Source of the DNA: a virus
Virus record (IMG/VR): IMGVR_UViG_3300024262_000019
Coordinates: 46,163-110,162 of that record
Strand: one strand, 5' to 3'
DNA: 64,000 nt
A model generated the notes under the pieces. The model had not been told where the DNA came from, did not search any database, and worked only from the letters and a program-made list of their open reading frames with translations. Position numbers and translations under genes: made by a program. Of this stretch, positions 1 to 64,000 are shown one piece after another (position 1 is the first letter of the stretch; every line of letters starts with the position of its first letter).

Positions 1-1629
1 GGTTCCGTCGCCGGAATCCATAACCTCTGCCGTGACGGCAGTCCCTTTGAGAACAGATGGAACATCAAGAGCACCGGTATCCGTGATGGTCACGAAGTCC
101 GAGTTATCGTTCATGATATCTGGGAAATACAGAGCATCTCCTGCATCATCGAATACGATCTCTTCGTATGTTTCCTTGACCTCATCTTCGCCGGTGAAGC
201 CGCTAGTCAGGAGAACCGTCACGTCATACTTTGAGTATGTTCCAGCGCCAGTGACTGCCTGGGTTCCAGATGTGAAATAGTTCTCGTTTCCTGAGATACG
301 CAGCGTGAGACTGTCCGACCAGGAGCCTACGTTATCGGCGTCCATCTCCCACATGCAGTAGCTGTAATCAACGATTACATCGTTGCCGAGGAAGGGAAGA
401 TCCGTGCCGCCGGTAAAGGTTACGCTAATAGCTCCAGTGGCATAATCAACAGTTCCAGCGACACCGGTGCCACCAGCTGTGGTTGCGGTAAATACGCCAA
501 GTCCATTGTCCGTAACCGTCTGCAGGGCACCGCCTGCTTCGTAGTCTGCGGTCATAGATAGGGCATCGGGACCGTTGTCGGTTCCAATGGTCCTGGCCGC
601 AAACGTCATAGTCAGAACGCCAGTGTCTCGATCCAGTGAAGCTGAGGAGATACGAGCAGCATCGGCGCCACCAACAGTGGATACACCGGTGATAGTTGCC
701 GTCTTAACATCGTTGTCCGTACCGCCGGACATGACAGCCGCGCCGAACGATGTCGTGCCACCGGTCGTAGTGGTAGCAAGCGCGTTGCCAGCCGTGCCAC
801 CCAGAAGGGCCCAAACATCTACCGTCGAACCAGGGGTAACTACTGCTGCAGCAGCATCAGGGTTGACGACCGTGCCTGTTCCGTAGAGAGATCCAATACC
901 AGTGCCAGCAGTAACGGCGGCAACCAGGTTATTTAGTGCAGTGGTGTCCGAGGCACCGATAAGGACGCTATTTGCGCCACCGAGCACCGTATTGAACGTG
1001 TACGTTACGCTGCCAATCGTGACAGTATCCGTATCCACGATTGGACCACCAGACACCGTGAGCAGTTCGGTTGCCTGAATAGACTCTGTCCAGTTCAGGG
1101 TAACGAGTGCGTCTGTTAGGGGGAAGGCTGCAAGAGCCGCACTGACATGGGGACCAACAACGGCTTCGCCGATAGCTGGAGTGAATGTCATCGCTTCGCC
1201 TGTGGTTCCACCGGCTGGATCATTGCGCCAACCAACAACAACCGACCCCTTGAACAGGGGAACATTGGCCATCGTAGCGCCAAGGGTAACGGTAGCGCCC
1301 GTACCAAGGCCAAGGGCCTCGGCTACAACTGGCTCAGTGACACAGGATTCACCTGCAACCGAGTCGGTTGGGACAACACGAACTACGTACGCCCTGGTCC
1401 CACCGTTGGCGAAGAATGCCTGTACGGTAATTGGGACACGAGAGTCGTTCGTATACTCACCGAATGTACGAACAAAGTCGTCGTTGCTGGTTATCAGCTT
1501 GGCTACGTTGTCTGGACCTCTGCCGGTCCATCCCATTGTGGCCATTGTTGAGGTTCCAACTGCATCGACCTGTTGGCCGCTGACATTGACTTCCTCAATA
1601 AAAATACCCGGTGAAAGAAATTCAGCCAC
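1..1629 (-). CDS. Contractile tail sheath protein (partial, 3' end beyond window)
   Basis: Starts at a GTG (1629-1627) with a perfect AGGAGG five bases upstream (1635-1640) and stays open for 543 codons to the window edge. The N-terminus (AEFLSPGIFIEEVNVSG, then GTSTMATMGWTGRGP, and FFANGGTRAYVVRVV near residues 72-86) is the classic phage tail sheath start: a PG-x-x-x-EE motif and an ANGG-R-YVVRV strand. Residues of about 190-290 carry a Gly/Ala/Thr-rich module (TVTIGSVTYTFNTV, then AGNALATTTT) that is a common insertion in phage structural proteins. Sheath subunits polymerise round the tail tube and contract at infection. The C-terminal polymerisation domain lies outside the window. Very likely a late virion gene; it fixes the phage as a myovirus. 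Confidence 0.93.
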   Translation of the reverse strand, partial: MAEFLSPGIFIEEVNVSGQQVDAVGTSTMATMGWTGRGPDNVAKLITSNDDFVRTFGEYTNDSRVPITVQAFFANGGTRAYVVRVVPTDSVAGESCVTEPVVAEALGLGTGATVTLGATMANVPLFKGSVVVGWRNDPAGGTTGEAMTFTPAIGEAVVGPHVSAALAAFPLTDALVTLNWTESIQATELLTVSGGPIVDTDTVTIGSVTYTFNTVLGGANSVLIGASDTTALNNLVAAVTAGTGIGSLYGTGTVVNPDAAAAVVTPGSTVDVWALLGGTAGNALATTTTGGTTSFGAAVMSGGTDNDVKTATITGVSTVGGADAARISSASLDRDTGVLTMTFAARTIGTDNGPDALSMTADYEAGGALQTVTDNGLGVFTATTAGGTGVAGTVDYATGAISVTFTGGTDLPFLGNDVIVDYSYCMWEMDADNVGSWSDSLTLRISGNENYFTSGTQAVTGAGTYSKYDVTVLLTSGFTGEDEVKETYEEIVFDDAGDALYFPDIMNDNSDFVTITDTGALDVPSVLKGTAVTAEVMDSGDGT

Positions 1630-1673
1630 TATTGCCTCCTAGATGATCAAATTCAGAGGCCAGTAGATCAGCA

Positions 1674-2156
1674 TTAGTCCTTTCGCTTGAAAGTCCTTTT
1701 GCTTCTCTTTTTGGGTATCTCTGCGGCATCAGCCTTGGTCTGCTTGTTCGAATTACTCTGGGTATCTTTTTTCTGAATATCAGATTGTTTTTTTACGGCT
1801 TTTGCACTCTTTTTAGCCGGTTCGATACCCTGTGATTCGTTCGCGACCTTAACATGGCTTAGATGATGACTACTGGAAGTATCCAGATCTACTAAGCTAG
1901 GTACCGACGCAGGCTTGATTGGCAGATCTTCCTTTGTCTTTATTTTTACTGGAGCTGGCCTGGTCACACTGGACACTGCCACCACCGGATCTCCACCCCT
2001 ATTAGCAAGCTTCCTCTCCCGTACAAGGTTCCAAACGTAAGCACTCATCTGCTCAGGCTTTACGTATGTCTTCTTCCTGGGTGGAAAATGAAGCAATGAG
2101 CCGTCAAATGCTTCGACTGCTTGTGTTTCAGGTGTCGGGTTGTAGATCCAAGGCAT
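1674..2156 (-). CDS. Hypothetical protein, Lys-rich tail, upstream of tail sheath
   Basis: 160 aa. The N-terminal third (residues 1-60: MPWIYNPTPETQAVEAFDG, then a KKTYV-KPEQ segment) looks like a small folded domain. From about residue 65 the protein is low-complexity Lys/Ser/Thr/Asp with a very basic end (KKRSKRTFKRKD). A GGAG seven bases before the ATG supports the start. It sits between the sheath gene and a putative tail-completion gene, so a virion or assembly role is inferred from position only. Function not recognised. Confidence 0.8.
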   Translation of the reverse strand: MPWIYNPTPETQAVEAFDGSLLHFPPRKKTYVKPEQMSAYVWNLVRERKLANRGGDPVVAVSSVTRPAPVKIKTKEDLPIKPASVPSLVDLDTSSSHHLSHVKVANESQGIEPAKKSAKAVKKQSDIQKKDTQSNSNKQTKADAAEIPKKRSKRTFKRKD

Positions 2157-2178
2157 CTTGTCACTCCATTTATATCTT

Positions 2179-2898
2179 CTAAAGAAGTCCGGTATTTACA
2201 GTAGGAAGCCCAGACATCGCCCGCTGGACAACAGGGTCATTCAAATCAAGCTCAGCTTCCACTCGCAGGGTAATGTTGAAGTTAGTCTCCCTACCAGCAA
2301 CATCTGGCTTTGTATCCAGCGCCGATGGGCTCTCCATGAATGCCGTATAGCTACGAAGGTCGTCATTGCTGTCCTTTAGGTAGACAGTCGTATACGGAGG
2401 ATATCTCTTCAGCGTATGACGAAGCATTTGCATTGCTTCTACCTTAAGATTGTTGCGATACCGCGCACGAATCTGGATTGTGTACATCAGATCGAAAGGC
2501 ACCGCCTGGGCCTTGTTCTCATACTGATCGAATCCCTCGGCCATGGTGTCTCCGGTCCTTGGATTCAAAATCGTAACAGGGGAGGCGCTGGTGGCTGGAA
2601 CGCGATACTGCTCATTCCCAGGATGCCACCTACTCATAGCTGGAGTTATGTCATCCCTCCTGATCACAAACGAAGGCAAGATCTTCGGATCTATCGTCTC
2701 GTCTGGGAACGCAAAGTAGATGGGAATACCCTCGAACTCAATATTCCCCGTAGGCGGAGGAGGACTTACGCCGAGTACATCCACAACATACATATCGCCA
2801 ATCGTATTCACGACTCCGCCGAGAGTGGTAATCACCCCTCTGTCAAAATCTGACAGCCATACATCTCCATTGCGTTCATTTTCCTGAGAAAGAACCAT
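2179..2898 (-). CDS. Putative tail-completion/neck protein
   Basis: 239 aa, no signal or membrane segment. The middle contains a beta-rich stretch with FDLMYTIQIRARYRN (about residue 130) and PPYTTVYLKDSNDDLRSY (about 165). This hydrophobic/aromatic pattern recurs in large-myovirus proteins encoded just before the sheath, where T4 has its tail terminator and neck genes. The C-terminus (FNITLRVEAELDLNDP) is also strand-rich. It shares its first base with the stop of the upstream gene (2898), so the two are probably translationally coupled. The neck role is inferred from position and fold impression; the reading frame itself is solid. Confidence 0.75.
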   Translation of the reverse strand: MVLSQENERNGDVWLSDFDRGVITTLGGVVNTIGDMYVVDVLGVSPPPPTGNIEFEGIPIYFAFPDETIDPKILPSFVIRRDDITPAMSRWHPGNEQYRVPATSASPVTILNPRTGDTMAEGFDQYENKAQAVPFDLMYTIQIRARYRNNLKVEAMQMLRHTLKRYPPYTTVYLKDSNDDLRSYTAFMESPSALDTKPDVAGRETNFNITLRVEAELDLNDPVVQRAMSGLPTVNTGLL

Positions 2899-3737
2899 TA
2901 GCGACCTAGCCTATTCTGGAAACCAGCAAATTTTGAAGCCTGTCCAGAAGATATCTTATCCAGTTTAGGCGGGAAGCTCTTGTACCGTTTTGAATTTGGA
3001 TTAGTCATGGTCTGCCCAATGATCTTCTCACTGATTGCCATCCTGCCTATGCTACTGCTGATCGACTTAATCATCCTCCTGAACACCGGCTTCGACTTTC
3101 CACTCCCACCGCCAAACTCCATCTCTAGAGCCTGCATGGCAACGTCGGGTATCGCCTTGCTCCTCCTTGTCACCTTGCCAGGATCTCCAGGCTTGCCCTT
3201 CTTTATCTTCCTGCCCATCTCGCGAAGCTCGGACCTGATTCCCGCAATCTTCCCACTCTGCATCTTGGCAACCTTGTCGGCTTCCTTCTTCGTCACCTTG
3301 CGCTGGATAACGGTAGCCTCCTTCTTTGTTGGCCAAAAAGGAATCGTGTCAGCTGTCCATGGCCCCTTGTCCTCTAGAATCTGTACAGCAGGATCTGGCC
3401 TAACGAGACGCTTCTTGGCTCGCACATAGAGCACGGTCTTGGGAACATCGAGCTTACGTATCCGCTTGGATTTTGTTGGGGCATATATCGCATACCCAGC
3501 TCGGTTTTTGCCGCCAACGCCAATCTCAACTAGCTGTAAAGACTCCTTTAGATCTGCATAGTCAGACCCACCAGGAATCTCGTCTTTGATCATATCAAAG
3601 GCATTTTTAGCAGCGAGATAGCTCACGATTTTATGAAGAGCTTCCGCCCTCTCGGTAAGCTCCTTGGTCACCAACCTCCAGTTGTTTATGGTGCTTGGTG
3701 ACTTCTGGATATCTACAAATCTGCCGCCCTTGGGCAT
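2898..3737 (-). CDS. Hypothetical virion-module protein, basic centre
   Basis: 279 aa. An AGGGG five bases before the ATG supports the start. Residues 1-115 are mixed alpha/beta (SYLAAKNAFDMIKDEIPGG, YAIYAPTKSKRIRKLDV); about 145-200 is strongly basic and helical (KVTKKEADKVAKM, GRKIKKGKPGDPGKVTRRSK); the end is again basic. It lies in the same operon as the sheath and connector genes, so a neck or head-tail joining role is possible. I do not recognise a family. Confidence 0.75.
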   Translation of the reverse strand: MPKGGRFVDIQKSPSTINNWRLVTKELTERAEALHKIVSYLAAKNAFDMIKDEIPGGSDYADLKESLQLVEIGVGGKNRAGYAIYAPTKSKRIRKLDVPKTVLYVRAKKRLVRPDPAVQILEDKGPWTADTIPFWPTKKEATVIQRKVTKKEADKVAKMQSGKIAGIRSELREMGRKIKKGKPGDPGKVTRRSKAIPDVAMQALEMEFGGGSGKSKPVFRRMIKSISSSIGRMAISEKIIGQTMTNPNSKRYKSFPPKLDKISSGQASKFAGFQNRLGR

Positions 3738-3738
3738 G

Positions 3739-4152
3739 TTAACCCCTGAACCGAATCACTGGCTTATCGGGAGGGTCATCCTCTCTAATCTCGGAATCGC
3801 CATCCTTGGAGAGTAGGACTAGATTCGGAGCCTGCTTACCCTCTGGCTTCAATTTTTTCATCAGCTCAATATGCTCAACGCAGACGCCTATGACACGAGG
3901 ATGTTCACTCACTCTGATCGCATGAGTGGCCTTGTTTCCGCACCGAAAACAGAACTGATCGAACTGGGTCATCGGACCCTTGTACTCATGGAAGGCACCT
4001 CCAGCGATCGGACCTCCGCACCCGTCAACGGCAAGACACCTGCCATCTGGAACACCCCTATCCCTGGCATTCCAATAGTTCTCACATGTAGCGCAAACCA
4101 CATTGAGGCCATCGCCGATGGCTGCAGCTATCTTCATTTGATCCAATGGCAC
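3739..4152 (-). CDS. Small cysteine-rich, probable zinc-binding protein
   Basis: 137 aa. Two candidate zinc sites are visible: CATCENYW plus a later C-x(5)-CGG in the N-terminal half, and CFRCGNKATHAIRV followed by GVCVEH in the second half, resembling a duplicated zinc ribbon. The GTG start overlaps the TAG of the upstream gene (TAGTG), with AGG eight bases before it, so it is probably coupled to that gene. A later ATG (4137) is possible. Function unknown; zinc binding is inferred from the Cys/His spacing. Confidence 0.75.
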   Translation of the reverse strand: MPLDQMKIAAAIGDGLNVVCATCENYWNARDRGVPDGRCLAVDGCGGPIAGGAFHEYKGPMTQFDQFCFRCGNKATHAIRVSEHPRVIGVCVEHIELMKKLKPEGKQAPNLVLLSKDGDSEIREDDPPDKPVIRFRG

Positions 4153-6353
4153 TAGCTATACCTAGCCTTCTCCCTGTGCATATCCCGATATGTGTTCAAG
4201 AACATGCCCTCTGGGGCAACTCCGGCGGTAGCAGCTGCTGAGCGCATTGCTCCTAGGACATTCTTAACATCGGACAGCCTAGATGCTCGCTCCCTGTCAA
4301 TGACACTTGGATCTGCAAACATCCTGGTAGTCATAATCTCCCTATCCTGGTCTGGGGAATCAGTGCTACATGCATGCGGCGTCATATAGCTCTTAGCCAG
4401 CCCTGGGCCTTCGCTGGGGTTGCCAGCTGGACCGTAAACCGTCCTACCCAGATCTGGATATGCATCCTCCACACACATGGCGACGTCGTCGCTGGCTGCC
4501 TGTAAAGCCCTGTACGAATACCCAATAAGCGCCGGGACTACTCCCTCATCCATCGACAGATTGGCAAGAAGAGAGAATGATTCCTTCGTCAGTGCCGATG
4601 GCATCGAGACACGGGATTCAACCCCCCGCCAGGCATGGAAGAAATCACCAGCGCCATTCTGGTACGCAGAAACGAGAGATTGTGACTCCTCGACAGGAAG
4701 CATTGCGATGCTTGCCAACTGGCAAACCTCATCCCAATCCAATTGAGACAGAGCCTCGATAACCGCCTGACCTACCAGGTCGCTCGCCTCAAACCTGGAA
4801 AATACATCGAACGGATCTTCCGTTCTGTATGAGGACTCGCCATCGAGAACATCTCGCATCTCCGACAGCAGGGACCCACTTCTGGCAACCGACTCACCTA
4901 CGCTGGCAGTTCCAGCTGGACCTTTCTCACGCTTTGGAGCGGCATCCGCCTTGGCCTTCTGATCTGCAATACCAGGTCTATTAGCCATGAACTTCTTGTG
5001 AAACCCAGACAGAGCCTGCCCAATTCGATGCAAAACTCCACGCTTTTTAGGAGCTGAATCATCAGCTGCGGATTTAGCTGCACTCGGAGCTGCTGCCCTA
5101 GCTGCGCTTGGAGCTGCCTGAGCATTATCAGAGCCACCCTTGGCGCGACCATGGAGATACCCAGCACCCTGAGCAGCATGGCCAACGGCAGCTCCTGCTA
5201 GTTTAAATGGAGCAGCGGCAGCTTTACCCATAAGGCCAAGGGCCTTCTTGCCCATCTCCTTCCGGCTAGCACTTTTAGCGCTCTTATCCGCCTGGCTGAC
5301 TGCCTGCTTCTTAGCCTGCAATTTCATCTTGGCGTCGTGAGCCTCCTTGCTGCCATGAGTCGCCAGCATCCCAGAGAAGCCAGTGGACTTGGCTGCTGCA
5401 GCCTTCTTGGCAAGTGGATCTACTCCGGCAACATCCTTAGCGTGCATCTTAGCCTGCCTTCTGGCAGCCTTGTCTAAGCCAGTCCTAGCCTTATCACTGG
5501 CCTTGCCAACCGTCTGCTTACGCAAACGTGACGCACCCCTGGCCATGGCCTTATCCATCCTGGCCACACCTTGCTTACGTACATCTGACTTCTGCTTCAA
5601 CAGGGAAGCACCCTTGGATAAAGATTGATCCATCCTCGACGATCCCTGTTGCTGAGCAAGAACCTTGCTAGCACTAGGGAATTTGCTCATATCTACTTTT
5701 TCAAAGTGATACTGCACGTCCTCTGACATCGGTCTGTCTGGGTAGCAAAGAGCCTCAAGAACTTCCTCTGCAAGACCGTCTGGACCGTTCTCAACCAGAT
5801 CTCCTAGGTAAGCAAACCCTTCAGGTCCGACCCACTCATAAAATTCGGCAATGTCCATAAAGTCATCAGGGCTAATGACTGCAAGATGCTCAAGGGCAAT
5901 GTCGTATTCGGAGTCCGTAGAACCCATGTATTCGCTGGCGATATACGAAGCTATAAAATCATCTTCGTTCAATATCTCCGGCTCATCAAATCTGAATGGT
6001 GCTGGATAGCTCTCACTAACGATGCCAACCAACTCTTCGATCAAGGCGCTAGACCTGCCGTACAGAGTGCTCTCGTCGAACGTTGGAGTTAGTCCATAGA
6101 CATTGCGAAGCACCATAGCCACGTCTGGAGCTAGGCCAGCGGATAGCCCCATCGACTCAAGGTACCCAACGATGACCTTCTTAGGAATACAGTCCGACTT
6201 ACGCAGACCTGACTCTTTAACGATCATCTTCGCAACTTCATCCGGAATATATCCAGCGCCAGGTGATACCTGACCCGATGGATCAAACTGACTTACGTTT
6301 GGGTTTCCAAGAAAAAGTGCCTGGCCGGGGCCGCTCATCATCCAAGTAGACAT
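4152..6353 (-). CDS. Large virion-module protein with basic Ala/Lys-rich repeat centre
   Basis: I place the start at ATG 6353 (MSTWMMSGPGQ), where AGGAG stands eight bases upstream. The open frame extends to 6413, but that would overlap the preceding HNH gene and lacks a ribosome site. 733 aa. Residues of about 1-230 are acidic and folded. About 235-460 is low-complexity Ala/Lys/Arg/Gln with an internal repeat (RMDQSLSKGASLL / RMDKAMARGASRL). The C-terminal 230 residues are acidic-neutral again. The size and basic centre would fit an internal head or DNA-contacting virion protein, but this is inference. No enzyme motif is seen. Confidence 0.75.
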   Translation of the reverse strand: MSTWMMSGPGQALFLGNPNVSQFDPSGQVSPGAGYIPDEVAKMIVKESGLRKSDCIPKKVIVGYLESMGLSAGLAPDVAMVLRNVYGLTPTFDESTLYGRSSALIEELVGIVSESYPAPFRFDEPEILNEDDFIASYIASEYMGSTDSEYDIALEHLAVISPDDFMDIAEFYEWVGPEGFAYLGDLVENGPDGLAEEVLEALCYPDRPMSEDVQYHFEKVDMSKFPSASKVLAQQQGSSRMDQSLSKGASLLKQKSDVRKQGVARMDKAMARGASRLRKQTVGKASDKARTGLDKAARRQAKMHAKDVAGVDPLAKKAAAAKSTGFSGMLATHGSKEAHDAKMKLQAKKQAVSQADKSAKSASRKEMGKKALGLMGKAAAAPFKLAGAAVGHAAQGAGYLHGRAKGGSDNAQAAPSAARAAAPSAAKSAADDSAPKKRGVLHRIGQALSGFHKKFMANRPGIADQKAKADAAPKREKGPAGTASVGESVARSGSLLSEMRDVLDGESSYRTEDPFDVFSRFEASDLVGQAVIEALSQLDWDEVCQLASIAMLPVEESQSLVSAYQNGAGDFFHAWRGVESRVSMPSALTKESFSLLANLSMDEGVVPALIGYSYRALQAASDDVAMCVEDAYPDLGRTVYGPAGNPSEGPGLAKSYMTPHACSTDSPDQDREIMTTRMFADPSVIDRERASRLSDVKNVLGAMRSAAATAGVAPEGMFLNTYRDMHREKARYS

Positions 6354-6364
6354 AACCATATCTC

Positions 6365-7111
6365 CTATGGCGGGGTTATCCGCCCTGTATCCTGCAGAGA
6401 TCTGAATTTCCATCCCTGCTCACTTAGCGTCTCAATTTGATGACAATTTGCACATAGAACTGCACACTTGCCTATCTCATCCTCGATAACTGACAATGGT
6501 CTTTTTCTGTTTACCAGGAAAGCTATCGCACCAACCTTTCCATCGCCGTGAAGATGGTGAAATTCCAACATAGTTGGATCTGACTCTCCGCAGGATATGC
6601 ATGGATTGCTGGATAAATATTCAATGACGTGCCTCTGACCTACTCTTGTCGGAGGTATCTCGGAAACCTTGTAGTTATTGGACCTGATTGCAGTTCTTCT
6701 TCTGTGGCAATTTCTACAAACTACTTCACATTTTTCCATTTCAATGGAAATAGCATCCCATGACCTTGAAAAAGCACCCCTGCCAATGCCAAACCTCTTA
6801 TCCCTCAAATGATCAAACTCCAAAACACGAAAGTCATCGCGTCCACAGTCAACACATGAACTACACTTCAGTATCTCAATTATCTTTATCGATTTAGCAT
6901 TCTTATACTTGGTAGTTCTTGAGCACACGTCGGAGCTATGCCTCGTATACCTGCGACGATTGCTAGAATTCCTGCAATCTTTGCAGTGAGAAGCTCTTCC
7001 ACTTCCATCTGGCCTACGATGAAAACAATCGATATCCAGCTCCAGCTCACACTTCGTGCAAGTCTTGGCCACAACCAAACCGCCGTCATTCAGTGCAATC
7101 CTACGCTTCAT
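6365..7111 (-). CDS. HNH endonuclease with two tandem HNH domains
   Basis: 248 aa, free-standing. A zinc-finger head (C18, C21, C43, C46) is followed by two complete HNH units: CVDCG (86-90), DH (100-101), CRNCH (132-136); and CISCG (171-175), HH (185-186), CANCH (220-224). The ATG overlaps the TGA of the upstream gene (ATGA at 7108-7111). HNH enzymes nick or cut DNA, and many phage members are homing endonucleases. The gene sits between structural genes, the usual place for such mobile elements. The duplicated catalytic domain is unusual (see findings). Confidence 0.9.
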   Translation of the reverse strand: MKRRIALNDGGLVVAKTCTKCELELDIDCFHRRPDGSGRASHCKDCRNSSNRRRYTRHSSDVCSRTTKYKNAKSIKIIEILKCSSCVDCGRDDFRVLEFDHLRDKRFGIGRGAFSRSWDAISIEMEKCEVVCRNCHRRRTAIRSNNYKVSEIPPTRVGQRHVIEYLSSNPCISCGESDPTMLEFHHLHGDGKVGAIAFLVNRKRPLSVIEDEIGKCAVLCANCHQIETLSEQGWKFRSLQDTGRITPP

Positions 7112-7611
7112 GGGATTTGAATCCGCCGCTCCGCTCCGAACTGAGAGCGCCTTTTCAGAGTCAATTTAAACTGCGTAAATGTTGGAGAGTCATTGATGTG
7201 GCCATCGTGCTCTGCCTTGATAACATCAAAAAACATACCCTTACCCATCGACCATCTGTCGTGATACGGCGTTCGCCACATCTCAATGATGTCGGTCTCG
7301 GATGGGTACGGAAGATTCTTCTCATCCATGGAAGCTCGGCTTATTATTGCCTGCGCATCCCAGTCCCTGCCAAAACCATACTCTTCGGCGAGAGGCTGGT
7401 ACTGAGGGTACTTAACAAGGGCGCCAACGCGATGTGGACCGTCGAAGATTCTCTCCGTAGGCTCACCGTAGAGCGGATCAACTCTCTGCCTATTCCTTAT
7501 ACTGGTGGCATCGAGGGCGTAGTAGTTGATCTCAACGCCAGCAAGATCAATCAAGTCTTGATTGATGCAGTCGAATAAATCGACTTCGCTATCGTCGAGA
7601 ACCTTGCCCAC
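7108..7611 (-). CDS. Putative head-tail connector/neck protein
   Basis: 167 aa from a GTG start with AGGA seven bases upstream, overlapping the end of the preceding gene. The segment LIDLAGVEINYYALDATSI (about residues 21-39) followed by DPLYGEP is a pattern seen in neck or head-closure proteins of large myoviruses; the rest is mixed alpha/beta with conserved-looking aromatics (YPQYQPLAEEYGFG). It lies between two other presumed connector genes. Assignment is tentative. Confidence 0.7.
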   Translation of the reverse strand: MGKVLDDSEVDLFDCINQDLIDLAGVEINYYALDATSIRNRQRVDPLYGEPTERIFDGPHRVGALVKYPQYQPLAEEYGFGRDWDAQAIISRASMDEKNLPYPSETDIIEMWRTPYHDRWSMGKGMFFDVIKAEHDGHINDSPTFTQFKLTLKRRSQFGAERRIQIP

Positions 7612-8234
7612 TACTTCTTCCTGGCGGCCACTACGGCCTTCTCAAATTTGGAGACCTTGGCATCATGATCTTTCGACTTAGCCTTGGCGCCAGATATGCC
7701 TCGACCCTTCTTGGTCATCTCGGCAGTACCCTTTTTGATCCTTCCAGACTTCTGTAGGCTAGCTCGACATATGGCATATGCTCGACTGAGCTTATTACTG
7801 CTACCACTCACCGGGTTACCGCTCTGATCCTTAGCAGCCCTACCCATGACATCCGAAATGCACCGCTTCTCCAGTTCAGAGGTATCCTCGTGGAGAGACA
7901 TCACATCCTTGACAGATATAAGACCTTCGGAGGCATAATATTTCCTCTCCATCTCCTTAGCCTTTGGCGTAGTCATCTTTGGCTTATCAACGTTACGCCC
8001 TGCATCGCCATGTCTCTTTCGAGATTTTATCAACCCAACAGTAGATGTTGGATTTGGCTTGTAATCGACACCTCGCTTACGAAGTCGATCGGACTTTTCT
8101 GTCTCCGACTTCTTAATCGACGCTTTTCGATCTGCTCTAGCCTGCAGCTCATCCTCTGGCTGCCGTCTCAGCTTGTAAGCCTGGTCGAAGCTGATACGTG
8201 GTTTGCTTTTCCGCTTTTCAATTATGTAAGGCAT
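7611..8234 (-). CDS. Basic hypothetical protein of the neck module
   Basis: 207 aa, with Lys/Arg making up roughly a quarter of residues. A conserved-looking patch SRAYAICRASLQKSGRIKKGT (about 145-165) is a motif I have seen in small phage proteins of unknown role. The N-terminal half (SFDQAYKLRRQPEDELQARADRK) is a charged helix. Its end shares a base with the next start, typical of the coupled operon here. DNA or RNA contact is possible because of the charge; function not known. Confidence 0.7.
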   Translation of the reverse strand: MPYIIEKRKSKPRISFDQAYKLRRQPEDELQARADRKASIKKSETEKSDRLRKRGVDYKPNPTSTVGLIKSRKRHGDAGRNVDKPKMTTPKAKEMERKYYASEGLISVKDVMSLHEDTSELEKRCISDVMGRAAKDQSGNPVSGSSNKLSRAYAICRASLQKSGRIKKGTAEMTKKGRGISGAKAKSKDHDAKVSKFEKAVVAARKK

Positions 8235-8239
8235 GACTA

Positions 8240-8974
8240 TTACTGAGCAAAGAATGGCATTGGCATCGCGCTACCGTAGATCTCTTCTTCTAGCTTTGCC
8301 ATCTCTTTTTCAGCCTGCGCCAATAGGGCTGGACCATTCAATTGGACCTGCCCCTGGGCCGTAGGCCACGAAGAGTATTTACTGTAGATATTGCCAAGAT
8401 CTTCCTTAGCATAGGCGAGAGCATACCTCTTAACCAGATCATGGTCACGCTCTGGAAGCTGCTCTATCGTATTGCAGGTACTCTTGTATTCAACATACGC
8501 CTTGCCGCCGCCCTTGGGATTTGGAAGCAACAGAAGGATGTTTTTATATGGGAAGTACATCCAGTTCCTCTCGGAATTGATGATGCGCTTAGCCATGTCC
8601 ACATACTGAAGCGACTGCACCAAGGAGCTGTAGAGTCCAGCTGAGCTTGGTGCAGCGAATGCGTTATATGGGACCTTCTCGTCCGCGATGATGTGCGGCG
8701 CAAAGATCAACGATATGTCCAACGGGCTAACCTGAAAGGACACATCGATGACCGCATCGCAGTCTTCTGGCATGAGGTACTCGACCTGTCCAGAATACAG
8801 ATCGAGCGTCAGATCTCTCTCTACGCCCTTCTTGGCAGCGAACCAACGCTTAGCCTCATGGACGGCGTCTTCGATATGAAGCTCGTCGAGGCAAACCTTA
8901 GCTATCGGACTCCCCAGACGACGAAGAATCCAAGCCTTCACCTCCGCCTCCGTCATTAGCCGTTCGCATGCCAT
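8240..8974 (-). CDS. Putative neck (head-completion) protein
   Basis: 244 aa. The start at 8974 is supported by AGAGG six bases upstream, although it overlaps the upstream gene by 77 bases in another frame. A helical N-terminus (TEAEVKAWILRRLGSPI) is followed by a beta region (LDLYSGQVEYLMPEDCDAVIDV) and, near residues 128-165, SLQYVDMAKRIINSE and YVEYKST. This order resembles T4 gp13-like neck proteins, which sit on the portal and join the tail. Likely but not certain. Confidence 0.7.
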   Translation of the reverse strand: MACERLMTEAEVKAWILRRLGSPIAKVCLDELHIEDAVHEAKRWFAAKKGVERDLTLDLYSGQVEYLMPEDCDAVIDVSFQVSPLDISLIFAPHIIADEKVPYNAFAAPSSAGLYSSLVQSLQYVDMAKRIINSERNWMYFPYKNILLLLPNPKGGGKAYVEYKSTCNTIEQLPERDHDLVKRYALAYAKEDLGNIYSKYSSWPTAQGQVQLNGPALLAQAEKEMAKLEEEIYGSAMPMPFFAQ

Positions 8975-9314
8975 CTTCTACCTCTTCCTTTTTGTTCTTC
9001 TTAGAGCGTTTGCTCTTTGACTTGGAAGCTGGTTCAAGATCTGGAGCCGTTTCCATAACAAGTTCTGGCTCCGCTGGAATCTCAATTTCAGCCACTTTCG
9101 CTGGAATCTCGACTGCAACAGCCATCTCCGCTGGAGACTCCTGCTTATCCTGAGTAACGCTTCCGCCAGTCTCAACTATGAAACCAAGCGCCATCAGTGG
9201 GGCCCAATTATTGGCCGCATCATCCTCAACTACTTCGCCTTCGCCAAGGTAACGACCAGACTGGTCTGGATATGCGACGGGACCGCAGTTGTCTACTTTT
9301 TTGTATTTAGCCAT
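8898..9314 (-). CDS. Hypothetical protein, acidic Ala/Glu-rich, overlaps next gene
   Basis: 138 aa. Residues 1-55 look folded (NCGPVAYPDQSGRYLGEGEV and WAPLMALGFIVE), reminiscent of small phage proteins that carry a single beta domain. Residues 60-100 are PA/EIPA-rich, then comes a Lys patch (SKSKRSKKNKKEE) and a Gly/Ser end. The last 77 bases also encode the start of the next gene in another frame. AGGA five bases before the ATG supports the start. Function unknown. Confidence 0.7.
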   Translation of the reverse strand: MAKYKKVDNCGPVAYPDQSGRYLGEGEVVEDDAANNWAPLMALGFIVETGGSVTQDKQESPAEMAVAVEIPAKVAEIEIPAEPELVMETAPDLEPASKSKSKRSKKNKKEEVEDGMRTANDGGGGEGLDSSSSGESDS

Positions 9315-9315
9315 T

Positions 9316-9594
9316 TCATTCCTCTATCCCAAGGATACGAAGGTCTGTCTCCATCTGGAGAAGCCTATCATCCGTTTCCCTTGAAGTGTTGCGGATCTCT
9401 TGTACCAAACTACTCATCTTATCCGCCATTCTTGATATCTCAACAATGGTTTGTCGATGTCTGGCAACCTCTTCGTAGGCAGGCTCATGGCCGTTCGATC
9501 CGTTTCCATTAGGATATTCGCCGTATTCATCATCGGCATCCTCCCCTATTCCAAGGGTTTTCATCTCTGCGATCACATCAGCTGGAACGGCCAT
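9316..9594 (-). CDS. Small coiled-coil protein
   Basis: 92 aa with an excellent ribosome site (GAGGAGG shortly before the ATG). Acidic Gly/Asn-rich linker (residues 17-38) followed by a long heptad helix (about 40-88: VARHRQTIVEISRMADKM, then ETDDRLLQMETDLRIL). Such short coiled coils often act as assembly or chaperone factors; no family is recognised. First gene after the endonuclease insertion, last of the neck cluster. Confidence 0.7.
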   Translation of the reverse strand: MAVPADVIAEMKTLGIGEDADDEYGEYPNGNGSNGHEPAYEEVARHRQTIVEISRMADKMSSLVQEIRNTSRETDDRLLQMETDLRILGIEE

Positions 9595-9695
9595 GTTACC
9601 TCCTCAGACAACTATCAAAAAATTATCACAGTTGCCGAATTACCTCTACCAAGTCTAGATCCATATCCAGTGGTAACCATCGCATATTCAGCACA

Positions 9696-10532
9696 TTACT
9701 TCATCAATCCAGCTCGACGACGTGTACGTTTGTAACACTTGAGGCACTCGCCTTTGGCCACCACCTCTCGCCCACAGGCACATGCAGCCTTTGGGCTCTC
9801 AGTCCTCCGCCTTGACCACCAGCAAGTACGACACATCTCCTCCGTCCAGACATCCCCGCCGCAGCGGCAGCTTCCATCTGGACGTGAATCAACGTATTCC
9901 CGGTAAACCTGATACCGCTCCTCGCCGCGAATATGAGCCGGAGCATCGCCGTAAAGGTAGTCGCAAACCAGAACTGCTGGGGCGCCTGTGTGCTTGAAGG
10001 AATGCCAAGTGCACAATTCACCGGACATCACTCTTTCGTGATTGACCAGCTGACTGTGATTGACACCAGATCCAGCGACCAGCTCTTGATGAACCCTATC
10101 AGCGAACTCCTTGTTCTTGGCCGTGAACAGAACTCGCAATGTATCATTGCCCTGCTTCAGCCTTCGCTTCTCAATCTTAACACTCCCATCAGAATCCCAT
10201 AACCCGCGCAGGAAGTGCCCATGGAGATCAATAGGAAGGAAGCTAGGCCACTCTAGGTCTGTGGATTTCTTTCCGATGATGCCCTTCTCGGCAAACCAAT
10301 CAACCAGCCTGGATGAATCTACATAGACCGACAGGCAGTTCTTCTTCACCTGAAATCCAGCGTCCGGACAAATCAGTTCCCGCCACTTCAGGGCTGTGTC
10401 TTCGTTGCACACAAGCGTCACCCGATGGTTACCGCCGGCCCGGTAGACGTTCCCGTCGCCATACACAAGCCCAAGCCACCAGGCTAACTCAGGAGTCCAT
10501 CTGTCCAGGAAATCCCATCTAATGTCTTTCAT
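9696..10532 (-). CDS. Free-standing LAGLIDADG homing endonuclease with zinc-finger tail
   Basis: 278 aa. Two LAGLIDADG helices are clear: LAWWLGLVYGDGNV near residue 18 and GHFLRGLWDSDGSV near residue 105; the Asp of each GDG/SDG is catalytic. The C-terminal 75 residues hold two C-x-C-x(8-9)-C-x2-C knuckles (CRCGG/CRTCW and CACGR/CLKCY), likely extra DNA contacts. It is not an intein: no splicing blocks. It has its own sigma70-like promoter and follows a terminator, so it is a self-contained unit placed between the capsid and neck genes. Confidence 0.92.
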   Translation of the reverse strand: MKDIRWDFLDRWTPELAWWLGLVYGDGNVYRAGGNHRVTLVCNEDTALKWRELICPDAGFQVKKNCLSVYVDSSRLVDWFAEKGIIGKKSTDLEWPSFLPIDLHGHFLRGLWDSDGSVKIEKRRLKQGNDTLRVLFTAKNKEFADRVHQELVAGSGVNHSQLVNHERVMSGELCTWHSFKHTGAPAVLVCDYLYGDAPAHIRGEERYQVYREYVDSRPDGSCRCGGDVWTEEMCRTCWWSRRRTESPKAACACGREVVAKGECLKCYKRTRRRAGLMK

Positions 10533-10538
10533 GAAACC

Positions 10539-10567
10539 ATAATATATTCCTAGAAATACATGGTCAA
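10539..10567 (-). promoter_or_regulatory. Sigma70-like promoter of the LAGLIDADG gene
   Basis: On the minus strand: TTGACC (10567-10562), 17 bases, TATTAT (10544-10539). The predicted transcript start falls at or next to the ATG (10532), so the message may be leaderless. Confidence 0.75.
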
Positions 10568-10571
10568 CATC

Positions 10572-10608
10572 AAAGAAAAAAGGCTTCTGGATTTCTCCAG
10601 AAGCCTTT
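10572..10608 (-). terminator. Rho-independent terminator after the capsid gene
   Basis: Ten-base perfect stem (AGGCTTCTGG / CCAGAAGCCT, 10581-10590 and 10597-10606), six-base loop, followed on the minus strand by TTTTTTCTTTG. It ends the capsid transcript five bases before the endonuclease promoter. Confidence 0.88.
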
Positions 10609-10632
10609 CATCTAGCTTATATCGTTAGTCTT

Positions 10633-12111
10633 TTATAGACCAGTGAAGCTAACACGTCCATAATATTCTGACCTCAAGACCTTTTTTCCGTACCGAGTAC
10701 GGAGACCTTTACGGAACGAAAAGTCCGCAGGGTCAAGGAAGGTAGGTGTCACCTGGAGTGGGATGTATGGAGCCCATACAAATCCAGCATCCAAGAAACT
10801 CGCACCCTTGAGGCCGATAAGCATCTTGTCCGACTCGAAGAACGGATCTTCGTAGACAACCCACTTATTCATCAGGGTACCCACTTTGTAGATACCGAAC
10901 TGACCATGCTGCGTCAAAGGACGTGGCATGTCTGCTGGGCCGTATGGGCTTGCGCCGCCGGATACCCAGAGAGGGCGGAAGTCACCGTGCGTGGTGAGCT
11001 GAGCAATCCTCGCCGAGATCTCAGGAGAGGTCACGATGAAGTTAGCTGGAGCACGGAGCGTGTCCTTGTGGATAAGGTTCGAGACCTTGCTGATCGTGGT
11101 GATCATCGAGCGAAGGTGATCGATCTCGCTGATTCCAGCAGGCGGAGTCAAAGAGAACGTATCAGTTCGACCAGATGCCGAAGTCACGAACAGGTCATTG
11201 ATGATCTCGCGATCGATCTCAAGAGCGATCTCCTGAGCGATACCCGAGACAAGCTCAGTCTCAGCGTCAAGGCCGTGGAAGGCCCGAAGGTCCTCTGCAG
11301 CTTCCGACGACCAAAGAGCCTTGAGGCGACGTGGAATCGCTTCGATGGGCTGCCTGGTGATGTCCAGGTTGACCTGAGGGATCTTGGTGTTCAGTTCGCC
11401 ATCGTAGAAGTACCGAGCAACAATCTTGTTGCCAGTAGCAGGTGCGGCAGTGAATTTGAACGCGGTGACCGCGCCAGAGCCATAGTTGACTGCACCAGCA
11501 GCAACGTTTCCGGTGAAACCACCTGATCCGTTATCTGTGGCCGTCTGAATGGTGGTTCCAGTGGAATCTACGTCCAGAATCTGGAGGGAGAAGCCAAGGT
11601 CAGCATTCAAGGGACGGATTGGAGTCCAGGCAAGGACCGAAGCCATTGCCCCTCCAGCACCACCAAAGGCAGCACCATCACCGGTTCCAAGAGCCTCGTC
11701 ACGAACGAACTCAGAAGAGTAGTCGCGATCGAAATCTCGTGGGAAGATGGCACCAGCTTGGGTCGCACCCTTGTTGGATCCATACTTGTAATCAAAGAAG
11801 AACACTGCACCAACTGGAGCTGTCATCGGCTGAACCGACACAATCTCGTTGGCAATCAGGTTCGGGAAGACGCGCCGTAGCACTGGGAAGATGAACTTGG
11901 TGAAGGAACCAACGTTGATCGTTTTGGTCTCCTCTTCCAGGCCCTGTAACCACTGCGACTCATTTTCCATGAGCATAGCAGTGACACCCCGAGTGTATGG
12001 GTTGTCGATACCTTCGAGTAGCTCGCCCCACTTACCGATAAGAGATTGAATAAACCCCTTGTCAGCAATGCTTCGACGGGACTCGTTCAAAACTAGTTGT
12101 CTCGCTTCCAT
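10633..12111 (-). CDS. Major capsid protein (T4 gp23-like)
   Basis: 492 aa. Start set at ATG 12111: GGAGG is eight bases away, but only two bases from the ATG at 12117. The sequence has the T4-type major capsid layout: N-terminal helical region likely removed by the head protease, then DNPYTRGVTAMLMENESQWL, IFPVLRRVFPNLIANEIVSVQPM (about 70-95), and the FDYKYGSNKG strand. C-terminal region YIPLQVTPTFLDPADFSFRKGL, TRYGKK and YYGRVSF is typical of gp23 homologues. It builds the head lattice. Immediately downstream of the protease-scaffold gene and followed by a terminator. Confidence 0.92.
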   Translation of the reverse strand: MEARQLVLNESRRSIADKGFIQSLIGKWGELLEGIDNPYTRGVTAMLMENESQWLQGLEEETKTINVGSFTKFIFPVLRRVFPNLIANEIVSVQPMTAPVGAVFFFDYKYGSNKGATQAGAIFPRDFDRDYSSEFVRDEALGTGDGAAFGGAGGAMASVLAWTPIRPLNADLGFSLQILDVDSTGTTIQTATDNGSGGFTGNVAAGAVNYGSGAVTAFKFTAAPATGNKIVARYFYDGELNTKIPQVNLDITRQPIEAIPRRLKALWSSEAAEDLRAFHGLDAETELVSGIAQEIALEIDREIINDLFVTSASGRTDTFSLTPPAGISEIDHLRSMITTISKVSNLIHKDTLRAPANFIVTSPEISARIAQLTTHGDFRPLWVSGGASPYGPADMPRPLTQHGQFGIYKVGTLMNKWVVYEDPFFESDKMLIGLKGASFLDAGFVWAPYIPLQVTPTFLDPADFSFRKGLRTRYGKKVLRSEYYGRVSFTGL

Positions 12112-12147
12112 CTTCATATCCTCCGTTACTGTCTATATCCGTTGTTG

Positions 12148-13188
12148 TTAATTCTGAGAGTTGCCGTCGCCCGGCAGGCCAGAGAGAGCACGGATTTCAG
12201 ACAGATTGGTTCCGAGCCCGTTATAATTTTGAGCGGACACACCGTGACCACCCGGACCGTTATTTGATTCCTCTTGGATGTACTCCACCGTTCCGCTGTT
12301 GAGGATCCCGCGAACGCGAGATCTAGCAGATTCCAGATCCTCTGTCATTGAGGTCTTTGGATGAGAGTGCGCGAGGACGTTGTCTACTTCGCTTTTGCTT
12401 TGAGGCTGATGAGCCTCAACCAAACTACGGGCATAATCTGCCGAAGGATGATTAACCAGACGCTGCTCAAGATAGACCTGGGAAGCAAGATGCTTGCTGG
12501 CCTCAAGAGCTTTTTCAGTAATAATCTTCTGCTCAGCAAGCTGAGCCTCAAGCCTGGCATATCGCTCATCTGCCACAGACTCTTCGAATCTTTGAGATTC
12601 AAGCTCTTCTACGATGGAACCAATACGATCATCCATCTCACGAATATTGCTGTAGTTGGAGACATCTCCAACGAGGTCACGAACTAGATCTGCGCTATCG
12701 ACACCATTGAGACGCTGCTCAAGATGGAACCTGTAACCAGCCTCGCGAGCGATAGAAGCTAGTTTATCGTTCTCAAGCTGGAGGTTTACGAGCTGAAGGT
12801 CTCTGTCTGCGATGACATTCTCAAGCTCTGCGATAATCTCTTCACGCTCTTGAACGAGGTGCTCTACATCCTCTGGGATGATGTAGGGACGGAGAACATC
12901 CTTAAGCTCACCAAGGGCCATCCTGGCACCGGCGACTGATGGGTCATTCATGAGACGCTGAGTGATGGATGCTTCCATCTCCTTCTTTGCGTCATTGATT
13001 GCAGACTCAAGCTTTTCAGCGAACTCGGCACGAAGATCTGTAGATGCTTCTTGCTTTGCGCCAGTGATTTTTCTAGCCCAAATTTCAGCAGCCTTCTTCT
13101 CGTACTCACGCTCGGCGTCGTACATGAAGCTCTGAGCTAGTTCAGGATTGCTCTCTTTGAGTTCCTTTAAAGTAATGTTTTTTTCCAT
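12148..13188 (-). CDS. Predicted internal in-frame product: scaffold domain alone
   Basis: Within the protease-scaffold gene, codon 191 is ATG (13188-13186) preceded by GGAGG (13198-13194) with an ideal five-base gap. Translation from there gives a 346-aa, almost entirely helical protein (MEKNITLKELKES...) without the protease domain. Lambda makes its scaffold Nu3 in the same way from inside gene C. Seen directly: the ribosome site and the domain boundary. Inferred: that it is used. Confidence 0.6.
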   Translation of the reverse strand: MEKNITLKELKESNPELAQSFMYDAEREYEKKAAEIWARKITGAKQEASTDLRAEFAEKLESAINDAKKEMEASITQRLMNDPSVAGARMALGELKDVLRPYIIPEDVEHLVQEREEIIAELENVIADRDLQLVNLQLENDKLASIAREAGYRFHLEQRLNGVDSADLVRDLVGDVSNYSNIREMDDRIGSIVEELESQRFEESVADERYARLEAQLAEQKIITEKALEASKHLASQVYLEQRLVNHPSADYARSLVEAHQPQSKSEVDNVLAHSHPKTSMTEDLESARSRVRGILNSGTVEYIQEESNNGPGGHGVSAQNYNGLGTNLSEIRALSGLPGDGNSQN

Positions 13189-13758
13189 AGTAGCCTCCAC
13201 GAAACCAGTAGTGTCATTGCCAGAATTAGCTGCAGTATCCTCGACGTGAACTACTGGATATGCTGATTGTTGAGCTGGATCTGCGACAAAGTCGAAGGTC
13301 ATAAGTCTGTAGTCATCTTGGACTACTGACTCGCCCTTCATGTTTGGCTTTGTAGTCCCAAATCCGCGAGAGGAGACTCCGACGGCTCCACCTGCGTCAA
13401 GGATGGCCTTAAGATTGCGTCCCTGGTCGGTATCTAGAATGTGAGCAGTCCCGATGACAACGTCACCTTCTAGGTGAAGGTCACTGATAATGTGAGAAGT
13501 ACGCTTGAGCTGAGTGCGACCGTCCATTGGATGATCTAACTCGCCATATACTTTCATCTCTGAAAGCTGTTTACCAAGACGACCAAGCTCGCGCTCCCAC
13601 AACTGATGGTTGTAGAGACGCTTGTTCTCCGTAGCCCTATCTGCGCGAGCAAATTCGCCACGGGCAACATATTTGCCGGGTCCACCCTTAGACTCTTCGA
13701 GGGCGGTAGCCCTGAAGGTCATAGTGTCTATGAGTAGTTCTTTAACGGTTCCCGACAT
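12148..13758 (-). CDS. Capsid maturation protease fused to scaffold
   Basis: 536 aa. Residues 1-170 are a T4 gp21-type serine protease: VYGELDHP with His76, the core TSHIISDLHLEGDVVIGTAHILDTD, and GVSSRGFG with the probable catalytic Ser129/130, then DDYRLMTFDFV. Residues 190-500 are long charged helices with heptads (about 280-345 and 385-440), as in scaffolding core proteins. So protease and scaffold are one gene, as in lambda gpC. An internal start with its own ribosome site at 13188 could make the scaffold alone. The product directs shell assembly, cleaves head proteins and is degraded before packaging. Confidence 0.9.
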   Translation of the reverse strand: MSGTVKELLIDTMTFRATALEESKGGPGKYVARGEFARADRATENKRLYNHQLWERELGRLGKQLSEMKVYGELDHPMDGRTQLKRTSHIISDLHLEGDVVIGTAHILDTDQGRNLKAILDAGGAVGVSSRGFGTTKPNMKGESVVQDDYRLMTFDFVADPAQQSAYPVVHVEDTAANSGNDTTGFVEATMEKNITLKELKESNPELAQSFMYDAEREYEKKAAEIWARKITGAKQEASTDLRAEFAEKLESAINDAKKEMEASITQRLMNDPSVAGARMALGELKDVLRPYIIPEDVEHLVQEREEIIAELENVIADRDLQLVNLQLENDKLASIAREAGYRFHLEQRLNGVDSADLVRDLVGDVSNYSNIREMDDRIGSIVEELESQRFEESVADERYARLEAQLAEQKIITEKALEASKHLASQVYLEQRLVNHPSADYARSLVEAHQPQSKSEVDNVLAHSHPKTSMTEDLESARSRVRGILNSGTVEYIQEESNNGPGGHGVSAQNYNGLGTNLSEIRALSGLPGDGNSQN

Positions 13759-13906
13759 ACTTACGTGGTCCTTTCCAAAATTTGAATGAATTAGCAGATC
13801 TGGCTATCTGTCGCTGTCCAACAGTGTTGTCCAACTCGATTGCGTTATCTGGCTTCTTGATTCTGTTTTTTGGATTCGTCCTCGACTTTACTTCGTCACT
13901 ATCCAT
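13742..13906 (-). CDS. Possible 54-aa protein between core genes
   Basis: An open frame from ATG 13906 to TAA 13742, overlapping the protease start by 17 bases. The product is basic and ends in FKFWKGPRKYVGNR, a composition more like a real small protein than noise. There is no convincing ribosome site (a GTG stands directly before the ATG). It fills most of the 207-base gap between the poly-Asp gene and the protease gene. Low confidence. Confidence 0.35.
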   Translation of the reverse strand: MDSDEVKSRTNPKNRIKKPDNAIELDNTVGQRQIARSANSFKFWKGPRKYVGNR

Positions 13907-13965
13907 CACTTTAGCCAGCCGACCAGAGGGGTAGAAGTCCCTATTCCCTCTGGTTCCCTCGGTGG

Positions 13966-15003
13966 CTATCTGCCGAAAGGGCCAGCGCTCCGTGCGTGGC
14001 GAAGAGATGCCAAGCGATCACTTACGCTTTCCTTCTGCTCCTTGCCCCGCTTGCCCCGTGGCTCATCATCGTCATCGTCGTCATCGTCATCGTCGTCATC
14101 GTCGGCTTCCATCATCTCTGAGATGGCTGCGTCATACGACTCAACGGCATCCATGAGATCGAGCGTCATGAGACGGAAGGCGTCTTTAACGGCCTCCATA
14201 GTGTCATCATCGTCGTCATCGTCATCGTCGTCATCGTCGTCCTTCTTGCGAGATTTCATCTCAACAATATCGAAGGCTTCGGCGGCGCTGTCATAGAGAG
14301 ACTCCATGGCTGCGTATACGTTCTCAACATCAAAATCATCCGAGATTTCAACGAGACGCTCTGCAAGAAGAGCTGCGTTCTCTCCGAGGAGAGAGAAACC
14401 TCTTCCGAGGTTGTCACAGTCTTCGCTAACCTGTGAGCCGTGAACCAACGCATCAAGCTCTCCGATGAGCTGAGAAGCACGGTTGACGTAGGAAGATTCA
14501 GCCTTGCCCATGCCAGCAATCTTCTTGGTGGGAGTAAGCCCTTGAGCTACATCTGGGTCTTTCCCGCCGTCGTAGTTGCCACCCTTGTTCTTATCAACAA
14601 GACGGGCACGTAGCTGCTTGTATCCGTCTGGATACTCTGCTCTTACGTTGCCATCAACTCCCTCTCGGTAGTTGGGAGCCTTGTTGTATTTACCGGCACT
14701 CCTGCCACCCATCTTAGCGCCAGCGTCCAACGGATCATCATGATCGTCAGAATCCCTTGGAGCGATGCGAGGACGTGGCTGCCTAGCGTACTTGTTACGC
14801 GCCTTAGCGTTGATGGAGCCTTCGCTGTCATCGTTGCCGGCAAGCGTGCTTGGATCTGGAGATGGGATATCTCGTGGATTACTGGAGTTGTCACCCTCGT
14901 AAAGTCCTTCGCTGGACTCAGTGAGTTGCTTCTCAGGAAGAAGTCCAATTGCTCGGAAGTCTTCTTCGATAGTGGTGAGTAGAACTGGATACCTGTGATT
15001 CAT
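13966..15003 (-). CDS. Head-module protein with two 13-residue poly-Asp tracts
   Basis: 345 aa; AGGAG seven bases before the ATG. Residues 1-165 are polar and probably unstructured (DDHDDPLDAG, GGNYDGGKDPD). About 166-245 is helical (ASQLIGELDALVHG, ENAALLAERLVEISD). Then come a 13-Asp tract, a helical segment (AFRLMTLDLMDAVESYDAAI), a second 13-Asp tract, and a basic end (RGKRGKEQKESVSDRLAS). Both tracts use mixed GAC and GAT codons. It lies between portal-side and protease genes, where phages encode core or internal head proteins. Strong local negative charge suggests metal, basic-protein or DNA mimicry contacts; function not known. Confidence 0.75.
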   Translation of the reverse strand: MNHRYPVLLTTIEEDFRAIGLLPEKQLTESSEGLYEGDNSSNPRDIPSPDPSTLAGNDDSEGSINAKARNKYARQPRPRIAPRDSDDHDDPLDAGAKMGGRSAGKYNKAPNYREGVDGNVRAEYPDGYKQLRARLVDKNKGGNYDGGKDPDVAQGLTPTKKIAGMGKAESSYVNRASQLIGELDALVHGSQVSEDCDNLGRGFSLLGENAALLAERLVEISDDFDVENVYAAMESLYDSAAEAFDIVEMKSRKKDDDDDDDDDDDDDTMEAVKDAFRLMTLDLMDAVESYDAAISEMMEADDDDDDDDDDDDDEPRGKRGKEQKESVSDRLASLRHARSAGPFGR

Positions 15004-15032
15004 TGAGATTCTCCTAATTTGGTCAAGTAAAC

Positions 15033-15992
15033 CTAAACGGCTCCGTCGAAAGCGCCGACCATACGCTCGATGAAACTAGTTGCCATCTCATAGCTAACCA
15101 GAGACTCGGCTATGGAGTCGTAAATGTGACCTAGGCACATTACGCACTGTTCGTTCACAAGAGCATCGGAAACGATTCCCCGAACTTCCTGCAGGTCTTC
15201 AATCAGATCTTCGGAGAAGAAACAAAAGTGAGATAAGACATCCGCCTCATTCTCCTCCAGGTCACCATCTCCAACCGATTCTATAAACGGCAGATATGCC
15301 GCTTCAGCAGCATGATGAACCAACTCAAGACGCTCAAGCACGAGACCTAAGTCGGTCTCTGCGTTGTCTCGGTAGTTCTCAAATTGCTCTTCCGGTATTT
15401 CATCCGTCTCATACAATGGCTTGTACTTAGCCTCGAATGAGTTTTCATGGATGGAACCAAGGACATCTACAATCTGCCTCTTGATCTCATCTTGCTGCTC
15501 CGCAAACACCTGTCGCCAAGGACGACCCTCGGAGAGAGCAGCAAGTGTCTCGCCAACATAATCCCTGGCCAACTCAGCCTGCGTCTGCTCTTGCAGACTA
15601 GCTAGCTGGAGGATCCTCTCAGCTGCGCCACCCACGCCTTCCGACATAAGTGAATCAACGATGCTTAGCGAGTAATCACGCATAGACCTAGCTGCGTTAG
15701 TGGAAGAAACCACCGGGACATCTAGTTGCGATAGCTCTCCAAAGACTATTGCGCCGTCCTTACTCTCGAACTTAGCCTCATAATAGGAACCTTCTGCTGT
15801 TCCAACTATGATCTTGTTCTTAAATGTAGCTACGCGAGCAATGTCCTCAGACCCATTGGTAAACAAATGACGGTTCTCACTAACAGCCTCGTCGAGGCGA
15901 TGAGTGAGCTGTTCGTACGAGCCGCTTACCATCGCTCTGATGGCTTCGACTGGAACGATTTTGTCTTCTATGGAGAAAGGATTGTATGGCAT
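15033..15992 (-). CDS. Hypothetical acidic helical head-module protein
   Basis: 319 aa, largely alpha-helical and acidic, no catalytic motif seen. Segments such as AAERILQLASLQEQTQAELARDYVG (150-175 region) and LVLERLELVHHAAEAAYLPFI suggest helical bundles; the C-terminus has a CVMC pair. It is the first gene after the portal, with a TTGACA-type promoter just upstream, so it may begin the capsid transcription unit (core, protease, capsid). Role inferred from position only. Confidence 0.75.
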   Translation of the reverse strand: MPYNPFSIEDKIVPVEAIRAMVSGSYEQLTHRLDEAVSENRHLFTNGSEDIARVATFKNKIIVGTAEGSYYEAKFESKDGAIVFGELSQLDVPVVSSTNAARSMRDYSLSIVDSLMSEGVGGAAERILQLASLQEQTQAELARDYVGETLAALSEGRPWRQVFAEQQDEIKRQIVDVLGSIHENSFEAKYKPLYETDEIPEEQFENYRDNAETDLGLVLERLELVHHAAEAAYLPFIESVGDGDLEENEADVLSHFCFFSEDLIEDLQEVRGIVSDALVNEQCVMCLGHIYDSIAESLVSYEMATSFIERMVGAFDGAV

Positions 15993-16016
15993 AGGTTTTC
16001 GCCCTTGCTGATGTGG

Positions 16017-16046
16017 ATACTAGAGGTAATGGAAAAGCACTGTCAA
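16017..16046 (-). promoter_or_regulatory. Sigma70-like promoter before the head-core genes
   Basis: Minus strand TTGACA (16046-16041), 18 bases, TAGTAT (16022-16017), in the gap between portal and the 15033-15992 gene. Spacer is one base longer than ideal. Confidence 0.55.
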
Positions 16047-16074
16047 GGAGCTGTAGATCTATTTAGTCAAACAA

Positions 16075-18894
16075 TCATCTTCCTGGCATGCCCATCTTTA
16101 TCTCATTGATAAGCTGCCCTAACTCACCAAGACGCCTGGCTGTTTCATTGTTGGCGCCCATAATCGTATCTAGGTTGTCCTCAACCATTTTTTCGTGATC
16201 ACGGTTTCCTTGGAATAATTCCTTCTCAGTTATTGGCCTATATCCGAGTTGCTGTCTCATTTGTGGCCATCTGCTGGACAGACCCCCAGCAGTACGTATT
16301 GAATGACGTAGATCTTCGGCAGCCTGAGTACTTCCACCCATCACTCCTGCCATTTGTTGCTGAGCTGCAGCTTGTTGGGTTTGGATCTCAGCTTGGGCAG
16401 CCTGCTGTTGGATCTGTCCCTGGTTTTGAACATCCATTTGCAGACCCATCGCCCTTGCCTGAATCTCTGCATCACTCAACTGCTCCTGGTGACGCTCTTT
16501 GATGATGTATTCGATCTCTTCTTCGCTAAGTCCAAATACTTTCTGGAGAATCCAATGCAGAGAGACGAACTGCTGCATTCGCCCGGCGAAGTCTGCCTTG
16601 GCATTCCTGACCTCTAGCTGAGCAAGTTCGAAAATCGAACTCGGCGTCGTCATGCAGATTTCAAAATCGACTGCGGCTGGATTGATATTCAGAGCAGCCA
16701 GGTGAACCCTGGCCATCTTCTTCATCCCGTTCCTCAGTTCGCGCTGTAAACGAAGGACAGTACGGGCAAATCGCACATCCTCCTGAGACAGCACACCCTT
16801 GGCACGCGGAGCCTCCGACCCAAGATAGACCTTGGGCACCTTGATAGCCGCGTAGAGCTTCAGCTTGAAGTACTCGATATCCTCCATGTGCTGCCACGAC
16901 GGGCTGCCCACGACATCGATTTTGGTCTGCTGCACACCCTTGCGAACAGGGACGAAGAAGTCCTCATCCTGTGACAGGGGATTATATTTCAGATCAAGCT
17001 TGCCGGTCTGGGGATTATAGAACTTGGTCTTCTTGTACTGCTGACGGATCTTATGCAGGAATGCCATTGCCTCTTTTGGCGGCATATCTCCGACATCTAT
17101 ATAGAAAGCATACCGCTGAGGGGCTCGCTGCAGCCTGTAAACCATGGCCGCATCCTCAAGAAGCATAAGCCTCTTCCAGATCCACCTGGCCGGCTCAAGC
17201 ATCGAGTAACCGTAGATAGACCTACGATGCCTGGAGCGCATCCGGAAGTGTGCAACCTCCCAATCCTCCAGGGCGGCGTACTTATCCTGCGTCTGAGACC
17301 CAGCACCAGCCATGCGTTGCGTCAGAAGTTGCTTAAACTCATCCGGGCTGTACCCGAACCTGCCCTTGTAATCCTGGACAAACCCAAATAGCTCGCCTCG
17401 ACGACCTTCGATTCGTCGCATCGTAGGTGGTGGCAAGAAGTTCAAGCCAACCAACCCGTCCTGCGTAACCAGAAGCTCTTCGTAGTCGTTTCCGTACTTT
17501 ACTAAGGTTCTGGCTATCTCCCAGATTTCCTCATCCATACGAAGCCTACGCCAAAACAGATCTTCTAGAATCGTCTGGACTGTCTTGTCTGGACTGTCAA
17601 TCCAGACCGCCCTGTTCTGCAAGGACTCCGTCTGAGTGGCGTCATCGGCATATATGTCAATAGCACTGTTATGAACAACAACTCCGTTACATACGAAGTT
17701 GTGATACCCAGGCACCTCCAGGTCAAAAACCTCAGGTCGCTCATCCAGCTCCTCAACCCTAACCACTCTGTGGTTATTATCGTCCTCGATCAGGTCATAC
17801 CTGTCCAGGTTGCGCCTAGCGGTGCTCCATGAAACGTCAAGTATCCTTGCGGCCTCGGCAATGGTACCGCCAGAGGCATAGGCAGACTCAACCTGTTCCC
17901 GGCTCAGATCGATACGGTGTGCATCCCCTATTCTCTGTCGATGTATCGGAGATAGCGGCTTACCGCTGCGTGCCTCCGACTTACGTCGTCGAGTTTCAAG
18001 TGACTCACTCTTACCTTTCTTGTAAGAATTTCCAAGCATAGCCTTGGATTTTTCCATTCGCCGCTGAGCAGTCCACTCAGGTAAATACTCTGAATTATCA
18101 ATCTTAGCGATATGATGGAGCGCATGACTGGAGAAGCTCTCGACGCTTAGATTTTCAGGAGAGTTGTTGAGTTTATTTTCATCAATGTGATGAACGACGT
18201 CGCCAATTCCAGCGCCCATAAACCGCTCGCCAACAATCCTATGAACCCACGTCCATCGCTTCCCATCGGACGACCTGATCGTCGAGTCTGAATTTGGCTG
18301 ATGAACTTCCCAGTACGGATCTGCGGCACAGCTATTCAGAGATCTCGTCCGCAAGACGCCGGGCATCAAACGTTGACCAGTAGCGAGTTCGCCGGCCTGC
18401 ACCCACTTCTCATCCTTGGTGAAAAATAGATGGTCAGAGGTGCATACAATCTCCTGGCCGTTATCAAAGATAACCCTAACCATCTTCTTGGCATGACCGG
18501 CCTGTCCTGTAGCCCTAGCATTGCAAGCCCTTGCTGGAACCAATGACTTAGATTCCCTGTCATATGACAGGACATGGAAGTCACCGCCACGACTAGCCAG
18601 ATCCTCGATCCTCTCCCACCCGTATTCGAGTGTGAAAACACGAGAATCGCCATGCAGGCACGACAGCTCCGGGTAGTCGTCCATCTCCTCGTAGTCCACA
18701 AACCTAGCCATAAGGTCGTGTTCAAGCTTGAGGTAATCAGATAGGACGTCATGCCCATAAGCCTGAAGAAGATCGAATCCAGTCTGTGGATATCCCGACG
18801 CAGTTCCGCCCTTGGCAAGGTTAAGAACTACCTGTTCTTTATCCCAACGAAGTAGCCCACGGACCTGATGTCCAACATTTCCCCAGAATCCCAC
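16075..18894 (-). CDS. Portal protein interrupted by an intein
   Basis: 939 aa before splicing, 608 aa after. GTG start with AGGG seven bases upstream. Extein: residues 1-78 (LQAYGHDVLSDYLKLEHDLM, VDYEEMDDYPELS) and 410-939 (SAIDIYADDATQ, then IWEIARTLVKYGNDYEE, WKRLMLLEDAAMVYRLQRAP, GVLSQEDVRFARTVLRLQREL), the characteristic order of T4 gp20-like portals. The C-terminus is Gln/Ala-rich. Twelve portal subunits form the DNA entry ring that docks the terminase. The intein lies between Ser78 and Ser410, after the acidic N-terminal segment. Confidence 0.92.
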   Translation of the reverse strand: MGFWGNVGHQVRGLLRWDKEQVVLNLAKGGTASGYPQTGFDLLQAYGHDVLSDYLKLEHDLMARFVDYEEMDDYPELSCLHGDSRVFTLEYGWERIEDLASRGGDFHVLSYDRESKSLVPARACNARATGQAGHAKKMVRVIFDNGQEIVCTSDHLFFTKDEKWVQAGELATGQRLMPGVLRTRSLNSCAADPYWEVHQPNSDSTIRSSDGKRWTWVHRIVGERFMGAGIGDVVHHIDENKLNNSPENLSVESFSSHALHHIAKIDNSEYLPEWTAQRRMEKSKAMLGNSYKKGKSESLETRRRKSEARSGKPLSPIHRQRIGDAHRIDLSREQVESAYASGGTIAEAARILDVSWSTARRNLDRYDLIEDDNNHRVVRVEELDERPEVFDLEVPGYHNFVCNGVVVHNSAIDIYADDATQTESLQNRAVWIDSPDKTVQTILEDLFWRRLRMDEEIWEIARTLVKYGNDYEELLVTQDGLVGLNFLPPPTMRRIEGRRGELFGFVQDYKGRFGYSPDEFKQLLTQRMAGAGSQTQDKYAALEDWEVAHFRMRSRHRRSIYGYSMLEPARWIWKRLMLLEDAAMVYRLQRAPQRYAFYIDVGDMPPKEAMAFLHKIRQQYKKTKFYNPQTGKLDLKYNPLSQDEDFFVPVRKGVQQTKIDVVGSPSWQHMEDIEYFKLKLYAAIKVPKVYLGSEAPRAKGVLSQEDVRFARTVLRLQRELRNGMKKMARVHLAALNINPAAVDFEICMTTPSSIFELAQLEVRNAKADFAGRMQQFVSLHWILQKVFGLSEEEIEYIIKERHQEQLSDAEIQARAMGLQMDVQNQGQIQQQAAQAEIQTQQAAAQQQMAGVMGGSTQAAEDLRHSIRTAGGLSSRWPQMRQQLGYRPITEKELFQGNRDHEKMVEDNLDTIMGANNETARRLGELGQLINEIKMGMPGR
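17668..18660 (-). mobile_element. Portal intein with HNH endonuclease and HTH segment
   Basis: Residues 79-409 (331 aa). Block A starts with Cys79 (CLHGDSRVFT); block B is GQEIVCTSDHLFF; block F/G is EVFDLEVPGYHNFVCNGVVVHN with terminal His-Asn and Ser as the +1 residue, so all splicing residues are present. Between them is an HNH nuclease (WVHRIVGERFMG, VHHIDENKLNNSPENL) and a helix-turn-helix (TIAEAARILDVSWSTARRNL, about 345-363) that probably helps recognise the target site. Confidence 0.93.
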
Positions 18895-18920
18895 GGATTA
18901 ACCCTGCCCCATCGTTGATG

Positions 18921-19217
18921 TCATAATTCATCCTCCCCAAGCCGATGCATAACTACCCTAGTAGCCCAGCACCATGCGCTTGAGATAAATCCACTAGCTA
19001 CAAGATCTAACCAGAATGGTAGCCCCGTACCAGGAGTAAGACCGAGCCAGCACCAAAGCACTCCAACTGGAACGCTGAGACACATTGGGCACTCGATCCA
19101 ATAGCCAAGCACCGGAGTGAACTTGAGTAAGTCTCGCAGCCATTCGAAGATCTTCCCACCTGTTACGATGTTGGTAACACCATAACAAGCTAGAAGAAAG
19201 CAGATCAGTTGAATCAT
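18921..19217 (-). CDS. Small membrane protein, DUF1360-like
   Basis: 98 aa with two or three hydrophobic segments: residues 1-22 (MIQLICFLLACYGVTNIVTG), about 48-62 (VPVGVLWCWLGL) and 68-85. A CPMC pair follows the first segment (ECPMCLSVPVG). This layout, a membrane helix then CxxC then another helix, matches the DUF1360 family often found in phages; its function is unknown. It sits beside portal and holin-like genes. A hairpin lies just upstream of the start. Confidence 0.7.
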   Translation of the reverse strand: MIQLICFLLACYGVTNIVTGGKIFEWLRDLLKFTPVLGYWIECPMCLSVPVGVLWCWLGLTPGTGLPFWLDLVASGFISSAWCWATRVVMHRLGEDEL

Positions 19218-19232
19218 TTTGGGACCATTAAC

Positions 19233-19259
19233 GCCGAGTAATCACACGGACTACTCGGC
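19233..19259 (-). promoter_or_regulatory. Hairpin upstream of the membrane-protein gene
   Basis: Perfect eight-base stem GCCGAGTA / TACTCGGC with an 11-base loop, 16 bases before the start codon at 19217 and overlapping the end of a 24-aa open frame. No U-tract, so more likely translational control than termination. Confidence 0.35.
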
Positions 19260-19333
19260 TAGGGTAAGCAGCCGTTCTTACAACGTCGAACGGGCTGCAG
19301 CATCCATCTATCGAACTCATTTTGCAATGCCAT
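19259..19333 (-). CDS. Possible 24-aa microprotein
   Basis: ATG at 19333 with AAGGA seven bases upstream, ending at TAG 19259. Product ends RRCKNGCLP, a two-cysteine tail. The ribosome site is good for such a short frame, but the length makes chance likely. It could be a leader peptide for the following membrane-protein gene, since its stop falls in the hairpin. Confidence 0.3.
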   Translation of the reverse strand: MALQNEFDRWMLQPVRRCKNGCLP

Positions 19334-19345
19334 AGATCTATCCTT

Positions 19346-19609
19346 CTACTCTTCCAGAAAAATATTTTCCTCTGCCTCTGGATCTGAAACTACTACCGAA
19401 GCGCACACAGCATCGACAGGAATTGGTTTGTGATCACCAAAGTCAGCCGGGCTTGGACCAGACTGCCCACGCGCATCGCACCATTTCTTCTCTGCATTAC
19501 TGCCAAACCCTAAAGCCTCCCTGATGAGCCTTTCCTCAAGTTGATTTCTCTCAACTTTTTCAGAAACATCAGAAGTTTCACATGCCTTAAGTTCATCGGT
19601 GTTGGACAT
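19346..19609 (-). CDS. Small acidic hypothetical protein
   Basis: 87 aa, acidic, with four cysteines (C10, C44, C69 and neighbours) but no recognisable zinc motif. N-terminal helix (KVERNQLEERLIREALGFG) then a polar C-terminus ending ENIFLEE. It is separated by three bases from the upstream gene and belongs to the small-gene string between holin and portal. Unknown function. Confidence 0.6.
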   Translation of the reverse strand: MSNTDELKACETSDVSEKVERNQLEERLIREALGFGSNAEKKWCDARGQSGPSPADFGDHKPIPVDAVCASVVVSDPEAEENIFLEE

Positions 19610-19612
19610 CGA

Positions 19613-19951
19613 CTACCAAGCCTCTACGTGAAAGGTTGACCCGACACCTCGTACATAGATGCCACCCTCATAGCGGTCCCAGTAAGTATTCTGAGTGCCA
19701 GCCAAGACGAATCCATGAACATTTACGCCGTCAAACGAGAACTCAACATCTGCTGTGATGGCTCTGATGCAAAGGCCCACACTCCACGCTTGCTCAGGCT
19801 CAGCAGGATCCTTTGGATCAACTCTAACAAAAGAGAATTGGTTATCAACAAAGTTAGCCGTCCCAGAACCAGTCTCATAAAATCTGATTGATTTTATATT
19901 AGTCGGAAGTGGAGGTGGCAGAACTGGAGCTAGTACACCTGGACTAGACAT
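19613..19951 (-). CDS. Small beta-rich protein, possible virion accessory
   Basis: 112 aa. A Pro-rich start (PVLPPPLPTN) is followed by alternating strand residues: IKSIRFYETGSG, FSFVRVDPKD, VGLCIRAITADVEFSFDGV, GGIYVRGVGSTFHVEAW. This single beta-sandwich look fits small phage decoration or fibre-associated proteins, but no homologue is recognised. Lies next to the holin-like gene. Confidence 0.65.
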   Translation of the reverse strand: MSSPGVLAPVLPPPLPTNIKSIRFYETGSGTANFVDNQFSFVRVDPKDPAEPEQAWSVGLCIRAITADVEFSFDGVNVHGFVLAGTQNTYWDRYEGGIYVRGVGSTFHVEAW

Positions 19952-19955
19952 CTAA

Positions 19956-20342
19956 CTACGCCTCCTTGACCGCAGCCGCTTCAGGCTTGACCTTGGCACC
20001 ATCGAATAACTTGGACTCGATGAGCATAGACAGCTCGGAGGTAGCCTTCTCTGGAAGCTTCATGGCATTAAGCTGGGCATTGACGAACTTCATAGCCTCG
20101 TCGAGCTTCTGCTGGCCACCAGTCTTCTCAGCGTCACTCTTGACAGCCTTTAGACTCTTCTGCTCAACAGCTTTGATCCCCTTGAGAACCAGCTCGTCAA
20201 CCTTATCGTCGTACTTCAAAGCGCTCTCCAGGTGCCACTTCTTGGCAGCCGCCTGCATTGCCCTGTTGACTAATAGTAAAACCACAGGTGTCAACACTGC
20301 GAATACTAGAGGTATCAAATTTTCAAGAACCGTTTTCCACAT
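19956..20342 (-). CDS. Holin-like protein (LLH family type)
   Basis: 128 aa. One N-terminal membrane helix (about residues 8-26: NLIPLVFAVLTPVVLLLVNR) is followed by a long helical cytosolic part with KYDDKVDELVLKGIKAVEQKSLKAV and KFVNAQLNAM, the signature arrangement of the phage LLH holin family. Holins make the membrane lesion that lets lysis enzymes out. No endolysin gene is adjacent in this window; the RlpA-like gene at 53 kb is far away. Alternative: a virion membrane protein. Confidence 0.7.
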   Translation of the reverse strand: MWKTVLENLIPLVFAVLTPVVLLLVNRAMQAAAKKWHLESALKYDDKVDELVLKGIKAVEQKSLKAVKSDAEKTGGQQKLDEAMKFVNAQLNAMKLPEKATSELSMLIESKLFDGAKVKPEAAAVKEA

Positions 20343-20349
20343 ATCTATT

Positions 20350-20619
20350 CTATCTCCCTTTGTTACGCCTCATAACCATATCAGGCTCAGGACGAGGTTC
20401 GGATCTATCCACAGGTTTATGATCAGATCTGCTCGCGGACTGAAGATACTGCAAAACAGCTTTTTGCAACACCTCCCCAACCGAACATCCCTCCTCTCTG
20501 GCGAACTGCGACAAGATAGAATAGGTCACCACTGGCATCAGCAGAAACGTGAACTCAGTCTCTTGAGCATCTCCCAGGGCATTACCGATTTCATCTATTG
20601 GATCTGCTTTAACCTTCAT
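20350..20619 (-). CDS. Small hypothetical protein, possible DNA-binding helix pair
   Basis: 89 aa. Residues 22-65 (EFTFLLMPVVTYSILSQFAREEG then SVGEVLQKAVLQYLQ) read as a short strand followed by two helices, similar to ribbon-helix-helix repressors; the C-terminal 25 residues are Pro/Arg-rich. Seven bases from the holin-like gene. The DNA-binding suggestion rests on pattern only. Confidence 0.55.
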   Translation of the reverse strand: MKVKADPIDEIGNALGDAQETEFTFLLMPVVTYSILSQFAREEGCSVGEVLQKAVLQYLQSASRSDHKPVDRSEPRPEPDMVMRRNKGR

Positions 20620-20679
20620 AATTCATCTCAACATCAAGAGTAATCAATGGATTACGATCATCCATATTACTCTGAATAA

Positions 20680-21387
20680 TTATGGGATAGGAGATCCGTC
20701 CCGCTTGGCTGCGAGTGACCCCTGGTCTGAGAGATACCATTCGATACCCATCTCCAACAGTCTCAGCTCAGACGGATCCATTTGCCCCCTGTGGATCCCA
20801 GACTTAGACATCGCATTAAGCAAAACAGAGTGTTTAGGCATAGTCTTGTTCATGGCCATAATCTCAAGAGCCTTGTCCCAGATGCGCCATGCGTACTCAG
20901 TTCTAAATGCTAAGCCTGGAGACTTCTTGAGATCATAGACTCCACCTTTGAACTCTGGATCTGAATAGAATCCAGGACCACCAATCGTTGGGCCACCCTT
21001 ACGCATTGCCACGGATCCAAAGCTAGGAACTGAGTATCCTCCCCATGATGGATTCGGAGAGCTACTCCATGAGTGATTGGCAAAATACTCAACAAGGCCC
21101 ATAGATCTCCTCATCTCATGAAGAACCTTGAGCTTAGATGGCCTAATCCCTTCAGCAGCTGGTGCCGGTGCCGGCACCGAACTATCTGGAAGTCCTAAGC
21201 TCACATTCGCAGACCCAGGACGATAGGTGTATGGAGTACCCATCTTCGACGGATGAAGTACCGGGAAAACGCTATTCCACTTCCTTCGGCACTTTGACCT
21301 GGTATCACCAGATTTACACGGACCACCAGTGGACTTAGGTGCCTTGCCAGCCTCTGACATGACCTTTGCCAAGAGCTTCATATCCAT
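20680..21387 (-). CDS. Hypothetical protein next to terminase
   Basis: 235 aa. The start codon overlaps the upstream stop (TAATG at 21387); a second ATG at 21381 has better spacing to AGG. N-terminus has two cysteines in a basic region (GGPCKSGDTRSKCRRKW). A central Pro/Gly/Ser stretch (SSSPNPSWGGYSVPSFGS) is followed by a helical end (AWRIWDKALEIMAMN, RLLEMGIEWYLSDQGS). No family recognised; position suggests a packaging or head accessory role. Confidence 0.7.
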   Translation of the reverse strand: MDMKLLAKVMSEAGKAPKSTGGPCKSGDTRSKCRRKWNSVFPVLHPSKMGTPYTYRPGSANVSLGLPDSSVPAPAPAAEGIRPSKLKVLHEMRRSMGLVEYFANHSWSSSPNPSWGGYSVPSFGSVAMRKGGPTIGGPGFYSDPEFKGGVYDLKKSPGLAFRTEYAWRIWDKALEIMAMNKTMPKHSVLLNAMSKSGIHRGQMDPSELRLLEMGIEWYLSDQGSLAAKRDGSPIP

Positions 21388-21683
21388 TACCTGCGTGCCC
21401 TCTTAGCGTCATTCTCAAGCTTCTCAAGCTGCCTAAGTGCGGCATCCAGTCTTCGGAACAGACTTCTCAGCTTGACGCGAGCGCCTTGAATGTTTCCCTT
21501 AGCCAGCGATCTACTCAGCTGCAACATCATCGTTCCATTGATTTGCATCATCTGAGCAAGTGCAGCCGTCTGACTAGCTGGAACCCTGAACGATGGAGAT
21601 GGAGGCTCCCAGGACTCATCGATATCGTCGTACATAACGACATGCTCAGTGAGTCCGCGTATTTCTCTCTTGAAGAATCCCAT
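21387..21683 (-). CDS. Small helical protein directly after terminase
   Basis: 98 aa. ATG 21683 is preferred: AGGGG lies five bases before it, and it begins three bases after the terminase stop. N-terminus FFKREIRGLTEHVVMYDDID, then two helices (QTAALAQMMQINGTMMLQLSRSL and ARVKLRSLFRRLDAALRQLEKL) ending in a basic tail. Likely a small packaging or head accessory protein; unknown. Confidence 0.7.
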   Translation of the reverse strand: MGFFKREIRGLTEHVVMYDDIDESWEPPSPSFRVPASQTAALAQMMQINGTMMLQLSRSLAKGNIQGARVKLRSLFRRLDAALRQLEKLENDAKRARR

Positions 21684-21685
21684 GT

Positions 21686-24600
21686 TCACCCCTGCAGGAA
21701 CGGCAGCATAATCGTATCGTCTTCAACCATCTCCCGCTGCTCCTCTGCCTCTGGATTGGAGAAGTTGGATATGCCTTTAATAACACCCATAGGAGATCCG
21801 TGGTAGCTGGTCGTCAAGCTGTACGTGATACCAGCCAATGCATCAGACACATCCTTACTGCCGAGGCGAGGATGATCAACCTTGTTGCGCACGTTATCTC
21901 GTTGAATCGACTTAAGCTCATCGAGCAACGGCTTGTAGTCATAGAAGCTGATGCGGTTCTCGTAGATCGCAGATTTCAAAACATCGTAGGCATCCATCGG
22001 CTTATCCACCGACAGCCTCTCGGCGGTGATGCCCTTCTTTGAGAACTTCTGAAGAGAGTCTGCTGAATTGAATTGATCCATCGTGACCAATCCAATTGAG
22101 AATCCGTAATGCTGGAATTGGTAAACGAGGGCTCTGATCATTCCATAGTCAATCTCCCCGCCGATCGGAGGGTTGATACGAAGCAGCATATCTACCCAGA
22201 CCCTAGGAGCTGGCTCTGTATATTGCTCCTGGGTCTCCGGGTCTCTGCGAACAATCGTCTTGTACCCAGTCACGCAGCCGATAGCAAAACCAGTCGAATC
22301 TGAGTTAAGTGATGGATCGATATGCACATGCCTGGCTAGCCCTGGGTAGAACTTAGGCTGCCATATCTGACTCATGCTAGCGCCTTCTCTGACGCTCACC
22401 TGCTTCGCCAGCTTCGTCCAATTGACACTTCCGCCGTCTGTTTGAACCCACTCCTCGACACTGAATGGATGCGACCTGTTCACATCGATACATGGGACGA
22501 TTTTGTCTAGCTGCTGAATGAAAGGAGAAACGGATACGGTCGCAATACCAGCAACGTCTCGAATCGAGTCTTCCAAGTTGTTATCAAAATCGTTCCTATA
22601 GTCGATAGGAACATCAACGATAACCATGCCCTCCTGGAGCTTCTCGCGGACCGCTTCCACCTCATCTGGCTCAAGTATCTTACTCGGCACCAGGTCATTG
22701 CCGACTAAAACGGAGAACATCTCCTCCGACAGGGTCCCTTTTGGCTTCACATGCCAGGTTGCATAGTCACGGACGAATAGCGTCGGATCGTCGGCTGATT
22801 CTTTAATCCTCTTGGCAGTAAAGTCATCCCTGGTCTGCTTAGAGGAAACGACAAGCATCATACCTGGAAGCTTGCCGTGCTTCTGGAATCGAGACTTCAT
22901 ACGACGCATCAGTTGGTCGTAGAGAAACTGAGCCCTGTCTCCACCGCCGAAACGGCTCTCCATGCCACCCTTCTTCTTCATGGGTGCCATGAAGTTAGAC
23001 TCGTCGATCATCGCCGCAAAAACGTTGAGACCAAGTGCCGCACTATCGGTCGATGCTCGCGCAGCAACCTGAACGTGGTTAGGGAATTGGATCTCCTTCT
23101 TGAGCGGCTTGTATGGAAAGTTCTCCATAAAATAATCGCTCTCTTTGATTTTGTTTACGATGTTCTCGAAGGCAACCTTAATCGCAAGGTCCTCCTTGAC
23201 CGACAGGACGATCAGCGTGATGTCAGATCCTTTACCGATGCCAAAGCTCTTGTGCGGATCTCGCATGCAGGACAGCTCATATAGAATCCTGCAAGCAGCT
23301 ATAGACGCGAAAAATGTGTTGTGAATAATGATGCCGTTAGCGACAGCATTCTCCGTCCCTGGAACAGTCAGGTCGTAAACATCATGCCATCCGATGTCAT
23401 CGATAGATTCGATACGCTCCCACACGACGTCCATATCAGCGAACTTGCGATACTCCCCCTGGTAACTCGTACTTCTACATAGCCTCTGGAATTTGTCGCG
23501 ACCCATGCAGGAGCCCTTAGCCAGGGCCCCGCCAGCATCATTCCACTCCTTATTGGTATGAGGACCAGTCTCCCTGCGGATGACCTTCAGCTCCTCTGTC
23601 GTTATCGGAACCAGGTCCCAGTTTGGATTGCCCTTGGTCGCTGACGCCTGAGCCAGCAACTTATCGCACTTAGACTCCTTGCCAGGGATTTTCCCAATGA
23701 ACTCAAGAAACCTAAGCTGCATTGGTGCATCGGCAATCTGAAGTCGCCATGCGTCGAACCACTCCTTGGTCCCATCATCCTGTTTAATAGACTTCTTATG
23801 GTGGCTCTTTCTGGCGACGACCCCGAATCGCCTTAGCAAATACTGGACATCGTCAATGAGCCCCTCGCTGGCGAGCGCAATTTCAATCTTACGAGGACTT
23901 CCCGTGTAAACGTTCCCATCCGTAAACAAGCGATTCAGAAACAAAGCAAGCTGGCGGCTGTTCAACCCAAAGAACTTAGCCGGAACGCGCTTCTCTTTGG
24001 ATAGGCAATCTATTCCAAGGCTACGCACCCAGTCCATGGCCCCTCGCACAGTCGTATACCAGGCACCGCGATCATATTTCTCACATCCGAATCCATCGAA
24101 CCCTGGGATGTGCTCAGCACATAACTTGAAGTCGCCAACAACTTCCTCGTCGCCTTTGATATAGACGCAGGAATTCGCAGTCAAGGAACCATCGGCAATC
24201 AAATAGGCAGCCACTTTGACGCACTCATCGGTAATCTCCAAAGTTGCAATCGGCTCAGGAACAGAGCGAGCGGCAGCCACAAAGCTGCCCGGTGCCAGGT
24301 CGAGTAGTGGCACATACCCTATTGGAGTAAGAACAGGGTGATCCTTACTTGCCTCCAGGTATTGTCCAGAGGCAAGGGTCATACGGAAGCACTGCTTGTG
24401 ACCACACTTCCAAATCTTGGATGGGGGTCGATGCGCGATCTCATTGCCATCAAGAGACGGAACCAGCACATCACGGTCCACGGCCTCTTCGATTGTCATT
24501 CTTCTCCCCGATACACCATCAACAAAAGAAGTCGTCGCTACGACCGATTTTCCCCATCCGATGCTGTTATGTACTTGAAATCCTTCACAAAAAAACGAAT

Positions 24601-25330
24601 TACCGTTAGGTACACCGATGTCTCCGACCTCAATCGTTCCGCCATCCCCTAGACCGTCAATACGAGCCCAGCCATCACTGGCAGTTCTAACGAAATCCTC
24701 CCCGGGAACAACATCTTTCGCCTCAACCCACCCACGACGAGTCATCACTTTATGCTCGGGTGTCAGGCGCAGGCTGGCCCCGTTGCTTACTGTAATCCTG
24801 ACAGTGTCGCGCACCCCTGAGTGCCTGGCTTCGATAGTTTCAGCAAAGCCGACCTTACCATCTGGATATGCAAGGACTCTTGGGGAGTCGCCGCTTGCAT
24901 CGAGGATCTGCCTGAGAGATGTGACCACTCCACCCTCCGCAACAATGCTTGCATCCAGATCTACACACCCCGTGAGAACTGCCTCACCGTAGTTGCCGCT
25001 GAACAGCTCCTTCATGTCCTCCTTGAGCTTTGGATAGAGCACATCGCATGTCTTCCCTAGGTAGTAGGGATCCATTACGAAGGTCTCAATATCCACCGGT
25101 CTTGTCTTGAACTCAGCCTCATTGAGAACATCTATGATCCTTGGAGGCCCCTCCTCTCCTTCGACCATCTGCAGTTCATTAAATGCCGGGTCGTCCATCT
25201 CCTTGAGGCACAGCAAGACCGCCTCCCTCTCCTCCGGGGAAAGACTATCGAACTCATCCTTGAGAAGCTTGACCACCTCCTCCGGGGTCTGCTCGCTACG
25301 AACGCGACCACCTAAATCCCTGATCGCCAT
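21686..25330 (-). CDS. terL: Large terminase subunit carrying two inteins
   Basis: 1214 aa before splicing, 670 aa after. GGAGGAG precedes the ATG. After removing both inteins the Walker A motif reads G-SIGWGK-T followed by FFASIAACRILYEL; Walker B is NVFAAMIDESNFM. The C-terminal nuclease shows HIDPSLNSDSTGFAIG, LVTMDQFNSADSL and KDVSDALAGITYSL, the three acidic clusters of an RNase H-fold terminase nuclease. The enzyme cuts concatemers and pumps DNA through the portal. The first intein lies between Gly121 and Ser256, the second between Lys261 and Thr672. The small-subunit candidate ends one base upstream. Confidence 0.95.
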   Translation of the reverse strand: MAIRDLGGRVRSEQTPEEVVKLLKDEFDSLSPEEREAVLLCLKEMDDPAFNELQMVEGEEGPPRIIDVLNEAEFKTRPVDIETFVMDPYYLGKTCDVLYPKLKEDMKELFSGNYGEAVLTGCVDLDASIVAEGGVVTSLRQILDASGDSPRVLAYPDGKVGFAETIEARHSGVRDTVRITVSNGASLRLTPEHKVMTRRGWVEAKDVVPGEDFVRTASDGWARIDGLGDGGTIEVGDIGVPNGNSFFCEGFQVHNSIGWGKSVVATTSFVDGVSGRRMTIEEAVDRDVLVPSLDGNEIAHRPPSKIWKCGHKQCFRMTLASGQYLEASKDHPVLTPIGYVPLLDLAPGSFVAAARSVPEPIATLEITDECVKVAAYLIADGSLTANSCVYIKGDEEVVGDFKLCAEHIPGFDGFGCEKYDRGAWYTTVRGAMDWVRSLGIDCLSKEKRVPAKFFGLNSRQLALFLNRLFTDGNVYTGSPRKIEIALASEGLIDDVQYLLRRFGVVARKSHHKKSIKQDDGTKEWFDAWRLQIADAPMQLRFLEFIGKIPGKESKCDKLLAQASATKGNPNWDLVPITTEELKVIRRETGPHTNKEWNDAGGALAKGSCMGRDKFQRLCRSTSYQGEYRKFADMDVVWERIESIDDIGWHDVYDLTVPGTENAVANGIIIHNTFFASIAACRILYELSCMRDPHKSFGIGKGSDITLIVLSVKEDLAIKVAFENIVNKIKESDYFMENFPYKPLKKEIQFPNHVQVAARASTDSAALGLNVFAAMIDESNFMAPMKKKGGMESRFGGGDRAQFLYDQLMRRMKSRFQKHGKLPGMMLVVSSKQTRDDFTAKRIKESADDPTLFVRDYATWHVKPKGTLSEEMFSVLVGNDLVPSKILEPDEVEAVREKLQEGMVIVDVPIDYRNDFDNNLEDSIRDVAGIATVSVSPFIQQLDKIVPCIDVNRSHPFSVEEWVQTDGGSVNWTKLAKQVSVREGASMSQIWQPKFYPGLARHVHIDPSLNSDSTGFAIGCVTGYKTIVRRDPETQEQYTEPAPRVWVDMLLRINPPIGGEIDYGMIRALVYQFQHYGFSIGLVTMDQFNSADSLQKFSKKGITAERLSVDKPMDAYDVLKSAIYENRISFYDYKPLLDELKSIQRDNVRNKVDHPRLGSKDVSDALAGITYSLTTSYHGSPMGVIKGISNFSNPEAEEQREMVEDDTIMLPFLQG
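23318..24547 (-). mobile_element. Terminase intein 2, LAGLIDADG type, inside Walker A
   Basis: Residues 262-671 (410 aa). Starts with Ser262 (SVVATTSFVDG), block B YLEASKDHPVLTP, and ends HDVYDLTVPGTENAVANGIIIHN, with Thr as +1 residue. The endonuclease helices are VKVAAYLIADGSL (about 371) and LALFLNRLFTDGNV (about 461). The Ser1/Thr+1 chemistry differs from intein 1. Insertion between Lys and Thr of the P-loop is the same relative site as in the helicase gene. Confidence 0.93.
24566..24967 (-). mobile_element. Terminase intein 1, mini-intein without endonuclease
   Basis: Residues 122-255 (134 aa). Cys122 starts block A (CVDLDASIVAEGG), block B is ASLRLTPEHKVMTRRG, and the end is GNSFFCEGFQVHN with Ser256 next. 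The length leaves no room for a homing nuclease, so it can splice but no longer spread by itself. It lies between the first Gly and the Ser of the P-loop. Confidence 0.93.
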
Positions 25331-26092
25331 CTACTCCTCCGTATCTGGCGGTGGCGTGGCCTCATCCTCGGGCGATGGCGTGGTCTCATCCTCTACATCT
25401 ATGATGTCTGGGGCAGCTTTAGCTGCATGCATGACAACATTTACGGCATCGATACTAGCCCTGTCACTGAGAACCGACAGTGCATTGACCATACTGAGAA
25501 CCTTGCGACGACTATCCGGATCAGCCATAACGCTTCCCACGCCCTCGTTGTATCGATTGCCTATCTGAACGGAGGCATGGCCAGTGACGGACATCTCGCC
25601 AAGCTGGCGTTTAGCAATACCTAGATCCATCTTCAGATCTGCGCTCTGTTTAAGAAGCTTCATCGCATAGAAGATCTCTCGACCGGTCTGAGGGAGAAGC
25701 TTTTTGATCTTCAACTCATTGGTCATCTCTATTTCGATACGCTTGAACTGCTTTTTATATAGCTCCTCAAGCTCCTCAAGCTCATTCAATCCGTTGGACA
25801 ATCTCTTGTTAGCCTGCATAACCACAGCGGCATTCTGACTAGTGAGAGCCAGCTCGGCTGGCGGGATGGCCCGGCGATATTCGTCTATCATCTTGCGCAC
25901 ATAGTTAGCGCTAAGGTGGGTAAGCTCCTGGCTTTCATCCTGAATGAACTTAGTCAAATCAGATGCCGACCAACCCATCCTCAGGCGGCGATCTACCTCC
26001 TCGAAGCACCTGCAGTCTTTCAGTGCTGCCGCTTTCTTCTGCTCGCGGCTTACCGGACGAACTGGTGGTCTACGAGTCTTTTTATCTGCCAT
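25331..26092 (-). CDS. Putative small terminase subunit
   Basis: 253 aa. ATG 26092 has GGAG six bases upstream; the longer frame to 26104 would need a TTG. It ends one base before the large terminase. N-terminal basic region with a helix-turn-helix-like stretch (CFEEVDRRLRMGWSASDLTKFI, about 30-55), then a long helical oligomerisation region (LNELEELEELYKKQFKRIEIEM, 100-125) and an acidic Pro/Thr-rich tail. Domain order and place fit a small terminase, which recognises the packaging site and stimulates the motor. Sequence similarity is not obvious to me. Confidence 0.7.
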   Translation of the reverse strand: MADKKTRRPPVRPVSREQKKAAALKDCRCFEEVDRRLRMGWSASDLTKFIQDESQELTHLSANYVRKMIDEYRRAIPPAELALTSQNAAVVMQANKRLSNGLNELEELEELYKKQFKRIEIEMTNELKIKKLLPQTGREIFYAMKLLKQSADLKMDLGIAKRQLGEMSVTGHASVQIGNRYNEGVGSVMADPDSRRKVLSMVNALSVLSDRASIDAVNVVMHAAKAAPDIIDVEDETTPSPEDEATPPPDTEE

Positions 26093-26184
26093 GAGTCGCT
26101 CCAAAGATATGGTAGTTGCGACTCAGAGACTAGCCTATTAGGGCGTTTACCTCAATAAAGCTAATTGTAGGATCTACTTAGCAA

Positions 26185-26198
26185 CGCAAGCGCTTGCG
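26185..26198. repeat. 14-bp palindrome CGCAAGCGCTTGCG, copy 1
   Basis: Perfect palindrome in the short intergenic gap between the kinase-like gene (ends 26202) and the small terminase gene. Its flanks (GCAA before, CACC after) match copies 3 and 4 read on the other strand. Four exact copies and one 12-bp core occur in the window; candidate binding site for the phage ParB. Confidence 0.85.
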
Positions 26199-26201
26199 CA
26201 C

Positions 26202-27563
26202 CTATATGATGAATTCAATTCCATCCGGGATCTTACCCTGGACAGTCTTTTGAAAATCGAAATTCTTTCCAATTGCAGAAGTCATAATCTGAGATGTTGT
26301 TTGAACGATCTTACCGATACGACCATCCTCGACGCCATACCCGCGCCGTAACGGCACAAGAACGCTACGAATGTAGTCCGTAGATCCTGAAACCATACCC
26401 TCTACATCCGTCTCAAGAAAAACAGTTCTAGCTATCATGTCTGCAATATTGGGGACCGGGATACCAATCTCCATCATTACCTGGATAAGCAACGTCGCGA
26501 CACCCTCGCCAAACCCATCCGTCATCTGCTTTGTGGTCATAACCATCTCTTCACGCTCTCGCTCCGTGAAGGTTCCCATGAGCGCTATACTATCAGCGCC
26601 GACCGGCGGAGATCCATTGGATGGCTCCTCCAGTGGTCCCGAGAACTTACGACCCCAACCCTTCTTGCGCATCGCAAGATACCACTCTGCGGTAAGCGCA
26701 GAGCTAGGAAAAGACAGGCCAAATCCATATAACGCCAAGGAATCCGAAGACCTGTTGTATGCGTAATCACACAGCAATCTACTTGGTACGCCAAGTATGA
26801 AGTCGATCAGTATGGCGCGATAAATGGAATGCCTCAGCCTACTGGAAGATGTCTCCCATCGATTCGTGTCGTCTGGACCGAGCTTCGCCCAATACTCAGC
26901 GAAATTCTCAGCATTAAACGGCAGGGCCTGCAGTAAGCCAACCGTACCAAATGTCTCATCTACCAATGTTGGCGCAATCCTCAGGCGACGCCCCACCCGC
27001 TCTCTGACGGCGTCGGATATGAGTGGAACCAGATTTACTTCTTTTGCTGAAATCGGTGGTGCTATGTCTTCGCACCCCATAGCCTTCATAGCTTCGTAGG
27101 CGGCCTGCTCCCTCCTGATAGGAGCATACTCATCATCGACGCCATACGTGGCACCCATGGCCTCGCTGACGCTCGTATTGGCTAATGCTGGAAAGCGCAG
27201 GAGTCCACTTTTGACCTGACCGTCGAAGTTTCGGTACCTCGCCCATAGGTTTCCGCTAGCACCTCCGAGGACCCGCTCCTCAATATGCTCAATAGATGTC
27301 GTGCGGAGCCAGTCCCAGAGAATGGGTTCTGGCATATTCCACGGAGGATCAATGGTTGAACCATCGAACCTCTTCGATGGGATCATCAGTATCCCTGTCT
27401 TTTTATGATAGACAGGAGCCTGTGGGAGGGTCTCGGCTACATACGCCGACTGCTCTGCCTTGGCTTTCTCAGCAGCCTCAGCATCACGTCTGCTAGGCTC
27501 CGGGGGCTCATGAGAGAGAGCCCCAAAAACACTACTTAGCTTCGCTATTGTTTGGTTGGGCAT
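26202..27563 (-). CDS. Kinase-fold protein, degenerate (pseudokinase candidate A)
   Basis: 453 aa from ATG 27563; the longer frame begins with a TTG inside the upstream gene. Reading beside the genes at 27836 and 29239 shows a shared layout: glycine-rich loop and Lys (RVLGGASGNLWARYRN, residues 98-112; K118), helix QAAYEAMKAMGCEDIAPP (153-170), then AILIDFILGVPSRLL (250-264) and LALYGFGLSFPS (276-287). These correspond to the catalytic and metal loops of PI3/4-kinase- or HipA-like enzymes. The catalytic Asp, Asn and metal Asp are replaced here, so it is probably not an active kinase. Role unknown. Confidence 0.75.
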   Translation of the reverse strand: MPNQTIAKLSSVFGALSHEPPEPSRRDAEAAEKAKAEQSAYVAETLPQAPVYHKKTGILMIPSKRFDGSTIDPPWNMPEPILWDWLRTTSIEHIEERVLGGASGNLWARYRNFDGQVKSGLLRFPALANTSVSEAMGATYGVDDEYAPIRREQAAYEAMKAMGCEDIAPPISAKEVNLVPLISDAVRERVGRRLRIAPTLVDETFGTVGLLQALPFNAENFAEYWAKLGPDDTNRWETSSSRLRHSIYRAILIDFILGVPSRLLCDYAYNRSSDSLALYGFGLSFPSSALTAEWYLAMRKKGWGRKFSGPLEEPSNGSPPVGADSIALMGTFTEREREEMVMTTKQMTDGFGEGVATLLIQVMMEIGIPVPNIADMIARTVFLETDVEGMVSGSTDYIRSVLVPLRRGYGVEDGRIGKIVQTTSQIMTSAIGKNFDFQKTVQGKIPDGIEFII

Positions 27564-27831
27564 CGACGACGTTAACCTCTGGTAAAGTTTCAACCAGATC
27601 GGCTGCCTTGCCAAGATACTGGAACGCCGACCTTAAGTCATCTACCTCTGCGGAATACGCCGATGAATAACCTCCGACCTTATGCATGGCACTGTGCAGA
27701 CCTGAGTGACCAAGATTTTTATCACCCATGGAGCCATCGCCATAGAGCGTCCTGGACTTAACTGCGCCATCCTCGTTCCACATGACACGTCGAACTCGGC
27801 CCTCATCATCGAAAACAAATACGACATTCAT
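27532..27831 (-). CDS. Small protein in the kinase-fold cluster
   Basis: 99 aa. N-terminal MNVVFVFDDEGRVRRVMWNEDG looks like two beta strands with a turn, followed by a Gly/His segment (GDKNLGHSGLHSAMHKVGG) and a helix (VDDLRSAFQYLGKAADLVETL). Its 3' end overlaps the next gene by 32 bases. It lies between kinase-like genes A and C and may be their partner; no family recognised. Confidence 0.65.
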   Translation of the reverse strand: MNVVFVFDDEGRVRRVMWNEDGAVKSRTLYGDGSMGDKNLGHSGLHSAMHKVGGYSSAYSAEVDDLRSAFQYLGKAADLVETLPEVNVVDAQPNNSEAK

Positions 27832-27835
27832 GGTG

Positions 27836-29002
27836 TTATTCCCCAGGCCTAACGCTTAGTTGAGAAAGTGTGCCTTCTAATCCGTGGGCGAGCATCATCT
27901 TTGCTCTTTCCTTAAGAAATTCAGCATCTTCCTTGGAAACATTCATCTGATCTGAACCAGCCATATGCTCTCCGGCAGCAAGCCGTTTGAGCGTCTCCTT
28001 CATCCTTGGTGGATAGTTCATACCTACATCGTCTGACCTATTAGCGCGATAGTCAAGCTTCCCACCAGGAGCATAGGCTGAGACCACCGCATGACGACCC
28101 TCCTGCTCTGCCTCTTGCTTGGAATGTGCGGAGGCCATCGAACTGTCATGATCGATCGCAACTGAGTGCGTATTTGGTCCAGCTTTGCTCACTAGAACAT
28201 TGCCAGAGTGAGCATCTGTATGGCCAAAAAGCGTATGCATTACGATGCCATGCATCCTATCCTCGTCACTTACCTTGGCCAAATCTGCCGGCGAAGCGAA
28301 CTCTGCTTTGTCATGCGCACCGATGTGCTCCTGAACATGAGCATCACCGCCGGCATGACTCGATGGCATCCGCATAGCCTTTGCCGCAGAGTCCTGATCA
28401 TCTGGAGCCATACCACTGCTTAGGTGGCCATGAATCTTTGATTCGATACCAACGGGAACCATATGATGAGCACCCATGGAAGACATGACGTCATAAACCG
28501 CCTGATGCCTACGACCCCATTCGTGAGGTTCAGCGCCAGCAGACCAGTCAGCCCGATGCTCATCTGGGATATCTCCGCCACTCGGGCTCTTAGTATACCC
28601 CCAGGCAGCACCCTTGTGAGGCTTGGCAATGTATCCAGGACCATTCTCCAGATTGCCGTGAAGCACCACATTCCCAGAGCCACTCTTGTGACGAATTTTA
28701 TTCTTGCCAGTAGTGACCGTACGAGCACCCTTAGCATGGTACGCACCACTGAATGCGTTTACTCTTGATGCGGCGTCCGACAGATCTGGCCTAGCCCTTG
28801 AGGCAAGACTTGGCTCAGAGTGCGGAATTTCGTTAGGGGTACTACCAGTCCACGATGACTTCTGCTGAGATGGTGCAGGCGGACCCTCGGCGACCTTCGG
28901 TTGAATCACAGTAGACTTTCTAACCGGCACAGTCTTCTGCTCTTCGTATAGGTCCCTTGGCGGATTCCTGAGCAGATCCATTGTTGATAGCCATCTAGCC
29001 AT
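27836..29002 (-). CDS. Atypical kinase (PI3/4K- or HipA-like fold), active-site residues intact
   Basis: 388 aa from ATG 29002 (GGAGG six bases upstream; eight-base overlap with the gene before). A Pro/Ser-rich N-terminus of about 95 residues precedes the fold: SGNVVLHGNLENGPGYIAKP (109-128, Lys127), helix RRHQAVYDVMSSMGAHHMVP, catalytic loop GHTDAHSGNVLV (Asp263, His265, Asn268) and metal motif SVAIDHDSSMA (Asp284). D-x-H-x-x-N followed by (I/V)DH is the pattern of PI3/4-kinase, HipA and Fam20-like atypical kinases. Substrate cannot be told; it may phosphorylate or AMPylate protein. Two degenerate relatives flank it. Confidence 0.75.
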   Translation of the reverse strand: MARWLSTMDLLRNPPRDLYEEQKTVPVRKSTVIQPKVAEGPPAPSQQKSSWTGSTPNEIPHSEPSLASRARPDLSDAASRVNAFSGAYHAKGARTVTTGKNKIRHKSGSGNVVLHGNLENGPGYIAKPHKGAAWGYTKSPSGGDIPDEHRADWSAGAEPHEWGRRHQAVYDVMSSMGAHHMVPVGIESKIHGHLSSGMAPDDQDSAAKAMRMPSSHAGGDAHVQEHIGAHDKAEFASPADLAKVSDEDRMHGIVMHTLFGHTDAHSGNVLVSKAGPNTHSVAIDHDSSMASAHSKQEAEQEGRHAVVSAYAPGGKLDYRANRSDDVGMNYPPRMKETLKRLAAGEHMAGSDQMNVSKEDAEFLKERAKMMLAHGLEGTLSQLSVRPGE

Positions 29003-29255
29003 CGATAACCTCCACATCAACCATCGGACTCATCAACAACCTCTGCAGGAGCAACTCCAGTGGAGATATTCCTAGGCGACTAGCACGAATTTGCATGTCC
29101 TCTAGCATGAGAGGAATAACGCCATCCCATAGCCCGGACACTTTTATATCGCCTGCCACCTGCCAAATGTCAGCGCCCTGGGAAGACCTAAGCTCACCGT
29201 TGGCGATGTCGATCCTATTCACTCTTAGGCGCCTGGTATCAGGAACGCTTGTCAT
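28995..29255 (-). CDS. Small hypothetical protein of the kinase-fold cluster
   Basis: 86 aa, overlapping its neighbours by 8 and 17 bases. The first half is beta-like (RRLRVNRIDIANGELRSSQG, ADIWQVAGDIKV); the second half is a long helix (MLEDMQIRASRLGISPLELLLQRLL). The tight overlaps suggest it is made together with the two kinase-fold proteins at either side. No function recognised. Confidence 0.65.
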   Translation of the reverse strand: MTSVPDTRRLRVNRIDIANGELRSSQGADIWQVAGDIKVSGLWDGVIPLMLEDMQIRASRLGISPLELLLQRLLMSPMVDVEVIDG

Positions 29256-30876
29256 CCTTGTGCTCCGATTTCATTTTTTTAACGAAAGAAAAATCCCCAA
29301 CCAATGCATTCTGCATAGTCTGGTCAACGAACTCCTCTATACCCTTCATCTCGTCCGGGACGTTGCCCTGTAAGATCTGCGCGTAGTATCTAGCAGCAAA
29401 ATACGGATCTCTGGCGATGTCACCGGAGTGTGTTGCCAGCATCCACATCCTACTTAATGCACCGCACACCTGTAGGGCGCTGAGCTTCCTATCTATAAGT
29501 GCTCTCGCAAGCTCCCTAGACCTATCACCACGCATGCGCGATGCGATGTCCTGTCCAATCTCCTCAAACACCTTAATCTCTTCATCTCCGCCGCGAACGA
29601 CCAGCATAGTCATAATGTCATTCCACATCAGCGCTTTACCAGTTGCCGGGTCAGCGACGACATCCCCATATGCACCGACTCCCGACTCCATGTATCTCTT
29701 TCCGATTCTGGCTGGGCACGGAAGAGACATCTCATTTCCATATGCGATAACCGGATGACTTTCGTTGTCACAGAATGCAATGTCGCCAAAACTTCGATCG
29801 AGATTCCACACAACAAAATCAAACACAGCTAGGCGAAGAAACGATATCCTTCGATCCGGTGGCATGGTTTCCCATATCCGATTTAGGACATCTGTCCTCT
29901 CTTCGCTTCCGTTACTTTCAAAAATCGACTTGAACCATTCCTCGCCGTCTATGGTCCACAGCTGATCTCTAACGAATTGTACCGTAGCGTAGCCTCCGAG
30001 CCTCTTACGCACATTGTCTGGATCGTCACCGGTCTCGCGGGCTACCCAGTCTACTAGCACCTCCCTCCTCTCTATCAAGGAGTCTGGGAGCACCGAAGTT
30101 AAGTCTCCATCATCGTCGAATCTACTAATCGTAGGAGGAATAACATCGTCGAGCCCACAGGACTTTGCCACCTCATATGCAGATGCCGCTCTCACTGACA
30201 GATCGCCACCCTCTTTCAGATTGACCAAATCTCCCCATATTGAATGGATAACAGGATCTCTTAGAGACTCAATCCATAGGTAGGCGCTAAAGGAGCCTCC
30301 GCGATGAGACTCAATGCGAGCGAGCATAGATCCGCTGCCCGGTTTGACGACTGTCATTTTGCGAACAGTGCCAGATCTGAGGTCATTAAGAAGGTCTGGC
30401 TCATCGACACCCCATAGCACTCTATCTGTTGGGAGAACCGAAGCTATGGCTATATTTAGAGGACCGGGATCTATAACCTGCAACGCTCGGTTGCCTTTGT
30501 CATACCTTCTTCTAAGCTCAGCTGGGACCGGATCTTCCTCCTCGGCAGCTGACTTCGTCGTCTTCTTAATCCAGGCAATATCGTAATAGCGAACTGACAT
30601 CCTAGTAGGCAATGGCTCAGGCTGCGCTGCGACCACACCAGCCTGGGCTGGAGCTATGGCAGGCTGAAGCATTGGGCCATTCTTACCCTTGCTAACAGAA
30701 AGAGGTTGAATGGACGAATCCCTGCCTGTCTTAGATGCATACTCGTCGTTTGGGTTTGCCTTCTTGACATGAAACGCCTGCTTAACGACCTGCGTTCCAC
30801 CATCGGGAGATCTGCGACGAACCTTTTTTATGACTCTAACTAGGCTCGCACCGAACTGTTCATATATATCACTCAT
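29239..30876 (-). CDS. Kinase-fold protein, degenerate (pseudokinase candidate B)
   Basis: 545 aa, GAGGA before the ATG. Residues 1-170 are unique (basic start, Pro/Ala linker, then VLPTDRVLWGVDEPDLLND). The shared fold follows: SMLARIESHRGGSFSAYLWIES (183-204), helix ASAYEVAKSCGLDDVIPP (231-248), VFDFVVWNLDRSFGDIAF (351-368) and VIAYGNEMSLP (376-386). WNLDR keeps an Asp-Arg resembling the N-x-D-R of HipA-type loops, but the following Asn and the metal Asp are missing. It may bind nucleotide without transfer, or act as a structural partner. C-terminal 160 residues are helical. Confidence 0.75.
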   Translation of the reverse strand: MSDIYEQFGASLVRVIKKVRRRSPDGGTQVVKQAFHVKKANPNDEYASKTGRDSSIQPLSVSKGKNGPMLQPAIAPAQAGVVAAQPEPLPTRMSVRYYDIAWIKKTTKSAAEEEDPVPAELRRRYDKGNRALQVIDPGPLNIAIASVLPTDRVLWGVDEPDLLNDLRSGTVRKMTVVKPGSGSMLARIESHRGGSFSAYLWIESLRDPVIHSIWGDLVNLKEGGDLSVRAASAYEVAKSCGLDDVIPPTISRFDDDGDLTSVLPDSLIERREVLVDWVARETGDDPDNVRKRLGGYATVQFVRDQLWTIDGEEWFKSIFESNGSEERTDVLNRIWETMPPDRRISFLRLAVFDFVVWNLDRSFGDIAFCDNESHPVIAYGNEMSLPCPARIGKRYMESGVGAYGDVVADPATGKALMWNDIMTMLVVRGGDEEIKVFEEIGQDIASRMRGDRSRELARALIDRKLSALQVCGALSRMWMLATHSGDIARDPYFAARYYAQILQGNVPDEMKGIEEFVDQTMQNALVGDFSFVKKMKSEHKDDKRS

Positions 30877-31182
30877 CTAATCCTCTATGACCTCGGAGCG
30901 AAGGAACGGACTCCTGGAGATGCGAGCATGGAATACGGCCAATGGACTCATGTCGGCAGCAATTGATGACATGTGGTATCTAGCCGAAGACACCGGCTCA
31001 AATAGCATCACGGCAGCAACTCCGGTTCCGTATAGGCCACCGTCCTCTGCCTGCCACACTTCACCGACTACGGAATGATCACTTCCAGTCCCAGGATCTA
31101 CACTGTAAATCCTAAGCCTTCTCTCATCTCCAACGATGTCATCTGGCTGCAACTCAATTGCAGGTGATCTGTCGTCTTCCAT
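30877..31182 (-). CDS. Small hypothetical protein upstream of kinase-fold cluster
   Basis: 101 aa, ends one base before the start of kinase-fold gene B, so probably co-translated. N-terminal part acidic (MEDDRSPAIELQPDDIVGDE), then strands RRLRIYSVDPG and SVVGEVWQAEDGGLYGTGVAAVMLFEP, which could be a small beta-barrel. No known motif. Confidence 0.65.
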   Translation of the reverse strand: MEDDRSPAIELQPDDIVGDERRLRIYSVDPGTGSDHSVVGEVWQAEDGGLYGTGVAAVMLFEPVSSARYHMSSIAADMSPLAVFHARISRSPFLRSEVIED

Positions 31183-31183
31183 A

Positions 31184-31960
31184 CTAGAACTCCAAACCTA
31201 AGGCCGCATCCGTGATTGCCTCTTCGATGATCTCGTTGATGTCAACCTTCTTAGATCTTGAGGCTCTAACAATTCTCTTCATTGCCTCCCTAGTCTTATC
31301 AGACATCGCAACATAGATGTGCTCCTTGCCGCCCCAGGTGAAGACGAGGAAACTGTACTGAGCGGTATCACCGCTGTCGGACATGAACCTCTGAATGATC
31401 TTATCTAGATCTCCAACAGTCCTAGCCTCCTTGGCTTGCTTTCCAAATTCATCAGCCAGCTCAGCGGACATCGACTTCTTGATGTCGCCCTTAACCTGTT
31501 TGATCAGCTTCTGAAGCCCAGAGTCGTCTGTGTAGCCAAGCAGCTGCACAGCTTCGTCTCCATACTTCTTGGCCATCTCATTGTAAATAGCGACCATTTT
31601 GTCGGGATTCATCTTCCCGTGAAGAACATTGGACCTGACATTCTGAAGCTTCCTAAGATCTTCCTCCTGCCACTTGTCGCCCTGGAGAACGTCCACTGGG
31701 ATGCGCTTGAGACCAAGTGCCTTTGCAGCAGCAGCGCGATGGTGGCCGCTGACTATCTCGTAGTAAGTTGAACCATCTTCTCGCTCAACATGGGCCACGG
31801 TTGGCGGGTCGATGAACCCAACCTTCTTGATCGTCTTCTTGAGGAGCGCGAACTCCTCCTCGGTCATCTCATTCGGATTCCACTCAGCGCCAACTAGTTC
31901 ACCTGGGCTGACAGTGATTCTCTCGACATCCATCTTCTCGGGAGAGATGTCTGGCATCAT
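31184..31960 (-). CDS. ParB/Srx-fold protein
   Basis: 258 aa. The N-terminal 110 residues match the ParB/sulfiredoxin fold: NEMTEEEFALLKKTIKKVGF then IDPPTVAHVE, and the hallmark YYEIVSGHHRAAAAKALGLKRIPV (about 67-90), where G-H-H-R-A-A replaces G-E-R-R-x-x-A. No helix-turn-helix of canonical ParB follows; the C-terminus has QYSFLVFTWGGKEHIYVAMSD, a new beta segment. Phage members of this fold can be nucleases, ATP-using enzymes or regulators. The start overlaps the preceding stop (ATGA). Confidence 0.8.
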   Translation of the reverse strand: MMPDISPEKMDVERITVSPGELVGAEWNPNEMTEEEFALLKKTIKKVGFIDPPTVAHVEREDGSTYYEIVSGHHRAAAAKALGLKRIPVDVLQGDKWQEEDLRKLQNVRSNVLHGKMNPDKMVAIYNEMAKKYGDEAVQLLGYTDDSGLQKLIKQVKGDIKKSMSAELADEFGKQAKEARTVGDLDKIIQRFMSDSGDTAQYSFLVFTWGGKEHIYVAMSDKTREAMKRIVRASRSKKVDINEIIEEAITDAALGLEF

Positions 31961-32172
31961 GAGTCCAAAGCCTCAGCGATGGCCATGAGCCTTTCCGCAG
32001 CCAACAAGATCTCACCTCGAAGCTGATACTGCCAAATCTCAATATTGATATCATTGGATGGCAGCTCGTCGCCCGGAATGCCGGCTTCGAGCTTCTCCTT
32101 CTGCCTACCAAGAAGAGACAATACCTGATCTATTTCATCCCGGAGTGTGTCCGGCTGGAGACGCATGGTCAT
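31957..32172 (-). CDS. Small helical protein
   Basis: 71 aa, two helices: DTLRDEIDQVLSLLGRQKEKLEAG and IEIWQYQLRGEILLAAERLMAIAE. Overlaps the ParB-fold gene by four bases, suggesting a stoichiometric partner. No motif recognised. Confidence 0.6.
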   Translation of the reverse strand: MTMRLQPDTLRDEIDQVLSLLGRQKEKLEAGIPGDELPSNDINIEIWQYQLRGEILLAAERLMAIAEALDS

Positions 32173-32210
32173 GCCGCCAGTCTAACTATCTAGCTGTAAT
32201 TAGGCTACTC

Positions 32211-32981
32211 CTAAACAGTGAGACTTTCTCTTGAGTCCACGCTATCCGGCTCATCGCGAAGATAGGCATGCCAGATCTCCTCGGTTAGAATCGTAACCCT
32301 ATTCTTCTCTAGCGAATCCAAGATTTGAGATCGGTTATGTCGGCGAAAATCCCAGCATCGCTTGCAGAGCCCATCCCCGGAATGCCTAGTTCTCTCATCG
32401 CTGCCGCTGGCACCGCATAGCCTGCAATTATCCAGATCATAGTGAAGTGACCACTTGCGCTTCTCGGTGCGAAGATAGCTGGTTATCTCCTGCACCTGGT
32501 CAAACGTAATCATGTACTTCCTGAGCCCGTACCGCTTCCAGGTCTGTTTTATAGCGTCTCGGGCTCTCTGTATCTGCCGCCAATCATACCCAGTCTCACG
32601 CTCAATCTGGAGCCTCGTATAGGTACCCTGCGTTGGCGAGAAACCCAGCTCGTAGCATCGCCTCTCTATCGCCAGTCGATTACGTCTGATGAGCTGATCC
32701 ATCAACTCGAATATGCTCAGATGGCCGACATTCTTCATTAGGATCAGATCCTCATCCTTGGACCAAGGATAGGTAATTCTGCCAGGTCTACAGCCAGCTC
32801 GTTTACCCTTCTCGTCCCTGATGTTGAGATCGGTAGCCTTTGCCCGAACAGCCTGAACAGTCTTACCAAGGATAGCCGCTACCTCTGAGTCACGCCTAGT
32901 TCCCCAAAGCTCGCGAAGCTTACCCTCCTCATCGGCAGTCCAGCGAGACCTTTTACGTCTTGTACCGGATGATTCCCCCAT
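32211..32981 (-). CDS. DNA-binding protein with two SANT/GcrA-like domains and a zinc finger
   Basis: 256 aa. First domain residues 12-55: RSRWTADEEGKLRELWGTRRDSEVAAIL-(G)KTVQAVRAKA, a Trp-E-E-L pattern of GcrA/SANT helix-turn-helices. Second domain residues 70-115: YPWSKDEDLILMKNVG and RNRLAIERRCYELG. Near residue 185 CRLCGASG...CKRCWDF forms a zinc knuckle. Likely a transcription regulator or DNA-organising protein. A 14-bp palindrome TGCAAATATTTGCA (33013-33026) stands 32 bases before the start and could be its operator. Confidence 0.8.
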   Translation of the reverse strand: MGESSGTRRKRSRWTADEEGKLRELWGTRRDSEVAAILGKTVQAVRAKATDLNIRDEKGKRAGCRPGRITYPWSKDEDLILMKNVGHLSIFELMDQLIRRNRLAIERRCYELGFSPTQGTYTRLQIERETGYDWRQIQRARDAIKQTWKRYGLRKYMITFDQVQEITSYLRTEKRKWSLHYDLDNCRLCGASGSDERTRHSGDGLCKRCWDFRRHNRSQILDSLEKNRVTILTEEIWHAYLRDEPDSVDSRESLTV

Positions 32982-33012
32982 TGGTGGAGTCTAAAGGGTA
33001 ATTAAAATCCAT

Positions 33013-33026
33013 GCAAATATTTGCAA
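33013..33026. promoter_or_regulatory. Palindrome TGCAAATATTTGCA, possible operator
   Basis: Perfect 14-bp AT-rich palindrome between the SANT-domain gene and the terminator of the next gene. On the minus strand TTGCAT overlaps its edge and TAGACT follows after 17 bases, so it would overlap the -35 region of a weak promoter. Autoregulation is an inference. Confidence 0.4.
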
Positions 33027-33040
33027 TGAGTATAAACAGC

Positions 33041-33080
33041 TAAGCCCCCGGAGATACCTAAGTATCGATCCGAGGGCTTA
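33041..33080 (-). terminator. Terminator after gene 33103-33687
   Basis: Long imperfect stem: TAAGCCC-CGGA and GATAC pair with GTATC and TCCG-GGGCTTA around a CTAA loop. Stem is strong, but the minus-strand T-run that follows is poor (GTTTATAC). Lies 23 bases after the stop codon. Confidence 0.65.
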
Positions 33081-33102
33081 CCCTTGGTATCAAGGTCTAA
33101 GT

Positions 33103-33687
33103 CTATGCAACTTGGTCTTGATAGTTCTCAAGCATCTCAGAGATCGCAATGCTATTCCCGGCAATAACACCAAGGATAGCCTTCCAAGCCCACTGAGCCT
33201 GGAATTCCGTAGGAGCAAACGTCTCTTTCCAGAACGTAGCGATTTCCTGCTCCCTCTCCGACGCATAGGCAAGAAGAAGACCCTCTTCTGCCGTAGGCAT
33301 CTGCTCGCCCATCATAAGAAGACCCTCCAGTGCCATGATATTACACATGGCAATGTACGGACCCTTGTTACACTTCACACCCATGGTCTTCGTGGGGTCG
33401 CCAAGTTCATACGCCTCAATCCCATTGAGATGGCGACCTTCGCGCATAATGCTGAAATAAGCAGGCTTCCAGAAGGAAAGAGCCTTCTCGACCTTAGAAC
33501 GAGGGATAAGCGCCTTGTTGGTCAAGGCGGCATCGCCATTGGCCGATGCCTTGCGCTGCTCAATTATCTCCCAGAGACGTCCCAGCTCAACTGGATCCAT
33601 ACTCTGTCCTGCCGTCGTAGGCACCTGACTTCTTCCGACCTGCCCAATGGGAAAGCCATCTGCTCCTAGTAATCCACTACTCATCAT
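33103..33687 (-). CDS. Hypothetical protein
   Basis: 194 aa; a second ATG at 33684 has better spacing to GGAG. Helical, with ELGRLWEIIEQRKASANGDAAL near 33-55, and a hydrophobic patch GPYIAMCNIMALEGLLMMGEQ (about 110-130) that is too polar for a clear membrane helix. Followed by a terminator, so it is the last gene of the operon that begins in the recombination block. Function unknown. Confidence 0.7.
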   Translation of the reverse strand: MMSSGLLGADGFPIGQVGRSQVPTTAGQSMDPVELGRLWEIIEQRKASANGDAALTNKALIPRSKVEKALSFWKPAYFSIMREGRHLNGIEAYELGDPTKTMGVKCNKGPYIAMCNIMALEGLLMMGEQMPTAEEGLLLAYASEREQEIATFWKETFAPTEFQAQWAWKAILGVIAGNSIAISEMLENYQDQVA

Positions 33688-33695
33688 CTACTCCA

Positions 33696-34169
33696 TCAAG
33701 AGGCTTGTTTAACGTCTTTAGGCGGAGATACCCTAGACTCGGGAGACCTCTTATCCAACCCATTCTGAATATTCTCGAACTGCCCACATCTGTAATGATC
33801 TGTAATCGTTTCTATTTTGAATTTCTTCAGGCGAGATTGAACGTCAATTGCCTCTTCTAGGCCAGCATCAACTGCATGCTCCATCGCAGAAACAACCTGA
33901 TCTACGATATCTAGCCGGCGAATATGGGCAAGCCTAGCAGTACTTTCAACCAGCTGCGCCAACTGTGGATACCTTACGTTCATCTTCTCGTGATGAGCTA
34001 GCCTGCAAGCGCTTGCGCGGGTACAGATATCCATGCAAGCAGACCTGTTGCTGAGCTTATCCTCGCCGTAGACCGCTACTGCCCGACCCTGGCCGTAGCC
34101 AAGGTATCCGAAGCATTCCCACTTAGCGATTTCGCCCCTGATTCTCTTCTTATGCTTGGCAAACCCCAT
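33696..34169 (-). CDS. Hypothetical protein, Cys-containing
   Basis: 157 aa from ATG 34169, which directly follows the upstream stop; the longer frame would overlap that gene by 80 bases. N-terminus basic (KHKKRIRGEIAKWECFGYLGYGQG), then C-x3-C-x5-C (CMDICTRASAC, about 45-56) followed by a helical half (LAQLVESTARLAHIRRL, VVSAMEHAVDAGLEEAI). The three close cysteines plus His64 might hold zinc. Contains copy 2 of the 12-bp palindrome core. Function unknown. Confidence 0.65.
   Translation of the reverse strand: MGFAKHKKRIRGEIAKWECFGYLGYGQGRAVAVYGEDKLSNRSACMDICTRASACRLAHHEKMNVRYPQLAQLVESTARLAHIRRLDIVDQVVSAMEHAVDAGLEEAIDVQSRLKKFKIETITDHYRCGQFENIQNGLDKRSPESRVSPPKDVKQAS
34005..34016. repeat. Palindrome core GCAAGCGCTTGC, copy 2
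   Basis: Twelve-base perfect core of the 14-bp repeat, followed by GC as in the other copies; the first outer base differs. Lies inside a coding sequence. Confidence 0.75.
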
Positions 34170-34170
34170 G

Positions 34171-35106
34171 CTACTTGTCGCCCTTTTGCTTCTCCTCCAT
34201 AAGGCGCCATAGAAGATCGGTTCCATGAACCGGCTTACCGGTCTTTGGGTCAATCGCGATAATGAGAAGACCTAGCCGTCTCTCCATCTTGGAGATGTAC
34301 TTATCGACATCCTTCTTGGGATCATCGAAGTCATTGTTTGACAAGAAATCCTGGCATATAAGCTCAAGATTGTGACCCTTCTTGTCGGAGTTTGAGATGC
34401 TCTCAGCCCTCTTGAAGGCCGCATCGCAGGTCGTCTTCTGTCCTTCGAATAGGCCAGCCTGGAATGTGGTCATCTCCTCCGGCTTAGGAAGAGACTTGCC
34501 CTTTTCCTTTTCGGATACCTCTGGTCCACTCCCCTGGTCCGCTTCTTCGGTGTCGGTCGATTTGATTGCCGCAACTGCCCTGGCAGTCTTGATGGCCATC
34601 TTCAACTCATCGAATGTGAGATCAGTGGCCTTGTCGATCCACAGGGTGATGTTGCTCATGTCGGCAACGCCTGCCAACAGGTAGACCTTTGAGCGACCAA
34701 CAGAAATCAGCTGATCGATCACCTTCGCTGGCATCTCCTGAGAGATTGCAAACCAGTAATACGCATAGCGTAGGTTCTCGGCGGTACGTTTCTGGATTCC
34801 GACTTCCTGCTCGCAGTAGTCTCCGAACCCGCTATAGCCCCACTTTTTGAACAGCTCAACACGCTCGCCAACTGCGCCCTTGCCCTTAAGCATGGCTCGG
34901 TACCCGCCTGGGACACCATCGTAAACGTCATAGAGAACGCGACCAAGATCCCAGTATTTGGTCTCGATCTCGTGGACTAAAGTCCTTGCCTCCTGCCTCA
35001 GATCTGCCTCAGCTTTTTCCAGTTCTTCTTCTGAAACATCAATATTATCCGAAGATTTGGCAGTATTGTCGTGCTTTCCGCCGACAACTCTCAGTGTCGT
35101 TTTCAT
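34171..35106 (-). CDS. Hypothetical protein with helical DNA-binding-like core
   Basis: 311 aa; GGGGGA six bases before the ATG. After an acidic start, residues 45-135 (KYWDLGRVLYDVYDG, WGYSGFGDYCEQEVGIQKRTAENLRYAYYWFA) read like the helical core of plasmid or phage proteins where a helix-turn-helix follows a Y-C-x-x-E-x-G loop. The middle has an acidic linker (about 185-215), and the C-terminus returns to helices. A role in DNA metabolism is suggested by neighbours only. Confidence 0.7.
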   Translation of the reverse strand: MKTTLRVVGGKHDNTAKSSDNIDVSEEELEKAEADLRQEARTLVHEIETKYWDLGRVLYDVYDGVPGGYRAMLKGKGAVGERVELFKKWGYSGFGDYCEQEVGIQKRTAENLRYAYYWFAISQEMPAKVIDQLISVGRSKVYLLAGVADMSNITLWIDKATDLTFDELKMAIKTARAVAAIKSTDTEEADQGSGPEVSEKEKGKSLPKPEEMTTFQAGLFEGQKTTCDAAFKRAESISNSDKKGHNLELICQDFLSNNDFDDPKKDVDKYISKMERRLGLLIIAIDPKTGKPVHGTDLLWRLMEEKQKGDK

Positions 35107-35120
35107 CTCGTATCCCCCGC

Positions 35121-35264
35121 TTATTGTTTCTTTGATTGGTCGAGAGGCTTACCACACCCGGCACACTTGGGAGTAGCGTATAGCTCTTCCGTCAACATAA
35201 CCCGATCGTCACCGCACGATCCACAGCCCTTGGATTCGGTTTTATCTTTATTAGTCTTTTCCAT
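35121..35264 (-). CDS. 47-aa zinc-ribbon protein
   Basis: A short frame from ATG 35264 to TAA 35121, filling the gap between two larger genes and overlapping the OB-fold gene by 14 bases. It carries CGSC and CAGC pairs 20 residues apart, a textbook zinc ribbon, with charged ends. GGGGT six bases before the ATG supports translation. Probably a small partner of DNA or RNA enzymes; exact role unknown. Confidence 0.7.
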   Translation of the reverse strand: MEKTNKDKTESKGCGSCGDDRVMLTEELYATPKCAGCGKPLDQSKKQ

Positions 35265-35595
35265 CAGTTACCCCAATTTCTTCATCATCGGAAACGAATT
35301 CCACTGTTTTAGCTCTAACCTCGGTGAGCTTCCCGAACTTTCCAGACCGATTCATAAGCTCGCCGACCACGATACAGTAGGATCCGCTGCGAGCTTCGTC
35401 GTCGCATTGGGTAGCCATTGGACCGTATGCGTTAACCCTAACACGCATGGATTTTCGACCGCTATCCTCGGACGACACTGAAAACGAAAATGCATTACCG
35501 CCATCTCCAGTGGTTCCAGATACCATCTTACCCTCGACGTATCCGCTTATTAGCACCTGATTGTGCCCTCTCATTTTTCGTTTTTTCCTCACCAT
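35251..35595 (-). CDS. OB-fold protein, single-stranded-DNA-binding type
   Basis: 114 aa. The strand order matches an SSB OB fold: NQVLISGYVEGKMV, NAFSFSVSSED, KSMRVRVNAYGPMA, SYCIVVGELMNRS, LTEVRAKTVEFVSDDEE. There is an acidic end but no PF tip. Its first 68 bases overlap the RuvC-like gene. It likely binds single strands during recombination, separately from the larger SSB-like protein at 42.7 kb. Confidence 0.75.
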   Translation of the reverse strand: MVRKKRKMRGHNQVLISGYVEGKMVSGTTGDGGNAFSFSVSSEDSGRKSMRVRVNAYGPMATQCDDEARSGSYCIVVGELMNRSGKFGKLTEVRAKTVEFVSDDEEIGVTDGKD

Positions 35596-36187
35596 CTACA
35601 GATCTCTTCGCCGAGGGAACCAAACTGTTCCAGCAATACTTCGCTGTGACATATGCATCCATCTCATCCTGCGAAGGAAACTCTAATCCATTCTTCCTGA
35701 GAAGAAATTCTACGGCATCCTTGATAGTCGCCTTTTTCGTGCCGCCGCGTTTACCTGGAATCGTTCCATATGACCAGTGCTTCTTCGTCTTGCCCTTGGC
35801 ATCAACAACTGTCACCTGAACTTTATGCAGTGTGCCCACGACAGCTTTACGCATATGACCAGCCTCTTTAACCATCGGTATGGCTCCGGTGGCTAGGAAG
35901 ATCTGAACCTTTATCACTCCGTGAAGCTCGCCTATCCTAGCGGCCTGCCATTGCTGATTTTTAGCTGGAGCTTCAATGATTATGTGGTCTGGCTTCTCCT
36001 TACGAATCAGATCAAGGACTAGCTCTGTAATTGCAATAAGCCTCCTTACGTCCGCCTCAACACCTTTAACCTGTGGCTGCGGATATAGGGCTGTCCATAT
36101 TGATTCAGGAACTTCACTTCCAGGGGTACCATCTAAGATGCACACTCCTGTAGCCCTGAGACTAAGGTCGAGTCCAAGCACCTTCAA
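35528..36187 (-). CDS. RuvC-like Holliday junction resolvase
   Basis: 219 aa. RuvC/RNase H fold signatures: MKVLGLDLSLRATGVCIL (first catalytic Asp7), DHIIIEAPAKNQQWQAARIGELHGV (Glu near 72), and DEMDAYVTAKYCW near 180 with the C-terminal acidic pair. Basic tail (KNERAQSGANKRIRRG). Such enzymes cut branched replication intermediates before packaging. Starts one base after the upstream stop. Confidence 0.87.
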   Translation of the reverse strand: MKVLGLDLSLRATGVCILDGTPGSEVPESIWTALYPQPQVKGVEADVRRLIAITELVLDLIRKEKPDHIIIEAPAKNQQWQAARIGELHGVIKVQIFLATGAIPMVKEAGHMRKAVVGTLHKVQVTVVDAKGKTKKHWSYGTIPGKRGGTKKATIKDAVEFLLRKNGLEFPSQDEMDAYVTAKYCWNSLVPSAKRSVDGEEKTKNERAQSGANKRIRRG

Positions 36188-36532
36188 CTAGGCACCACCA
36201 CTCTGTGCTCTCATCCTGGAAACTCCGGATGCAAAGATGATCGAGTGGAGTATTCGATCGGCTCCATTGTCAGTAAGAAGGCCATCGACAGTTATGGATT
36301 CTCCCATCGCCTCTTCCACGTTGGCAGTCAAATCCTGTATCGCACCAGTATTTGCGATACCCCACGGAGACGTATGTAAGAAGCATTTGGCGCATGAGAA
36401 GTAACCATTTGGAGGCTTACCGATGGCCCATCGTGCACAGCCCTCCGAGCAGGTCATGCATATTCTCGACGAAGATCCGGTATCTATCGGCCTGACCCAC
36501 TCTGTGTCGAGTATCAGTGGACGCTTAATCAT
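36188..36532 (-). CDS. Small cysteine-rich protein coupled to Cas4-like nuclease
   Basis: 114 aa from ATG 36532, overlapping the nuclease stop as ATGA; a longer frame to 36601 lies inside that gene and has no ribosome site. Cysteines in CMTCSEGCARW and FSCAKCFLH form a probable zinc site. The C-terminal half is helical. Coupling suggests a partner in DNA repair; no family identified. Confidence 0.65.
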   Translation of the reverse strand: MIKRPLILDTEWVRPIDTGSSSRICMTCSEGCARWAIGKPPNGYFSCAKCFLHTSPWGIANTGAIQDLTANVEEAMGESITVDGLLTDNGADRILHSIIFASGVSRMRAQSGGA

Positions 36533-37425
36533 TGGCGAGTTGTAAAACAGGATACTGAGACTTCGCAAGATCTGGCTCGCGGACAATCGGAGTCCGAGCA
36601 TGCCTCTCGCTCTGGAAGGGGGCCGCCTTCGAGGCCAGATCTAATCTTCCCGATGGCTTCTTTCACCTGGATAACGGTCTCTTCGTCATACACGGAGTCA
36701 TGCTCGACGACGCCCTCCATGCCGAATTTACCCTTATTTACATAGATTATCTTCGCCCGCCTGAATCCAGTGAGCCACATGTAGCACTGCACCTGGATGA
36801 CGTGCATGAAGTCGGGGGCCTTCTTGTATTTGGCAAAATTGTTCTCGCTACAGCTCTTGAACTCCAGAACGATCACATCGTCGCTGGTAAAATTATCAGG
36901 ATCTCCATCTACGAAATATCCATCAGGGTGACCACCGACCATGTATTCATGATCTCCTATCCACTCCTCAACGAATAGAAATGCATTCGACCTGACCGTA
37001 TAGTCTGGACGACCGTTAGCCCTAGGCACGTCACCAGCAATTGCTCCACACCTGGCACACACCTCAGGACGAGGCTTGAGCCCCTCCTTGATTGACCCGT
37101 ACGTCTCACCGCACCAGGTACAGCGCCACGTCCCGACAATCCTACCAGTGGCGGCCATGACGAGATTCTGCATAGCCCAGTGCAACGCATGGCCAATGGC
37201 AAAGACCATACCCAGGTCCGGGTTGATACCCTCTCGGCGAACAATCCCATGTCTAGACATAAGGACCTCCTGCCTTGGGCACATGCCACCTATAGACGAC
37301 ATCCTCATCCAGGTCTCTGGACGCATAGGATGGTTCTCTCGGACGTCTTGTCGGAGAGCCTTCTCTATTAGCTCGTGAGCACTTTCTGTTTTTTTCTGCT
37401 TACGAATAAGGTTGTGAAGCGCCAT
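36529..37425 (-). CDS. Cas4/RecB-like PD-(D/E)XK nuclease with iron-sulfur ligands
   Basis: 298 aa; AGAGGA five bases before the ATG. Cys49 (GGMCPRQ) pairs with Cys276, Cys281 and Cys287 (ACSDSDCPRARSC), the four-Cys iron-sulfur layout of Cas4/AddB. Nuclease core: MVGGHPDGYF (catalytic Asp), IVLEFKSC (E-x-K) and VIQVQCYMWL (Q-x3-Y). An added zinc ribbon (CTWCGETY ... CARCG, about 103-127) interrupts the N-terminal part. A phage 5'-3' exonuclease of recombination or replication; no CRISPR genes are near. Confidence 0.88.
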   Translation of the reverse strand: MALHNLIRKQKKTESAHELIEKALRQDVRENHPMRPETWMRMSSIGGMCPRQEVLMSRHGIVRREGINPDLGMVFAIGHALHWAMQNLVMAATGRIVGTWRCTWCGETYGSIKEGLKPRPEVCARCGAIAGDVPRANGRPDYTVRSNAFLFVEEWIGDHEYMVGGHPDGYFVDGDPDNFTSDDVIVLEFKSCSENNFAKYKKAPDFMHVIQVQCYMWLTGFRRAKIIYVNKGKFGMEGVVEHDSVYDEETVIQVKEAIGKIRSGLEGGPLPEREACSDSDCPRARSCEVSVSCFTTRQ

Positions 37426-37715
37426 AGCAATCCTCTTTTCTTTTCATCTTCTTTAATCACAAATACAGAAGAGAGCGCTCGCACATAATCGTTAGCAAGA
37501 ACGTTTGCCTCATCACCCGTGACCGTATACCCGCACGACTCACACTCGAACAGAACCCTCTCGGAATTCTCTATGAGTTCGTTGCCGCATGGCATGCATT
37601 GCATGTAGATCCCATACCCAAAAACAGTGTCAAGATTCTCAACATCCCTACGAATCTCAACGCACCCGGCTGCTGGTATCCGTAGCTTAGATCTGCTTTT
37701 TTCAAGATATGCCAT
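37368..37715 (-). CDS. Zinc-ribbon protein
   Basis: 115 aa. YMQCMPCGNELIE and VLFECESCGYTV make a four-Cys zinc ribbon (about residues 38-62); the rest is helical and basic near the end (RKKQKV). TAATG overlap with the upstream gene; 58-base overlap with the nuclease gene. Many small ribbon proteins in this region suggest roles in nucleic-acid complexes. Confidence 0.68.
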   Translation of the reverse strand: MAYLEKSRSKLRIPAAGCVEIRRDVENLDTVFGYGIYMQCMPCGNELIENSERVLFECESCGYTVTGDEANVLANDYVRALSSVFVIKEDEKKRGLLWRFTTLFVSRKKQKVLTS

Positions 37716-37963
37716 TATTCGATAGTTGCCACCGTAACGGTGGTCCCGTAATCAGACTCGTCGCTGTAGAAAGTCAACAGACCCTGAAATTTATTAGCTC
37801 TGATGTTGGAACCGCACATGACGGCTAGCCTGTTGAGCATGCGTCTAATGTCATCCTCGTCACCTATCGCATCCTGCCTAACCTGGAATCGACTACCACC
37901 ACGCAATGCGATAACGGCCTGCTCGGCAAGTGCCTCAGCTACAGCAGATTTTCGCTTCCTCAT
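37715..37963 (-). CDS. Small hypothetical protein
   Basis: 82 aa from ATG 37963 (GGAG ten bases upstream); the frame extends to a TTG at 37990. Basic start (MRKRKSAVAEALAEQAV), then QVRQDAIGDEDDIRRMLNRLAVM and a strand-like end (GLLTFYSDESDYGTTVTVATIE). Function not recognised; lies in the recombination operon. Confidence 0.6.
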   Translation of the reverse strand: MRKRKSAVAEALAEQAVIALRGGSRFQVRQDAIGDEDDIRRMLNRLAVMCGSNIRANKFQGLLTFYSDESDYGTTVTVATIE

Positions 37964-37992
37964 TCTTTGGCGTCTCCAACGATCAAACAAGA

Positions 37993-38265
37993 CTATTCCG
38001 TTTCTTTACTCCCTGGGGCGGTCTCCAGAAGCTCTCGCGCTCTCTCTTTGCTGACCGCGCTTACATATACAACCTGCTCAACATAGTCATTGACTGTATC
38101 CACCTCAAGGGTGACCTGCCTGAACGAATACGCATGAGATTTGTCCCCCTCGTTAAGGGTGATGCGCATACCTGGCATGCCGGATAATTGCGGAAGATCT
38201 CCCTTCCATAGAACTAGGTCACTGGAACCATGCTCAACGCCTGCCATCTGTATTCTGCTTTTCAT
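37993..38265 (-). CDS. Small beta-rich hypothetical protein
   Basis: 90 aa, start coupled to the upstream stop (ATGA) with AAGGA nearby. Strand-rich: DLVLWKGDLPQL, MRITLNEGDKSHAYSFRQVTLEVDTV, YVEQVVYVSAVS, with a helical end. No motif recognised. Confidence 0.6.
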   Translation of the reverse strand: MKSRIQMAGVEHGSSDLVLWKGDLPQLSGMPGMRITLNEGDKSHAYSFRQVTLEVDTVNDYVEQVVYVSAVSKERARELLETAPGSKETE

Positions 38266-38636
38266 TTCCTTGTAAGCCCTCTCATGCCAAGAGCCTTTAG
38301 GGCTTCTTCGCGTTCGTACATGACCGACTCTCGGTCGGCACCACGGAATTTCCCGCGAAAAGAGACCATATACTCCATCGTATCCAAGTAGCGAACAAAT
38401 AAGATCCCCAGGGTTCGATCACCAGCTGCGTCCAGTGTTGCCATCATCCTGTCAAAGAGCTTATCGGTGGAGTCTACGGGAACCTGCACCTTCAACTTAA
38501 AAAGCGTCTCAGAGATGATGATATCTAGCTTCCTGCACAGCTTGCTGTCGAGGAGTACATAGATGAGGCTATCAGCTTCGACACCCCTTTCGCGAGCAAG
38601 ACTGACCATCTCACCAACCGCAACGTCAAGGGCCAT
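38262..38636 (-). CDS. Helical hypothetical protein
   Basis: 124 aa from ATG 38636 (GGTGAG seven bases upstream); the longer frame to 38744 lies inside the nuclease gene before it. Hydrophobic helices ADSLIYVLLDSKLCRKLDIIISETLF and RTLGILFVRYLDTMEYMVSF alternate with charged segments. Unknown role in the recombination block. Confidence 0.62.
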   Translation of the reverse strand: MALDVAVGEMVSLARERGVEADSLIYVLLDSKLCRKLDIIISETLFKLKVQVPVDSTDKLFDRMMATLDAAGDRTLGILFVRYLDTMEYMVSFRGKFRGADRESVMYEREEALKALGMRGLTRK

Positions 38637-38640
38637 ATCT

Positions 38641-39027
38641 TCACTCACCGCTTGCACGATATGCCTCCAGAAGCTCCTGCATAAACTCGGCGGGAACCAT
38701 GACCCAATCCTTACTGACAAGCTTCGGCGTATCACCGAACTCAATAGCGACAGCAGGTATTCGGTTATAGCTCACTGCCTCCATAGTTATCTTCTCAAGG
38801 TAAGCCAAGGTTATGGATATGCTTTTCTTATCAGTCCTCTTGCACTCTCCAAGGAGTTCAACGCCCTTGACGTCGCCACGGTTACCAGGCAACGCACCAG
38901 ACGCCTTCTGCCTATACCCACCAAGAGCATCGGCAACTCGATCCTCTTGACGCATAGACTTCCTACGCTTCTTCTTCTCGGTATTACCTCGGAAATATCC
39001 AGGTAGCGTGTCGTCGGACTCACTCAC
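38641..39027 (-). CDS. PD-(D/E)XK nuclease, Holliday-junction-resolvase-like
   Basis: 128 aa, GTG start overlapping the RecA stop. RQEDRVADALGGYRQKASGALPG, then GDVKGVELLGECKRTDKKSISI and LAYLEKITMEAVSYNRIPAVAIEFG follow the E - S-G - D - E-x-K order of small Hjc/VRR-type nucleases (Glu28, Asp52, Glu61, Lys63). The gene directly follows recA, which supports a recombination role. Confidence 0.78.
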   Translation of the reverse strand: MSESDDTLPGYFRGNTEKKKRRKSMRQEDRVADALGGYRQKASGALPGNRGDVKGVELLGECKRTDKKSISITLAYLEKITMEAVSYNRIPAVAIEFGDTPKLVSKDWVMVPAEFMQELLEAYRASGE

Positions 39028-40277
39028 AGTGCAGTGTCAACCTCAGCAACTGGCGTAGACATATGCAAAAGCACCCTATCCTTAAAATTCTCGTATTTGT
39101 CTGGATTCTCCATCCAGTACTTCTCAAGAAGCGAGATACCACCGAAGGTTTCACCGTCGCACTCAGTACCAGCATTTCCCTTATTGACAGTCACCAAGCC
39201 GAGTTGCCGACCAATCTTGACGCCATAGTTCTCATCGGCAACTTGACCAGCACGCTTGATCTCCATATCCCTGACGTACAGAAGGTACTCCGCCTCCATC
39301 TTAGCCGGAGCAGTCTTGTTCTTCTCGTTACGAAGCTTCATGAGAACGGCGTATGGCATTTTGTTCTCATCTTCTTTGTACTTACCAGGTGACATCCGGG
39401 TCTCGGTGGACGTCGCGAATCCCTGAGCAAATCCACCAGGAACAGTCTCAGGGTTGCCAAACATAACCCCAACCTTGTGCCTGATCTGATTGGTGAACCA
39501 AACGGTGGGACGACGACCATCGTTTTGCCCCATGGCATTGGTTGTAGCCACCATCTTCCTAAACATATTTCCAAGAAGCCTAGCCTGAGTAGCAACACTT
39601 GCTTCCGACGCTGATTTCTCAAGTTCGGAAGTGGAAATCATGAACGCAACAGAATCTATAACCGCAACATCCACCGCACCAGACGCAATGAGTGAGTGGG
39701 CTATATCGCATGTCTGCTCCCCGGTCTCAGGCTGAGCAAACACCAGCTTGTTTCGATCAAGGAACCTATCAGACCACTTATCATCCCAGACACCCTCTAC
39801 GTCGAGCCAGGCAACGTTGGTCTCCCTGTAGTCACCGCATAGGCACGCAGGCTTCCTGGCCGTAAAGTGTGGAGTCCAGATAGGAAACGCTGGCGTCCAG
39901 CAGTTTGAGCACATGCGCTGTGCGCGACCAGCTGCCCTGAGGAAGCTTGTCGTCTTCGATGAAGACTTCGGACCATAGAACATAGAAACTCGGCCAACGG
40001 GAAGCCCTCCGCCGAGAGATACATCCAGCGGAAGCACACCCGTGGTTATCCTCTTGATGTTTCCGTGACCATGATCTACCGCGAAGCCAACAGCCCCCTT
40101 ACCGTAGTTCTTGGATGCCTGCTTGAAAAACACGGCCAACTGGCTCGCCCTATCATCGATTACGGACACCTCCTCATCCTTCTTCTTTTTGGAAGTCTTC
40201 TTGCTAGATGTGGATTCTTCGACAACGCCTTCGGCTGCATCGTCGGTCTCGATAGCGTCTTCTTTTTTCTTGGCCAT
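39024..40277 (-). CDS. recA: RecA-family recombinase with inserted zinc knuckle
   Basis: 417 aa. A 40-residue Lys/Ser/Asp-rich N-terminal extension, then the RecA core: GVLPLDVSLGGGLPVGRVSMFYGPKSSSKTT (Walker A 102-109), AWLDVEGVWD (catalytic Glu161), VDVAVIDSVAFM (Walker B) and the L2 region TVWFTNQIRHKVG. Between Walker A and the catalytic Glu, C123-x2-C126 and C145-x-C147 form an inserted zinc-knuckle-like element. The protein pairs homologous strands in phage replication and repair. AGGA precedes the ATG. Confidence 0.92.
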   Translation of the reverse strand: MAKKKEDAIETDDAAEGVVEESTSSKKTSKKKKDEEVSVIDDRASQLAVFFKQASKNYGKGAVGFAVDHGHGNIKRITTGVLPLDVSLGGGLPVGRVSMFYGPKSSSKTTSFLRAAGRAQRMCSNCWTPAFPIWTPHFTARKPACLCGDYRETNVAWLDVEGVWDDKWSDRFLDRNKLVFAQPETGEQTCDIAHSLIASGAVDVAVIDSVAFMISTSELEKSASEASVATQARLLGNMFRKMVATTNAMGQNDGRRPTVWFTNQIRHKVGVMFGNPETVPGGFAQGFATSTETRMSPGKYKEDENKMPYAVLMKLRNEKNKTAPAKMEAEYLLYVRDMEIKRAGQVADENYGVKIGRQLGLVTVNKGNAGTECDGETFGGISLLEKYWMENPDKYENFKDRVLLHMSTPVAEVDTAL

Positions 40278-40283
40278 ATTTTC

Positions 40284-40607
40284 CTATAGCGGACTCTGGC
40301 CGCCGCCATTCCTGTTGGAATTGATCATATTTCGCTCTTTCTCAAGACGCTGCTCAGCCCACGCCTGCGCGAATTCATAGGCTTCATCAACCTCCTCCTT
40401 GTAGCAAGGAACGGTAACGGAAACGCTTATCCTTGCTGATTCATAGTTTCCAAGATTCATGGTTAAAGCGTAGTCAACGCTAACCATTGCCGTCTCGGTT
40501 TCGAATTTGTGTATGGCGATCACATCCTCATCGCCGGTCGTAGGCGGCGAATCCTTCGACTTGCCGACTGTCCTGCTAACATAAACAATAGAATTTTTTG
40601 CTTTCAT
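40284..40607 (-). CDS. Conserved-looking hypothetical protein beside recA
   Basis: 107 aa, ATGA overlap with the gene before. Centre: SVDYALTMNLGNYESARISVSVTVPCYKEEVDEAYEFAQ, a beta-hairpin plus helix pattern (L-N-L-G-N-Y-E-S, V-x-V-P-C-Y-x-E-E) that recurs in phage proteins encoded near replication genes. Function unknown. Confidence 0.72.
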   Translation of the reverse strand: MKAKNSIVYVSRTVGKSKDSPPTTGDEDVIAIHKFETETAMVSVDYALTMNLGNYESARISVSVTVPCYKEEVDEAYEFAQAWAEQRLEKERNMINSNRNGGGQSPL

Positions 40608-41155
40608 TCTTCATCCACAACGACAATCCCTGCCGCTTCCCATCCGTCTAAAATTTCCTGTCTAAACGCCCTGTCGGCAGACGATATCGTCGGCCCACGA
40701 GTACTCAGAGCCACCTTAACAACCTCTATCATCGACTCAGTGTAAAGCCGCTCCTGTTTATTCTCACCGCCGAGGAGAAATGGAGTTCTTGGCAATAACC
40801 GAACACGCTCCCATTGATGAATCGTAGGTACACTCCTGCCAACGATACGAGCAAATGTGCCTATATGGACCAAGTGGACCGTCTCGGAGACACCATCGAT
40901 CTCAACAACCATCTCCACCGGCTTACGCTTCTTGGGGATCCTAACCTTAGGCTTCGGCTTACTTACTCGTTCCTTCGCCTTGCCAGCCCTGTACTCACGA
41001 TTTTGCCTAAGAACCTTTGCCCGATACTTTTTATCGGAATGGTATTTCTCCTTCCGACGCTCGGCTATCCTAGCCCTGTTTCGGTCGTACCACTCCTTGT
41101 AGGTCCACTTGGTACCATCCTCGTCGATGATATGAACCTCCTTTTCATCTGTCAT
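40604..41155 (-). CDS. MerR-like helix-turn-helix regulator
   Basis: 183 aa from ATG 41155 (GGGGAG upstream); a GTG four codons earlier is possible. The first 80 residues are a very basic helix (RNRARIAERRKEKYHSDKKYRAK). About residues 100-145, HIGTFARIVGRSVPTIHQWERVRLLPRTPF followed by RLYTESMIEVVK is a MerR/excisionase winged helix-turn-helix. It probably regulates the operon it heads, since a promoter lies just upstream. Confidence 0.8.
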   Translation of the reverse strand: MTDEKEVHIIDEDGTKWTYKEWYDRNRARIAERRKEKYHSDKKYRAKVLRQNREYRAGKAKERVSKPKPKVRIPKKRKPVEMVVEIDGVSETVHLVHIGTFARIVGRSVPTIHQWERVRLLPRTPFLLGGENKQERLYTESMIEVVKVALSTRGPTISSADRAFRQEILDGWEAAGIVVVDEE

Positions 41156-41176
41156 AGATCTCCCCACAGCAGCAGA

Positions 41177-41205
41177 TCTTTATATAATAAAGTTTGCACT
41201 GTCAA
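41177..41205 (-). promoter_or_regulatory. Sigma70-like promoter before recA operon
   Basis: Minus strand TTGACA (41205-41200), then TATAAA after 15 or TAAAGA after 17 bases; TA-rich stretch TTATTATATAAAG follows. Drives the MerR-like regulator and recA block. Confidence 0.6.
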
Positions 41206-41221
41206 TCTATCGAGACGCCGC

Positions 41222-42625
41222 TTATCCCCCATAAGATCTCGCATAAGCAGCGTCTCTGGATTTTCCATAATCCCTGCAAACGGGAACATTGTCGCACCGC
41301 ATGTCCACGATAACAGGGTCCTTTTTGTCTGGGTCTAACAATCTACATGTCTGCGCAGCTAGCAGCGGATCCCTTACTGGGGTAGCTAAAACAACGGTAT
41401 CTAGACCTGGTATTTCGGGGAATGACTTAGCGAAAGAAAAAGTTGTCAAGATGACGTCGGCGGCGGAAGATCTATCGATCTCATCTGGAGCCATACCGTC
41501 CAGCATGAAGTCAATATCCTTAGTGGCTCCCGACCAGGCAGAGTCTATCGACAGGCCAAGCGTCTTCAGGTGCGTAACCTTATCGCTGAATATCGCGATC
41601 TTTCTCCCGGCCTTCATAGCCAATATCACCTGATCGACAACACTCTTGTTGTACCTCGTGTTCACGCATATGTGATTGAGTATGGATGCCTTAGATATGA
41701 ACTGCGGATTTGCCCTGTCCCATGAGCTGACCTTCCATCCAGACTCAACCCTCCTGATACCAGGGACAGTAGAGTCGCTCTTGGCCGCGAAGACTGGACT
41801 ACCAAGGTGGTATGAGTAGATCCTTGATAAACCTTCCGAGAAAGAGGACTTTGGATCTGCTATTCCTAGCCTTCTTCCAGCATCAAAAAATCCCACCGCA
41901 TGTGCCCACTTGGCTGGATCCATACGGTGAATGTGATGAGATATCACGAAGCCGAACTCCTTCGAGAACACCCCATCCCTGTCGATCGCATGCGTCAAGT
42001 GATCGACAGTAGTTAGAACTATATGGTCCTCCAAGGCCCCACGCTCATCACGCCTGATATACCCAACGCTTGCGTCTGGAAGAAACCTTCCTATGACCGT
42101 CTCCCACATGGAAAACGAGCTTCCGGGCGGACATATTACAAGCGTCCTCCTCTTCATAGACCTAATAAGAGAGAGACACACCTTGGCCGCTGCCTGCTCT
42201 GAATGAAACAGTGCAAGCGCATCCATGGATGTCGCTAAAGCCTTGAGAGTCGCGGCGATCCCTCGCTTCTGATCGGACGAAAAGAAGTCCTCAGACTTCT
42301 CGCCAGACACTGAGTCAATGAGGGTTAGGGACTCATAATCATCGTCCTGATCCTTGGCCCATAGAGCACTATCTGGAGCCATCAACTTAAGTGGCCACTC
42401 GGCCTCAGTCGTAAAGTCCTCCATGGAGTGACTCTTAGTAGATGACTCCCTTAAAAATGATCTTGGGATACCGAGATACTCACCATCCTCCACATACGCA
42501 CGATACAGAACCGGCTTCCTCTTACTAACGTCAGCCAGCGTCAAGCTCTTGCGCAGCCAGTCCGCCTGGCTGTCGGTCATTTCATTGAAAGGCAACCACG
42601 CCCATCCGCCTATGCGTATATCCAT
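41222..42625 (-). CDS. SF2 helicase-like protein with ruined ATPase motifs
   Basis: 467 aa, GAGGGG five bases before the ATG. The order of SF2 (UvsW/RecG-type) motifs is readable but the key residues are gone: motif I is HSEQAAAK (141-148) instead of GxGKT; motif Ia TLVICPPGSSFSMWE is normal; motif II is ISHHIHR (228-234) instead of DExH; motif III is RLGIADP instead of LTATP; motif V ADVILTTFSFAKS is fair; motif VI lacks the arginine finger pattern. The N-terminal 120 residues are a separate domain. Probably a DNA-binding or partner protein without helicase activity. Confidence 0.75.
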   Translation of the reverse strand: MDIRIGGWAWLPFNEMTDSQADWLRKSLTLADVSKRKPVLYRAYVEDGEYLGIPRSFLRESSTKSHSMEDFTTEAEWPLKLMAPDSALWAKDQDDDYESLTLIDSVSGEKSEDFFSSDQKRGIAATLKALATSMDALALFHSEQAAAKVCLSLIRSMKRRTLVICPPGSSFSMWETVIGRFLPDASVGYIRRDERGALEDHIVLTTVDHLTHAIDRDGVFSKEFGFVISHHIHRMDPAKWAHAVGFFDAGRRLGIADPKSSFSEGLSRIYSYHLGSPVFAAKSDSTVPGIRRVESGWKVSSWDRANPQFISKASILNHICVNTRYNKSVVDQVILAMKAGRKIAIFSDKVTHLKTLGLSIDSAWSGATKDIDFMLDGMAPDEIDRSSAADVILTTFSFAKSFPEIPGLDTVVLATPVRDPLLAAQTCRLLDPDKKDPVIVDMRCDNVPVCRDYGKSRDAAYARSYGG

Positions 42626-42639
42626 CGATGCCCCTCCAT

Positions 42640-42673
42640 TGAAAATGCGAGGACAGGTTCACCTGCCCTCGCA
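42640..42673 (-). terminator. Terminator after the SSB-like gene
   Basis: Stem TGCGAGG...CCTCGCA with an inner CAGGT/ACCTG pair (42646-42673); TTTTC follows on the minus strand. Separates the SSB-like gene from the helicase-like gene. Confidence 0.75.
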
Positions 42674-42695
42674 ACTGTTCGAGTAGAGAGTGTTT

Positions 42696-43484
42696 CTAGA
42701 ACGGAACTTCGTCAGGATTGCTAGCTGAAGACGAAGATGTTCCAGATTTAGTGCTGTTAAACGGCACAGCATCGGCAGTTCGCGTCTTCATGTCGGCAAT
42801 AGAGATCGGAGCCATGAGTACGGGGAAGTTAAACTGCGGAATCTTCGCAGGAATCTCTCCCTCGGCTGGGATCTGAAAGTGATGAGCAAGGAACTTGCGC
42901 GTCCTGTCAGCCTCTTGCCCGTTGCCATTTGCCTTGTCGATGATGTCCTTCAAGAGCTTACCCTTGTAGGTCACAACCGTGTAGAGGCCATCCATCTTGA
43001 TCTCACGAATATGATCAAGATCATCTCCTGTATTGGGAGAGTTCGAATCCGATCGAGTGAGGGTCCAAAGCTGGCCAAGCAGGCTACCCTTGTTCTCCTT
43101 TTTCATCTTGAACTTATTCAAGACTTTCGTCTTCGCAGGGAGAAGGATAAGACGATTCTTATTCTCAACACCCTCCTTGGTCGTGTACCCAGTGATGTCA
43201 ACAATTGTGTAATGACCAACATAGTCGGCTCGACTTACACCCTTCTGCGAACAGCCAGGGCAGTGATCCTCAATCTTAGCCAGGCATGTCGCATGGTGCC
43301 ACTGCTTGTTACTGTCACACCACTGATGCTCCTTAATACAGAAAGGATCATCGCCGATGAAAGCTAACTCCTTAGAAGATCCTGCGGCTTGCCAGAGGCG
43401 ATCTGGCGGGTAGCCCATCGCCCGCTTCTCTGCCTCTTCCTCTGCGCCCTCGTAACCCGTCTCATACCAAGATGCTGTCGCCAT
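42696..43484 (-). CDS. Single-stranded DNA-binding protein (gp32-like) with zinc site and PF tail
   Basis: 262 aa. Residues 45-80 hold a dense Cys/His cluster (FCIKEHQWC, QWHHATCLAKIEDHCPGC), recalling the zinc-stabilised gp32 core; the centre is beta-rich (YVGHYTIVDITGY, NRLILLPAKTKVLNKFKMKKE, GLYTVVTYKGK). The C-terminus is a Ser-rich linker ending NPDEVPF, matching the acidic D-x-x-P-F tip by which bacterial SSBs recruit partners. It coats single strands at the fork. Its gene is followed by a terminator. Confidence 0.82.
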   Translation of the reverse strand: MATASWYETGYEGAEEEAEKRAMGYPPDRLWQAAGSSKELAFIGDDPFCIKEHQWCDSNKQWHHATCLAKIEDHCPGCSQKGVSRADYVGHYTIVDITGYTTKEGVENKNRLILLPAKTKVLNKFKMKKENKGSLLGQLWTLTRSDSNSPNTGDDLDHIREIKMDGLYTVVTYKGKLLKDIIDKANGNGQEADRTRKFLAHHFQIPAEGEIPAKIPQFNFPVLMAPISIADMKTRTADAVPFNSTKSGTSSSSASNPDEVPF

Positions 43485-43568
43485 AGTCTTTTATCTTTCT
43501 GGCCCTTTTTCGGTGCCCGTTACCCTATATGGGTGAAGAACATCAGTACCAGCAAGGTATGACAACAG

Positions 43569-44663
43569 TCAACGAGCGAAGCGCGTCTTTAGATCCTCGA
43601 TCTCCTCATCGGTCATCTGATTTGGATCTCTTCTGTTTTTTATCAGATAGGTAGCGACATGGATCTGCTGAGAAAAAGTTTTTAACAATCTGTCGGCAGC
43701 ATCGCGACCAGCGTCATCTCCGTCCATGACAATGATGACCGAATCAAACCACTTTAAGATCTTGGCAACCTGAGGCTTATTGACGTGCGACCCGTTGATC
43801 GCAGCTACGTTTTTAACCCCACACTGGTCCAGGTAGATGACATCAAAAGCGCCCTCAACGATAAATACAGTACCGGTGCCATCATTGGACGTTTCAAACC
43901 AGTCCTCCCCAAATAGATACTGATCCCTCTCGAATCCAAGCGAGTGCATCCACTTGGGAACCCTATCCTCATTATCCGCAGCAGGAACGATGTGCGGATA
44001 CGGCTCCGGCCAGTACCCCAGGAATCGACCACCAATATTTACTAGCCTACCGATATTATCGTACTGAGGGACCGACACTCTTCGCGGTCCTGGGTGCCAG
44101 CCAAGCTTCCACTTGGCGATCGACTCCATCGTAAATCGACGCTTTGGTCCTGTGAGATAATCGATCACTTCATCGTTGAGAAGACTGATCATCTTTTCAA
44201 CATGTTCATTGGCTGAGCTTGGTAGTGGTGGGTGCAGTTCGGCGAGAACCGCAGGATCACTGTAGTCCTTTCCGCCGGTCCACGATGCCATCGGCTTGGA
44301 CGAATCCGACGAGTCCGAATACCATCCGGAGGTGAACTCTATCCGTTCTAGGCGCTTCTCTGTGGAGATGTTGTTGTGCTGGGACACATACAGCAGTTGA
44401 GCCGACAGGTCCCTCCCCGAGAGCTTCTGAAGCTTGTAAACAAGATCAGTTAAGTCTCCACGCGAATCGCAGCTCGACGACAAGCATCCATATCTGGATA
44501 TGTCATCAGCCTTATCAAAGACAAGGAATGACGGATGCTTATCCTCACCTTTCGAATGCTTATACGGAGCAAACGGACACGACGAGCGTACACCCCTGCT
44601 TGTGTGTTTTATTTTAACACAACCAAGCGAATCTAATAGTTTTTCTATTGCTTCAGCTCTCAT
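43569..44663 (-). CDS. DnaG-type primase
   Basis: 364 aa from ATG 44663; a GTG three codons earlier is possible, neither has a clear ribosome site. N-terminal zinc domain (SSCPFAPYKH ... YGCLSSSCDSRGDLTDLV) of the CHC2 type; toprim domain GTVFIVEGAFDVIYLDQCGVKNVAAINGS (Glu in VEG), and VIIVMDGDDAGRDAADRL (DxD). It is shorter than bacterial DnaG and has no visible helicase-binding domain. It makes primers for lagging-strand synthesis with the nearby DnaB-like helicase. Confidence 0.88.
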   Translation of the reverse strand: MRAEAIEKLLDSLGCVKIKHTSRGVRSSCPFAPYKHSKGEDKHPSFLVFDKADDISRYGCLSSSCDSRGDLTDLVYKLQKLSGRDLSAQLLYVSQHNNISTEKRLERIEFTSGWYSDSSDSSKPMASWTGGKDYSDPAVLAELHPPLPSSANEHVEKMISLLNDEVIDYLTGPKRRFTMESIAKWKLGWHPGPRRVSVPQYDNIGRLVNIGGRFLGYWPEPYPHIVPAADNEDRVPKWMHSLGFERDQYLFGEDWFETSNDGTGTVFIVEGAFDVIYLDQCGVKNVAAINGSHVNKPQVAKILKWFDSVIIVMDGDDAGRDAADRLLKTFSQQIHVATYLIKNRRDPNQMTDEEIEDLKTRFAR

Positions 44664-44680
44664 CCAAGGCACGCACGGCG

Positions 44681-45112
44681 TTACTTGGGAGGAGGGTAGA
44701 CAGCCTTGGGCCTATCGTCAAATCCAACGTCGTCACCGGGGACCTTAGCCTCGGCCTCTTTGCCATCATTATCGAGCATGGCGCGAGGCGGCTGCTTGCC
44801 TCCGGGACCATCTAGCTCCCAGAGCTTTGGCTCGATCATCTTCCACAGCTCAGCGAACTGCAGATCTTTCGCTTCGCCCGCCTTCCCCTCGGCTGCATGG
44901 TGCAGGTTACGAACCCAGCCCTTACCAGTTAGCTGAATATCCTGAAGAACGGCAAGCTTGGCACCATGGTACACATAGCCGCTTTTTGCCAGAGTATCTC
45001 TAGCAATGCGCATGGCCTTAATAAAGCCATCTGGACCCCCTCCGGTTGACTTGTTGTATATCGCAACTACCGAATGTCTAACCAAGGGAGGGACATCTCT
45101 CCAACCTGCCAT
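44681..45112 (-). CDS. Hypothetical protein between primase and helicase
   Basis: 143 aa. Helical N-terminal half (VRHSVVAIYNKSTGGGPDGFIKAMRIARDTLAKSGYVY), a KLAVLQDIQLTGKG segment, then a Pro/Gly/Asp-rich disordered end. Ends 18 bases before the primase start. No motif recognised; replication role by location only. Confidence 0.65.
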   Translation of the reverse strand: MAGWRDVPPLVRHSVVAIYNKSTGGGPDGFIKAMRIARDTLAKSGYVYHGAKLAVLQDIQLTGKGWVRNLHHAAEGKAGEAKDLQFAELWKMIEPKLWELDGPGGKQPPRAMLDNDGKEAEAKVPGDDVGFDDRPKAVYPPPK

Positions 45113-45146
45113 ACCCCTAGTCTACCACGGGCACAGCCTGCGACGA

Positions 45147-45482
45147 TCAGGCGCTTTTCTTCAAATTTGCCCAAACACCACCTGGCATCTTGGCCGCATC
45201 GCGAGCGACAACAATCTCCTCCCTAGTAAGCTTCTCCTTGTGCGCCTTGCACACCATTCCGAACCTGGGAGCGGCAGTCTCCTTGCAACCCTTAATCGGA
45301 CAAGGGCGCAGAGTGCTCTGCCCTTTAGTGGACTTCCTGCGCTTGACGGGAGCTGCGACTGCAATAGGGGAGAGGGCCTCGCCAAGTCTTTCGCGAATCT
45401 TGTCCATTGCCTCAATTTCGGCAATTTCGACCACCTCGGCGACAAACCTATCGATAATCTTCTGTAATTTTTTTGAGTTCAT
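45147..45482 (-). CDS. Small zinc-finger protein
   Basis: 111 aa from ATG 45482. A helical start (KKLQKIIDRFVAEVVEIAEIEAMDKIRERL) is followed by CPIKGCKETAAPRFGMVCKAHK (about 62-83), a Cys2-x12-CxxH knuckle commonly found in phage proteins that bind nucleic acid. A strong promoter (45492-45520) sits ten bases upstream, so the message leader would be very short. Confidence 0.68.
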   Translation of the reverse strand: MNSKKLQKIIDRFVAEVVEIAEIEAMDKIRERLGEALSPIAVAAPVKRRKSTKGQSTLRPCPIKGCKETAAPRFGMVCKAHKEKLTREEIVVARDAAKMPGGVWANLKKSA

Positions 45483-45491
45483 ACTTACCAA

Positions 45492-45520
45492 AGATTAATA
45501 GGTAATGTACGCATTGTCAA
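45492..45520 (-). promoter_or_regulatory. Sigma70-like promoter
   Basis: Minus strand TTGACA (45520-45515), 17 bases, TAATCT (45497-45492), with ACCTAT directly before the -10. Nearly the same 29-base arrangement occurs at 56864-56892. Confidence 0.75.
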
Positions 45521-45524
45521 GGTA

Positions 45525-45806
45525 TCACAAATCGTCTAAAAAAGACGTATCGCAGCTCATGGGTAAGTCTAACTTTTTGAGTATTTTACCATGAAAACCA
45601 GACACTTCCCTGGTGCACTCTCTATCTCCTAGCATATGCAAAGCTATCGAGTCACGGTGCAGGGCGCTAGCCTTGACAATGTCATAGCCTAAGCGCTCAA
45701 TGTTGAGTCGAAGGTCAACCGCAAAGAAAGAGTTACTGCTGATACCCTGGTCACAGCGCCAGCACTTTGCGTAGAAATCCAATGGGGGCAAATCAGAATG
45801 GTACAT
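45525..45806 (-). CDS. Small hypothetical protein after helicase
   Basis: 93 aa from ATG 45806 (GGGGA eight bases upstream), overlapping the helicase end by 14 bases. MYHSDLPPLDFYAKCWRCDQG holds a C-x2-C pair; later CTREV and CDTS add two cysteines, so a zinc site is possible. The rest is mixed helix. Unknown. Confidence 0.58.
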   Translation of the reverse strand: MYHSDLPPLDFYAKCWRCDQGISSNSFFAVDLRLNIERLGYDIVKASALHRDSIALHMLGDRECTREVSGFHGKILKKLDLPMSCDTSFLDDL

Positions 45807-48378
45807 CGCCATAATCCCCACTGTCATCTACCTCATCGCTCACGCCATACATGGCATCTCCGCCACCAGTATCAGGACCAACCGGAGGCGGAAGACCTGG
45901 ACCACCATCACCGCCAACCTCGGTGAAATCCATCGTGGAGTGGTTCCAGTTGATCTCAAAGGTCCCAGGCACACCCTCACGAATCTTCAAAGCCTTGAGA
46001 TTTAGCTTAGCGTTAGATCTCATATCTTCATCCTGCATCATTCCGTAGGCGCTATCAGCATTCCAGCCAGCAACGTCGGTGATGCCGATATTGTCAGCCG
46101 AGATCGTCTGATCTTGCCCAGTCTTAGCCGACCGGTTGAACTGCAAGTTGGTAATCGTCGCAACGCCAGTGCGCTTACCAATCTTCTTGAAGTCATCGAA
46201 GTTATTCGACACACGCTCATGTCGATCTTTACCGCTGTTCTTAATCAGGTACGGACCATCAACGCAGAGCAGGTGTGGTTTCTCATCCTCAACGACCGCA
46301 GCAATGTTGTCGATGGAATAATCAAAGTCACCGGCGATGATGTTCATCCCCTTCTCCTTGAGAAGCTCATCCACACCGGCGTACAGTTTGCTTTCTACAA
46401 ATTCTCCGAGCTTACCCCTTCTCACTTCGTTGTAGGGAAGGTTGAGGTGTAACGAGAAGAATCGCCTCGCCATCTGCCTCTTGTTCATCTCTGTGGAAAC
46501 GATAAGAACGTTGTGTTGCCTAGACCTCCACGCAGCATGTGCGCAGATAACTAGAGCCCATGTATTATGGAGAATGATGTCGTTTCCTATGAAGCAGCTC
46601 GTCGGCTCCACGGTGAGGTCATATATCTTCTGCTCGCCAACCGATTTCACCGATAACACTGAATCCCAAAATATATCCGCCCCCCATAACCACTTAAATT
46701 CATCACAACAATCAAAGATCTCGCAGAATACTTTAAATCTACGAATCAGAAGTGAATCGCCTTTTCCAAAAAGGCTTCGGAACATGAACTTGCTATTCCA
46801 TCCGAGGGCCTGTCCAACTTTAACAAGCTTCCCGCCATTCCATCTTCCGGATCCAGGGTCAGCAATCTCACGAATGCGTGCCTTCAGCTTTTCTGAAATC
46901 TTAGGAAATCCAACATTTGAATTCCTGTCCCTACCGAGCAGTTCAGTAAACGACTCTAACTTCTCACCCCATAGCGAAATAGCTACAGAAAAGGACTCCC
47001 ACGAAGAGGCGTAGACTCTGAGTCTCCATGAGTCGAAATCCTTGCCATTGCAGGATGATTTTTTATAAGAGACACTGCTCTGAATTCCAAAGCGAAGAAG
47101 CAGGCTTTGAATCTGCCTAACCATTCTTTCGGAGGCGAGTACGATCGTTGGGCCTGTGTCATCGACATACCCATCACACATCCAAAATATCGACAGGAAC
47201 CTCGAAAGTTGAATTGGCGGAAGCTGATACACTTCGTCTGGTATTGTCTTACTTACTGCTTTTTTCTTATCAATTCCAAGATCTCTTAGTATTTTGCCGA
47301 CAATACTAACCCGATCAACTACGCCGGTGAAGTCATAATCACATCCGGATCGATAGACAACCTCTGCCCCGATAGCATGAGCGGCATCCCTGGCAATCGA
47401 TAAAATATCCTCGTCTATATTACTGAACCCAACATGGTTTCCCGTGTAGCTACCCTCGGCCAACAGGATGGCTAGTATATCGACGACAGGATCATCCATG
47501 GCGACAGGTGACTCCGGGAATGGCATCTTCGCTGGCAAGGCCAGAGAATCATTTACTGATATATTTTCAGCATTAACCCATCCATCCGGAGTCAGAACAG
47601 GATGTTCTGGAGTCACAATCACGGATCTGCCGGATGACATCGTAATCTCAATACACTCCTTGCGGCCAGTATCCACTTTAGCTGTTATGGGAGTGGCAAA
47701 AACCCCGCCATCCTTGGACCAGGTAGTTACGGAGTGATGTGATTCATCACTGTAAACGTCCCTGATTGCCTTCGGTATCCCAGTCGTAGGATCAACTATC
47801 TCAGTATCCTCGTGTACGCATTTTCCTACGCCAAGTCGGCCAACGAATAAGATCAAATCCTCCGGCCACCAGCCCAACGTCTGATCGTCCATGGATGGCC
47901 ATGGAGTAGCAATGCCACGCTTACCAGCCTTGGCATCTTCGTAATCCTCGATCACCAGGCTACCTAGAGCCAAGAGACTCTCAACCTTGCGCACGGTGAG
48001 TGACTCAGTCTGAATCTTTCTATGGATTTCTGCCCATATCTCGGCAGCACCATCTGGATCTCTGGCGGCCAGGCTGTTGGAAACCTGCTCTATGCCATCT
48101 CGCTGAACTAGGAAGAGTCTACGTTTAAAGATCTCTCCGAGATAAAACCCGGAGATACCCTCATTGCTTCCAGATAAGTCAAATCCAGTAGCACCCTCTA
48201 CGGCCCCCAGAGGGGGAAGCTCGCCGTGAGTTCGATAGCTATCAGCTATGAACTGCCAGGCTGCTTTGCCCTCGCCAAATAAATGATCTTCTGCGTTTAG
48301 ATCTCTACCGATACAATCAAGGTAGGCATCCTTGCCCTCGCGAAGTACGGAGCGAACAAGCTCCTTATCCATATCCAT
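45793..48378 (-). CDS. dnaB: DnaB-like replicative helicase interrupted by an intein
   Basis: 861 aa before splicing, 442 aa after. Extein: N-terminal helical domain (residues 1-125), then TPWPSMDDQTLGWWPEDLILFVGRLGVGK-T (Walker A) and, after the intein, WALVICAHAAW, VLIVSTEMNKRQMARRFFSLHL, PHLLCVDGPYLIK (Walker B) and GVATITNLQFNRSA (motif H4 area). This is the RecA-fold of hexameric 5'-3' helicases. The C-terminus DDSGDYGDVPF imitates an SSB tail. The loader gene and initiator lie just upstream in the operon. Confidence 0.92.
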   Translation of the reverse strand: MDMDKELVRSVLREGKDAYLDCIGRDLNAEDHLFGEGKAAWQFIADSYRTHGELPPLGAVEGATGFDLSGSNEGISGFYLGEIFKRRLFLVQRDGIEQVSNSLAARDPDGAAEIWAEIHRKIQTESLTVRKVESLLALGSLVIEDYEDAKAGKRGIATPWPSMDDQTLGWWPEDLILFVGRLGVGKCVHEDTEIVDPTTGIPKAIRDVYSDESHHSVTTWSKDGGVFATPITAKVDTGRKECIEITMSSGRSVIVTPEHPVLTPDGWVNAENISVNDSLALPAKMPFPESPVAMDDPVVDILAILLAEGSYTGNHVGFSNIDEDILSIARDAAHAIGAEVVYRSGCDYDFTGVVDRVSIVGKILRDLGIDKKKAVSKTIPDEVYQLPPIQLSRFLSIFWMCDGYVDDTGPTIVLASERMVRQIQSLLLRFGIQSSVSYKKSSCNGKDFDSWRLRVYASSWESFSVAISLWGEKLESFTELLGRDRNSNVGFPKISEKLKARIREIADPGSGRWNGGKLVKVGQALGWNSKFMFRSLFGKGDSLLIRRFKVFCEIFDCCDEFKWLWGADIFWDSVLSVKSVGEQKIYDLTVEPTSCFIGNDIILHNTWALVICAHAAWRSRQHNVLIVSTEMNKRQMARRFFSLHLNLPYNEVRRGKLGEFVESKLYAGVDELLKEKGMNIIAGDFDYSIDNIAAVVEDEKPHLLCVDGPYLIKNSGKDRHERVSNNFDDFKKIGKRTGVATITNLQFNRSAKTGQDQTISADNIGITDVAGWNADSAYGMMQDEDMRSNAKLNLKALKIREGVPGTFEINWNHSTMDFTEVGGDGGPGLPPPVGPDTGGGDAMYGVSDEVDDSGDYGDVPF
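46564..47820 (-). mobile_element. Helicase intein, LAGLIDADG type
   Basis: Residues 187-605 (419 aa), placed between Lys186 and Thr606 of Walker A. Block A CVHEDTEIVDP, block B RSVIVTPEHPVLTP, endonuclease helices VDILAILLAEGSY (Glu replaces the first Asp) and LSRFLSIFWMCDGYV, and C-terminal KIYDLTVEPTSCFIGNDIILHN with Thr +1. All splicing residues are intact; loss of the first Asp may weaken the nuclease. Confidence 0.93.
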
Positions 48379-48681
48379 CTAGCTTAGCCCGCCCCTTAGC
48401 AAAGTGAGCCCCAGGCTTCTCTCCTCTGGGCTCACCTTTTCACTGCAGCACTCGCATAGGTCTGCGGTGAGAATGGCCTCTCTAGCCTCATCTACATATT
48501 GGACGTGATCGCATTCCTGATCACGATACGTCTCGACAACGCACTCCGCGTGAAAGACACCAAGGATCAGAGACTCCGAGGCAGTGACATCCCTGGACTC
48601 ACACGTATCAGCCGAGATACGAACAATCCTGTCACTCTCCGAGATTTCATCTCCGCAGATTTCACAGATCGAATCACTCAT
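48379..48681 (-). CDS. Small zinc-binding protein, two Cys clusters
   Basis: 100 aa. CEICGDEI at residues 6-13, FHAECVVETYRDQECDH in the middle and LCECCSEKV near residue 76 could form two zinc sites of a LIM/RING-like kind. Acidic overall. Ends one base before the helicase start and overlaps the loader by eight bases, so it is made with the replication proteins. Exact role unknown. Confidence 0.68.
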   Translation of the reverse strand: MSDSICEICGDEISESDRIVRISADTCESRDVTASESLILGVFHAECVVETYRDQECDHVQYVDEAREAILTADLCECCSEKVSPEERSLGLTLLRGGLS

Positions 48682-49354
48682 TGCCAGTGCCCTGAACTCT
48701 CTTGATCAAATCATCCCTAGCCAGATCTCGGAGATTCACACCCTCAATCTCCATAGGGGCCATACAGCTCTTTATCATTTCGAACAAGTCTGCGTGTATA
48801 TCTTGCTTCAAAGTCTTAGCAACTCTCGTTGTCATCACCGTCGTCAGCATCTCTGAACTGCGCTTGGTTAGCAGTCTCTCAAGATGCAATGGACCAAAAA
48901 CTTTATCAACCAAGAATGGCGCATTGAAATTATCTAGTACCAAAAATTGCGCCCGATTGATCTTCTGCTTAACGGTCACCCCATCCGACCCGTCGCCAAA
49001 CAGTCGGCTATCACGCCTGTCCTCAAATTGAATATCCCTAAGCTCATCATGGGTTATAAAATAACTTGAGTAGCCACGAGAGATCGCCTGCTTCAGCAAG
49101 CACACTGCGGCAGATGTCTTGCCAACCCCGATCCCGCCAGTAAAGACCAGCCCTGTAGCAGTTCGAATCATCTCATCGAAATTTTCTCGATAACGCATGA
49201 TCGCATCACGGATGATCTCATCCTGAATTCGATCGGACCTCGACCTCCAGAATGCCTTACCGACGTTGACTCGGACAAGATCCTTCTTAGTGACTGGGCG
49301 CGAAGTTCGACCATAGGAGATCTTTGGCCTATCTGTAATTTCTAATTCATCCAT
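48674..49354 (-). CDS. DnaC/IstB-like helicase loader
   Basis: 226 aa from ATG 49354; the open frame reaches a TTG at 49372. AAA+ ATPase: TGLVFTGGIGVGKTSAAVCLLKQA (Walker A), RAQFLVLDNFNAPF (Walker B), and TTVMTTRVAKTL (sensor-1 region). N-terminal 55 residues are basic. Loaders of this family place DnaB-type helicases on the melted origin. Copy 3 of the 14-bp palindrome lies 14 bases before the start codon. Confidence 0.87.
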   Translation of the reverse strand: MDELEITDRPKISYGRTSRPVTKKDLVRVNVGKAFWRSRSDRIQDEIIRDAIMRYRENFDEMIRTATGLVFTGGIGVGKTSAAVCLLKQAISRGYSSYFITHDELRDIQFEDRRDSRLFGDGSDGVTVKQKINRAQFLVLDNFNAPFLVDKVFGPLHLERLLTKRSSEMLTTVMTTRVAKTLKQDIHADLFEMIKSCMAPMEIEGVNLRDLARDDLIKRVQGTGNE

Positions 49355-49367
49355 GTGATCGCCGGTG

Positions 49368-49381
49368 CGCAAGCGCTTGCG
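49368..49381. repeat. 14-bp palindrome CGCAAGCGCTTGCG, copy 3
   Basis: Perfect palindrome in the gap between initiator and loader genes. Read on the minus strand its flanks (GCAA before, CACC after) are identical to copy 1. Confidence 0.85.
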
Positions 49382-49384
49382 TTG

Positions 49385-50686
49385 CTACCATTCAAACTTG
49401 CCAGTCAATTTACCGCTTTCCTGTTCCTGCCGAGTCGTCTTCACTTCTTGAACCATCGCAAAGATCGATTCCCTGAAGTACAGAAAGATGCCGATAGTGG
49501 GGACAGAGTCTTTGATTTTCAACCTCCGCTGAACCTCCTCCCAGTCCTCACATAGGAATTTCCATGCCTTACGTATGAAAACAATGTTGTCATCGTAGAT
49601 CTTAAGCAGGTGATTCAGCTTCCCATACTCTGGCCCACCAAACTTCCCCATGATCGCATCAGGAAACCAGTCCCTGAAGGTATCGGTCATGAATTCCTCA
49701 AGCTGAGCCTTGATGGTCATAGTCTGGGCCTTTGTCGCCCTCTTCCACTCACGCACCTTCTCAGCCTCACCAGATGCCTCCTTAGCCTCTTTGCGCTCTC
49801 CCGTCTTAGCTATGGCCTCCTTCGCCTTGCGGTGCGCAGAGAGCCCCACAGTCGGGATTATGTCAACGGCGGCTGCCCGCCTCGTGTCGCCGTCGGCATC
49901 AGAAAGTGAACCTCGCTCAGGTTCGGCGGTTCCTCCTTTATTTTTTCCGGAGTCAGAGGCGAAGCCTTTGGTTTCCTCTGATTCTCCGGAATCTGATTCA
50001 CCTAGTACTTCTCCGGTATCAATATCTATTGCATCTCCCTTTATGAATCCTACTCTTCTAGTCGTCTGCGAATCAGCTTCAGGCTGATGCGCCTCTAGAC
50101 TCGCGAAGCGAGTCGAATCTACTTCACATTTATCTAGTTTCTCTTTATCTATTTCCAGTACATCCTCTTGTACCTGTGGGGTACACGCAGGTGTACTTGT
50201 GGGGTACACGCAGGTGTACTTGTGCGAGGTATCTGAGTCCATTGGTACATCCTCTTGTGCCAATGGAGATTCCGGTGGTTTACACTGCAGCCTAGACAGC
50301 ATCTCAGGGGTGCGTTTTGAGCCCACTAAGGTCTTTCGATCACCCAGAAGAATGTCCTTGTCGTAGCGTTCTTCCATACTCGCAATCGTCTTAAGTGAGG
50401 ACGCTGCAAATCCCCTCGAAGAGCATGTGACATATCCAAGGTTCTTGAGGTTCTTCATCCAATTCTTGATGGAGTTCTCATGGACACTTAAATCTTCTGC
50501 CAGTGTCTGGTAGCTTACGAAATTCGTCTCTCTGCCTGATGCTCGATACCTAAGCAGGAGAAGTAGGCGAATTTCATTGCCAGATATTCTGGTATCGAAA
50601 ATCTCTGGCAGGAGGACATAGGTTCTCTCGACGCCGAGCTGCCAGTCTTTGTTGCTTACTTCGGAAATTGGATTCTTATTAGACAT
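49385..50686 (-). CDS. Replication initiator (lambda O-like winged helix)
   Basis: 433 aa. N-terminal winged helix: EIFDTRISGNEIRLLLLLRYRASG, FVSYQTLAEDLSVHENSIKNWMKNLKNLGYV (about 50-85). A long polar linker (about 100-290) contains sequence encoded by the 23-bp iterons. The C-terminal part (TIKAQLEEFMTDTFRDWFPDAIMGKFGG, KLNHLLKIYDDNIVFIRKAWKFL) is helical, like the helicase-loading end of O/DnaD proteins. Directly followed by the loader and helicase genes. The arrangement with repeats inside the gene is the lambda O plan. Confidence 0.78.
   Translation of the reverse strand: MSNKNPISEVSNKDWQLGVERTYVLLPEIFDTRISGNEIRLLLLLRYRASGRETNFVSYQTLAEDLSVHENSIKNWMKNLKNLGYVTCSSRGFAASSLKTIASMEERYDKDILLGDRKTLVGSKRTPEMLSRLQCKPPESPLAQEDVPMDSDTSHKYTCVYPTSTPACTPQVQEDVLEIDKEKLDKCEVDSTRFASLEAHQPEADSQTTRRVGFIKGDAIDIDTGEVLGESDSGESEETKGFASDSGKNKGGTAEPERGSLSDADGDTRRAAAVDIIPTVGLSAHRKAKEAIAKTGERKEAKEASGEAEKVREWKRATKAQTMTIKAQLEEFMTDTFRDWFPDAIMGKFGGPEYGKLNHLLKIYDDNIVFIRKAWKFLCEDWEEVQRRLKIKDSVPTIGIFLYFRESIFAMVQEVKTTRQEQESGKLTGKFEW
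50169..50226. repeat. Iterons inside the initiator gene, candidate replication origin
   Basis: Two 23-bp direct repeats (50169-50191 and 50192-50214), differing at one base, plus the first part of a third (50215-50226). Each unit contains TGTAC-TGTGGGGTACACG. An AT-rich strip (about 50125-50160) adjoins. An extra pair of related 17-base segments stands outside the array (GTACATCCTCTTGTACC near 50157 and a close copy near 50246). Confidence 0.75.
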
Positions 50687-51371
50687 TGGAGCTTATCTCC
50701 CTAATGTACGAGAGGATCTCCTGGTCTCTGGCGAACCATTCTCCGTGCCTGCGATGCTTATCGAAGCGCTCGTGAAGGGCCCTCTCCTTATTGTGACCAC
50801 CGGGGATGGTGGCCAGTAACTCCAACTCAACCGGTGATGAATTACTTAGTTCACCGACCCTTCTCGTCGGATCTTTACTGTACCCAATCTTTATGAACTC
50901 GCCACCGGCCAGGAAATACACCAAGCAGTTCCTGGGATTATAGTCCTCGTGGACCTTTGGGTCTGGTTTCTTGAGTTCAGGATTATCAAACCTAGCAAGT
51001 TGAGCCTCTTCCCGCAGCCTGTTCTCCCTGAGACGCTCATTATACCAGGGGAGAATATGATCAAGCATCTTCTGTATGCTCTTGGCCGATGATCTCCATG
51101 GAACAATCTTGGTTAGGTACTTAGAGTCGTAACGAATATCCCTATCAACTGATTTGCATATAAGGAGAAGGCGAAGCTCACGATCGGTAAGCTCAGGAGT
51201 GCCAACCATGGCCGTGCAAGACTCCACAGTTGGAGTGTCGGAACCTCCATGCATCCACACGCCGATCCCTTCGTGGTAGAGAGCCCAGTACCTATCTTCA
51301 GGACTAAGCGAATTATACCACTCGTATGGGTGCATATCTTCTGGACACTTGCCGACATTCCTAATTTCCAT
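50679..51371 (-). CDS. GIY-YIG (T5orf172-type) nuclease-domain protein
   Basis: 230 aa from ATG 51371 (AGGGG six bases upstream). The first 140 residues are helical, with a Trp-rich start (PYEWYNSLSPEDRYWALYHEG) resembling a replication-protein helical domain (ELTDRELRLLLICKS). The C-terminal 85 residues are a T5orf172/Mug113 GIY-YIG domain: CLVYFLAGGEFIKIGYSKDP, RRVGELSNSSP, KERALHERFDKHRRHGEWF. May cut DNA or be a retained homing element; in the operon it leads the initiator gene (overlap of 8 bases). Confidence 0.8.
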   Translation of the reverse strand: MEIRNVGKCPEDMHPYEWYNSLSPEDRYWALYHEGIGVWMHGGSDTPTVESCTAMVGTPELTDRELRLLLICKSVDRDIRYDSKYLTKIVPWRSSAKSIQKMLDHILPWYNERLRENRLREEAQLARFDNPELKKPDPKVHEDYNPRNCLVYFLAGGEFIKIGYSKDPTRRVGELSNSSPVELELLATIPGGHNKERALHERFDKHRRHGEWFARDQEILSYIREISSNV

Positions 51372-51415
51372 TTTCATCCCCTCATCAACAGCGCACTCCT
51401 TGTGCGACCGGCGAA

Positions 51416-51444
51416 GCTATAGATCGATGTTTCTAATGTCAACG
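51416..51444 (-). promoter_or_regulatory. Sigma70-like promoter of the initiator operon
   Basis: Minus strand TTGACA (51444-51439), 17 bases, TATAGC (51421-51416); follows the phosphatase terminator by seven bases. Confidence 0.75.
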
Positions 51445-51450
51445 TCACAG

Positions 51451-51477
51451 AAAAAGGCAGACCGTAGTCTGCCTTGA
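51451..51477 (-). terminator. Terminator after the phosphatase gene
   Basis: Nine-base perfect stem AAGGCAGAC / GTCTGCCTT with a four-base loop and TTTTTCTG on the minus strand. Confidence 0.88.
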
Positions 51478-51499
51478 TGCCTCGTATGATCACGCAGAT

Positions 51500-52120
51500 C
51501 TAGATGATGAATTTAGATCCAAGATCTCGGATCAGTGATCTAACTAGAAGGGGATGCGGATTTACGCATGGCCTTCCCTCGCGCAAATATTCAAGCGCAT
51601 CGGCCCAGCCCATACCTTCGTGGATCATCAGGTACGCCATAACAGCAGTACTACTCCTGCTTACGCCAGCAGCACAGTGAACCAGGACTCTTTTGCCGCC
51701 TCGCCTCGCCTCGGCGATTACATCTGCAGCCTTTTCAAACACGCCGCAGAACGTAAGCCTCCCGTCATCTATTCCGATTTTTACGAGCTGCACACACGAC
51801 GACAGCTGTGGATGAATTTTGTAGTCGCACTCGATGGCCATGTTAACGACAACATCGATGTCGTACTTCTCCAGATTGTCATCTTGAACAGCCGCGTAGC
51901 TACCGATCATGATTCCCGGATGAACTTCATCGGCGCGTTCAACAATTTCAATCAACGGAGTGTCCATGTTCTCTTTCAGCTTTTCGTCCCACGATTTCTC
52001 ATGATTACGAATAACTGCTTTCATCGTATCCGACAGAGATCTGAAAGTTTGTTGCTTCCACTCGTCGAACTGGCTTGTGTAATCTCTATAAACAGACGGA
52101 AAAGCTAATACTGCACCCAT
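51500..52120 (-). CDS. Dual-specificity protein phosphatase
   Basis: 206 aa. The signature VLVHCAAGVSRSSTAVMAYLM contains the catalytic Cys149 and Arg155 (C-x5-R); the general acid is probably Asp118 or Asp119 (IGIDDG). The N-terminal 55 residues are a charged helical extension, then HPGIMIGSYAAVQD and DIDVVVNMAIECDY open the fold. Such enzymes remove phosphate from Ser/Thr/Tyr, lipids or RNA. With the kinase-fold genes at 26-31 kb it hints at phosphorylation control, though the two sets are far apart. Confidence 0.9.
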   Translation of the reverse strand: MGAVLAFPSVYRDYTSQFDEWKQQTFRSLSDTMKAVIRNHEKSWDEKLKENMDTPLIEIVERADEVHPGIMIGSYAAVQDDNLEKYDIDVVVNMAIECDYKIHPQLSSCVQLVKIGIDDGRLTFCGVFEKAADVIAEARRGGKRVLVHCAAGVSRSSTAVMAYLMIHEGMGWADALEYLREGRPCVNPHPLLVRSLIRDLGSKFII

Positions 52121-52121
52121 G

Positions 52122-52325
52122 CTACTTACCAGCCTTAGCCAGGCTGTTTTGAAGAGAATTAGCGTGCGCCTTAAGTAAGGTCTGATCCACCAAACGACTG
52201 AGCTGCTCAGCGTTTATAGATTTTAGCTCGGCGATCGTCTTGGCCTGCTCGGCGTTTTTTTCCTGAGCAATAGCAAGAGCTGCTGTTAATGATTCGACCG
52301 AAGCCGACGTAGTATCAGGTGTCAT
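52122..52325 (-). CDS. Small coiled-coil protein
   Basis: 67 aa, GGGG before AAAAG-ATG. Nearly all helix: SVESLTAALAIAQEKNAEQAKTI, then ELKSINAEQLSRLVDQTLL. Starts eleven bases after the next gene's region and ends two bases before the phosphatase, so likely coupled to it. No motif. Confidence 0.62.
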   Translation of the reverse strand: MTPDTTSASVESLTAALAIAQEKNAEQAKTIAELKSINAEQLSRLVDQTLLKAHANSLQNSLAKAGK

Positions 52326-52335
52326 CTTTTCCCCA

Positions 52336-52563
52336 TCAATTTAAAACAACCCACACCGGTTGCTCGCAGGTCGTGCAGGTTACAATGTTGTAACGAACTC
52401 CACCCCTGTATTCAGATTCAACTACTCTAATCTCTTCAACGATACCATCGTTACACCCAGGGCAGCCCGTTTCCTTGCCGGGGATAAAGGTATCGATAAC
52501 CTTCAGCTTCTTCTTAGTATACGGATGCTTGACATACTCAGCCTTGGGAATTTCCTTAGACAT
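52336..52563 (-). CDS. Small zinc-ribbon protein
   Basis: 75 aa from ATG 52563. GCPGCNDGIVEE and IVTCTTCEQPVWV form two C-x2-C pairs on a beta ribbon (about 33-36 and 62-65). A promoter (52577-52603) lies upstream. Function unknown. Confidence 0.68.
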   Translation of the reverse strand: MSKEIPKAEYVKHPYTKKKLKVIDTFIPGKETGCPGCNDGIVEEIRVVESEYRGGVRYNIVTCTTCEQPVWVVLN

Positions 52564-52576
52564 CACATATCACCAT

Positions 52577-52603
52577 GAGATAGGTTTACGTCGCAATTGT
52601 CAA
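52577..52603 (-). promoter_or_regulatory. Promoter before the zinc-ribbon/phosphatase unit
   Basis: Minus strand TTGACA (52603-52598), then TATCTC after 15 or TCTCAT after 17 bases; ATTGCG follows the -35 as in other promoters here. Confidence 0.55.
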
Positions 52604-52609
52604 TCATGG

Positions 52610-52993
52610 CTACTGTGCCTCAATCAGCGCTTCTATAACCCTGATCGTCTCCTTAACCCACTCACGATGATCAACTCGGTCGGTCTTCGAAGAATCAACA
52701 ATCATAGATAGCGTTTTTTTCAAATCATTGCTTGATGGTTTCTGACTGATCCTGCGAATCTCCGCCAACGCAGAATAATACTCCGCCTTACAGAGCCACA
52801 GCCTCTCGCCATTATCTGCAATACGCAGCATCTCATCAACGGACCGTCGGCTGTTTGGCGACAGCTTACTAAGATGACCAGTCAACATTGCAATCCTGTC
52901 ACCGGTGACGTCCCACATCCCGGACTGGTTCTGCATCATGACAAGGATCTGATCCCCAGTATTATGTCCTTGATTCGTTGGCATCACGCTCAT
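52610..52993 (-). CDS. Hypothetical protein
   Basis: 127 aa; start ambiguous (ATG 52993 or the ATG at 52984), overlapping the upstream gene. N-terminus QGHNTGDQILVMMQNQSGMWDV, then a helical region with ERLWLCKAEYYSALAEIRRISQ and HREWVKETIRVIEALIEAQ. Unknown. Confidence 0.6.
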   Translation of the reverse strand: MSVMPTNQGHNTGDQILVMMQNQSGMWDVTGDRIAMLTGHLSKLSPNSRRSVDEMLRIADNGERLWLCKAEYYSALAEIRRISQKPSSNDLKKTLSMIVDSSKTDRVDHREWVKETIRVIEALIEAQ

Positions 52994-53564
52994 CACGTCT
53001 GAATACAGACTTCAAATAGCTCCTGACCCTTCGAATCCTGTACACGCGAACCTTTTCAAGTCCATTATGATTCAGGTCATCGTTGACCGCAGGGCTAGTA
53101 TCAAGAATACCACGCCACCGCCCCTTGCACCCTCCCATTGGACATAGCTCTTCCGGCGGATCCTCGTCTCTAGTGTTTTTTACGTACCAGGCTTTTTCAC
53201 CGGTCTCAGTCAAGACAGGCTCACCGTCGAGGAAGACATGGGCACCATACGGTCCCCGATCTACGACCTCACACCAGCTCCTGTCTCCACTCCTTGCGTT
53301 TTCGATGACGAGGATCGTTCCACATGGATATTTTCGATGGGCGCACTGATGCTCATCGAGGCTAACCCTGTCGTCTGGCTGGCAGGCCAGGGTTCCGCCG
53401 ATCCACTTATCGCCAACATCTCCGAATCTCGAAGCCACTCCAAATGAATCAGGGCTGGACGGCAAATCGACAGACGTTCCAGTCGAAACAATCGTAGCCA
53501 ACATCGTTTTCGCAGCAAGAGATTGTGGCCCACTAACGAGCCACTCAATTATCGTCCCAAACAT
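52962..53564 (-). CDS. RlpA-like double-psi beta-barrel protein
   Basis: 200 aa from ATG 53564 (GAGGGGG five bases upstream). A hydrophobic start (FGTIIEWLVSGPQSLAAKTMLATIV) may anchor it or act in export. The barrel follows: FGVASRFGDVGDKWIGGTLAC, QCAHRKYPCGTILVIENA, CEVVDRGPYGAHVF, and IDTSP-like GILDTSPAVNDDL. RlpA domains bind or cleave denuded peptidoglycan, so a lysis or entry role is plausible. The catalytic Asp/His of active RlpA seem to match DRG and AHR, but activity is not proven. Confidence 0.78.
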   Translation of the reverse strand: MFGTIIEWLVSGPQSLAAKTMLATIVSTGTSVDLPSSPDSFGVASRFGDVGDKWIGGTLACQPDDRVSLDEHQCAHRKYPCGTILVIENARSGDRSWCEVVDRGPYGAHVFLDGEPVLTETGEKAWYVKNTRDEDPPEELCPMGGCKGRWRGILDTSPAVNDDLNHNGLEKVRVYRIRRVRSYLKSVFRRDERDANESRT

Positions 53565-53597
53565 CAAAGCCCCCTCACCGCGCAGCGGTTTTGTTTA

Positions 53598-54407
53598 TTA
53601 CTCTGGGCGGCGCAAGGTCTTGTTCTCTCCTAGCGCCCATCCAAGAGCAGCCAGAACCCCACTATCAAAATCATCGAGTCCATCTGCGTTATTGTCAATT
53701 AACAGCTTCTGAACCTCATACCGAATTTCGGCAGTCGATGGTCTAATTATTCTCCCGGAGGATTCGCGAACTTCCTTCCTAACACCAGTTTCAACATCCT
53801 TGGCGCTAGAACCATCATCCGTAGACCCAGAGTCCTTAATCTGCTTGACCCTATCTCGCTGATCTTTGTCTGGCAGAGTCGCTATATCGCGGGCAAACCC
53901 ATAGGAAACATCGCCATCTTTTACAGCATCTTGCAGCTGAGGAGTTGCACGCCTCTTGAATTGCATAGCATTGGAAACCCACGTCTGTGATTTTCCAATC
54001 TTATCTGCGATATCCTTCTGCTTGTATCCAAGGTTGAGGAGGATATCCACGCCTTTACAGACCTCAAGCGGAGTAAGCTCTGAGCGCTGGATATTCTCGG
54101 TAATGTTGAGAACCTGAGCCTCAGCCGCCGAGCCCTTGAACTTCTTTACCTCAACCGTTTTGAATGCATTTGCATCCTGGGCTCTGATTCGACTTATGGC
54201 TTCATGGCGGCGAAAGCCAACGATCAGGTAATAGCGCTTCTCCTTGTGCCCAGGCATTATCGCTGATTCCAGGACCGTCAAAGGAACCTGCAATCCAACC
54301 GACTTGATAGACGCCATGAGGTCGTCAATATCTTTTAGTTCGTCGCGAGGGTTTGTTATCTCAGTAGAGAACTCAATGCTATCGAAGGGTATCTGCGAAG
54401 TTGCCAT
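53598..54407 (-). CDS. ParB-family DNA-binding CTPase-like protein
   Basis: 269 aa, AAAGGA before the ATG. Canonical ParB order: N-terminal IPFDSIEFSTEITNPRDEL, IKSVGLQVPLTVLE, GFRRHEA (64-70, the G-x-R-R-x-x-A CTP motif), ITENIQRSELTPLE (102-115, E-N-x-Q-R-x-x-L), then helix-turn-helix YKQKDIADKIGKSQTWVSNAM (128-148). The C-terminal 60 residues could dimerise. Chromosomal and plasmid ParB bind a palindrome and slide as CTP clamps. No ParA is seen in the window; the repeated 14-bp palindrome is the site candidate. Confidence 0.88.
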   Translation of the reverse strand: MATSQIPFDSIEFSTEITNPRDELKDIDDLMASIKSVGLQVPLTVLESAIMPGHKEKRYYLIVGFRRHEAISRIRAQDANAFKTVEVKKFKGSAAEAQVLNITENIQRSELTPLEVCKGVDILLNLGYKQKDIADKIGKSQTWVSNAMQFKRRATPQLQDAVKDGDVSYGFARDIATLPDKDQRDRVKQIKDSGSTDDGSSAKDVETGVRKEVRESSGRIIRPSTAEIRYEVQKLLIDNNADGLDDFDSGVLAALGWALGENKTLRRPE

Positions 54408-54626
54408 CTAATCCTTTATCCCTCTTCGATCTCGCATCACCTGCTTGGCAATCTCGCAATAATCGAAAACCTGACACTCGGTACACGCCGACACACCCTT
54501 GATCTCCCTGCATTTTACAACCTGCAGTTGACGGATACGCCTTTCGAATCCAGGCGTCTCCTCCTTGAAGCCCTCCATTTCGGCAAGCCTCTTCAGTTGG
54601 GTCATTACGGTGTTGTCTTCGCTCAT
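54408..54626 (-). CDS. Small four-cysteine protein upstream of ParB
   Basis: 72 aa, ends one base before ParB. Cysteines in KCREIKGVSACTECQVFDYCEIA (about 39-58) have spacing C-x8-C-x2-C-x5-C, which could hold zinc or an iron-sulfur cluster. Charged helical ends. Function unknown; probably co-expressed with ParB. Confidence 0.66.
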   Translation of the reverse strand: MSEDNTVMTQLKRLAEMEGFKEETPGFERRIRQLQVVKCREIKGVSACTECQVFDYCEIAKQVMRDRRGIKD

Positions 54627-54726
54627 TAACTATTCGTATCCATTGTATATGGAAAGTATCAGAGCTTTAATCGACATGATCAAACAGTCAAGATGTAATA
54701 CCAACGGATCGTTACTGGGAAGATCT

Positions 54727-56055
54727 CTAGTCTCTACCCTTGAGTATGGATGATATGCCATCAGCGTATATTTGATGAATCATTTCAACATGATCATGTG
54801 TGCCATCAGCGCCAACCTCATGGGCAACCTCCTCCACGACAGTCTTGAGAGCTTCCTCGAAAGATCTGAGGCATCTACGGCTAATGTAGATCTTCCCCTT
54901 CTTCCTTAGCCCGAGAGTATCGGGGTTCATAAAGTCTACTATCTTAATATCATTATGAATAGTTGAGGATTTTCGGGCCAGACTATGAGCAACGAACTGA
55001 ACGCTGGCTAGCAAATTCTTGGACTCTTCAGGGGTAATATCGATGACCGTGTACTCTCTCTTGACCGACTCCTCCATGGAGCGCCTGACCGACTCGATGG
55101 TGCCAACCTCACGCTCTACGACCTCCCTGAGAGCCTCCGAGGTGACCACCTCAGCCCGGCGACCATAGAACTCCAACTCACGTACCTCCGACTCGGTACG
55201 CACGGCTATGGACTTCTCACCGAACTTCTCCTGAAACCTGGAGGCCACCAGCTTCCTGGCATTCTGTCCAACACACCAGTCATATCGAAAGTGCTCAACG
55301 TCGTTAGCACCAGAAGCAAGCATCTCATCGACCTGCCAGCAGTAATCTCCTTCAGAACGAAGGTAGAGAGACTCCCAAATCTTAGCTGCCAATCCCTTAG
55401 CATCCCAGCTCTCAACCAAGCGCCGGTCTCGATCTAACTTCACATCGGATGGACGGAAATCATAGCCATGAGTTAGCTCTTTGTTCTGGCAAACCCAGAT
55501 ACCACCAACGAATATCTGGCCATTCCCATCAATAAGCACAGTCCCAGCCATGGACTCAACGGTCTCAAATTCATGATCATCCAGAAATAGAAACTTAGGA
55601 GATATGGGGGCCCACTCCTCCGGGGTGATGCCGTTGATTTCAACGACAATCTCATCCTTCTGCTTGCGTTCACCGGAAATATTGAAGGTGAGAAGCCTGG
55701 CATCGAATTGCTCAGAATACTCAAGCTCCGGCTCCCAGATCTCTGTACCAGTTCTGATCTTGATCTTCTTACCCATACGACAGAGCACGAGTGATCCGAT
55801 CTTGTATCCCTCCCCCTGCTCGCCAAGCATATCCGCCCGCCCACGCTTAGTGGATTTTCCAAGGAGGAGGGTCTTGTACTCCAGGACAGCCCCCCTGGTC
55901 TTTACGACGAGGCGAGACTCATCAGGATGGTAGAAGGCGTCGAATGAGCAACCAGACCTCACAGCGTCTCTGGCGTTCTGCATGAACTCCCTAACGCCCT
56001 CAAAGAGCCCCCAGTCCGCACAGTAGTCTTCGCTGATAGTAAGTGGAATCTTCAT
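54727..56055 (-). CDS. GHKL (Hsp90/MutL-fold) ATPase with HE-H-rich C-terminus
   Basis: 442 aa. N-box GVREFMQNARDAV (Asn27), then TRGA and the G2 box MLGEQGEGYKIGSLVLC (77-93) identify a GHKL ATP-binding domain; the usual D-x-G-x-G of motif G1 is weakened. The centre is beta-rich. The last 50 residues read LKTVVEEVAHEVGADGTHDHVEMIHQ, an E-E-x2-H-E-x6-H-x-H arrangement like a metal site (Glu408/409, His412, His420, His422). Strong own promoter. Role unknown; such ATPases remodel proteins or DNA. Confidence 0.8.
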   Translation of the reverse strand: MKIPLTISEDYCADWGLFEGVREFMQNARDAVRSGCSFDAFYHPDESRLVVKTRGAVLEYKTLLLGKSTKRGRADMLGEQGEGYKIGSLVLCRMGKKIKIRTGTEIWEPELEYSEQFDARLLTFNISGERKQKDEIVVEINGITPEEWAPISPKFLFLDDHEFETVESMAGTVLIDGNGQIFVGGIWVCQNKELTHGYDFRPSDVKLDRDRRLVESWDAKGLAAKIWESLYLRSEGDYCWQVDEMLASGANDVEHFRYDWCVGQNARKLVASRFQEKFGEKSIAVRTESEVRELEFYGRRAEVVTSEALREVVEREVGTIESVRRSMEESVKREYTVIDITPEESKNLLASVQFVAHSLARKSSTIHNDIKIVDFMNPDTLGLRKKGKIYISRRCLRSFEEALKTVVEEVAHEVGADGTHDHVEMIHQIYADGISSILKGRD

Positions 56056-56061
56056 GAGGTC

Positions 56062-56090
56062 GATATATCGGCGAAGATCTCAATTGTCAA
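56062..56090 (-). promoter_or_regulatory. Sigma70-like promoter of the GHKL ATPase gene
   Basis: Minus strand TTGACA (56090-56085), 17 bases, TATATC (56067-56062); ATG at 56055 is so close that the leader would be nearly absent. It abuts the preceding terminator's T-run. Confidence 0.8.
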
Positions 56091-56127
56091 AAAAACGAAA
56101 AACGACGGACCCTTTGAGTCCGCCGTT
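56091..56127 (-). terminator. Terminator of the 56.1-56.9 kb operon
   Basis: Ten-base stem (AACGGCGGAC / GTCCGTCGTT on the minus strand, one G-T pair) with a seven-base loop, then TTTCGTTTTTTT. Confidence 0.87.
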
Positions 56128-56154
56128 CTAGTCAACGTAGTTATTGTGTTCTAG

Positions 56155-56424
56155 TTATGCACAGTCGCGAGTATTGCCCCTACTGTCCATCGCTGCGACA
56201 GCAGTAAGTGCTTTTCTAGCGCCTGTCTTAAACATGTCTTGCATGGCTGGAACAGCCTCATCCCAATCCCTGTTGGGGAATTGCCAGGCCATCCAAGCCT
56301 TGGCGGCAGTTTCAACTTGCTCTTCGGATGGTTCAGTTTCTATACAAACCATATCAAACGACTCCTTTTGTTTCACAAGCCATGAGTGCCCCATGGATTG
56401 CTGATTGTCTAGGAGGTTACTCAT
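56155..56424 (-). CDS. Small hypothetical protein
   Basis: 89 aa. I choose ATG 56424, which overlaps the upstream stop (ATGAGTAA); GAGG touches it. The frame extends to 56469 within the previous gene. Helical: EPSEEQVETAAKAWMAWQFPNRDWDEAVPAM then TGARKALTAVAAMD. Followed by a strong terminator. Unknown. Confidence 0.58.
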   Translation of the reverse strand: MSNLLDNQQSMGHSWLVKQKESFDMVCIETEPSEEQVETAAKAWMAWQFPNRDWDEAVPAMQDMFKTGARKALTAVAAMDSRGNTRDCA

Positions 56425-56857
56425 CCTCGGAGGGTTGGCCTTGGCCATTCTCTTCGCGATCAGCCTCATCCAAGAGGCGATTGATAAGTTCGTCCTTCTC
56501 CTCAGTGCTCATCGAAGCTGGGAACAGCATCGAGTCCTTGACGACCTCTTCGCCTTCGCGGACGACCCCGCCGATGGTGACAGTGTACTTCTTCACCATC
56601 TCGTAATTGACCTCGTCGAGGGGACCATGCTCAACACAGGCACAGTGCTCAACGCCATCATCATCAGTACGGGCGAACGTGGTGTGATCAGGTCCCTCTT
56701 TTTCGACGCAGAGAACGCAGCCAACGACGTCTTTACGCCATAACTTGCCCTCCCAGAGGTGCATCGCACCCTCCTCGATACGCCACTTCGAACGCGGCTG
56801 ACCGTCGAGTTCGATGATTTTACTAGGACCACTCATTGCTAATGCTACGTTTGACAT
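56417..56857 (-). CDS. Hypothetical protein with Cys/His cluster
   Basis: 146 aa. WRKDVVGCVLCVEKEGPDH and VEHCACVEHG contain C-x2-C and C-x-C-x2-H groups, a possible zinc site (about 47-76). C-terminus acidic and Gln-rich. Ribosome site weak; an ATG at 56836 is an alternative start. Preceded by the promoter at 56864-56892. Confidence 0.65.
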   Translation of the reverse strand: MSNVALAMSGPSKIIELDGQPRSKWRIEEGAMHLWEGKLWRKDVVGCVLCVEKEGPDHTTFARTDDDGVEHCACVEHGPLDEVNYEMVKKYTVTIGGVVREGEEVVKDSMLFPASMSTEEKDELINRLLDEADREENGQGQPSEDE

Positions 56858-56863
56858 GTTTTG

Positions 56864-56892
56864 AGATTAATAGGTGATGGTGCAATTGTCCA
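56864..56892 (-). promoter_or_regulatory. Sigma70-like promoter
   Basis: Minus strand TGGACA (56892-56887), 17 bases, TAATCT (56869-56864). Shares GACAAT at the -35 and ACCTATTAATCT at the -10 with the promoter at 45492-45520. Confidence 0.72.
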
Positions 56893-56994
56893 GGTGGCCG
56901 AATTGGCCCCATGGAGCCTGGTTCATCTGCCGTTGAAATTATTGACTATTTCCTATTAATCAGCAGCCCTATGCAATGATCAATCGATCCAGTA

Positions 56995-57312
56995 TCAGTC
57001 CGCTGCCGGGCTTATATTCAGGCTGTCTCGGAGTACTGGACTAGGCTTGAACTTCATGACTCGCCTGCCGGCGATAGTGATTTCCTCTCCAGTCTTGGGG
57101 TTTCTACCCTTGCGAGGATCTTTGGTCTGTAGAACGAACTTCCCAAACCCAGATATCTTCACTTCCTCGCCTTTTACCAGGGAGTCCCTGATACCACGGA
57201 TAATGTTGTCAACGATTCGCTGGGCATCTTTGCCAGATAGAGAATCTACTGCAGACGAGATGCTATCGGATAGATCTGCCCTGGTGACTGTTTCTGTTTT
57301 GTCTTCTTTCAT
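56995..57312 (-). CDS. HU/IHF-family DNA-bending protein 1
   Basis: 105 aa from ATG 57312 (AGGGG nine bases upstream). VTRADLSDSISSAVDSLSGKDAQRIVDNIIRGIRDSLVKGEEVKISGFGKF then GRNPKTGEEITIAGRRVMKFKPSPVLRD is a full HU/IHF fold; the beta-arm carries R-N-P-x-T-G-E. It bends DNA as a dimer. The adjacent second HU/IHF gene suggests a heterodimer, as IhfA/IhfB. Confidence 0.92.
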   Translation of the reverse strand: MKEDKTETVTRADLSDSISSAVDSLSGKDAQRIVDNIIRGIRDSLVKGEEVKISGFGKFVLQTKDPRKGRNPKTGEEITIAGRRVMKFKPSPVLRDSLNISPAAD

Positions 57313-57324
57313 CTTGGTCATCCC

Positions 57325-57621
57325 CTAGTAATTATCTACGGCTTCCTTCATATCCTTGCCAACCTTGAAGAATGGCAACTTCTTAGGTGGGATAGGAATG
57401 TTCTCACCGGTGCGAGGATTGCGACCCATGTAACCGTCGTATTCCCTGACGGAGAATGATCCAAACCCTCTAAGTTCAACCCTCTTCCCCTCTCGAAGGG
57501 AATCCATGATCGTCTCAAACATTGCGTTCACGGCCAGCTCGGCGTCTGGGTGTGAAATATCATTCTTGACCGATATCCATCGGATTAGGTCGGACTTTGT
57601 CATCATCGCTTTTGCAGTCAT
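57325..57621 (-). CDS. HU/IHF-family DNA-bending protein 2
   Basis: 98 aa, GGAG nine bases before the ATG. MTKSDLIRWISVKNDISHPDAELAVNAMFETIMDSLREGKRVELRGFGSF then GRNPRTGENIPIPPKKLPFFKVGKDMKEAV. G-R-N-P-R-T-G and P-x-K-K-x-x-F-F-K place it on the IHF side. Four bases before its partner gene; likely equal expression. Confidence 0.92.
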   Translation of the reverse strand: MTAKAMMTKSDLIRWISVKNDISHPDAELAVNAMFETIMDSLREGKRVELRGFGSFSVREYDGYMGRNPRTGENIPIPPKKLPFFKVGKDMKEAVDNY

Positions 57622-57635
57622 CTATTCAATCTCCA

Positions 57636-58253
57636 TCAAACCAGGCTTAGCTGGCCATTCTTCACGAAGGTAATTGTACTTTCAGGAATAGCCCTGATCG
57701 CATCCCTGAACTCTCGCCTTAGACGATCTCTCGTCTTCTCATCCTTAAGCTTCACCTCATCGAAAAACATAGCCCCTGAAGTTTCGATAACTTCATCATT
57801 CAAAGTAATGAGCGTAGCCGGGCTGTGGCGTTCTTCGTTGAGGAAAAAATCCAATGCATCAGTGAAGTACATCTTCCTAGATCCATCAACGAAAGGCTTT
57901 ACCAATCCTAAGACCTCGGCAGCCATAAGTAGCTTAGAATTGAATTCCGAACATATCTCTCTTTCGATAGCCGGTATATTCTCTATGGGATTATGCTTGT
58001 TTACAAGGATAACACTCTTAGATTTCGACATAGCCCTAAGCAGATCTAACATCGCCATCATCAGCTTCTCGTTGATCGAAAACGTCACTTCCTTCTTGAG
58101 CACCTGAGCGCAGCATGGGCAGGTGCGCAAGCGCTTGCGTTCGTCTCGATCCATAACGGTAGCTTCGATATAGGGACGCTTACCGAGAGCCTCCAGGAGG
58201 CCATCGGCCTTGTCCTCCTGGACTTGCAGGATGATGGTGCGAGTTGATGTCAA
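57636..58253 (-). CDS. Hypothetical protein with CPCC zinc pair
   Basis: 205 aa from a TTG whose TGA overlaps the gene before (TTGA); no ATG nearby. RLRTCPCCAQVLKKE (about 42-56) has a C-x-C-C group. Helices INEKLMMAMLDLLRAMSKS, EFNSKLLMAAEVLGLV and beta segments follow. Contains palindrome copy 4. No family recognised. Confidence 0.65.
   Translation of the reverse strand: MTSTRTIILQVQEDKADGLLEALGKRPYIEATVMDRDERKRLRTCPCCAQVLKKEVTFSINEKLMMAMLDLLRAMSKSKSVILVNKHNPIENIPAIEREICSEFNSKLLMAAEVLGLVKPFVDGSRKMYFTDALDFFLNEERHSPATLITLNDEVIETSGAMFFDEVKLKDEKTRDRLRREFRDAIRAIPESTITFVKNGQLSLV
58126..58139. repeat. 14-bp palindrome CGCAAGCGCTTGCG, copy 4
   Basis: Perfect palindrome inside gene 57636-58253. 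Flanks on the minus strand (AA before, CACC after) match copies 1 and 3. Confidence 0.85.
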
Positions 58254-58510
58254 TTGATGCCGCCCGGCGGCATGGCGGCTATCTGAGGGGCTCCAGGCAT
58301 GTCCTCCTCATCAACCTGCAGCTGATCGATCATGGCCTTATACTCAGCCTTATCCGGCAGCTGAGACACCTGAGTCAAGATCAACAGAAGTATGAAGAAC
58401 AAGGTTCCGGTTCCAATGTAGCTAAACCAGTCTGGACCATCGCCTGCCAGTCCGACCGTGGCAACCACCAAAAGTCCCATCAGTGCGATAACTCCAATAC
58501 CTCGTAACAT
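58250..58510 (-). CDS. Two-helix membrane protein
   Basis: 86 aa from ATG 58510; the longer frame begins with a TTG in the promoter. Membrane helices at about 3-22 (RGIGVIALMGLLVVATVGLA) and 32-50 (YIGTGTLFFILLLILTQV), then an acidic tail ending PQIAAMPPGGIN. Could be an early membrane protein (superinfection exclusion or holin-type); nothing specific is seen. Confidence 0.65.
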   Translation of the reverse strand: MLRGIGVIALMGLLVVATVGLAGDGPDWFSYIGTGTLFFILLLILTQVSQLPDKAEYKAMIDQLQVDEEDMPGAPQIAAMPPGGIN

Positions 58511-58518
58511 TGCTGAGG

Positions 58519-58547
58519 ACGCTATCCGTGAGATCTTCAATTGTCTA
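58519..58547 (-). promoter_or_regulatory. Promoter of the membrane protein/HU operon
   Basis: Minus strand TAGACA (58547-58542), 17 bases, TAGCGT (58524-58519), with ATTGAAGATCT after the -35 as in the 56 kb promoter. The -10 is poor. Confidence 0.5.
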
Positions 58548-58550
58548 GGG

Positions 58551-58598
58551 CCAAAAAAAGAAAAGCCGGTGATTCCAGGGGAGGAGGAATCACCGGCT
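58551..58598 (-). terminator. Terminator after gene 58621-58947
   Basis: Thirteen-base perfect stem AGCCGGTGATTCC / GGAATCACCGGCT, eight-base loop, TTTTCTTTTTTT on the minus strand. Confidence 0.9.
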
Positions 58599-58620
58599 CA
58601 AGCATTTATTTGATCTTCAA

Positions 58621-58947
58621 CTAGCCAGCAAGGCTCATAGAGACATGCTTCTGAGGGCTTGCTGGGTTTGGCATATGGGCAATGTACTGCCCAATCCTCG
58701 CACACCGATGGCACTCGACCAGGTGATCGCTCTCCAGATCTGAGATCTTACTAGCATCTCCGATCTCAATGAGAGTGCGAGAGTCAATGCATAGAGAAGT
58801 AGGCGGAGCTTCTGCCAACTTGCGCAGATCTTTCACCGCTTGGCTGCATCCAGCGCCTTCCTTGCAGCACTGGCTTACCCAGAAGACTTCGTCTTCCGAG
58901 GCAACGCCTAGAGCCACTCGGGCTATCAGTACTCGTGTGTATTGCAT
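58621..58947 (-). CDS. Small Cys-rich protein, first gene of the leftward arm
   Basis: 108 aa from ATG 58947 with GGAGG seven bases upstream. RVLIARVALGVASEDEVFWVSQCCKEGAGCSQAVKDL and HLVECHRCARIGQYIAH hold CC-x5-C and C-x2-C groups, a possible zinc site. It sits at the divergence point of leftward and rightward genes, the place of immediate-early genes. Function unknown. Confidence 0.68.
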   Translation of the reverse strand: MQYTRVLIARVALGVASEDEVFWVSQCCKEGAGCSQAVKDLRKLAEAPPTSLCIDSRTLIEIGDASKISDLESDHLVECHRCARIGQYIAHMPNPASPQKHVSMSLAG

Positions 58948-59058
58948 TTTCGTTCCTCCGCTAACCGGTAATGTTGCGATGGTTAATGTGTCAATTATAA
59001 GATCTGGACGATAAAAAGCAAGTGCTGTCGCGACTGTAAGGCGCAATACCTCCACTGA

Positions 59059-59086
59059 GAGGTAATACGGTGTGTGCAATTGTCCA
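59059..59086 (-). promoter_or_regulatory. Probable leftward promoter at the divergence point
   Basis: Minus strand TGGACA (59086-59081) followed by ATTGCAC, as at 56.9 kb, and TACCTC after 16 bases. The -10 is weak but the -35 block is conserved. Confidence 0.45.
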
Positions 59087-59177
59087 GGTCGGCTATGTGA
59101 ACTATTAAGCAAAGCTTAAGGGTTCAGGCCAACACGCCTCGTTGAAACTGGAAGGGCATGTTGGCTTGACTGTAAAA

Positions 59178-59213
59178 GTCTCCTCCAACTCTGAGGCGAA
59201 AGTTGGAGGAGAC
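59178..59213. other. Long hairpin at the divergence point
   Basis: Thirteen-base perfect inverted repeat GTCTCCTCCAACT / AGTTGGAGGAGAC with a ten-base loop, between the leftward promoter and the rightward tRNA promoter. No T-run on either strand, so it could be an insulator, operator or RNA structure. A weaker inverted repeat CCAACA / TGTTGG flanks it (59129-59164). Confidence 0.5.
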
Positions 59214-59223
59214 ACCTCTGAGG

Positions 59224-59252
59224 TTGACTATGTGAAAATGCTTTCGTAGAAT
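59224..59252 (+). promoter_or_regulatory. Promoter of the tRNA array
   Basis: TTGACT (59224-59229), 17 bases, TAGAAT (59247-59252). The expected transcript start is at the first bases of the tRNA-Met gene. Confidence 0.78.
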
Positions 59253-59257
59253 GGTCG

Positions 59258-59334
<77 letters not shown>

Positions 59335-59354
59335 ATTTCAACCCAAAGAACACA

Positions 59355-59531
59355 ATGTCCTCCTTATCCATCAAACATACGCAACCCACCGCCAAGAGCA
59401 CAAGCTCATGGCAACTGGGGAATATTGTGTCGTGTCTGAATGCGGTAGTCGGCTTGGAAACAGAGTATCTCTTTGGACTTAGCACCCAGGCCCGCGCAAA
59501 TGATCCGAAGCAAAGGGTGGCTTTCACATAA
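59355..59531 (+). CDS. Possible 58-aa protein between tRNA genes
   Basis: ATG 59355 to TAA 59531 in the 262-base gap after tRNA-Met, ending just before a terminator. Product SSLSIKHTQPTAKST then LGNIVSCLNAVVGLETEYLFG reads like protein, but no ribosome site is visible. The terminator directly after its stop favours a real transcript end. Low confidence. Confidence 0.3.
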   Translation: MSSLSIKHTQPTAKSTSSWQLGNIVSCLNAVVGLETEYLFGLSTQARANDPKQRVAFT

Positions 59532-59558
59532 GTAACTAATCAAAATTACTTATAGATG

Positions 59559-59590
59559 AGCCACCCAGGGAAACCAGGGTGGCTTTTTTA
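59559..59590 (+). terminator. Plus-strand terminator
   Basis: AGCCACCC (59559-59566) pairs with GGGTGGCT (59577-59584), followed by TTTTTTA. A second stem ATAAGTAA/TTACTTAT lies just before it. Confidence 0.82.
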
Positions 59591-59596
59591 GTTTCT

Positions 59597-59680
59597 GGGT
59601 GTGTTGGGCAGGCGGTGAGCCCACTTGACTGTAAATCAAACGCTTCGGCTTTAGTGGTTCGATTCCACTCACGCCCACCA
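59597..59680 (+). tRNA. tRNA-Tyr (GTA)
   Basis: 84 nt, CCA encoded. Acceptor GGGTGTG/CACGCCC with one T-G pair, anticodon loop CTGTAAA, class II variable arm, T-arm AGTGG/CCACT. Confidence 0.93.
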
Positions 59681-59698
59681 GAGAAAAAGGAAATGAAA

Positions 59699-59764
59699 AT
59701 GACAGAAACCAAACGAAAACATAGGCTTACTCCATATATTTATGGGCCTATGGCGCAATGGTAG
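59699..59764 (+). CDS. Possible 21-aa peptide ending inside tRNA-Lys
   Basis: ATG 59699 with AAGGA seven bases upstream; product MTETKRKHRLTPYIYGPMAQW stops at a TAG in the D-arm of the tRNA-Lys gene. Very short, so chance is possible, but it repeats the pattern of reading frames that stop inside tRNA genes here. Confidence 0.25.
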   Translation: MTETKRKHRLTPYIYGPMAQW

Positions 59765-59815
59765 CGCATCTGACTTTTAATCAGGTGGTTCTCAGTTCGA
59801 ATCTGAGTGGGCCCA
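59744..59815 (+). tRNA. tRNA-Lys (TTT)
   Basis: 72 nt without encoded CCA. Acceptor GGGCCTA/TGGGCCC, anticodon loop CTTTTAA on CTGA/TCAG, T-arm CTCAG/CTGAG. Confidence 0.92.
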
Positions 59816-59823
59816 CCGACTGA

Positions 59824-59897
59824 TCGGGGATCGTCTAACGGTAGGACGGTAGTTTCTGAAGCTGCTTACCAAGGTTCGAATCCTTGTCCCCGAACCA
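59824..59897 (+). tRNA. tRNA-Gln (CTG)
   Basis: 74 nt, CCA encoded. Acceptor TCGGGGA/TCCCCGA, loop TTCTGAA, T-arm AAGG/CCTT. Confidence 0.92.
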
Positions 59898-60018
59898 AGC
59901 TGAAGTATTTGTGACACGAGAGTTAGCCAATGGCTGCGAGGGTGAACGGTACTATCGGCAGAAAAAGACCTCACATCGGTGGGGCAAAAAGATCTGATAA
60001 TTGAATAGTTTACGATGC

Positions 60019-60044
60019 AGGGGCGTTAGCCGCGCCCCTTTTTA
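60019..60044 (+). terminator. Plus-strand terminator before tRNA-Phe
   Basis: AGGGGCG/CGCCCCT stem with a short loop and TTTTTA. It lies within the tRNA array, so downstream tRNAs need read-through or another promoter. Confidence 0.75.
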
Positions 60045-60045
60045 T

Positions 60046-60122
60046 GCCCCGATAGCTCAGACTGGTAGAGCAGTGGTTTGAAGAACCGCGTGTCGGCAGT
60101 TCAATTCTGTCTCGGGGCACCA
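60046..60122 (+). tRNA. tRNA-Phe (GAA)
   Basis: 77 nt, CCA encoded. Acceptor GCCCCGA/TCGGGGC, loop TTGAAGA, T-arm GGCAG/CTGTC with one G-T pair. Confidence 0.93.
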
Positions 60123-60126
60123 TTAT

Positions 60127-60194
60127 AGGCAGCGTTCTGGGAACAGATTGATCTCCAAAGTCGATCGCGCAGAGTTCGATTCTCTGGCTGCCTG
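60127..60194 (+). tRNA. tRNA-Trp (CCA), very short D-loop
   Basis: 68 nt, no encoded CCA. Acceptor AGGCAGC/GCTGCCT is perfect; loop CTCCAAA; T-arm CAGAG/CTCTG. The D-arm is only TCTG-GGAA-CAGA, a four-base loop, and the usual base between D and anticodon stems is absent. Confidence 0.75.
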
Positions 60195-60199
60195 CAAAT

Positions 60200-60272
60200 G
60201 GGTTCATGGCGCAATTGGCAGCGCATCCGGTTCTTACCCGGCAGGTTGCGAGTTCGACTCTCGCTGAGCCCA
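60200..60272 (+). tRNA. tRNA-Lys (CTT)
   Basis: 73 nt, no encoded CCA. Acceptor GGGTTCA/TGAGCCC, anticodon loop TTCTTAC on CCGG/CCGG, T-arm GCGAG/CTCGC. Similar to the tRNA-Lys (TTT) gene upstream, suggesting duplication and anticodon change. Confidence 0.82.
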
Positions 60273-60292
60273 CTAAATGATAGAGTGATCGC

Positions 60293-60478
60293 ATGTTCGG
60301 ATCACTCGTAGAAGAGATACGGTTAGAGACCGTGAAGAAGGACACAACCAACGCCCTCCCGGCCATCATGGATAGGGGACGAAAGATCGTCACTCACATG
60401 CAGCATAGCGGGCATTACACTCGCTCTCAGCTACGTAAGATGGGACTTGAACCTAAATGGAAGAAGAAAATCGGATGA
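60293..60478 (+). CDS. Small basic protein in the tRNA array
   Basis: 61 aa. GSLVEEIRLETVKKDTTNALPAIMDRGRKIV is helical and the end is strongly basic (TRSQLRKMGLEPKWKKKIG). GAG seven bases before the ATG. Its stop overlaps the next start (ATGA), a sign that both are real. Function unknown. Confidence 0.6.
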   Translation: MFGSLVEEIRLETVKKDTTNALPAIMDRGRKIVTHMQHSGHYTRSQLRKMGLEPKWKKKIG

Positions 60479-60696
60479 AAGACCCAAGACCACAGGTCGG
60501 ACTCATGCTGGCTGACCATAATTGCCCAGGTGGGAATATCTGGATCTGGACAGATGACGACGGGAAGCCGTTCATGGCCAAGTGCAGCATGTGTGACCAG
60601 GAGATCAAAGTCATGCTCGATGTTCCCAGTAGTCCAATCCTTCATGTCGTTACCGAAGAGGAACGGATTCAGAAAATCAAGAGCATGGCTATCTAG
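60475..60696 (+). CDS. Small zinc-pair protein coupled to the gene before
   Basis: 73 aa from ATG 60475 (ATGA overlap). ADHNCPGGNIWIWTDDDGKPFMAKCSMCDQEIKVML has a Cys and a C-x2-C pair on a beta ribbon, like small zinc-ribbon proteins. The last base of its TAG stop is the first base of tRNA-Ser (CGA). Confidence 0.65.
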   Translation: MKDPRPQVGLMLADHNCPGGNIWIWTDDDGKPFMAKCSMCDQEIKVMLDVPSSPILHVVTEEERIQKIKSMAI

Positions 60697-60785
60697 GAAG
60701 CGCTAGCCGACAGCTGGCGACGGCAACCGGCTCGAACCCGGTCGAGGCTTAATCGCCCTTAGGAGTTCGACCCTCCTCGCTTCCG
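60696..60785 (+). tRNA. tRNA-Ser (CGA)
   Basis: 90 nt, no encoded CCA. Acceptor GGAAGCG/CGCTTCC perfect, anticodon stem ACCGG/CCGGT with loop CTCGAAC, long variable arm, discriminator G typical for Ser. Confidence 0.93.
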
Positions 60786-61016
60786 CTACTCTTTAGCAGC
60801 TGGCATCACTGGCTTCTCATCGTCCTTGGCAGCCGGCATGGCGTCCATGGATACGGCAGGGCCAGCATCGGCTGGAGCGACAGGCATAGCGTCCATGAGG
60901 GTGGCAGGAGCTTCTACGGTAGGGGTAGCACTGGCTGCGTCATCTGTGACAGCCTTCTTCTGAGAGGAGCTGCAGCTGAGGGCGAGAATGGCCGTTAGGG
61001 CAAATAAGAATTTCAT
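60786..61016 (-). CDS. Probable small lipoprotein
   Basis: 76 aa on the opposite strand to the tRNAs. MKFLFALTAILALSC is a short signal peptide with Cys15 as the likely lipidated residue (A-L-S-C is a loose lipobox). The rest is Ala/Pro/Asp-rich with imperfect repeats (MDAMPVAPAD, MDAMPAAKDD). It may be an outer spanin or a cell-surface exclusion protein; a two-membrane host is hinted. The stop abuts the tRNA-Ser end. Confidence 0.65.
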   Translation of the reverse strand: MKFLFALTAILALSCSSSQKKAVTDDAASATPTVEAPATLMDAMPVAPADAGPAVSMDAMPAAKDDEKPVMPAAKE

Positions 61017-61063
61017 GGAGAGCTTCTACCGCATAAGCGATAGATCTTGCAACCATCCACCAG

Positions 61064-61249
61064 CTAGCGCTCTTGAGCAGCCTTCTTGCCCTGCTGGCGA
61101 GTGGCCTTCTTCAGGGCCTTAAGGGCTGCCTGCTTCTCTCCAGGGGAAGTCATTCGACCTCGATAGCTGTGAGGCTGGCTGACTTTTGGTTGAGAGCCGC
61201 CACCCTGGGCAGACTCGACTCTGATGGCTTCAATCAACTGCTGGAACAT
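61064..61249 (-). CDS. Small basic hypothetical protein
   Basis: 61 aa. N-terminal helix FQQLIEAIRVESA, a Gly/Ser/Gln linker, then EKQAALKALKKATRQQGKKAAQ, an Ala/Lys helix like those of histone-like tails. It precedes the lipoprotein gene on the same strand. No ribosome site of note; moderate doubt. Confidence 0.45.
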   Translation of the reverse strand: MFQQLIEAIRVESAQGGGSQPKVSQPHSYRGRMTSPGEKQAALKALKKATRQQGKKAAQER

Positions 61250-61278
61250 GCCAGCGACTCTACAACAATTTTATATTT

Positions 61279-61353
61279 GGTGCCGGAAGAGGCTGGGTCA
61301 TCGACTTCACTGTCTATGAAGTAAGGGGGGTTCAATTCCCCTCGGCACCGCCA
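61279..61353 (+). tRNA. tRNA-Asp (GTC)
   Basis: 75 nt, CCA encoded. Acceptor GGTGCCG/CGGCACC, anticodon stem CTTCA/TGAAG with loop CTGTCTA, discriminator G as usual for Asp. Confidence 0.88.
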
Positions 61354-61359
61354 ATTATT

Positions 61360-61430
61360 CACGAATATTCAGGTATAACGATCATCTGAAAACACGGTTA
61401 TGCATGAATATTCATGAATAACGATTGATC
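61360..61430. repeat. Pair of 27-base direct repeats
   Basis: 61360-61386 and 61403-61430 share CA-GAATATTCA then ATAACGAT and ATC with few changes. The second copy includes the palindrome CATGAATATTCATG (61403-61416). Spacing of 43 bases suggests a paired protein-binding site in the gap after tRNA-Asp. Confidence 0.5.
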
Positions 61431-61645
61431 CAGGGTGGGACCTGGTGAGGCTATAGCCCGACACAATAGTCCTCTCACTGCAACTAACTCCTCAGTTGAT
61501 GTTGCACGGAGGGGTGAAGGTTGGGAGCGATTACGGAGCTGAGGGCAACGTAGCGCGTCTAGCTGGAGTTCTGAGGGGGATACCCCGTTGAGGAAAACCA
61601 AAACCCACGACCTGGCAGGGGTAACTCGGTCAGGTCGTTAAATTT
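61431..61645 (+). other. Unassigned GC-rich stretch with hairpins
   Basis: No convincing gene on either strand. Several inverted repeats are visible (CCAGG/CCTGG at 61430-61445; ACGACCTG/CAGGTCGT at 61607-61638 followed by TTAAATTTT). Bounded by the direct-repeat pair and tRNA-Ala. A structured RNA ending in a weak terminator is possible; nothing matches a known RNA family by eye. Confidence 0.4.
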
Positions 61646-61647
61646 TC

Positions 61648-61716
61648 GGGGTGAGCGGCGGGCCGCAGCCGATCCTTGCAAGATCAGCTTCCTGGGTTCA
61701 ACTCCCAGTCATTCCA
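61648..61716 (+). tRNA. tRNA-Ala (TGC)
   Basis: 69 nt, no encoded CCA. Acceptor GGGGTGA/TCATTCC includes the G3-U70 pair that identifies tRNA-Ala. Loop CTTGCAA on a stem with one mismatch; T-arm CTGGG/CCCAG. Position 8 is G rather than T. Reading the loop one base later would give Cys (GCA), but the stem then fails. Confidence 0.75.
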
Positions 61717-61720
61717 CTAC

Positions 61721-61794
61721 GGGGTTATCGTCCAACGGTAAGACACGGGTCTGGCAGACCTGGGATCAGAGTTCGATTCTCTGTAGCTCCACCA
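61721..61794 (+). tRNA. tRNA-Ala (GGC)
   Basis: 74 nt, CCA encoded. Acceptor GGGGTTA/TAGCTCC again has G3-U70. Anticodon loop CTGGCAG on CGGGT/ACCTG, T-arm CAGAG/CTCTG. Confidence 0.85.
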
Positions 61795-61797
61795 GCA

Positions 61798-61826
61798 TTG
61801 ACAATAGGCGCCTAAGCGAATGAAAT
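61798..61826 (+). promoter_or_regulatory. Possible promoter before the protease-like gene
   Basis: TTGACAATAGG at 61798; TGAAAT after 17 bases is a weak -10. TTGACAAT recurs at 62585 and 63709 on this strand, also between a tRNA and a gene. Confidence 0.45.
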
Positions 61827-62241
61827 GCGGACCATGGCTGACACAGACAAAACACTCACCAATACGATTCTTACGGCTGGCAAGGTCACTGCGAGTGGCA
61901 GTATCTACCCCAAGGAAGTCCTTGAGAAGGCCGTCCGTGAGTATGCTGAGAGGCCCGGCGACAGCTACGGTGGAGTAGAAGATGGCCTGCCACTCAGCCT
62001 GGGCAAGGTCACCCATAGAATCACGGATGTCAGAATGGACGGCGACGATGTGATCGCCTCGGCAGTCATCATGGACACGCCGGAAGGCATGAAGATTAAG
62101 GCGATGCTTGAGAATGGTGGGGATGATCGAATATCTCTCTCATCCAAGGGCTATGGCCGCACTGATGAGAATGGAACGATCGACAGGTTCAGCCTCGACT
62201 CCATCAACATCAGCTTAGATCCTGGAAAGGCAAGCCAATAG
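61825..62241 (+). CDS. Truncated capsid-protease paralogue, catalytic His missing
   Basis: 138 aa (ATG 61834 is an alternative start). SLGKVTHRITDVRMDGDDVIASAVIMDTPEGMKIKAMLENGG then ISLSSKGYG, and FSLDSINISLDP, match segment by segment the phage's own head protease (TSHIISDLHLEGDVVIGTAHILDTDQGRNLKAIL, GVSSRGFG, MTFDFVADP). The GELDHP motif with the catalytic His has become a GGVEDG stretch, and the scaffold part is absent. So it is a stand-alone, possibly inactive or altered-specificity relative. Its 3' end overlaps tRNA-Ser (GCT) by 18 bases. Confidence 0.8.
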   Translation: MRTMADTDKTLTNTILTAGKVTASGSIYPKEVLEKAVREYAERPGDSYGGVEDGLPLSLGKVTHRITDVRMDGDDVIASAVIMDTPEGMKIKAMLENGGDDRISLSSKGYGRTDENGTIDRFSLDSINISLDPGKASQ

Positions 62242-62316
62242 CCGGCGATGGCACTTCTCTGCTAAAGAAGCGAGCCCGAAAGGGCCTTGCGAGTTCGACC
62301 CTCGTCCTTTCCGCCA
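62224..62316 (+). tRNA. tRNA-Ser (GCT)
   Basis: 93 nt, CCA encoded. Acceptor GGAAAGG/CCTTTCC, anticodon stem CTTCT/AGAAG with loop CTGCTAA, variable arm GAGCCCGAAAGGGCCT region, disc. G. The first 18 bases are also the last codons of the gene before. Confidence 0.92.
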
Positions 62317-62330
62317 CGCAAGCGCTTGCG
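62317..62330. repeat. 14-bp palindrome CGCAAGCGCTTGCG, copy 5
   Basis: Begins at the base right after the CCA of tRNA-Ser (GCT). Flanks A before and CA after follow the oriented consensus. Confidence 0.85.
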
Positions 62331-62344
62331 CAGATAACAATTTA

Positions 62345-62419
62345 CGGAGTGTAGGGTAGTGGTGACCCACTTGGTTTGGGACCAAGTCAACGCAGGTTCG
62401 AATCCTGTCACTCCGACCA
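62345..62419 (+). tRNA. tRNA-Pro (TGG)
   Basis: 75 nt, CCA encoded. Acceptor CGGAGTG/CACTCCG (C1-G72 as usual in Pro), anticodon stem CTTGG/CCAAG with loop TTTGGGA. Confidence 0.93.
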
Positions 62420-62423
62420 ATTT

Positions 62424-62499
62424 GCGGCTGTAGCTCATCTGGTAGAGCGCTTCGTTGCCAACGAAGAGGTAGCGGGATCGTACCCCGCCAGCCGCTCCA
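62424..62499 (+). tRNA. tRNA-Gly (GCC)
   Basis: 76 nt, CCA encoded. Acceptor GCGGCTG/CAGCCGC, loop TTGCCAA on CTTCG/CGAAG, discriminator T as expected for Gly. Confidence 0.93.
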
Positions 62500-62504
62500 A
62501 TTAT

Positions 62505-62579
62505 GGCGAGTGTAGCTCAATGGTAGAGCATCCGGTTGTGGTCCGGACGACGAGGGATCGATACCCTTCACCCGCCCCA
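62505..62579 (+). tRNA. tRNA-His (GTG)
   Basis: 75 nt with G-1 opposite C73, CCA encoded. Anticodon stem TCCGG/CCGGA, loop TTGTGGT. One A-C mismatch in the acceptor stem. Confidence 0.88.
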
Positions 62580-62584
62580 ATTTA

Positions 62585-62612
62585 TTGACAATGGGATTCA
62601 GATCTATAGAGT
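62585..62612 (+). promoter_or_regulatory. Possible promoter before the small membrane protein
   Basis: TTGACAATGGG at 62585; TATAGA follows after 14 bases or TAGAGT after 16. Same -35 block as at 61798 and 63709. Confidence 0.5.
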
Positions 62613-62624
62613 GGTCCGCTACCT

Positions 62625-62861
62625 ATGACTATAGATATCCCTATATGGATGGCAGCTGCGATATCTATCGTAGCCTTCTTTGGCTACATGGCTATAGGGC
62701 TGATCGTCACCCTTGAGACAGATCGTCTCAAAATGGGAAGTCTTGATGAGAAGTTCATCATCCCTATCCTGGTCACATGGCCAGTCACTATTCCCGTATT
62801 GCTCATGCTGGAAACCTGGGCCAAGAGGCGACGGGAAGAGAACAAGCTAAACGGACTATAA
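62625..62861 (+). CDS. Two-helix membrane protein in the tRNA region
   Basis: 78 aa. Helix 1 about residues 7-29 (IWMAAAISIVAFFGYMAIGLIV), helix 2 about 45-62 (FIIPILVTWPVTIPVLLML), then a basic end (WAKRRREENKLNGL). Ribosome site weak, but a promoter-like TTGACA lies 35 bases upstream. Could be an inner-membrane exclusion or lysis factor; unknown. Confidence 0.62.
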   Translation: MTIDIPIWMAAAISIVAFFGYMAIGLIVTLETDRLKMGSLDEKFIIPILVTWPVTIPVLLMLETWAKRRREENKLNGL

Positions 62862-62864
62862 TTT

Positions 62865-62910
62865 GCGGGTATCGTCTAACGGTAGGGCCTCGTAGGATCT
62901 GCTACCATAC
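62865..62910 (+). pseudogene. 5' half of a tRNA gene, truncated beside an HNH gene
   Basis: GCGGGTA as acceptor strand, TC, then the D-arm GTCTAACGGTAGGGC, identical for 13 bases to that of tRNA-Gln (59824). After a distorted anticodon arm (GTAG-GATCTG-CTAC) the HNH coding sequence begins and no matching TACCCGC 3' strand follows in the window. Confidence 0.65.
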
Positions 62911-62916
62911 TCCTGT

Positions 62917-63648
62917 ATGGGAAATGGCAAATGTAAATACTGCGGCTTCGATCTCCCTGGGGGAAGGATGTCCGGGGCTCATATAACTAATTGCAGTGAA
63001 AATCCGAACCGTCATGCAATTCGTAAAAAGATAGCAAAGTCAGCAACGAAGAGGATCCCATTTACCCTGGACTGCAGCGTTTGTTATGAGCCATATGTAC
63101 AGGAGATCACGCCAAAGGCTCTAGAGAATGGTCGCTACAAGAAATGCTGTTCGCTTGTGTGCTCATCATCTATAGGACAGAGGGCCAGCAGAAGGAATAG
63201 GGAAGAGCTTGCCAAATTTGGTGTTGATGGTCGCCGGTGTGGCTGCGGGGAGAGGAAGGCTAGAAGATCTAAGAGCTGCCAGTTGTGCTCAAGGAAGAAA
63301 TTGCTAATTGCATCCTTGCAGGAAACGCTGGGGAGTCTCAAAGGTAAAGCCAAAGGTCGGGCTAGGCATATGTTCCAAGGTGTACGGAATAATGCCCATA
63401 GGGTTGTTGATATACTCAATGTTGGATCATTGAATTCATGTAGGAGGGCAGGGTGTGAATACAAGGTTCACGCCGAGCTTGCACATCTCAGGGATATATC
63501 AAGCTTCCCTGACTCAGCCATTCTTGGCGAGATCAACGATACTAAGAACCTGGCATTGCTATGCAGGAATTGTCACTGGGAATATGACAATGGTCTTATC
63601 GGAGACGGAGAGATTATATCGATTTTTGATATCGCTGGGGTGGTGTAA
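62917..63648 (+). CDS. HNH endonuclease with zinc-finger array, inserted among tRNAs
   Basis: 243 aa. N-terminal C-x2-C-x13-H-x3-C finger (CKYCGFDLPGGRMSGAHITNC), a second Cys group (CSVCYEPY ... KKCCSLVCSS), a third (CGCGERKARRSKSCQLCSRKK), then an HNH core CRRAGCEYKVHAELAHLRDI and NLALLCRNCHWEYDNG. Such modular zinc-finger HNH proteins are typical mobile endonucleases. It starts right after a truncated tRNA and ends 15 bases inside tRNA-Gly (TCC). Confidence 0.88.
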   Translation: MGNGKCKYCGFDLPGGRMSGAHITNCSENPNRHAIRKKIAKSATKRIPFTLDCSVCYEPYVQEITPKALENGRYKKCCSLVCSSSIGQRASRRNREELAKFGVDGRRCGCGERKARRSKSCQLCSRKKLLIASLQETLGSLKGKAKGRARHMFQGVRNNAHRVVDILNVGSLNSCRRAGCEYKVHAELAHLRDISSFPDSAILGEINDTKNLALLCRNCHWEYDNGLIGDGEIISIFDIAGVV

Positions 63649-63704
63649 CGGCAACACGAGTGGCTTCCATCCACTTATCGAGGGTTCGAATCCCTTCCCC
63701 AGCT
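63634..63704 (+). tRNA. tRNA-Gly (TCC)
   Basis: 71 nt, no encoded CCA. Acceptor GCTGGGG/CCCCAGC, anticodon stem AGTGG/CCACT with loop CTTCCAT, T-arm GAGGG/CCCTT with G-T closure, discriminator T. Its first 15 bases are the end of the HNH gene. Confidence 0.9.
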
Positions 63705-63708
63705 CTAA

Positions 63709-63737
63709 TTGACAATAGGCCAACCGTAGCTACGGTA
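63709..63737 (+). promoter_or_regulatory. Possible promoter with overlapping palindrome
   Basis: TTGACAATAGG at 63709. The perfect palindrome ACCGTAGCTACGGT (63723-63736) covers the spacer and -10 position, so a repressor site or hairpin leader is suggested just before ATG 63743. Confidence 0.45.
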
Positions 63738-63742
63738 GCCTG

Positions 63743-64000
63743 ATGGAAAATACAGAAGCAGAAATTGTTCATCGGCCCGAGCTAACCATCAGGGAAGTCC
63801 TGGTCACATCGGAGGTTCCAGTGCGCGACAAATCATTTGAATTCGTCACTGGCGGTAGCCGGCTCATGAAGAAAGCCAGTTTCGCAGTGAACACTGAGAC
63901 CTGGGAATGCAAAGGTGAGGTCGCTGGAGAGATCTTTGCCGACGAGAAATGGTGGGCCGACCAATGTCAGCGAGTCTCAGACCGAGTTCGCGCCAGCATT
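63743..64000 (+). CDS. Hypothetical protein (partial at window end)
   Basis: 86 codons open to the window edge from ATG 63743. MENTEAEIVHRPELTIREVLVTSEVPVRDK then FVTGGSRLMKKASFAVNTETWECKGEVAGE looks strand-rich and ordered. No family recognised. Codon use and the TTGACAAT block upstream support it as a real gene. Confidence 0.62.
   Translation, partial: MENTEAEIVHRPELTIREVLVTSEVPVRDKSFEFVTGGSRLMKKASFAVNTETWECKGEVAGEIFADEKWWADQCQRVSDRVRASI

Follow-up and report, generated by a model that had tools for sequence, protein, structure and literature searches.

Two inteins of different families within one Walker A motif of a phage terminase large subunit

The terminase large subunit (TerL) gene of a T4-type myophage is interrupted by two inteins that are inserted six residues apart into a single Walker A motif. 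The analyzed window is a stretch of 64,000 nucleotides corresponding to bases 46163–110162 of a 110,162-base IMG/VR virus record, in which T4-type portal, prohead protease and UvsX-like genes are present. The reading preferred here, with a probability of roughly 0.8, is based on sequence comparison and holds that both inteins descend from homing families and splice, that the second (intein 2) is mobile and that the first (intein 1), which carries no endonuclease, hitch-hikes with it. The six residues separating two complete inteins make this the tightest natural intein pair found, and the Walker A motif would be useless unless both splice perfectly.

Structure of the TerL precursor and of its two inteins

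Intein profile matches revealed four inteins in the record. The features of the TerL gene and the positions of the two other inteins are as follows; for the TerL inteins, the coordinates, lengths and junction residues of the initial annotation proved exact.

21686–25330, minus strand: TerL precursor ORF, 1,214 aa (670-aa spliced terminase large subunit and two inteins)
24968–25330, minus strand: N-extein, residues 1–121, ending in ...EAVLTG (first Walker A glycine)
24566–24967, minus strand: intein 1, 134 aa, CVDLDAS...GFQVHN
24548–24565, minus strand: SIGWGK, the six-residue extein bridge that forms the middle of Walker A, contiguous in the relative L002
23318–24547, minus strand: intein 2, 410 aa, SVVATTS...GIIIHN
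21689–23317, minus strand: C-extein, beginning with TFFASIAAC (last Walker A residue, remaining ATPase, nuclease)
17668–18660, minus strand: third intein, 331-aa HNH, in the T4-type portal gene (16075–18894), absent from L002
46564–47820, minus strand: fourth intein, 419-aa LAGLIDADG, at the Walker A K/T of a DnaB-like helicase (45793–48378)

Read along the minus strand, the gene encodes ...GNYGEAVLTG / intein 1 / SIGWGK / intein 2 / TFFASIAAC... in a single uninterrupted frame, with the junction residues intact at all four splice points and class 1 splicing residues kept at each junction. The P-loop is coded in three pieces, G / SIGWGK / T, and the precursor contains no intact one, as had been noted initially. 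Removal of both inteins in silico restored the stretch LTGSIGWGKTFFAS and gave a 670-aa TerL with the canonical Walker A GSIGWGKT, and across both junctions the spliced protein is predicted to read LTGSIGWGKTFF. The signature HN[STC]xxxGK[C/S] occurred once in the window, with 0 occurrences expected from shuffles. A tblastn search with the spliced TerL matched 360 GenBank phage records (311 covering at least 80% of the query), ranging from Vibrio SIO-2-like phages to Streptomyces and Gordonia phages with identities below 40%; many of the 360 matches were annotated as terminase large subunit. The Walker A motif of the spliced protein and this homology over most of its length confirm the earlier identification of the gene as a terminase.

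Intein 1 directly follows the first glycine of Walker A (G|SIGWGK; site 1), six residues upstream of the K|T site, and therefore does not occupy the known TerL1-a (K|T) position. It has the residues of a class 1 intein, namely, Cys1, TPEH in block B, EVGDIGV with its Asp in block F, a terminal HN and Ser at +1. The Pfam Intein_splicing match spanned both inteins; intein 1 alone scored 2.7e-6, under the curated cut-off, and the NCBIfam intein_Nterm match (8.1e-7) was above the cut-off. The AlphaFold model of intein 1 (pLDDT 85.9) matched PDB structures of mini-inteins from DnaB and RecA, the best match being the Ssp DnaB intein 1mi8 (TM 0.80/0.87). When the whole double region was modeled, pLDDT was mostly below 50 over intein 1, where aligned relatives were absent, and mostly 80–95 over intein 2; the model matched endonuclease-bearing inteins in the structure search (best TliVMA 7qss, E 5e-20).

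Intein 2 lies between the invariant lysine and threonine of Walker A (SIGWGK|TFF), i.e., at the TerL1-a site, and is likewise of class 1 by its residues (Ser1, block B SKDH, block F YDL, terminal HN, +1 Thr). It was matched by Pfam Intein_splicing (5.7e-16, above the cut-off), NCBIfam intein_Cterm (3.1e-7) and LAGLIDADG_3 (1.9e-10). The LAGLIDADG domain was found in intein 2 only, in agreement with the original description of one intein without and one with an endonuclease. Both motif aspartates are present (VAAYLIADGS and LFLNRLFTDGN), and the endonuclease is apparently intact.

Occupied and empty sites in related terminases

The closest relative, L002 (IMG/VR, 199.6-kb genome), encodes a 670-aa TerL that is 92.5% identical to that of the window and contiguous across both intein sites, with precisely the uninterrupted stretch that removal of the inteins restores in the window. 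The DNA alignment of the window with L002 breaks at 24969 and 23320, 2–3 bases from the ends of the TerL inteins, and at 18668/17664, around the portal intein, and is otherwise collinear. A search of the 199.6-kb genome with the intein splicing profile gave no match. L003, whose TerL is ~70% identical, has intein 2 alone at the same K|T position and an empty site 1; in L004, a K|T intein is followed further on by two HNH inteins. The extein was contiguous in L002, at site 1 of L003 and in L031–L038, and when nine TerL fragments were aligned with MAFFT, the gaps fell at the predicted intein ends. Consequently, in terminases lacking one or both inteins, the comparison to which the initial annotation had appealed, the two segments are not ordinary terminase sequence, and no alternative P-loop elsewhere in the protein needs to be assumed.

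In the first TerL survey (the best 79 of 209 viral relatives and 25 genome contigs), site 1 was filled in the window only. The whole of IMG/VR was then scanned with the pattern G-[hydrophobic]-x-[hydrophobic]-HN-[STC]-xxx-GK-[C or S], which requires a Cys or Ser, in place of the Thr of an intact GKT, directly after HN[STC]xxxGK at this one spacing, so that the resulting counts of filled site 1 and of double occupancy are lower bounds and not frequencies. Three further doubly occupied TerLs, all from uncultured phages, were found, with bridges of 6, 6 and 7 residues: L135 (SIGWGK; a 418-aa LAGLIDADG intein followed by a 405-aa LAGLIDADG intein), L136/L157 (SIGFGK; 367 aa, then 417 aa) and L137 (SIGIGKS; a 471-aa HNH-family intein, then 264 aa). 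Site 1 alone was filled in at least four further distinct TerLs, namely, L139/L140, L141, L142 (in which only the C-terminal end of the intein is seen, at the contig edge) and L144/L147. The genes of the scan, with one site or both filled, were each one open frame running into a recognizable TerL. Judged from these sequences, the occurrence of two inteins in one P-loop is real and recurrent; it had been called very unusual, and it is rare, but the window is not alone.

Phylogenetic analysis of the splicing domains placed intein 1 in one clade with its site-1 counterparts from L135, L136, L139, L141 and L144 (support 100/97.7), the K|T inteins formed a separate clade (89/88), and the HNH inteins also fell outside the site-1 clade. 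The best BLAST matches of intein 1 were the site-1 inteins of L135 (2e-11) and L139 (4e-10); its start, CVDLDAS, resembles that of L139 (CVDLNS), and the block F pattern VGDIG..GN.F is common to them. Intein 1 thus shares its insertion point and its clade with the site-1 family. Full LAGLIDADG domains were detected in the site-1 inteins of L135 (2e-18) and L139 (1.7e-18), and the endonuclease motifs are intact in L135, L141 and L144 and degenerate in L136 and L139. Intein 1 is, by its sequence relationships, a member of this family that has lost the whole endonuclease domain. Such loss at site 1 need not depend on a neighbor, since the motifs of L139 are degenerate without intein 2.

The different clades show separate origins of intein 1 and intein 2, as had been proposed from their different splice chemistries; that argument itself does not hold, because the first residue alternates within the K|T family (Ser1 in L003 and L111, Cys1 in L004 and L039, with Ser or Thr at +1) and is no lineage marker. 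An origin of intein 1 as a duplicate of intein 2 was ruled out (25.6% identity, different clades). In a smaller set compared earlier, the best match of intein 1 was the K|T intein in this phage's own DnaB gene (34% over 88 aa); the idea that intein 1 derives from it was dropped once the site-1 family had been found. Direct searches for homologues of intein 1 in viral contigs and GenBank phages returned weak matches only; at tblastn sensitivity no site-1 relative was detected in GenBank phages (best matches ~24% identity), and the Oceanotoga TerL, one of the weak matches, carries a K|S intein.

Mobility, history and possible function

On the TerL tree, the distribution of K|T inteins required 8 changes over 39 sequences, at least 7 of them forced by well-supported branches, and K|T occupancy was not clustered beyond shuffles. 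The TerL of L039 is close to that of the window, yet its K|T intein is only 38% identical to intein 2, and the distant L111 carries a K|T intein that is 52% identical. Such patchy occupancy, together with the disagreement between intein and extein similarity, is what homing of the K|T inteins would be expected to produce. In a further count on the TerL tree, 5 changes were required for the site-1 label, 4 or more of them forced, and 7 for the K|T label, 5 or more of them forced; the doubly occupied TerLs stood at scattered places. It should be noted that losses can mimic gains, and double occupancy could be partly ancestral and repeatedly lost.

In its full form, this reasoning would make double occupancy an old state of the TerL lineage, lost by most of its members, and not the result of repeated invasion. 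Intein and extein identities are indeed alike between the window and L003 (69.5% and 69.6%) and between the window and L004 (62.8% and 67.7%), so that the present copy of intein 2 may have been long resident in the lineage and lost from L002, synonymous sites being saturated in this comparison. Moreover, the site-1 inteins of L135, L136 and L144 start with SIGLD, repeating the extein SIG, and the 11-bp direct repeat at the ends of the L144 site-1 intein would permit clean deletion. The numbers of forced changes at both sites argue against a uniformly old state, and the site-1 intein of L137 belongs to the unrelated HNH family, so double occupancy arose more than once and at least that of L137 is independent. 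We therefore regard an old state throughout as unlikely.

Repeated invasion with hitch-hiking, the preferred reading, would proceed as follows. The two ends of the Walker A motif of a T4-type myophage packaging ATPase would have been colonized independently by different homing families. Each intein would remove itself from the precursor by splicing; ligation of G, SIGWGK and T would build the P-loop, and the motor would be inactive until both had gone. The order of splicing is probably not fixed. The initial annotation had held that it matters, but the sequence dictates no order: SIGWGK and the −1/+1 residues (G/S at intein 1, K/T at intein 2) do not depend on which intein exits first. Intein 2 would be the driver, mobile through LAGLIDADG homing, and intein 1, the putative descendant of a site-1-specific LAGLIDADG intein with its endonuclease deleted, would persist by still splicing and by being carried along as a satellite. 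The two insertion points are 18 bp apart, and whenever a cut made by intein 2 is repaired from this allele, intein 1 should therefore nearly always be copied too. A tentative extension, which we consider possible without favoring it, is that double occupancy is a repeatable outcome that yields either an endonuclease-less obligate satellite of a homing intein or a two-step splicing gate on motor assembly.

In a regulatory reading, splicing would be conditional at both inteins and would hold the packaging ATPase off until late infection, and selection, beyond selfish spread, would keep the two in place. This appears somewhat less probable than an old state. Both inteins do lie within the catalytic P-loop, conditional splicing is known for P-loop inteins of DnaB and RadA from the accessible texts of PMC6195587, PMC5790916 and PMC7360933, and double occupancy recurs in four TerLs including the window. 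Nevertheless, L002 manages with an intein-free TerL and, by the profile search, an intein-free genome, occupancy is patchy and largely unclustered, and the inteins in the portal and DnaB genes of the same phage fit a general infestation.

It is improbable, to a further degree, that intein 1 is a dead, non-splicing remnant or a Hint domain that only cleaves, as its divergence, its length of 134 aa, the missing endonuclease and the score under the Pfam curated cut-off might suggest. Cys1, TPEH, the block F Asp, HN and Ser+1 are all retained, the model of intein 1 is a confident mini-intein fold, and purifying selection on the extein is strong (dN/dS ~0.04 relative to L002; 0.052/1.30), which makes a long failure of precursor splicing unlikely. 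An assembly artefact or a chimera of two TerL alleles, conceivable for a metagenomic contig, is hardly credible, given the single open frame with intact residues at all four splice points, the uniform GC along the gene and the same architecture in contigs from sample codes 3300018080, 3300017971 and 3300035497.

Comparison with known intein systems

Inteins as such and the TerL1-a site are already known. In mycobacteriophages, splicing and endonuclease activity of TerL inteins have been demonstrated (Kelley et al. 2016, PMC5050341, accessible text, as for the statements that follow). Their TerL1-a site is the same P-loop K|T site as that of intein 2; TerL1-a and TerL1-b are one residue apart and are given as alternative sites, no statement that both are filled in one gene having been found there, and TerL sites a–g do not include the G|S position of intein 1. 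Neither the G|S site nor a pair of inteins in one P-loop turned up in the open-licence literature, and for adjacent, tandem or double inteins nothing closer was found than the haloarchaeal MCM pair considered below.

Beside the K|T site, the first glycine of Walker A emerges as a second position that inteins fill recurrently. The window also belongs to a natural series of TerLs with both sites empty, intein 2 only, site 1 only or both filled, at various stages of endonuclease loss, which makes testable the hitch-hiking of an endonuclease-less intein on its neighbor as well as interference or dependence between adjacent inteins in splicing. As a natural tandem intein, the pair could, in addition, serve to insert very short extein peptides or to scan them.

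In DnaB of M. smegmatis, only one intein is known to be located in the P-loop, the second lying elsewhere in the protein. The two, DnaBi1 and DnaBi2, are likewise inteins of one P-loop ATPase (PMC6195587, accessible text), and one of them is a mini-intein according to the citation of this system in the accessible text of PMC10643990. The TerL of an uncultured delta-group crAss-like phage also has two inteins; close spacing is not reported in the accessible text, and stop-codon recoding is also present (PMC7886860).

The haloarchaeal MCM-a and MCM-d inteins (PMC10643990) are likewise neighbors in one ATPase, one of them just past the Walker A lysine. Their sites lie in separate regions of the catalytic domain, and each has an active endonuclease, whereas the pair in the window lies inside one 8-residue motif with one endonuclease deleted. 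The same study raises the case of an endonuclease-less intein depending on a co-homing neighbor and leaves its frequency open; the pair in the window would be the tightest known version of that case. In Haloferax, homing of either of two neighboring inteins is impeded by the other (PMC10643990); this interference counts against hitch-hiking of intein 1, although both endonucleases are active there.

Inteins of the window outside TerL and the intein-free relative L002

The DnaB-like helicase and T4-type portal genes of the window each contained an intein.

45793–48378, minus strand: DnaB-like helicase gene
46564–47820, minus strand: its LAGLIDADG intein, 419 aa
16075–18894, minus strand: T4-type portal gene
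17668–18660, minus strand: its HNH intein

The helicase intein was located at the K|T position of the helicase's own Walker A motif (junctions GRLGVGK|CVHED...ILHN|TWALV), and in the tree of intein splicing domains it joined the TerL K|T inteins. The portal intein was missing in the close relative L002 (contig IMGVR_UViG_3300033407_000001; TerL 92.5% identical to that of the window), the rest of the DNA being collinear with the window. A search of the 199.6-kb L002 genome with an intein profile yielded no matches, compared with four inteins in the window's record, and L002 represents a natural intein-free partner. The window also carried 13 clustered tRNA genes (59258–63705, plus strand).

Additional inteins in the TerL genes of relatives

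The TerL genes of three relatives contained three inteins each, and that of Rhodobacter phage RcMenchie contained a K|T insert.

L135, 2487–6704: two inteins in the P-loop and one further on
L137, 2770–6936: two in the P-loop and one further on
L004, 431–5140: one in the P-loop and two HNH inteins
L029 (TerL of RcMenchie), 1052–4192: K|T insert

An additional site deep in the nuclease half was occupied in L151 and L152 (approximately aa 1000–1370), as well as in L039, by inteins starting with C(M/L)(A/V)AGTMV and ending with NGFVSHN|S. The RcMenchie insert, with Arg as the first residue, Cys in block F, and Thr at +1, looks like a class 3 intein at the K|T site in a cultured phage; the gene is annotated simply as terminase.

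Ends of the site-1 inteins

The site-1 inteins (G|S) of L135, L136, and L144 started with SIGLD, repeating the extein SIG at the other end. In L144, the same 11 bp (TCCATCGGCTT) occurred at both ends of the intein as a direct repeat, a feature that could permit scar-free deletion.
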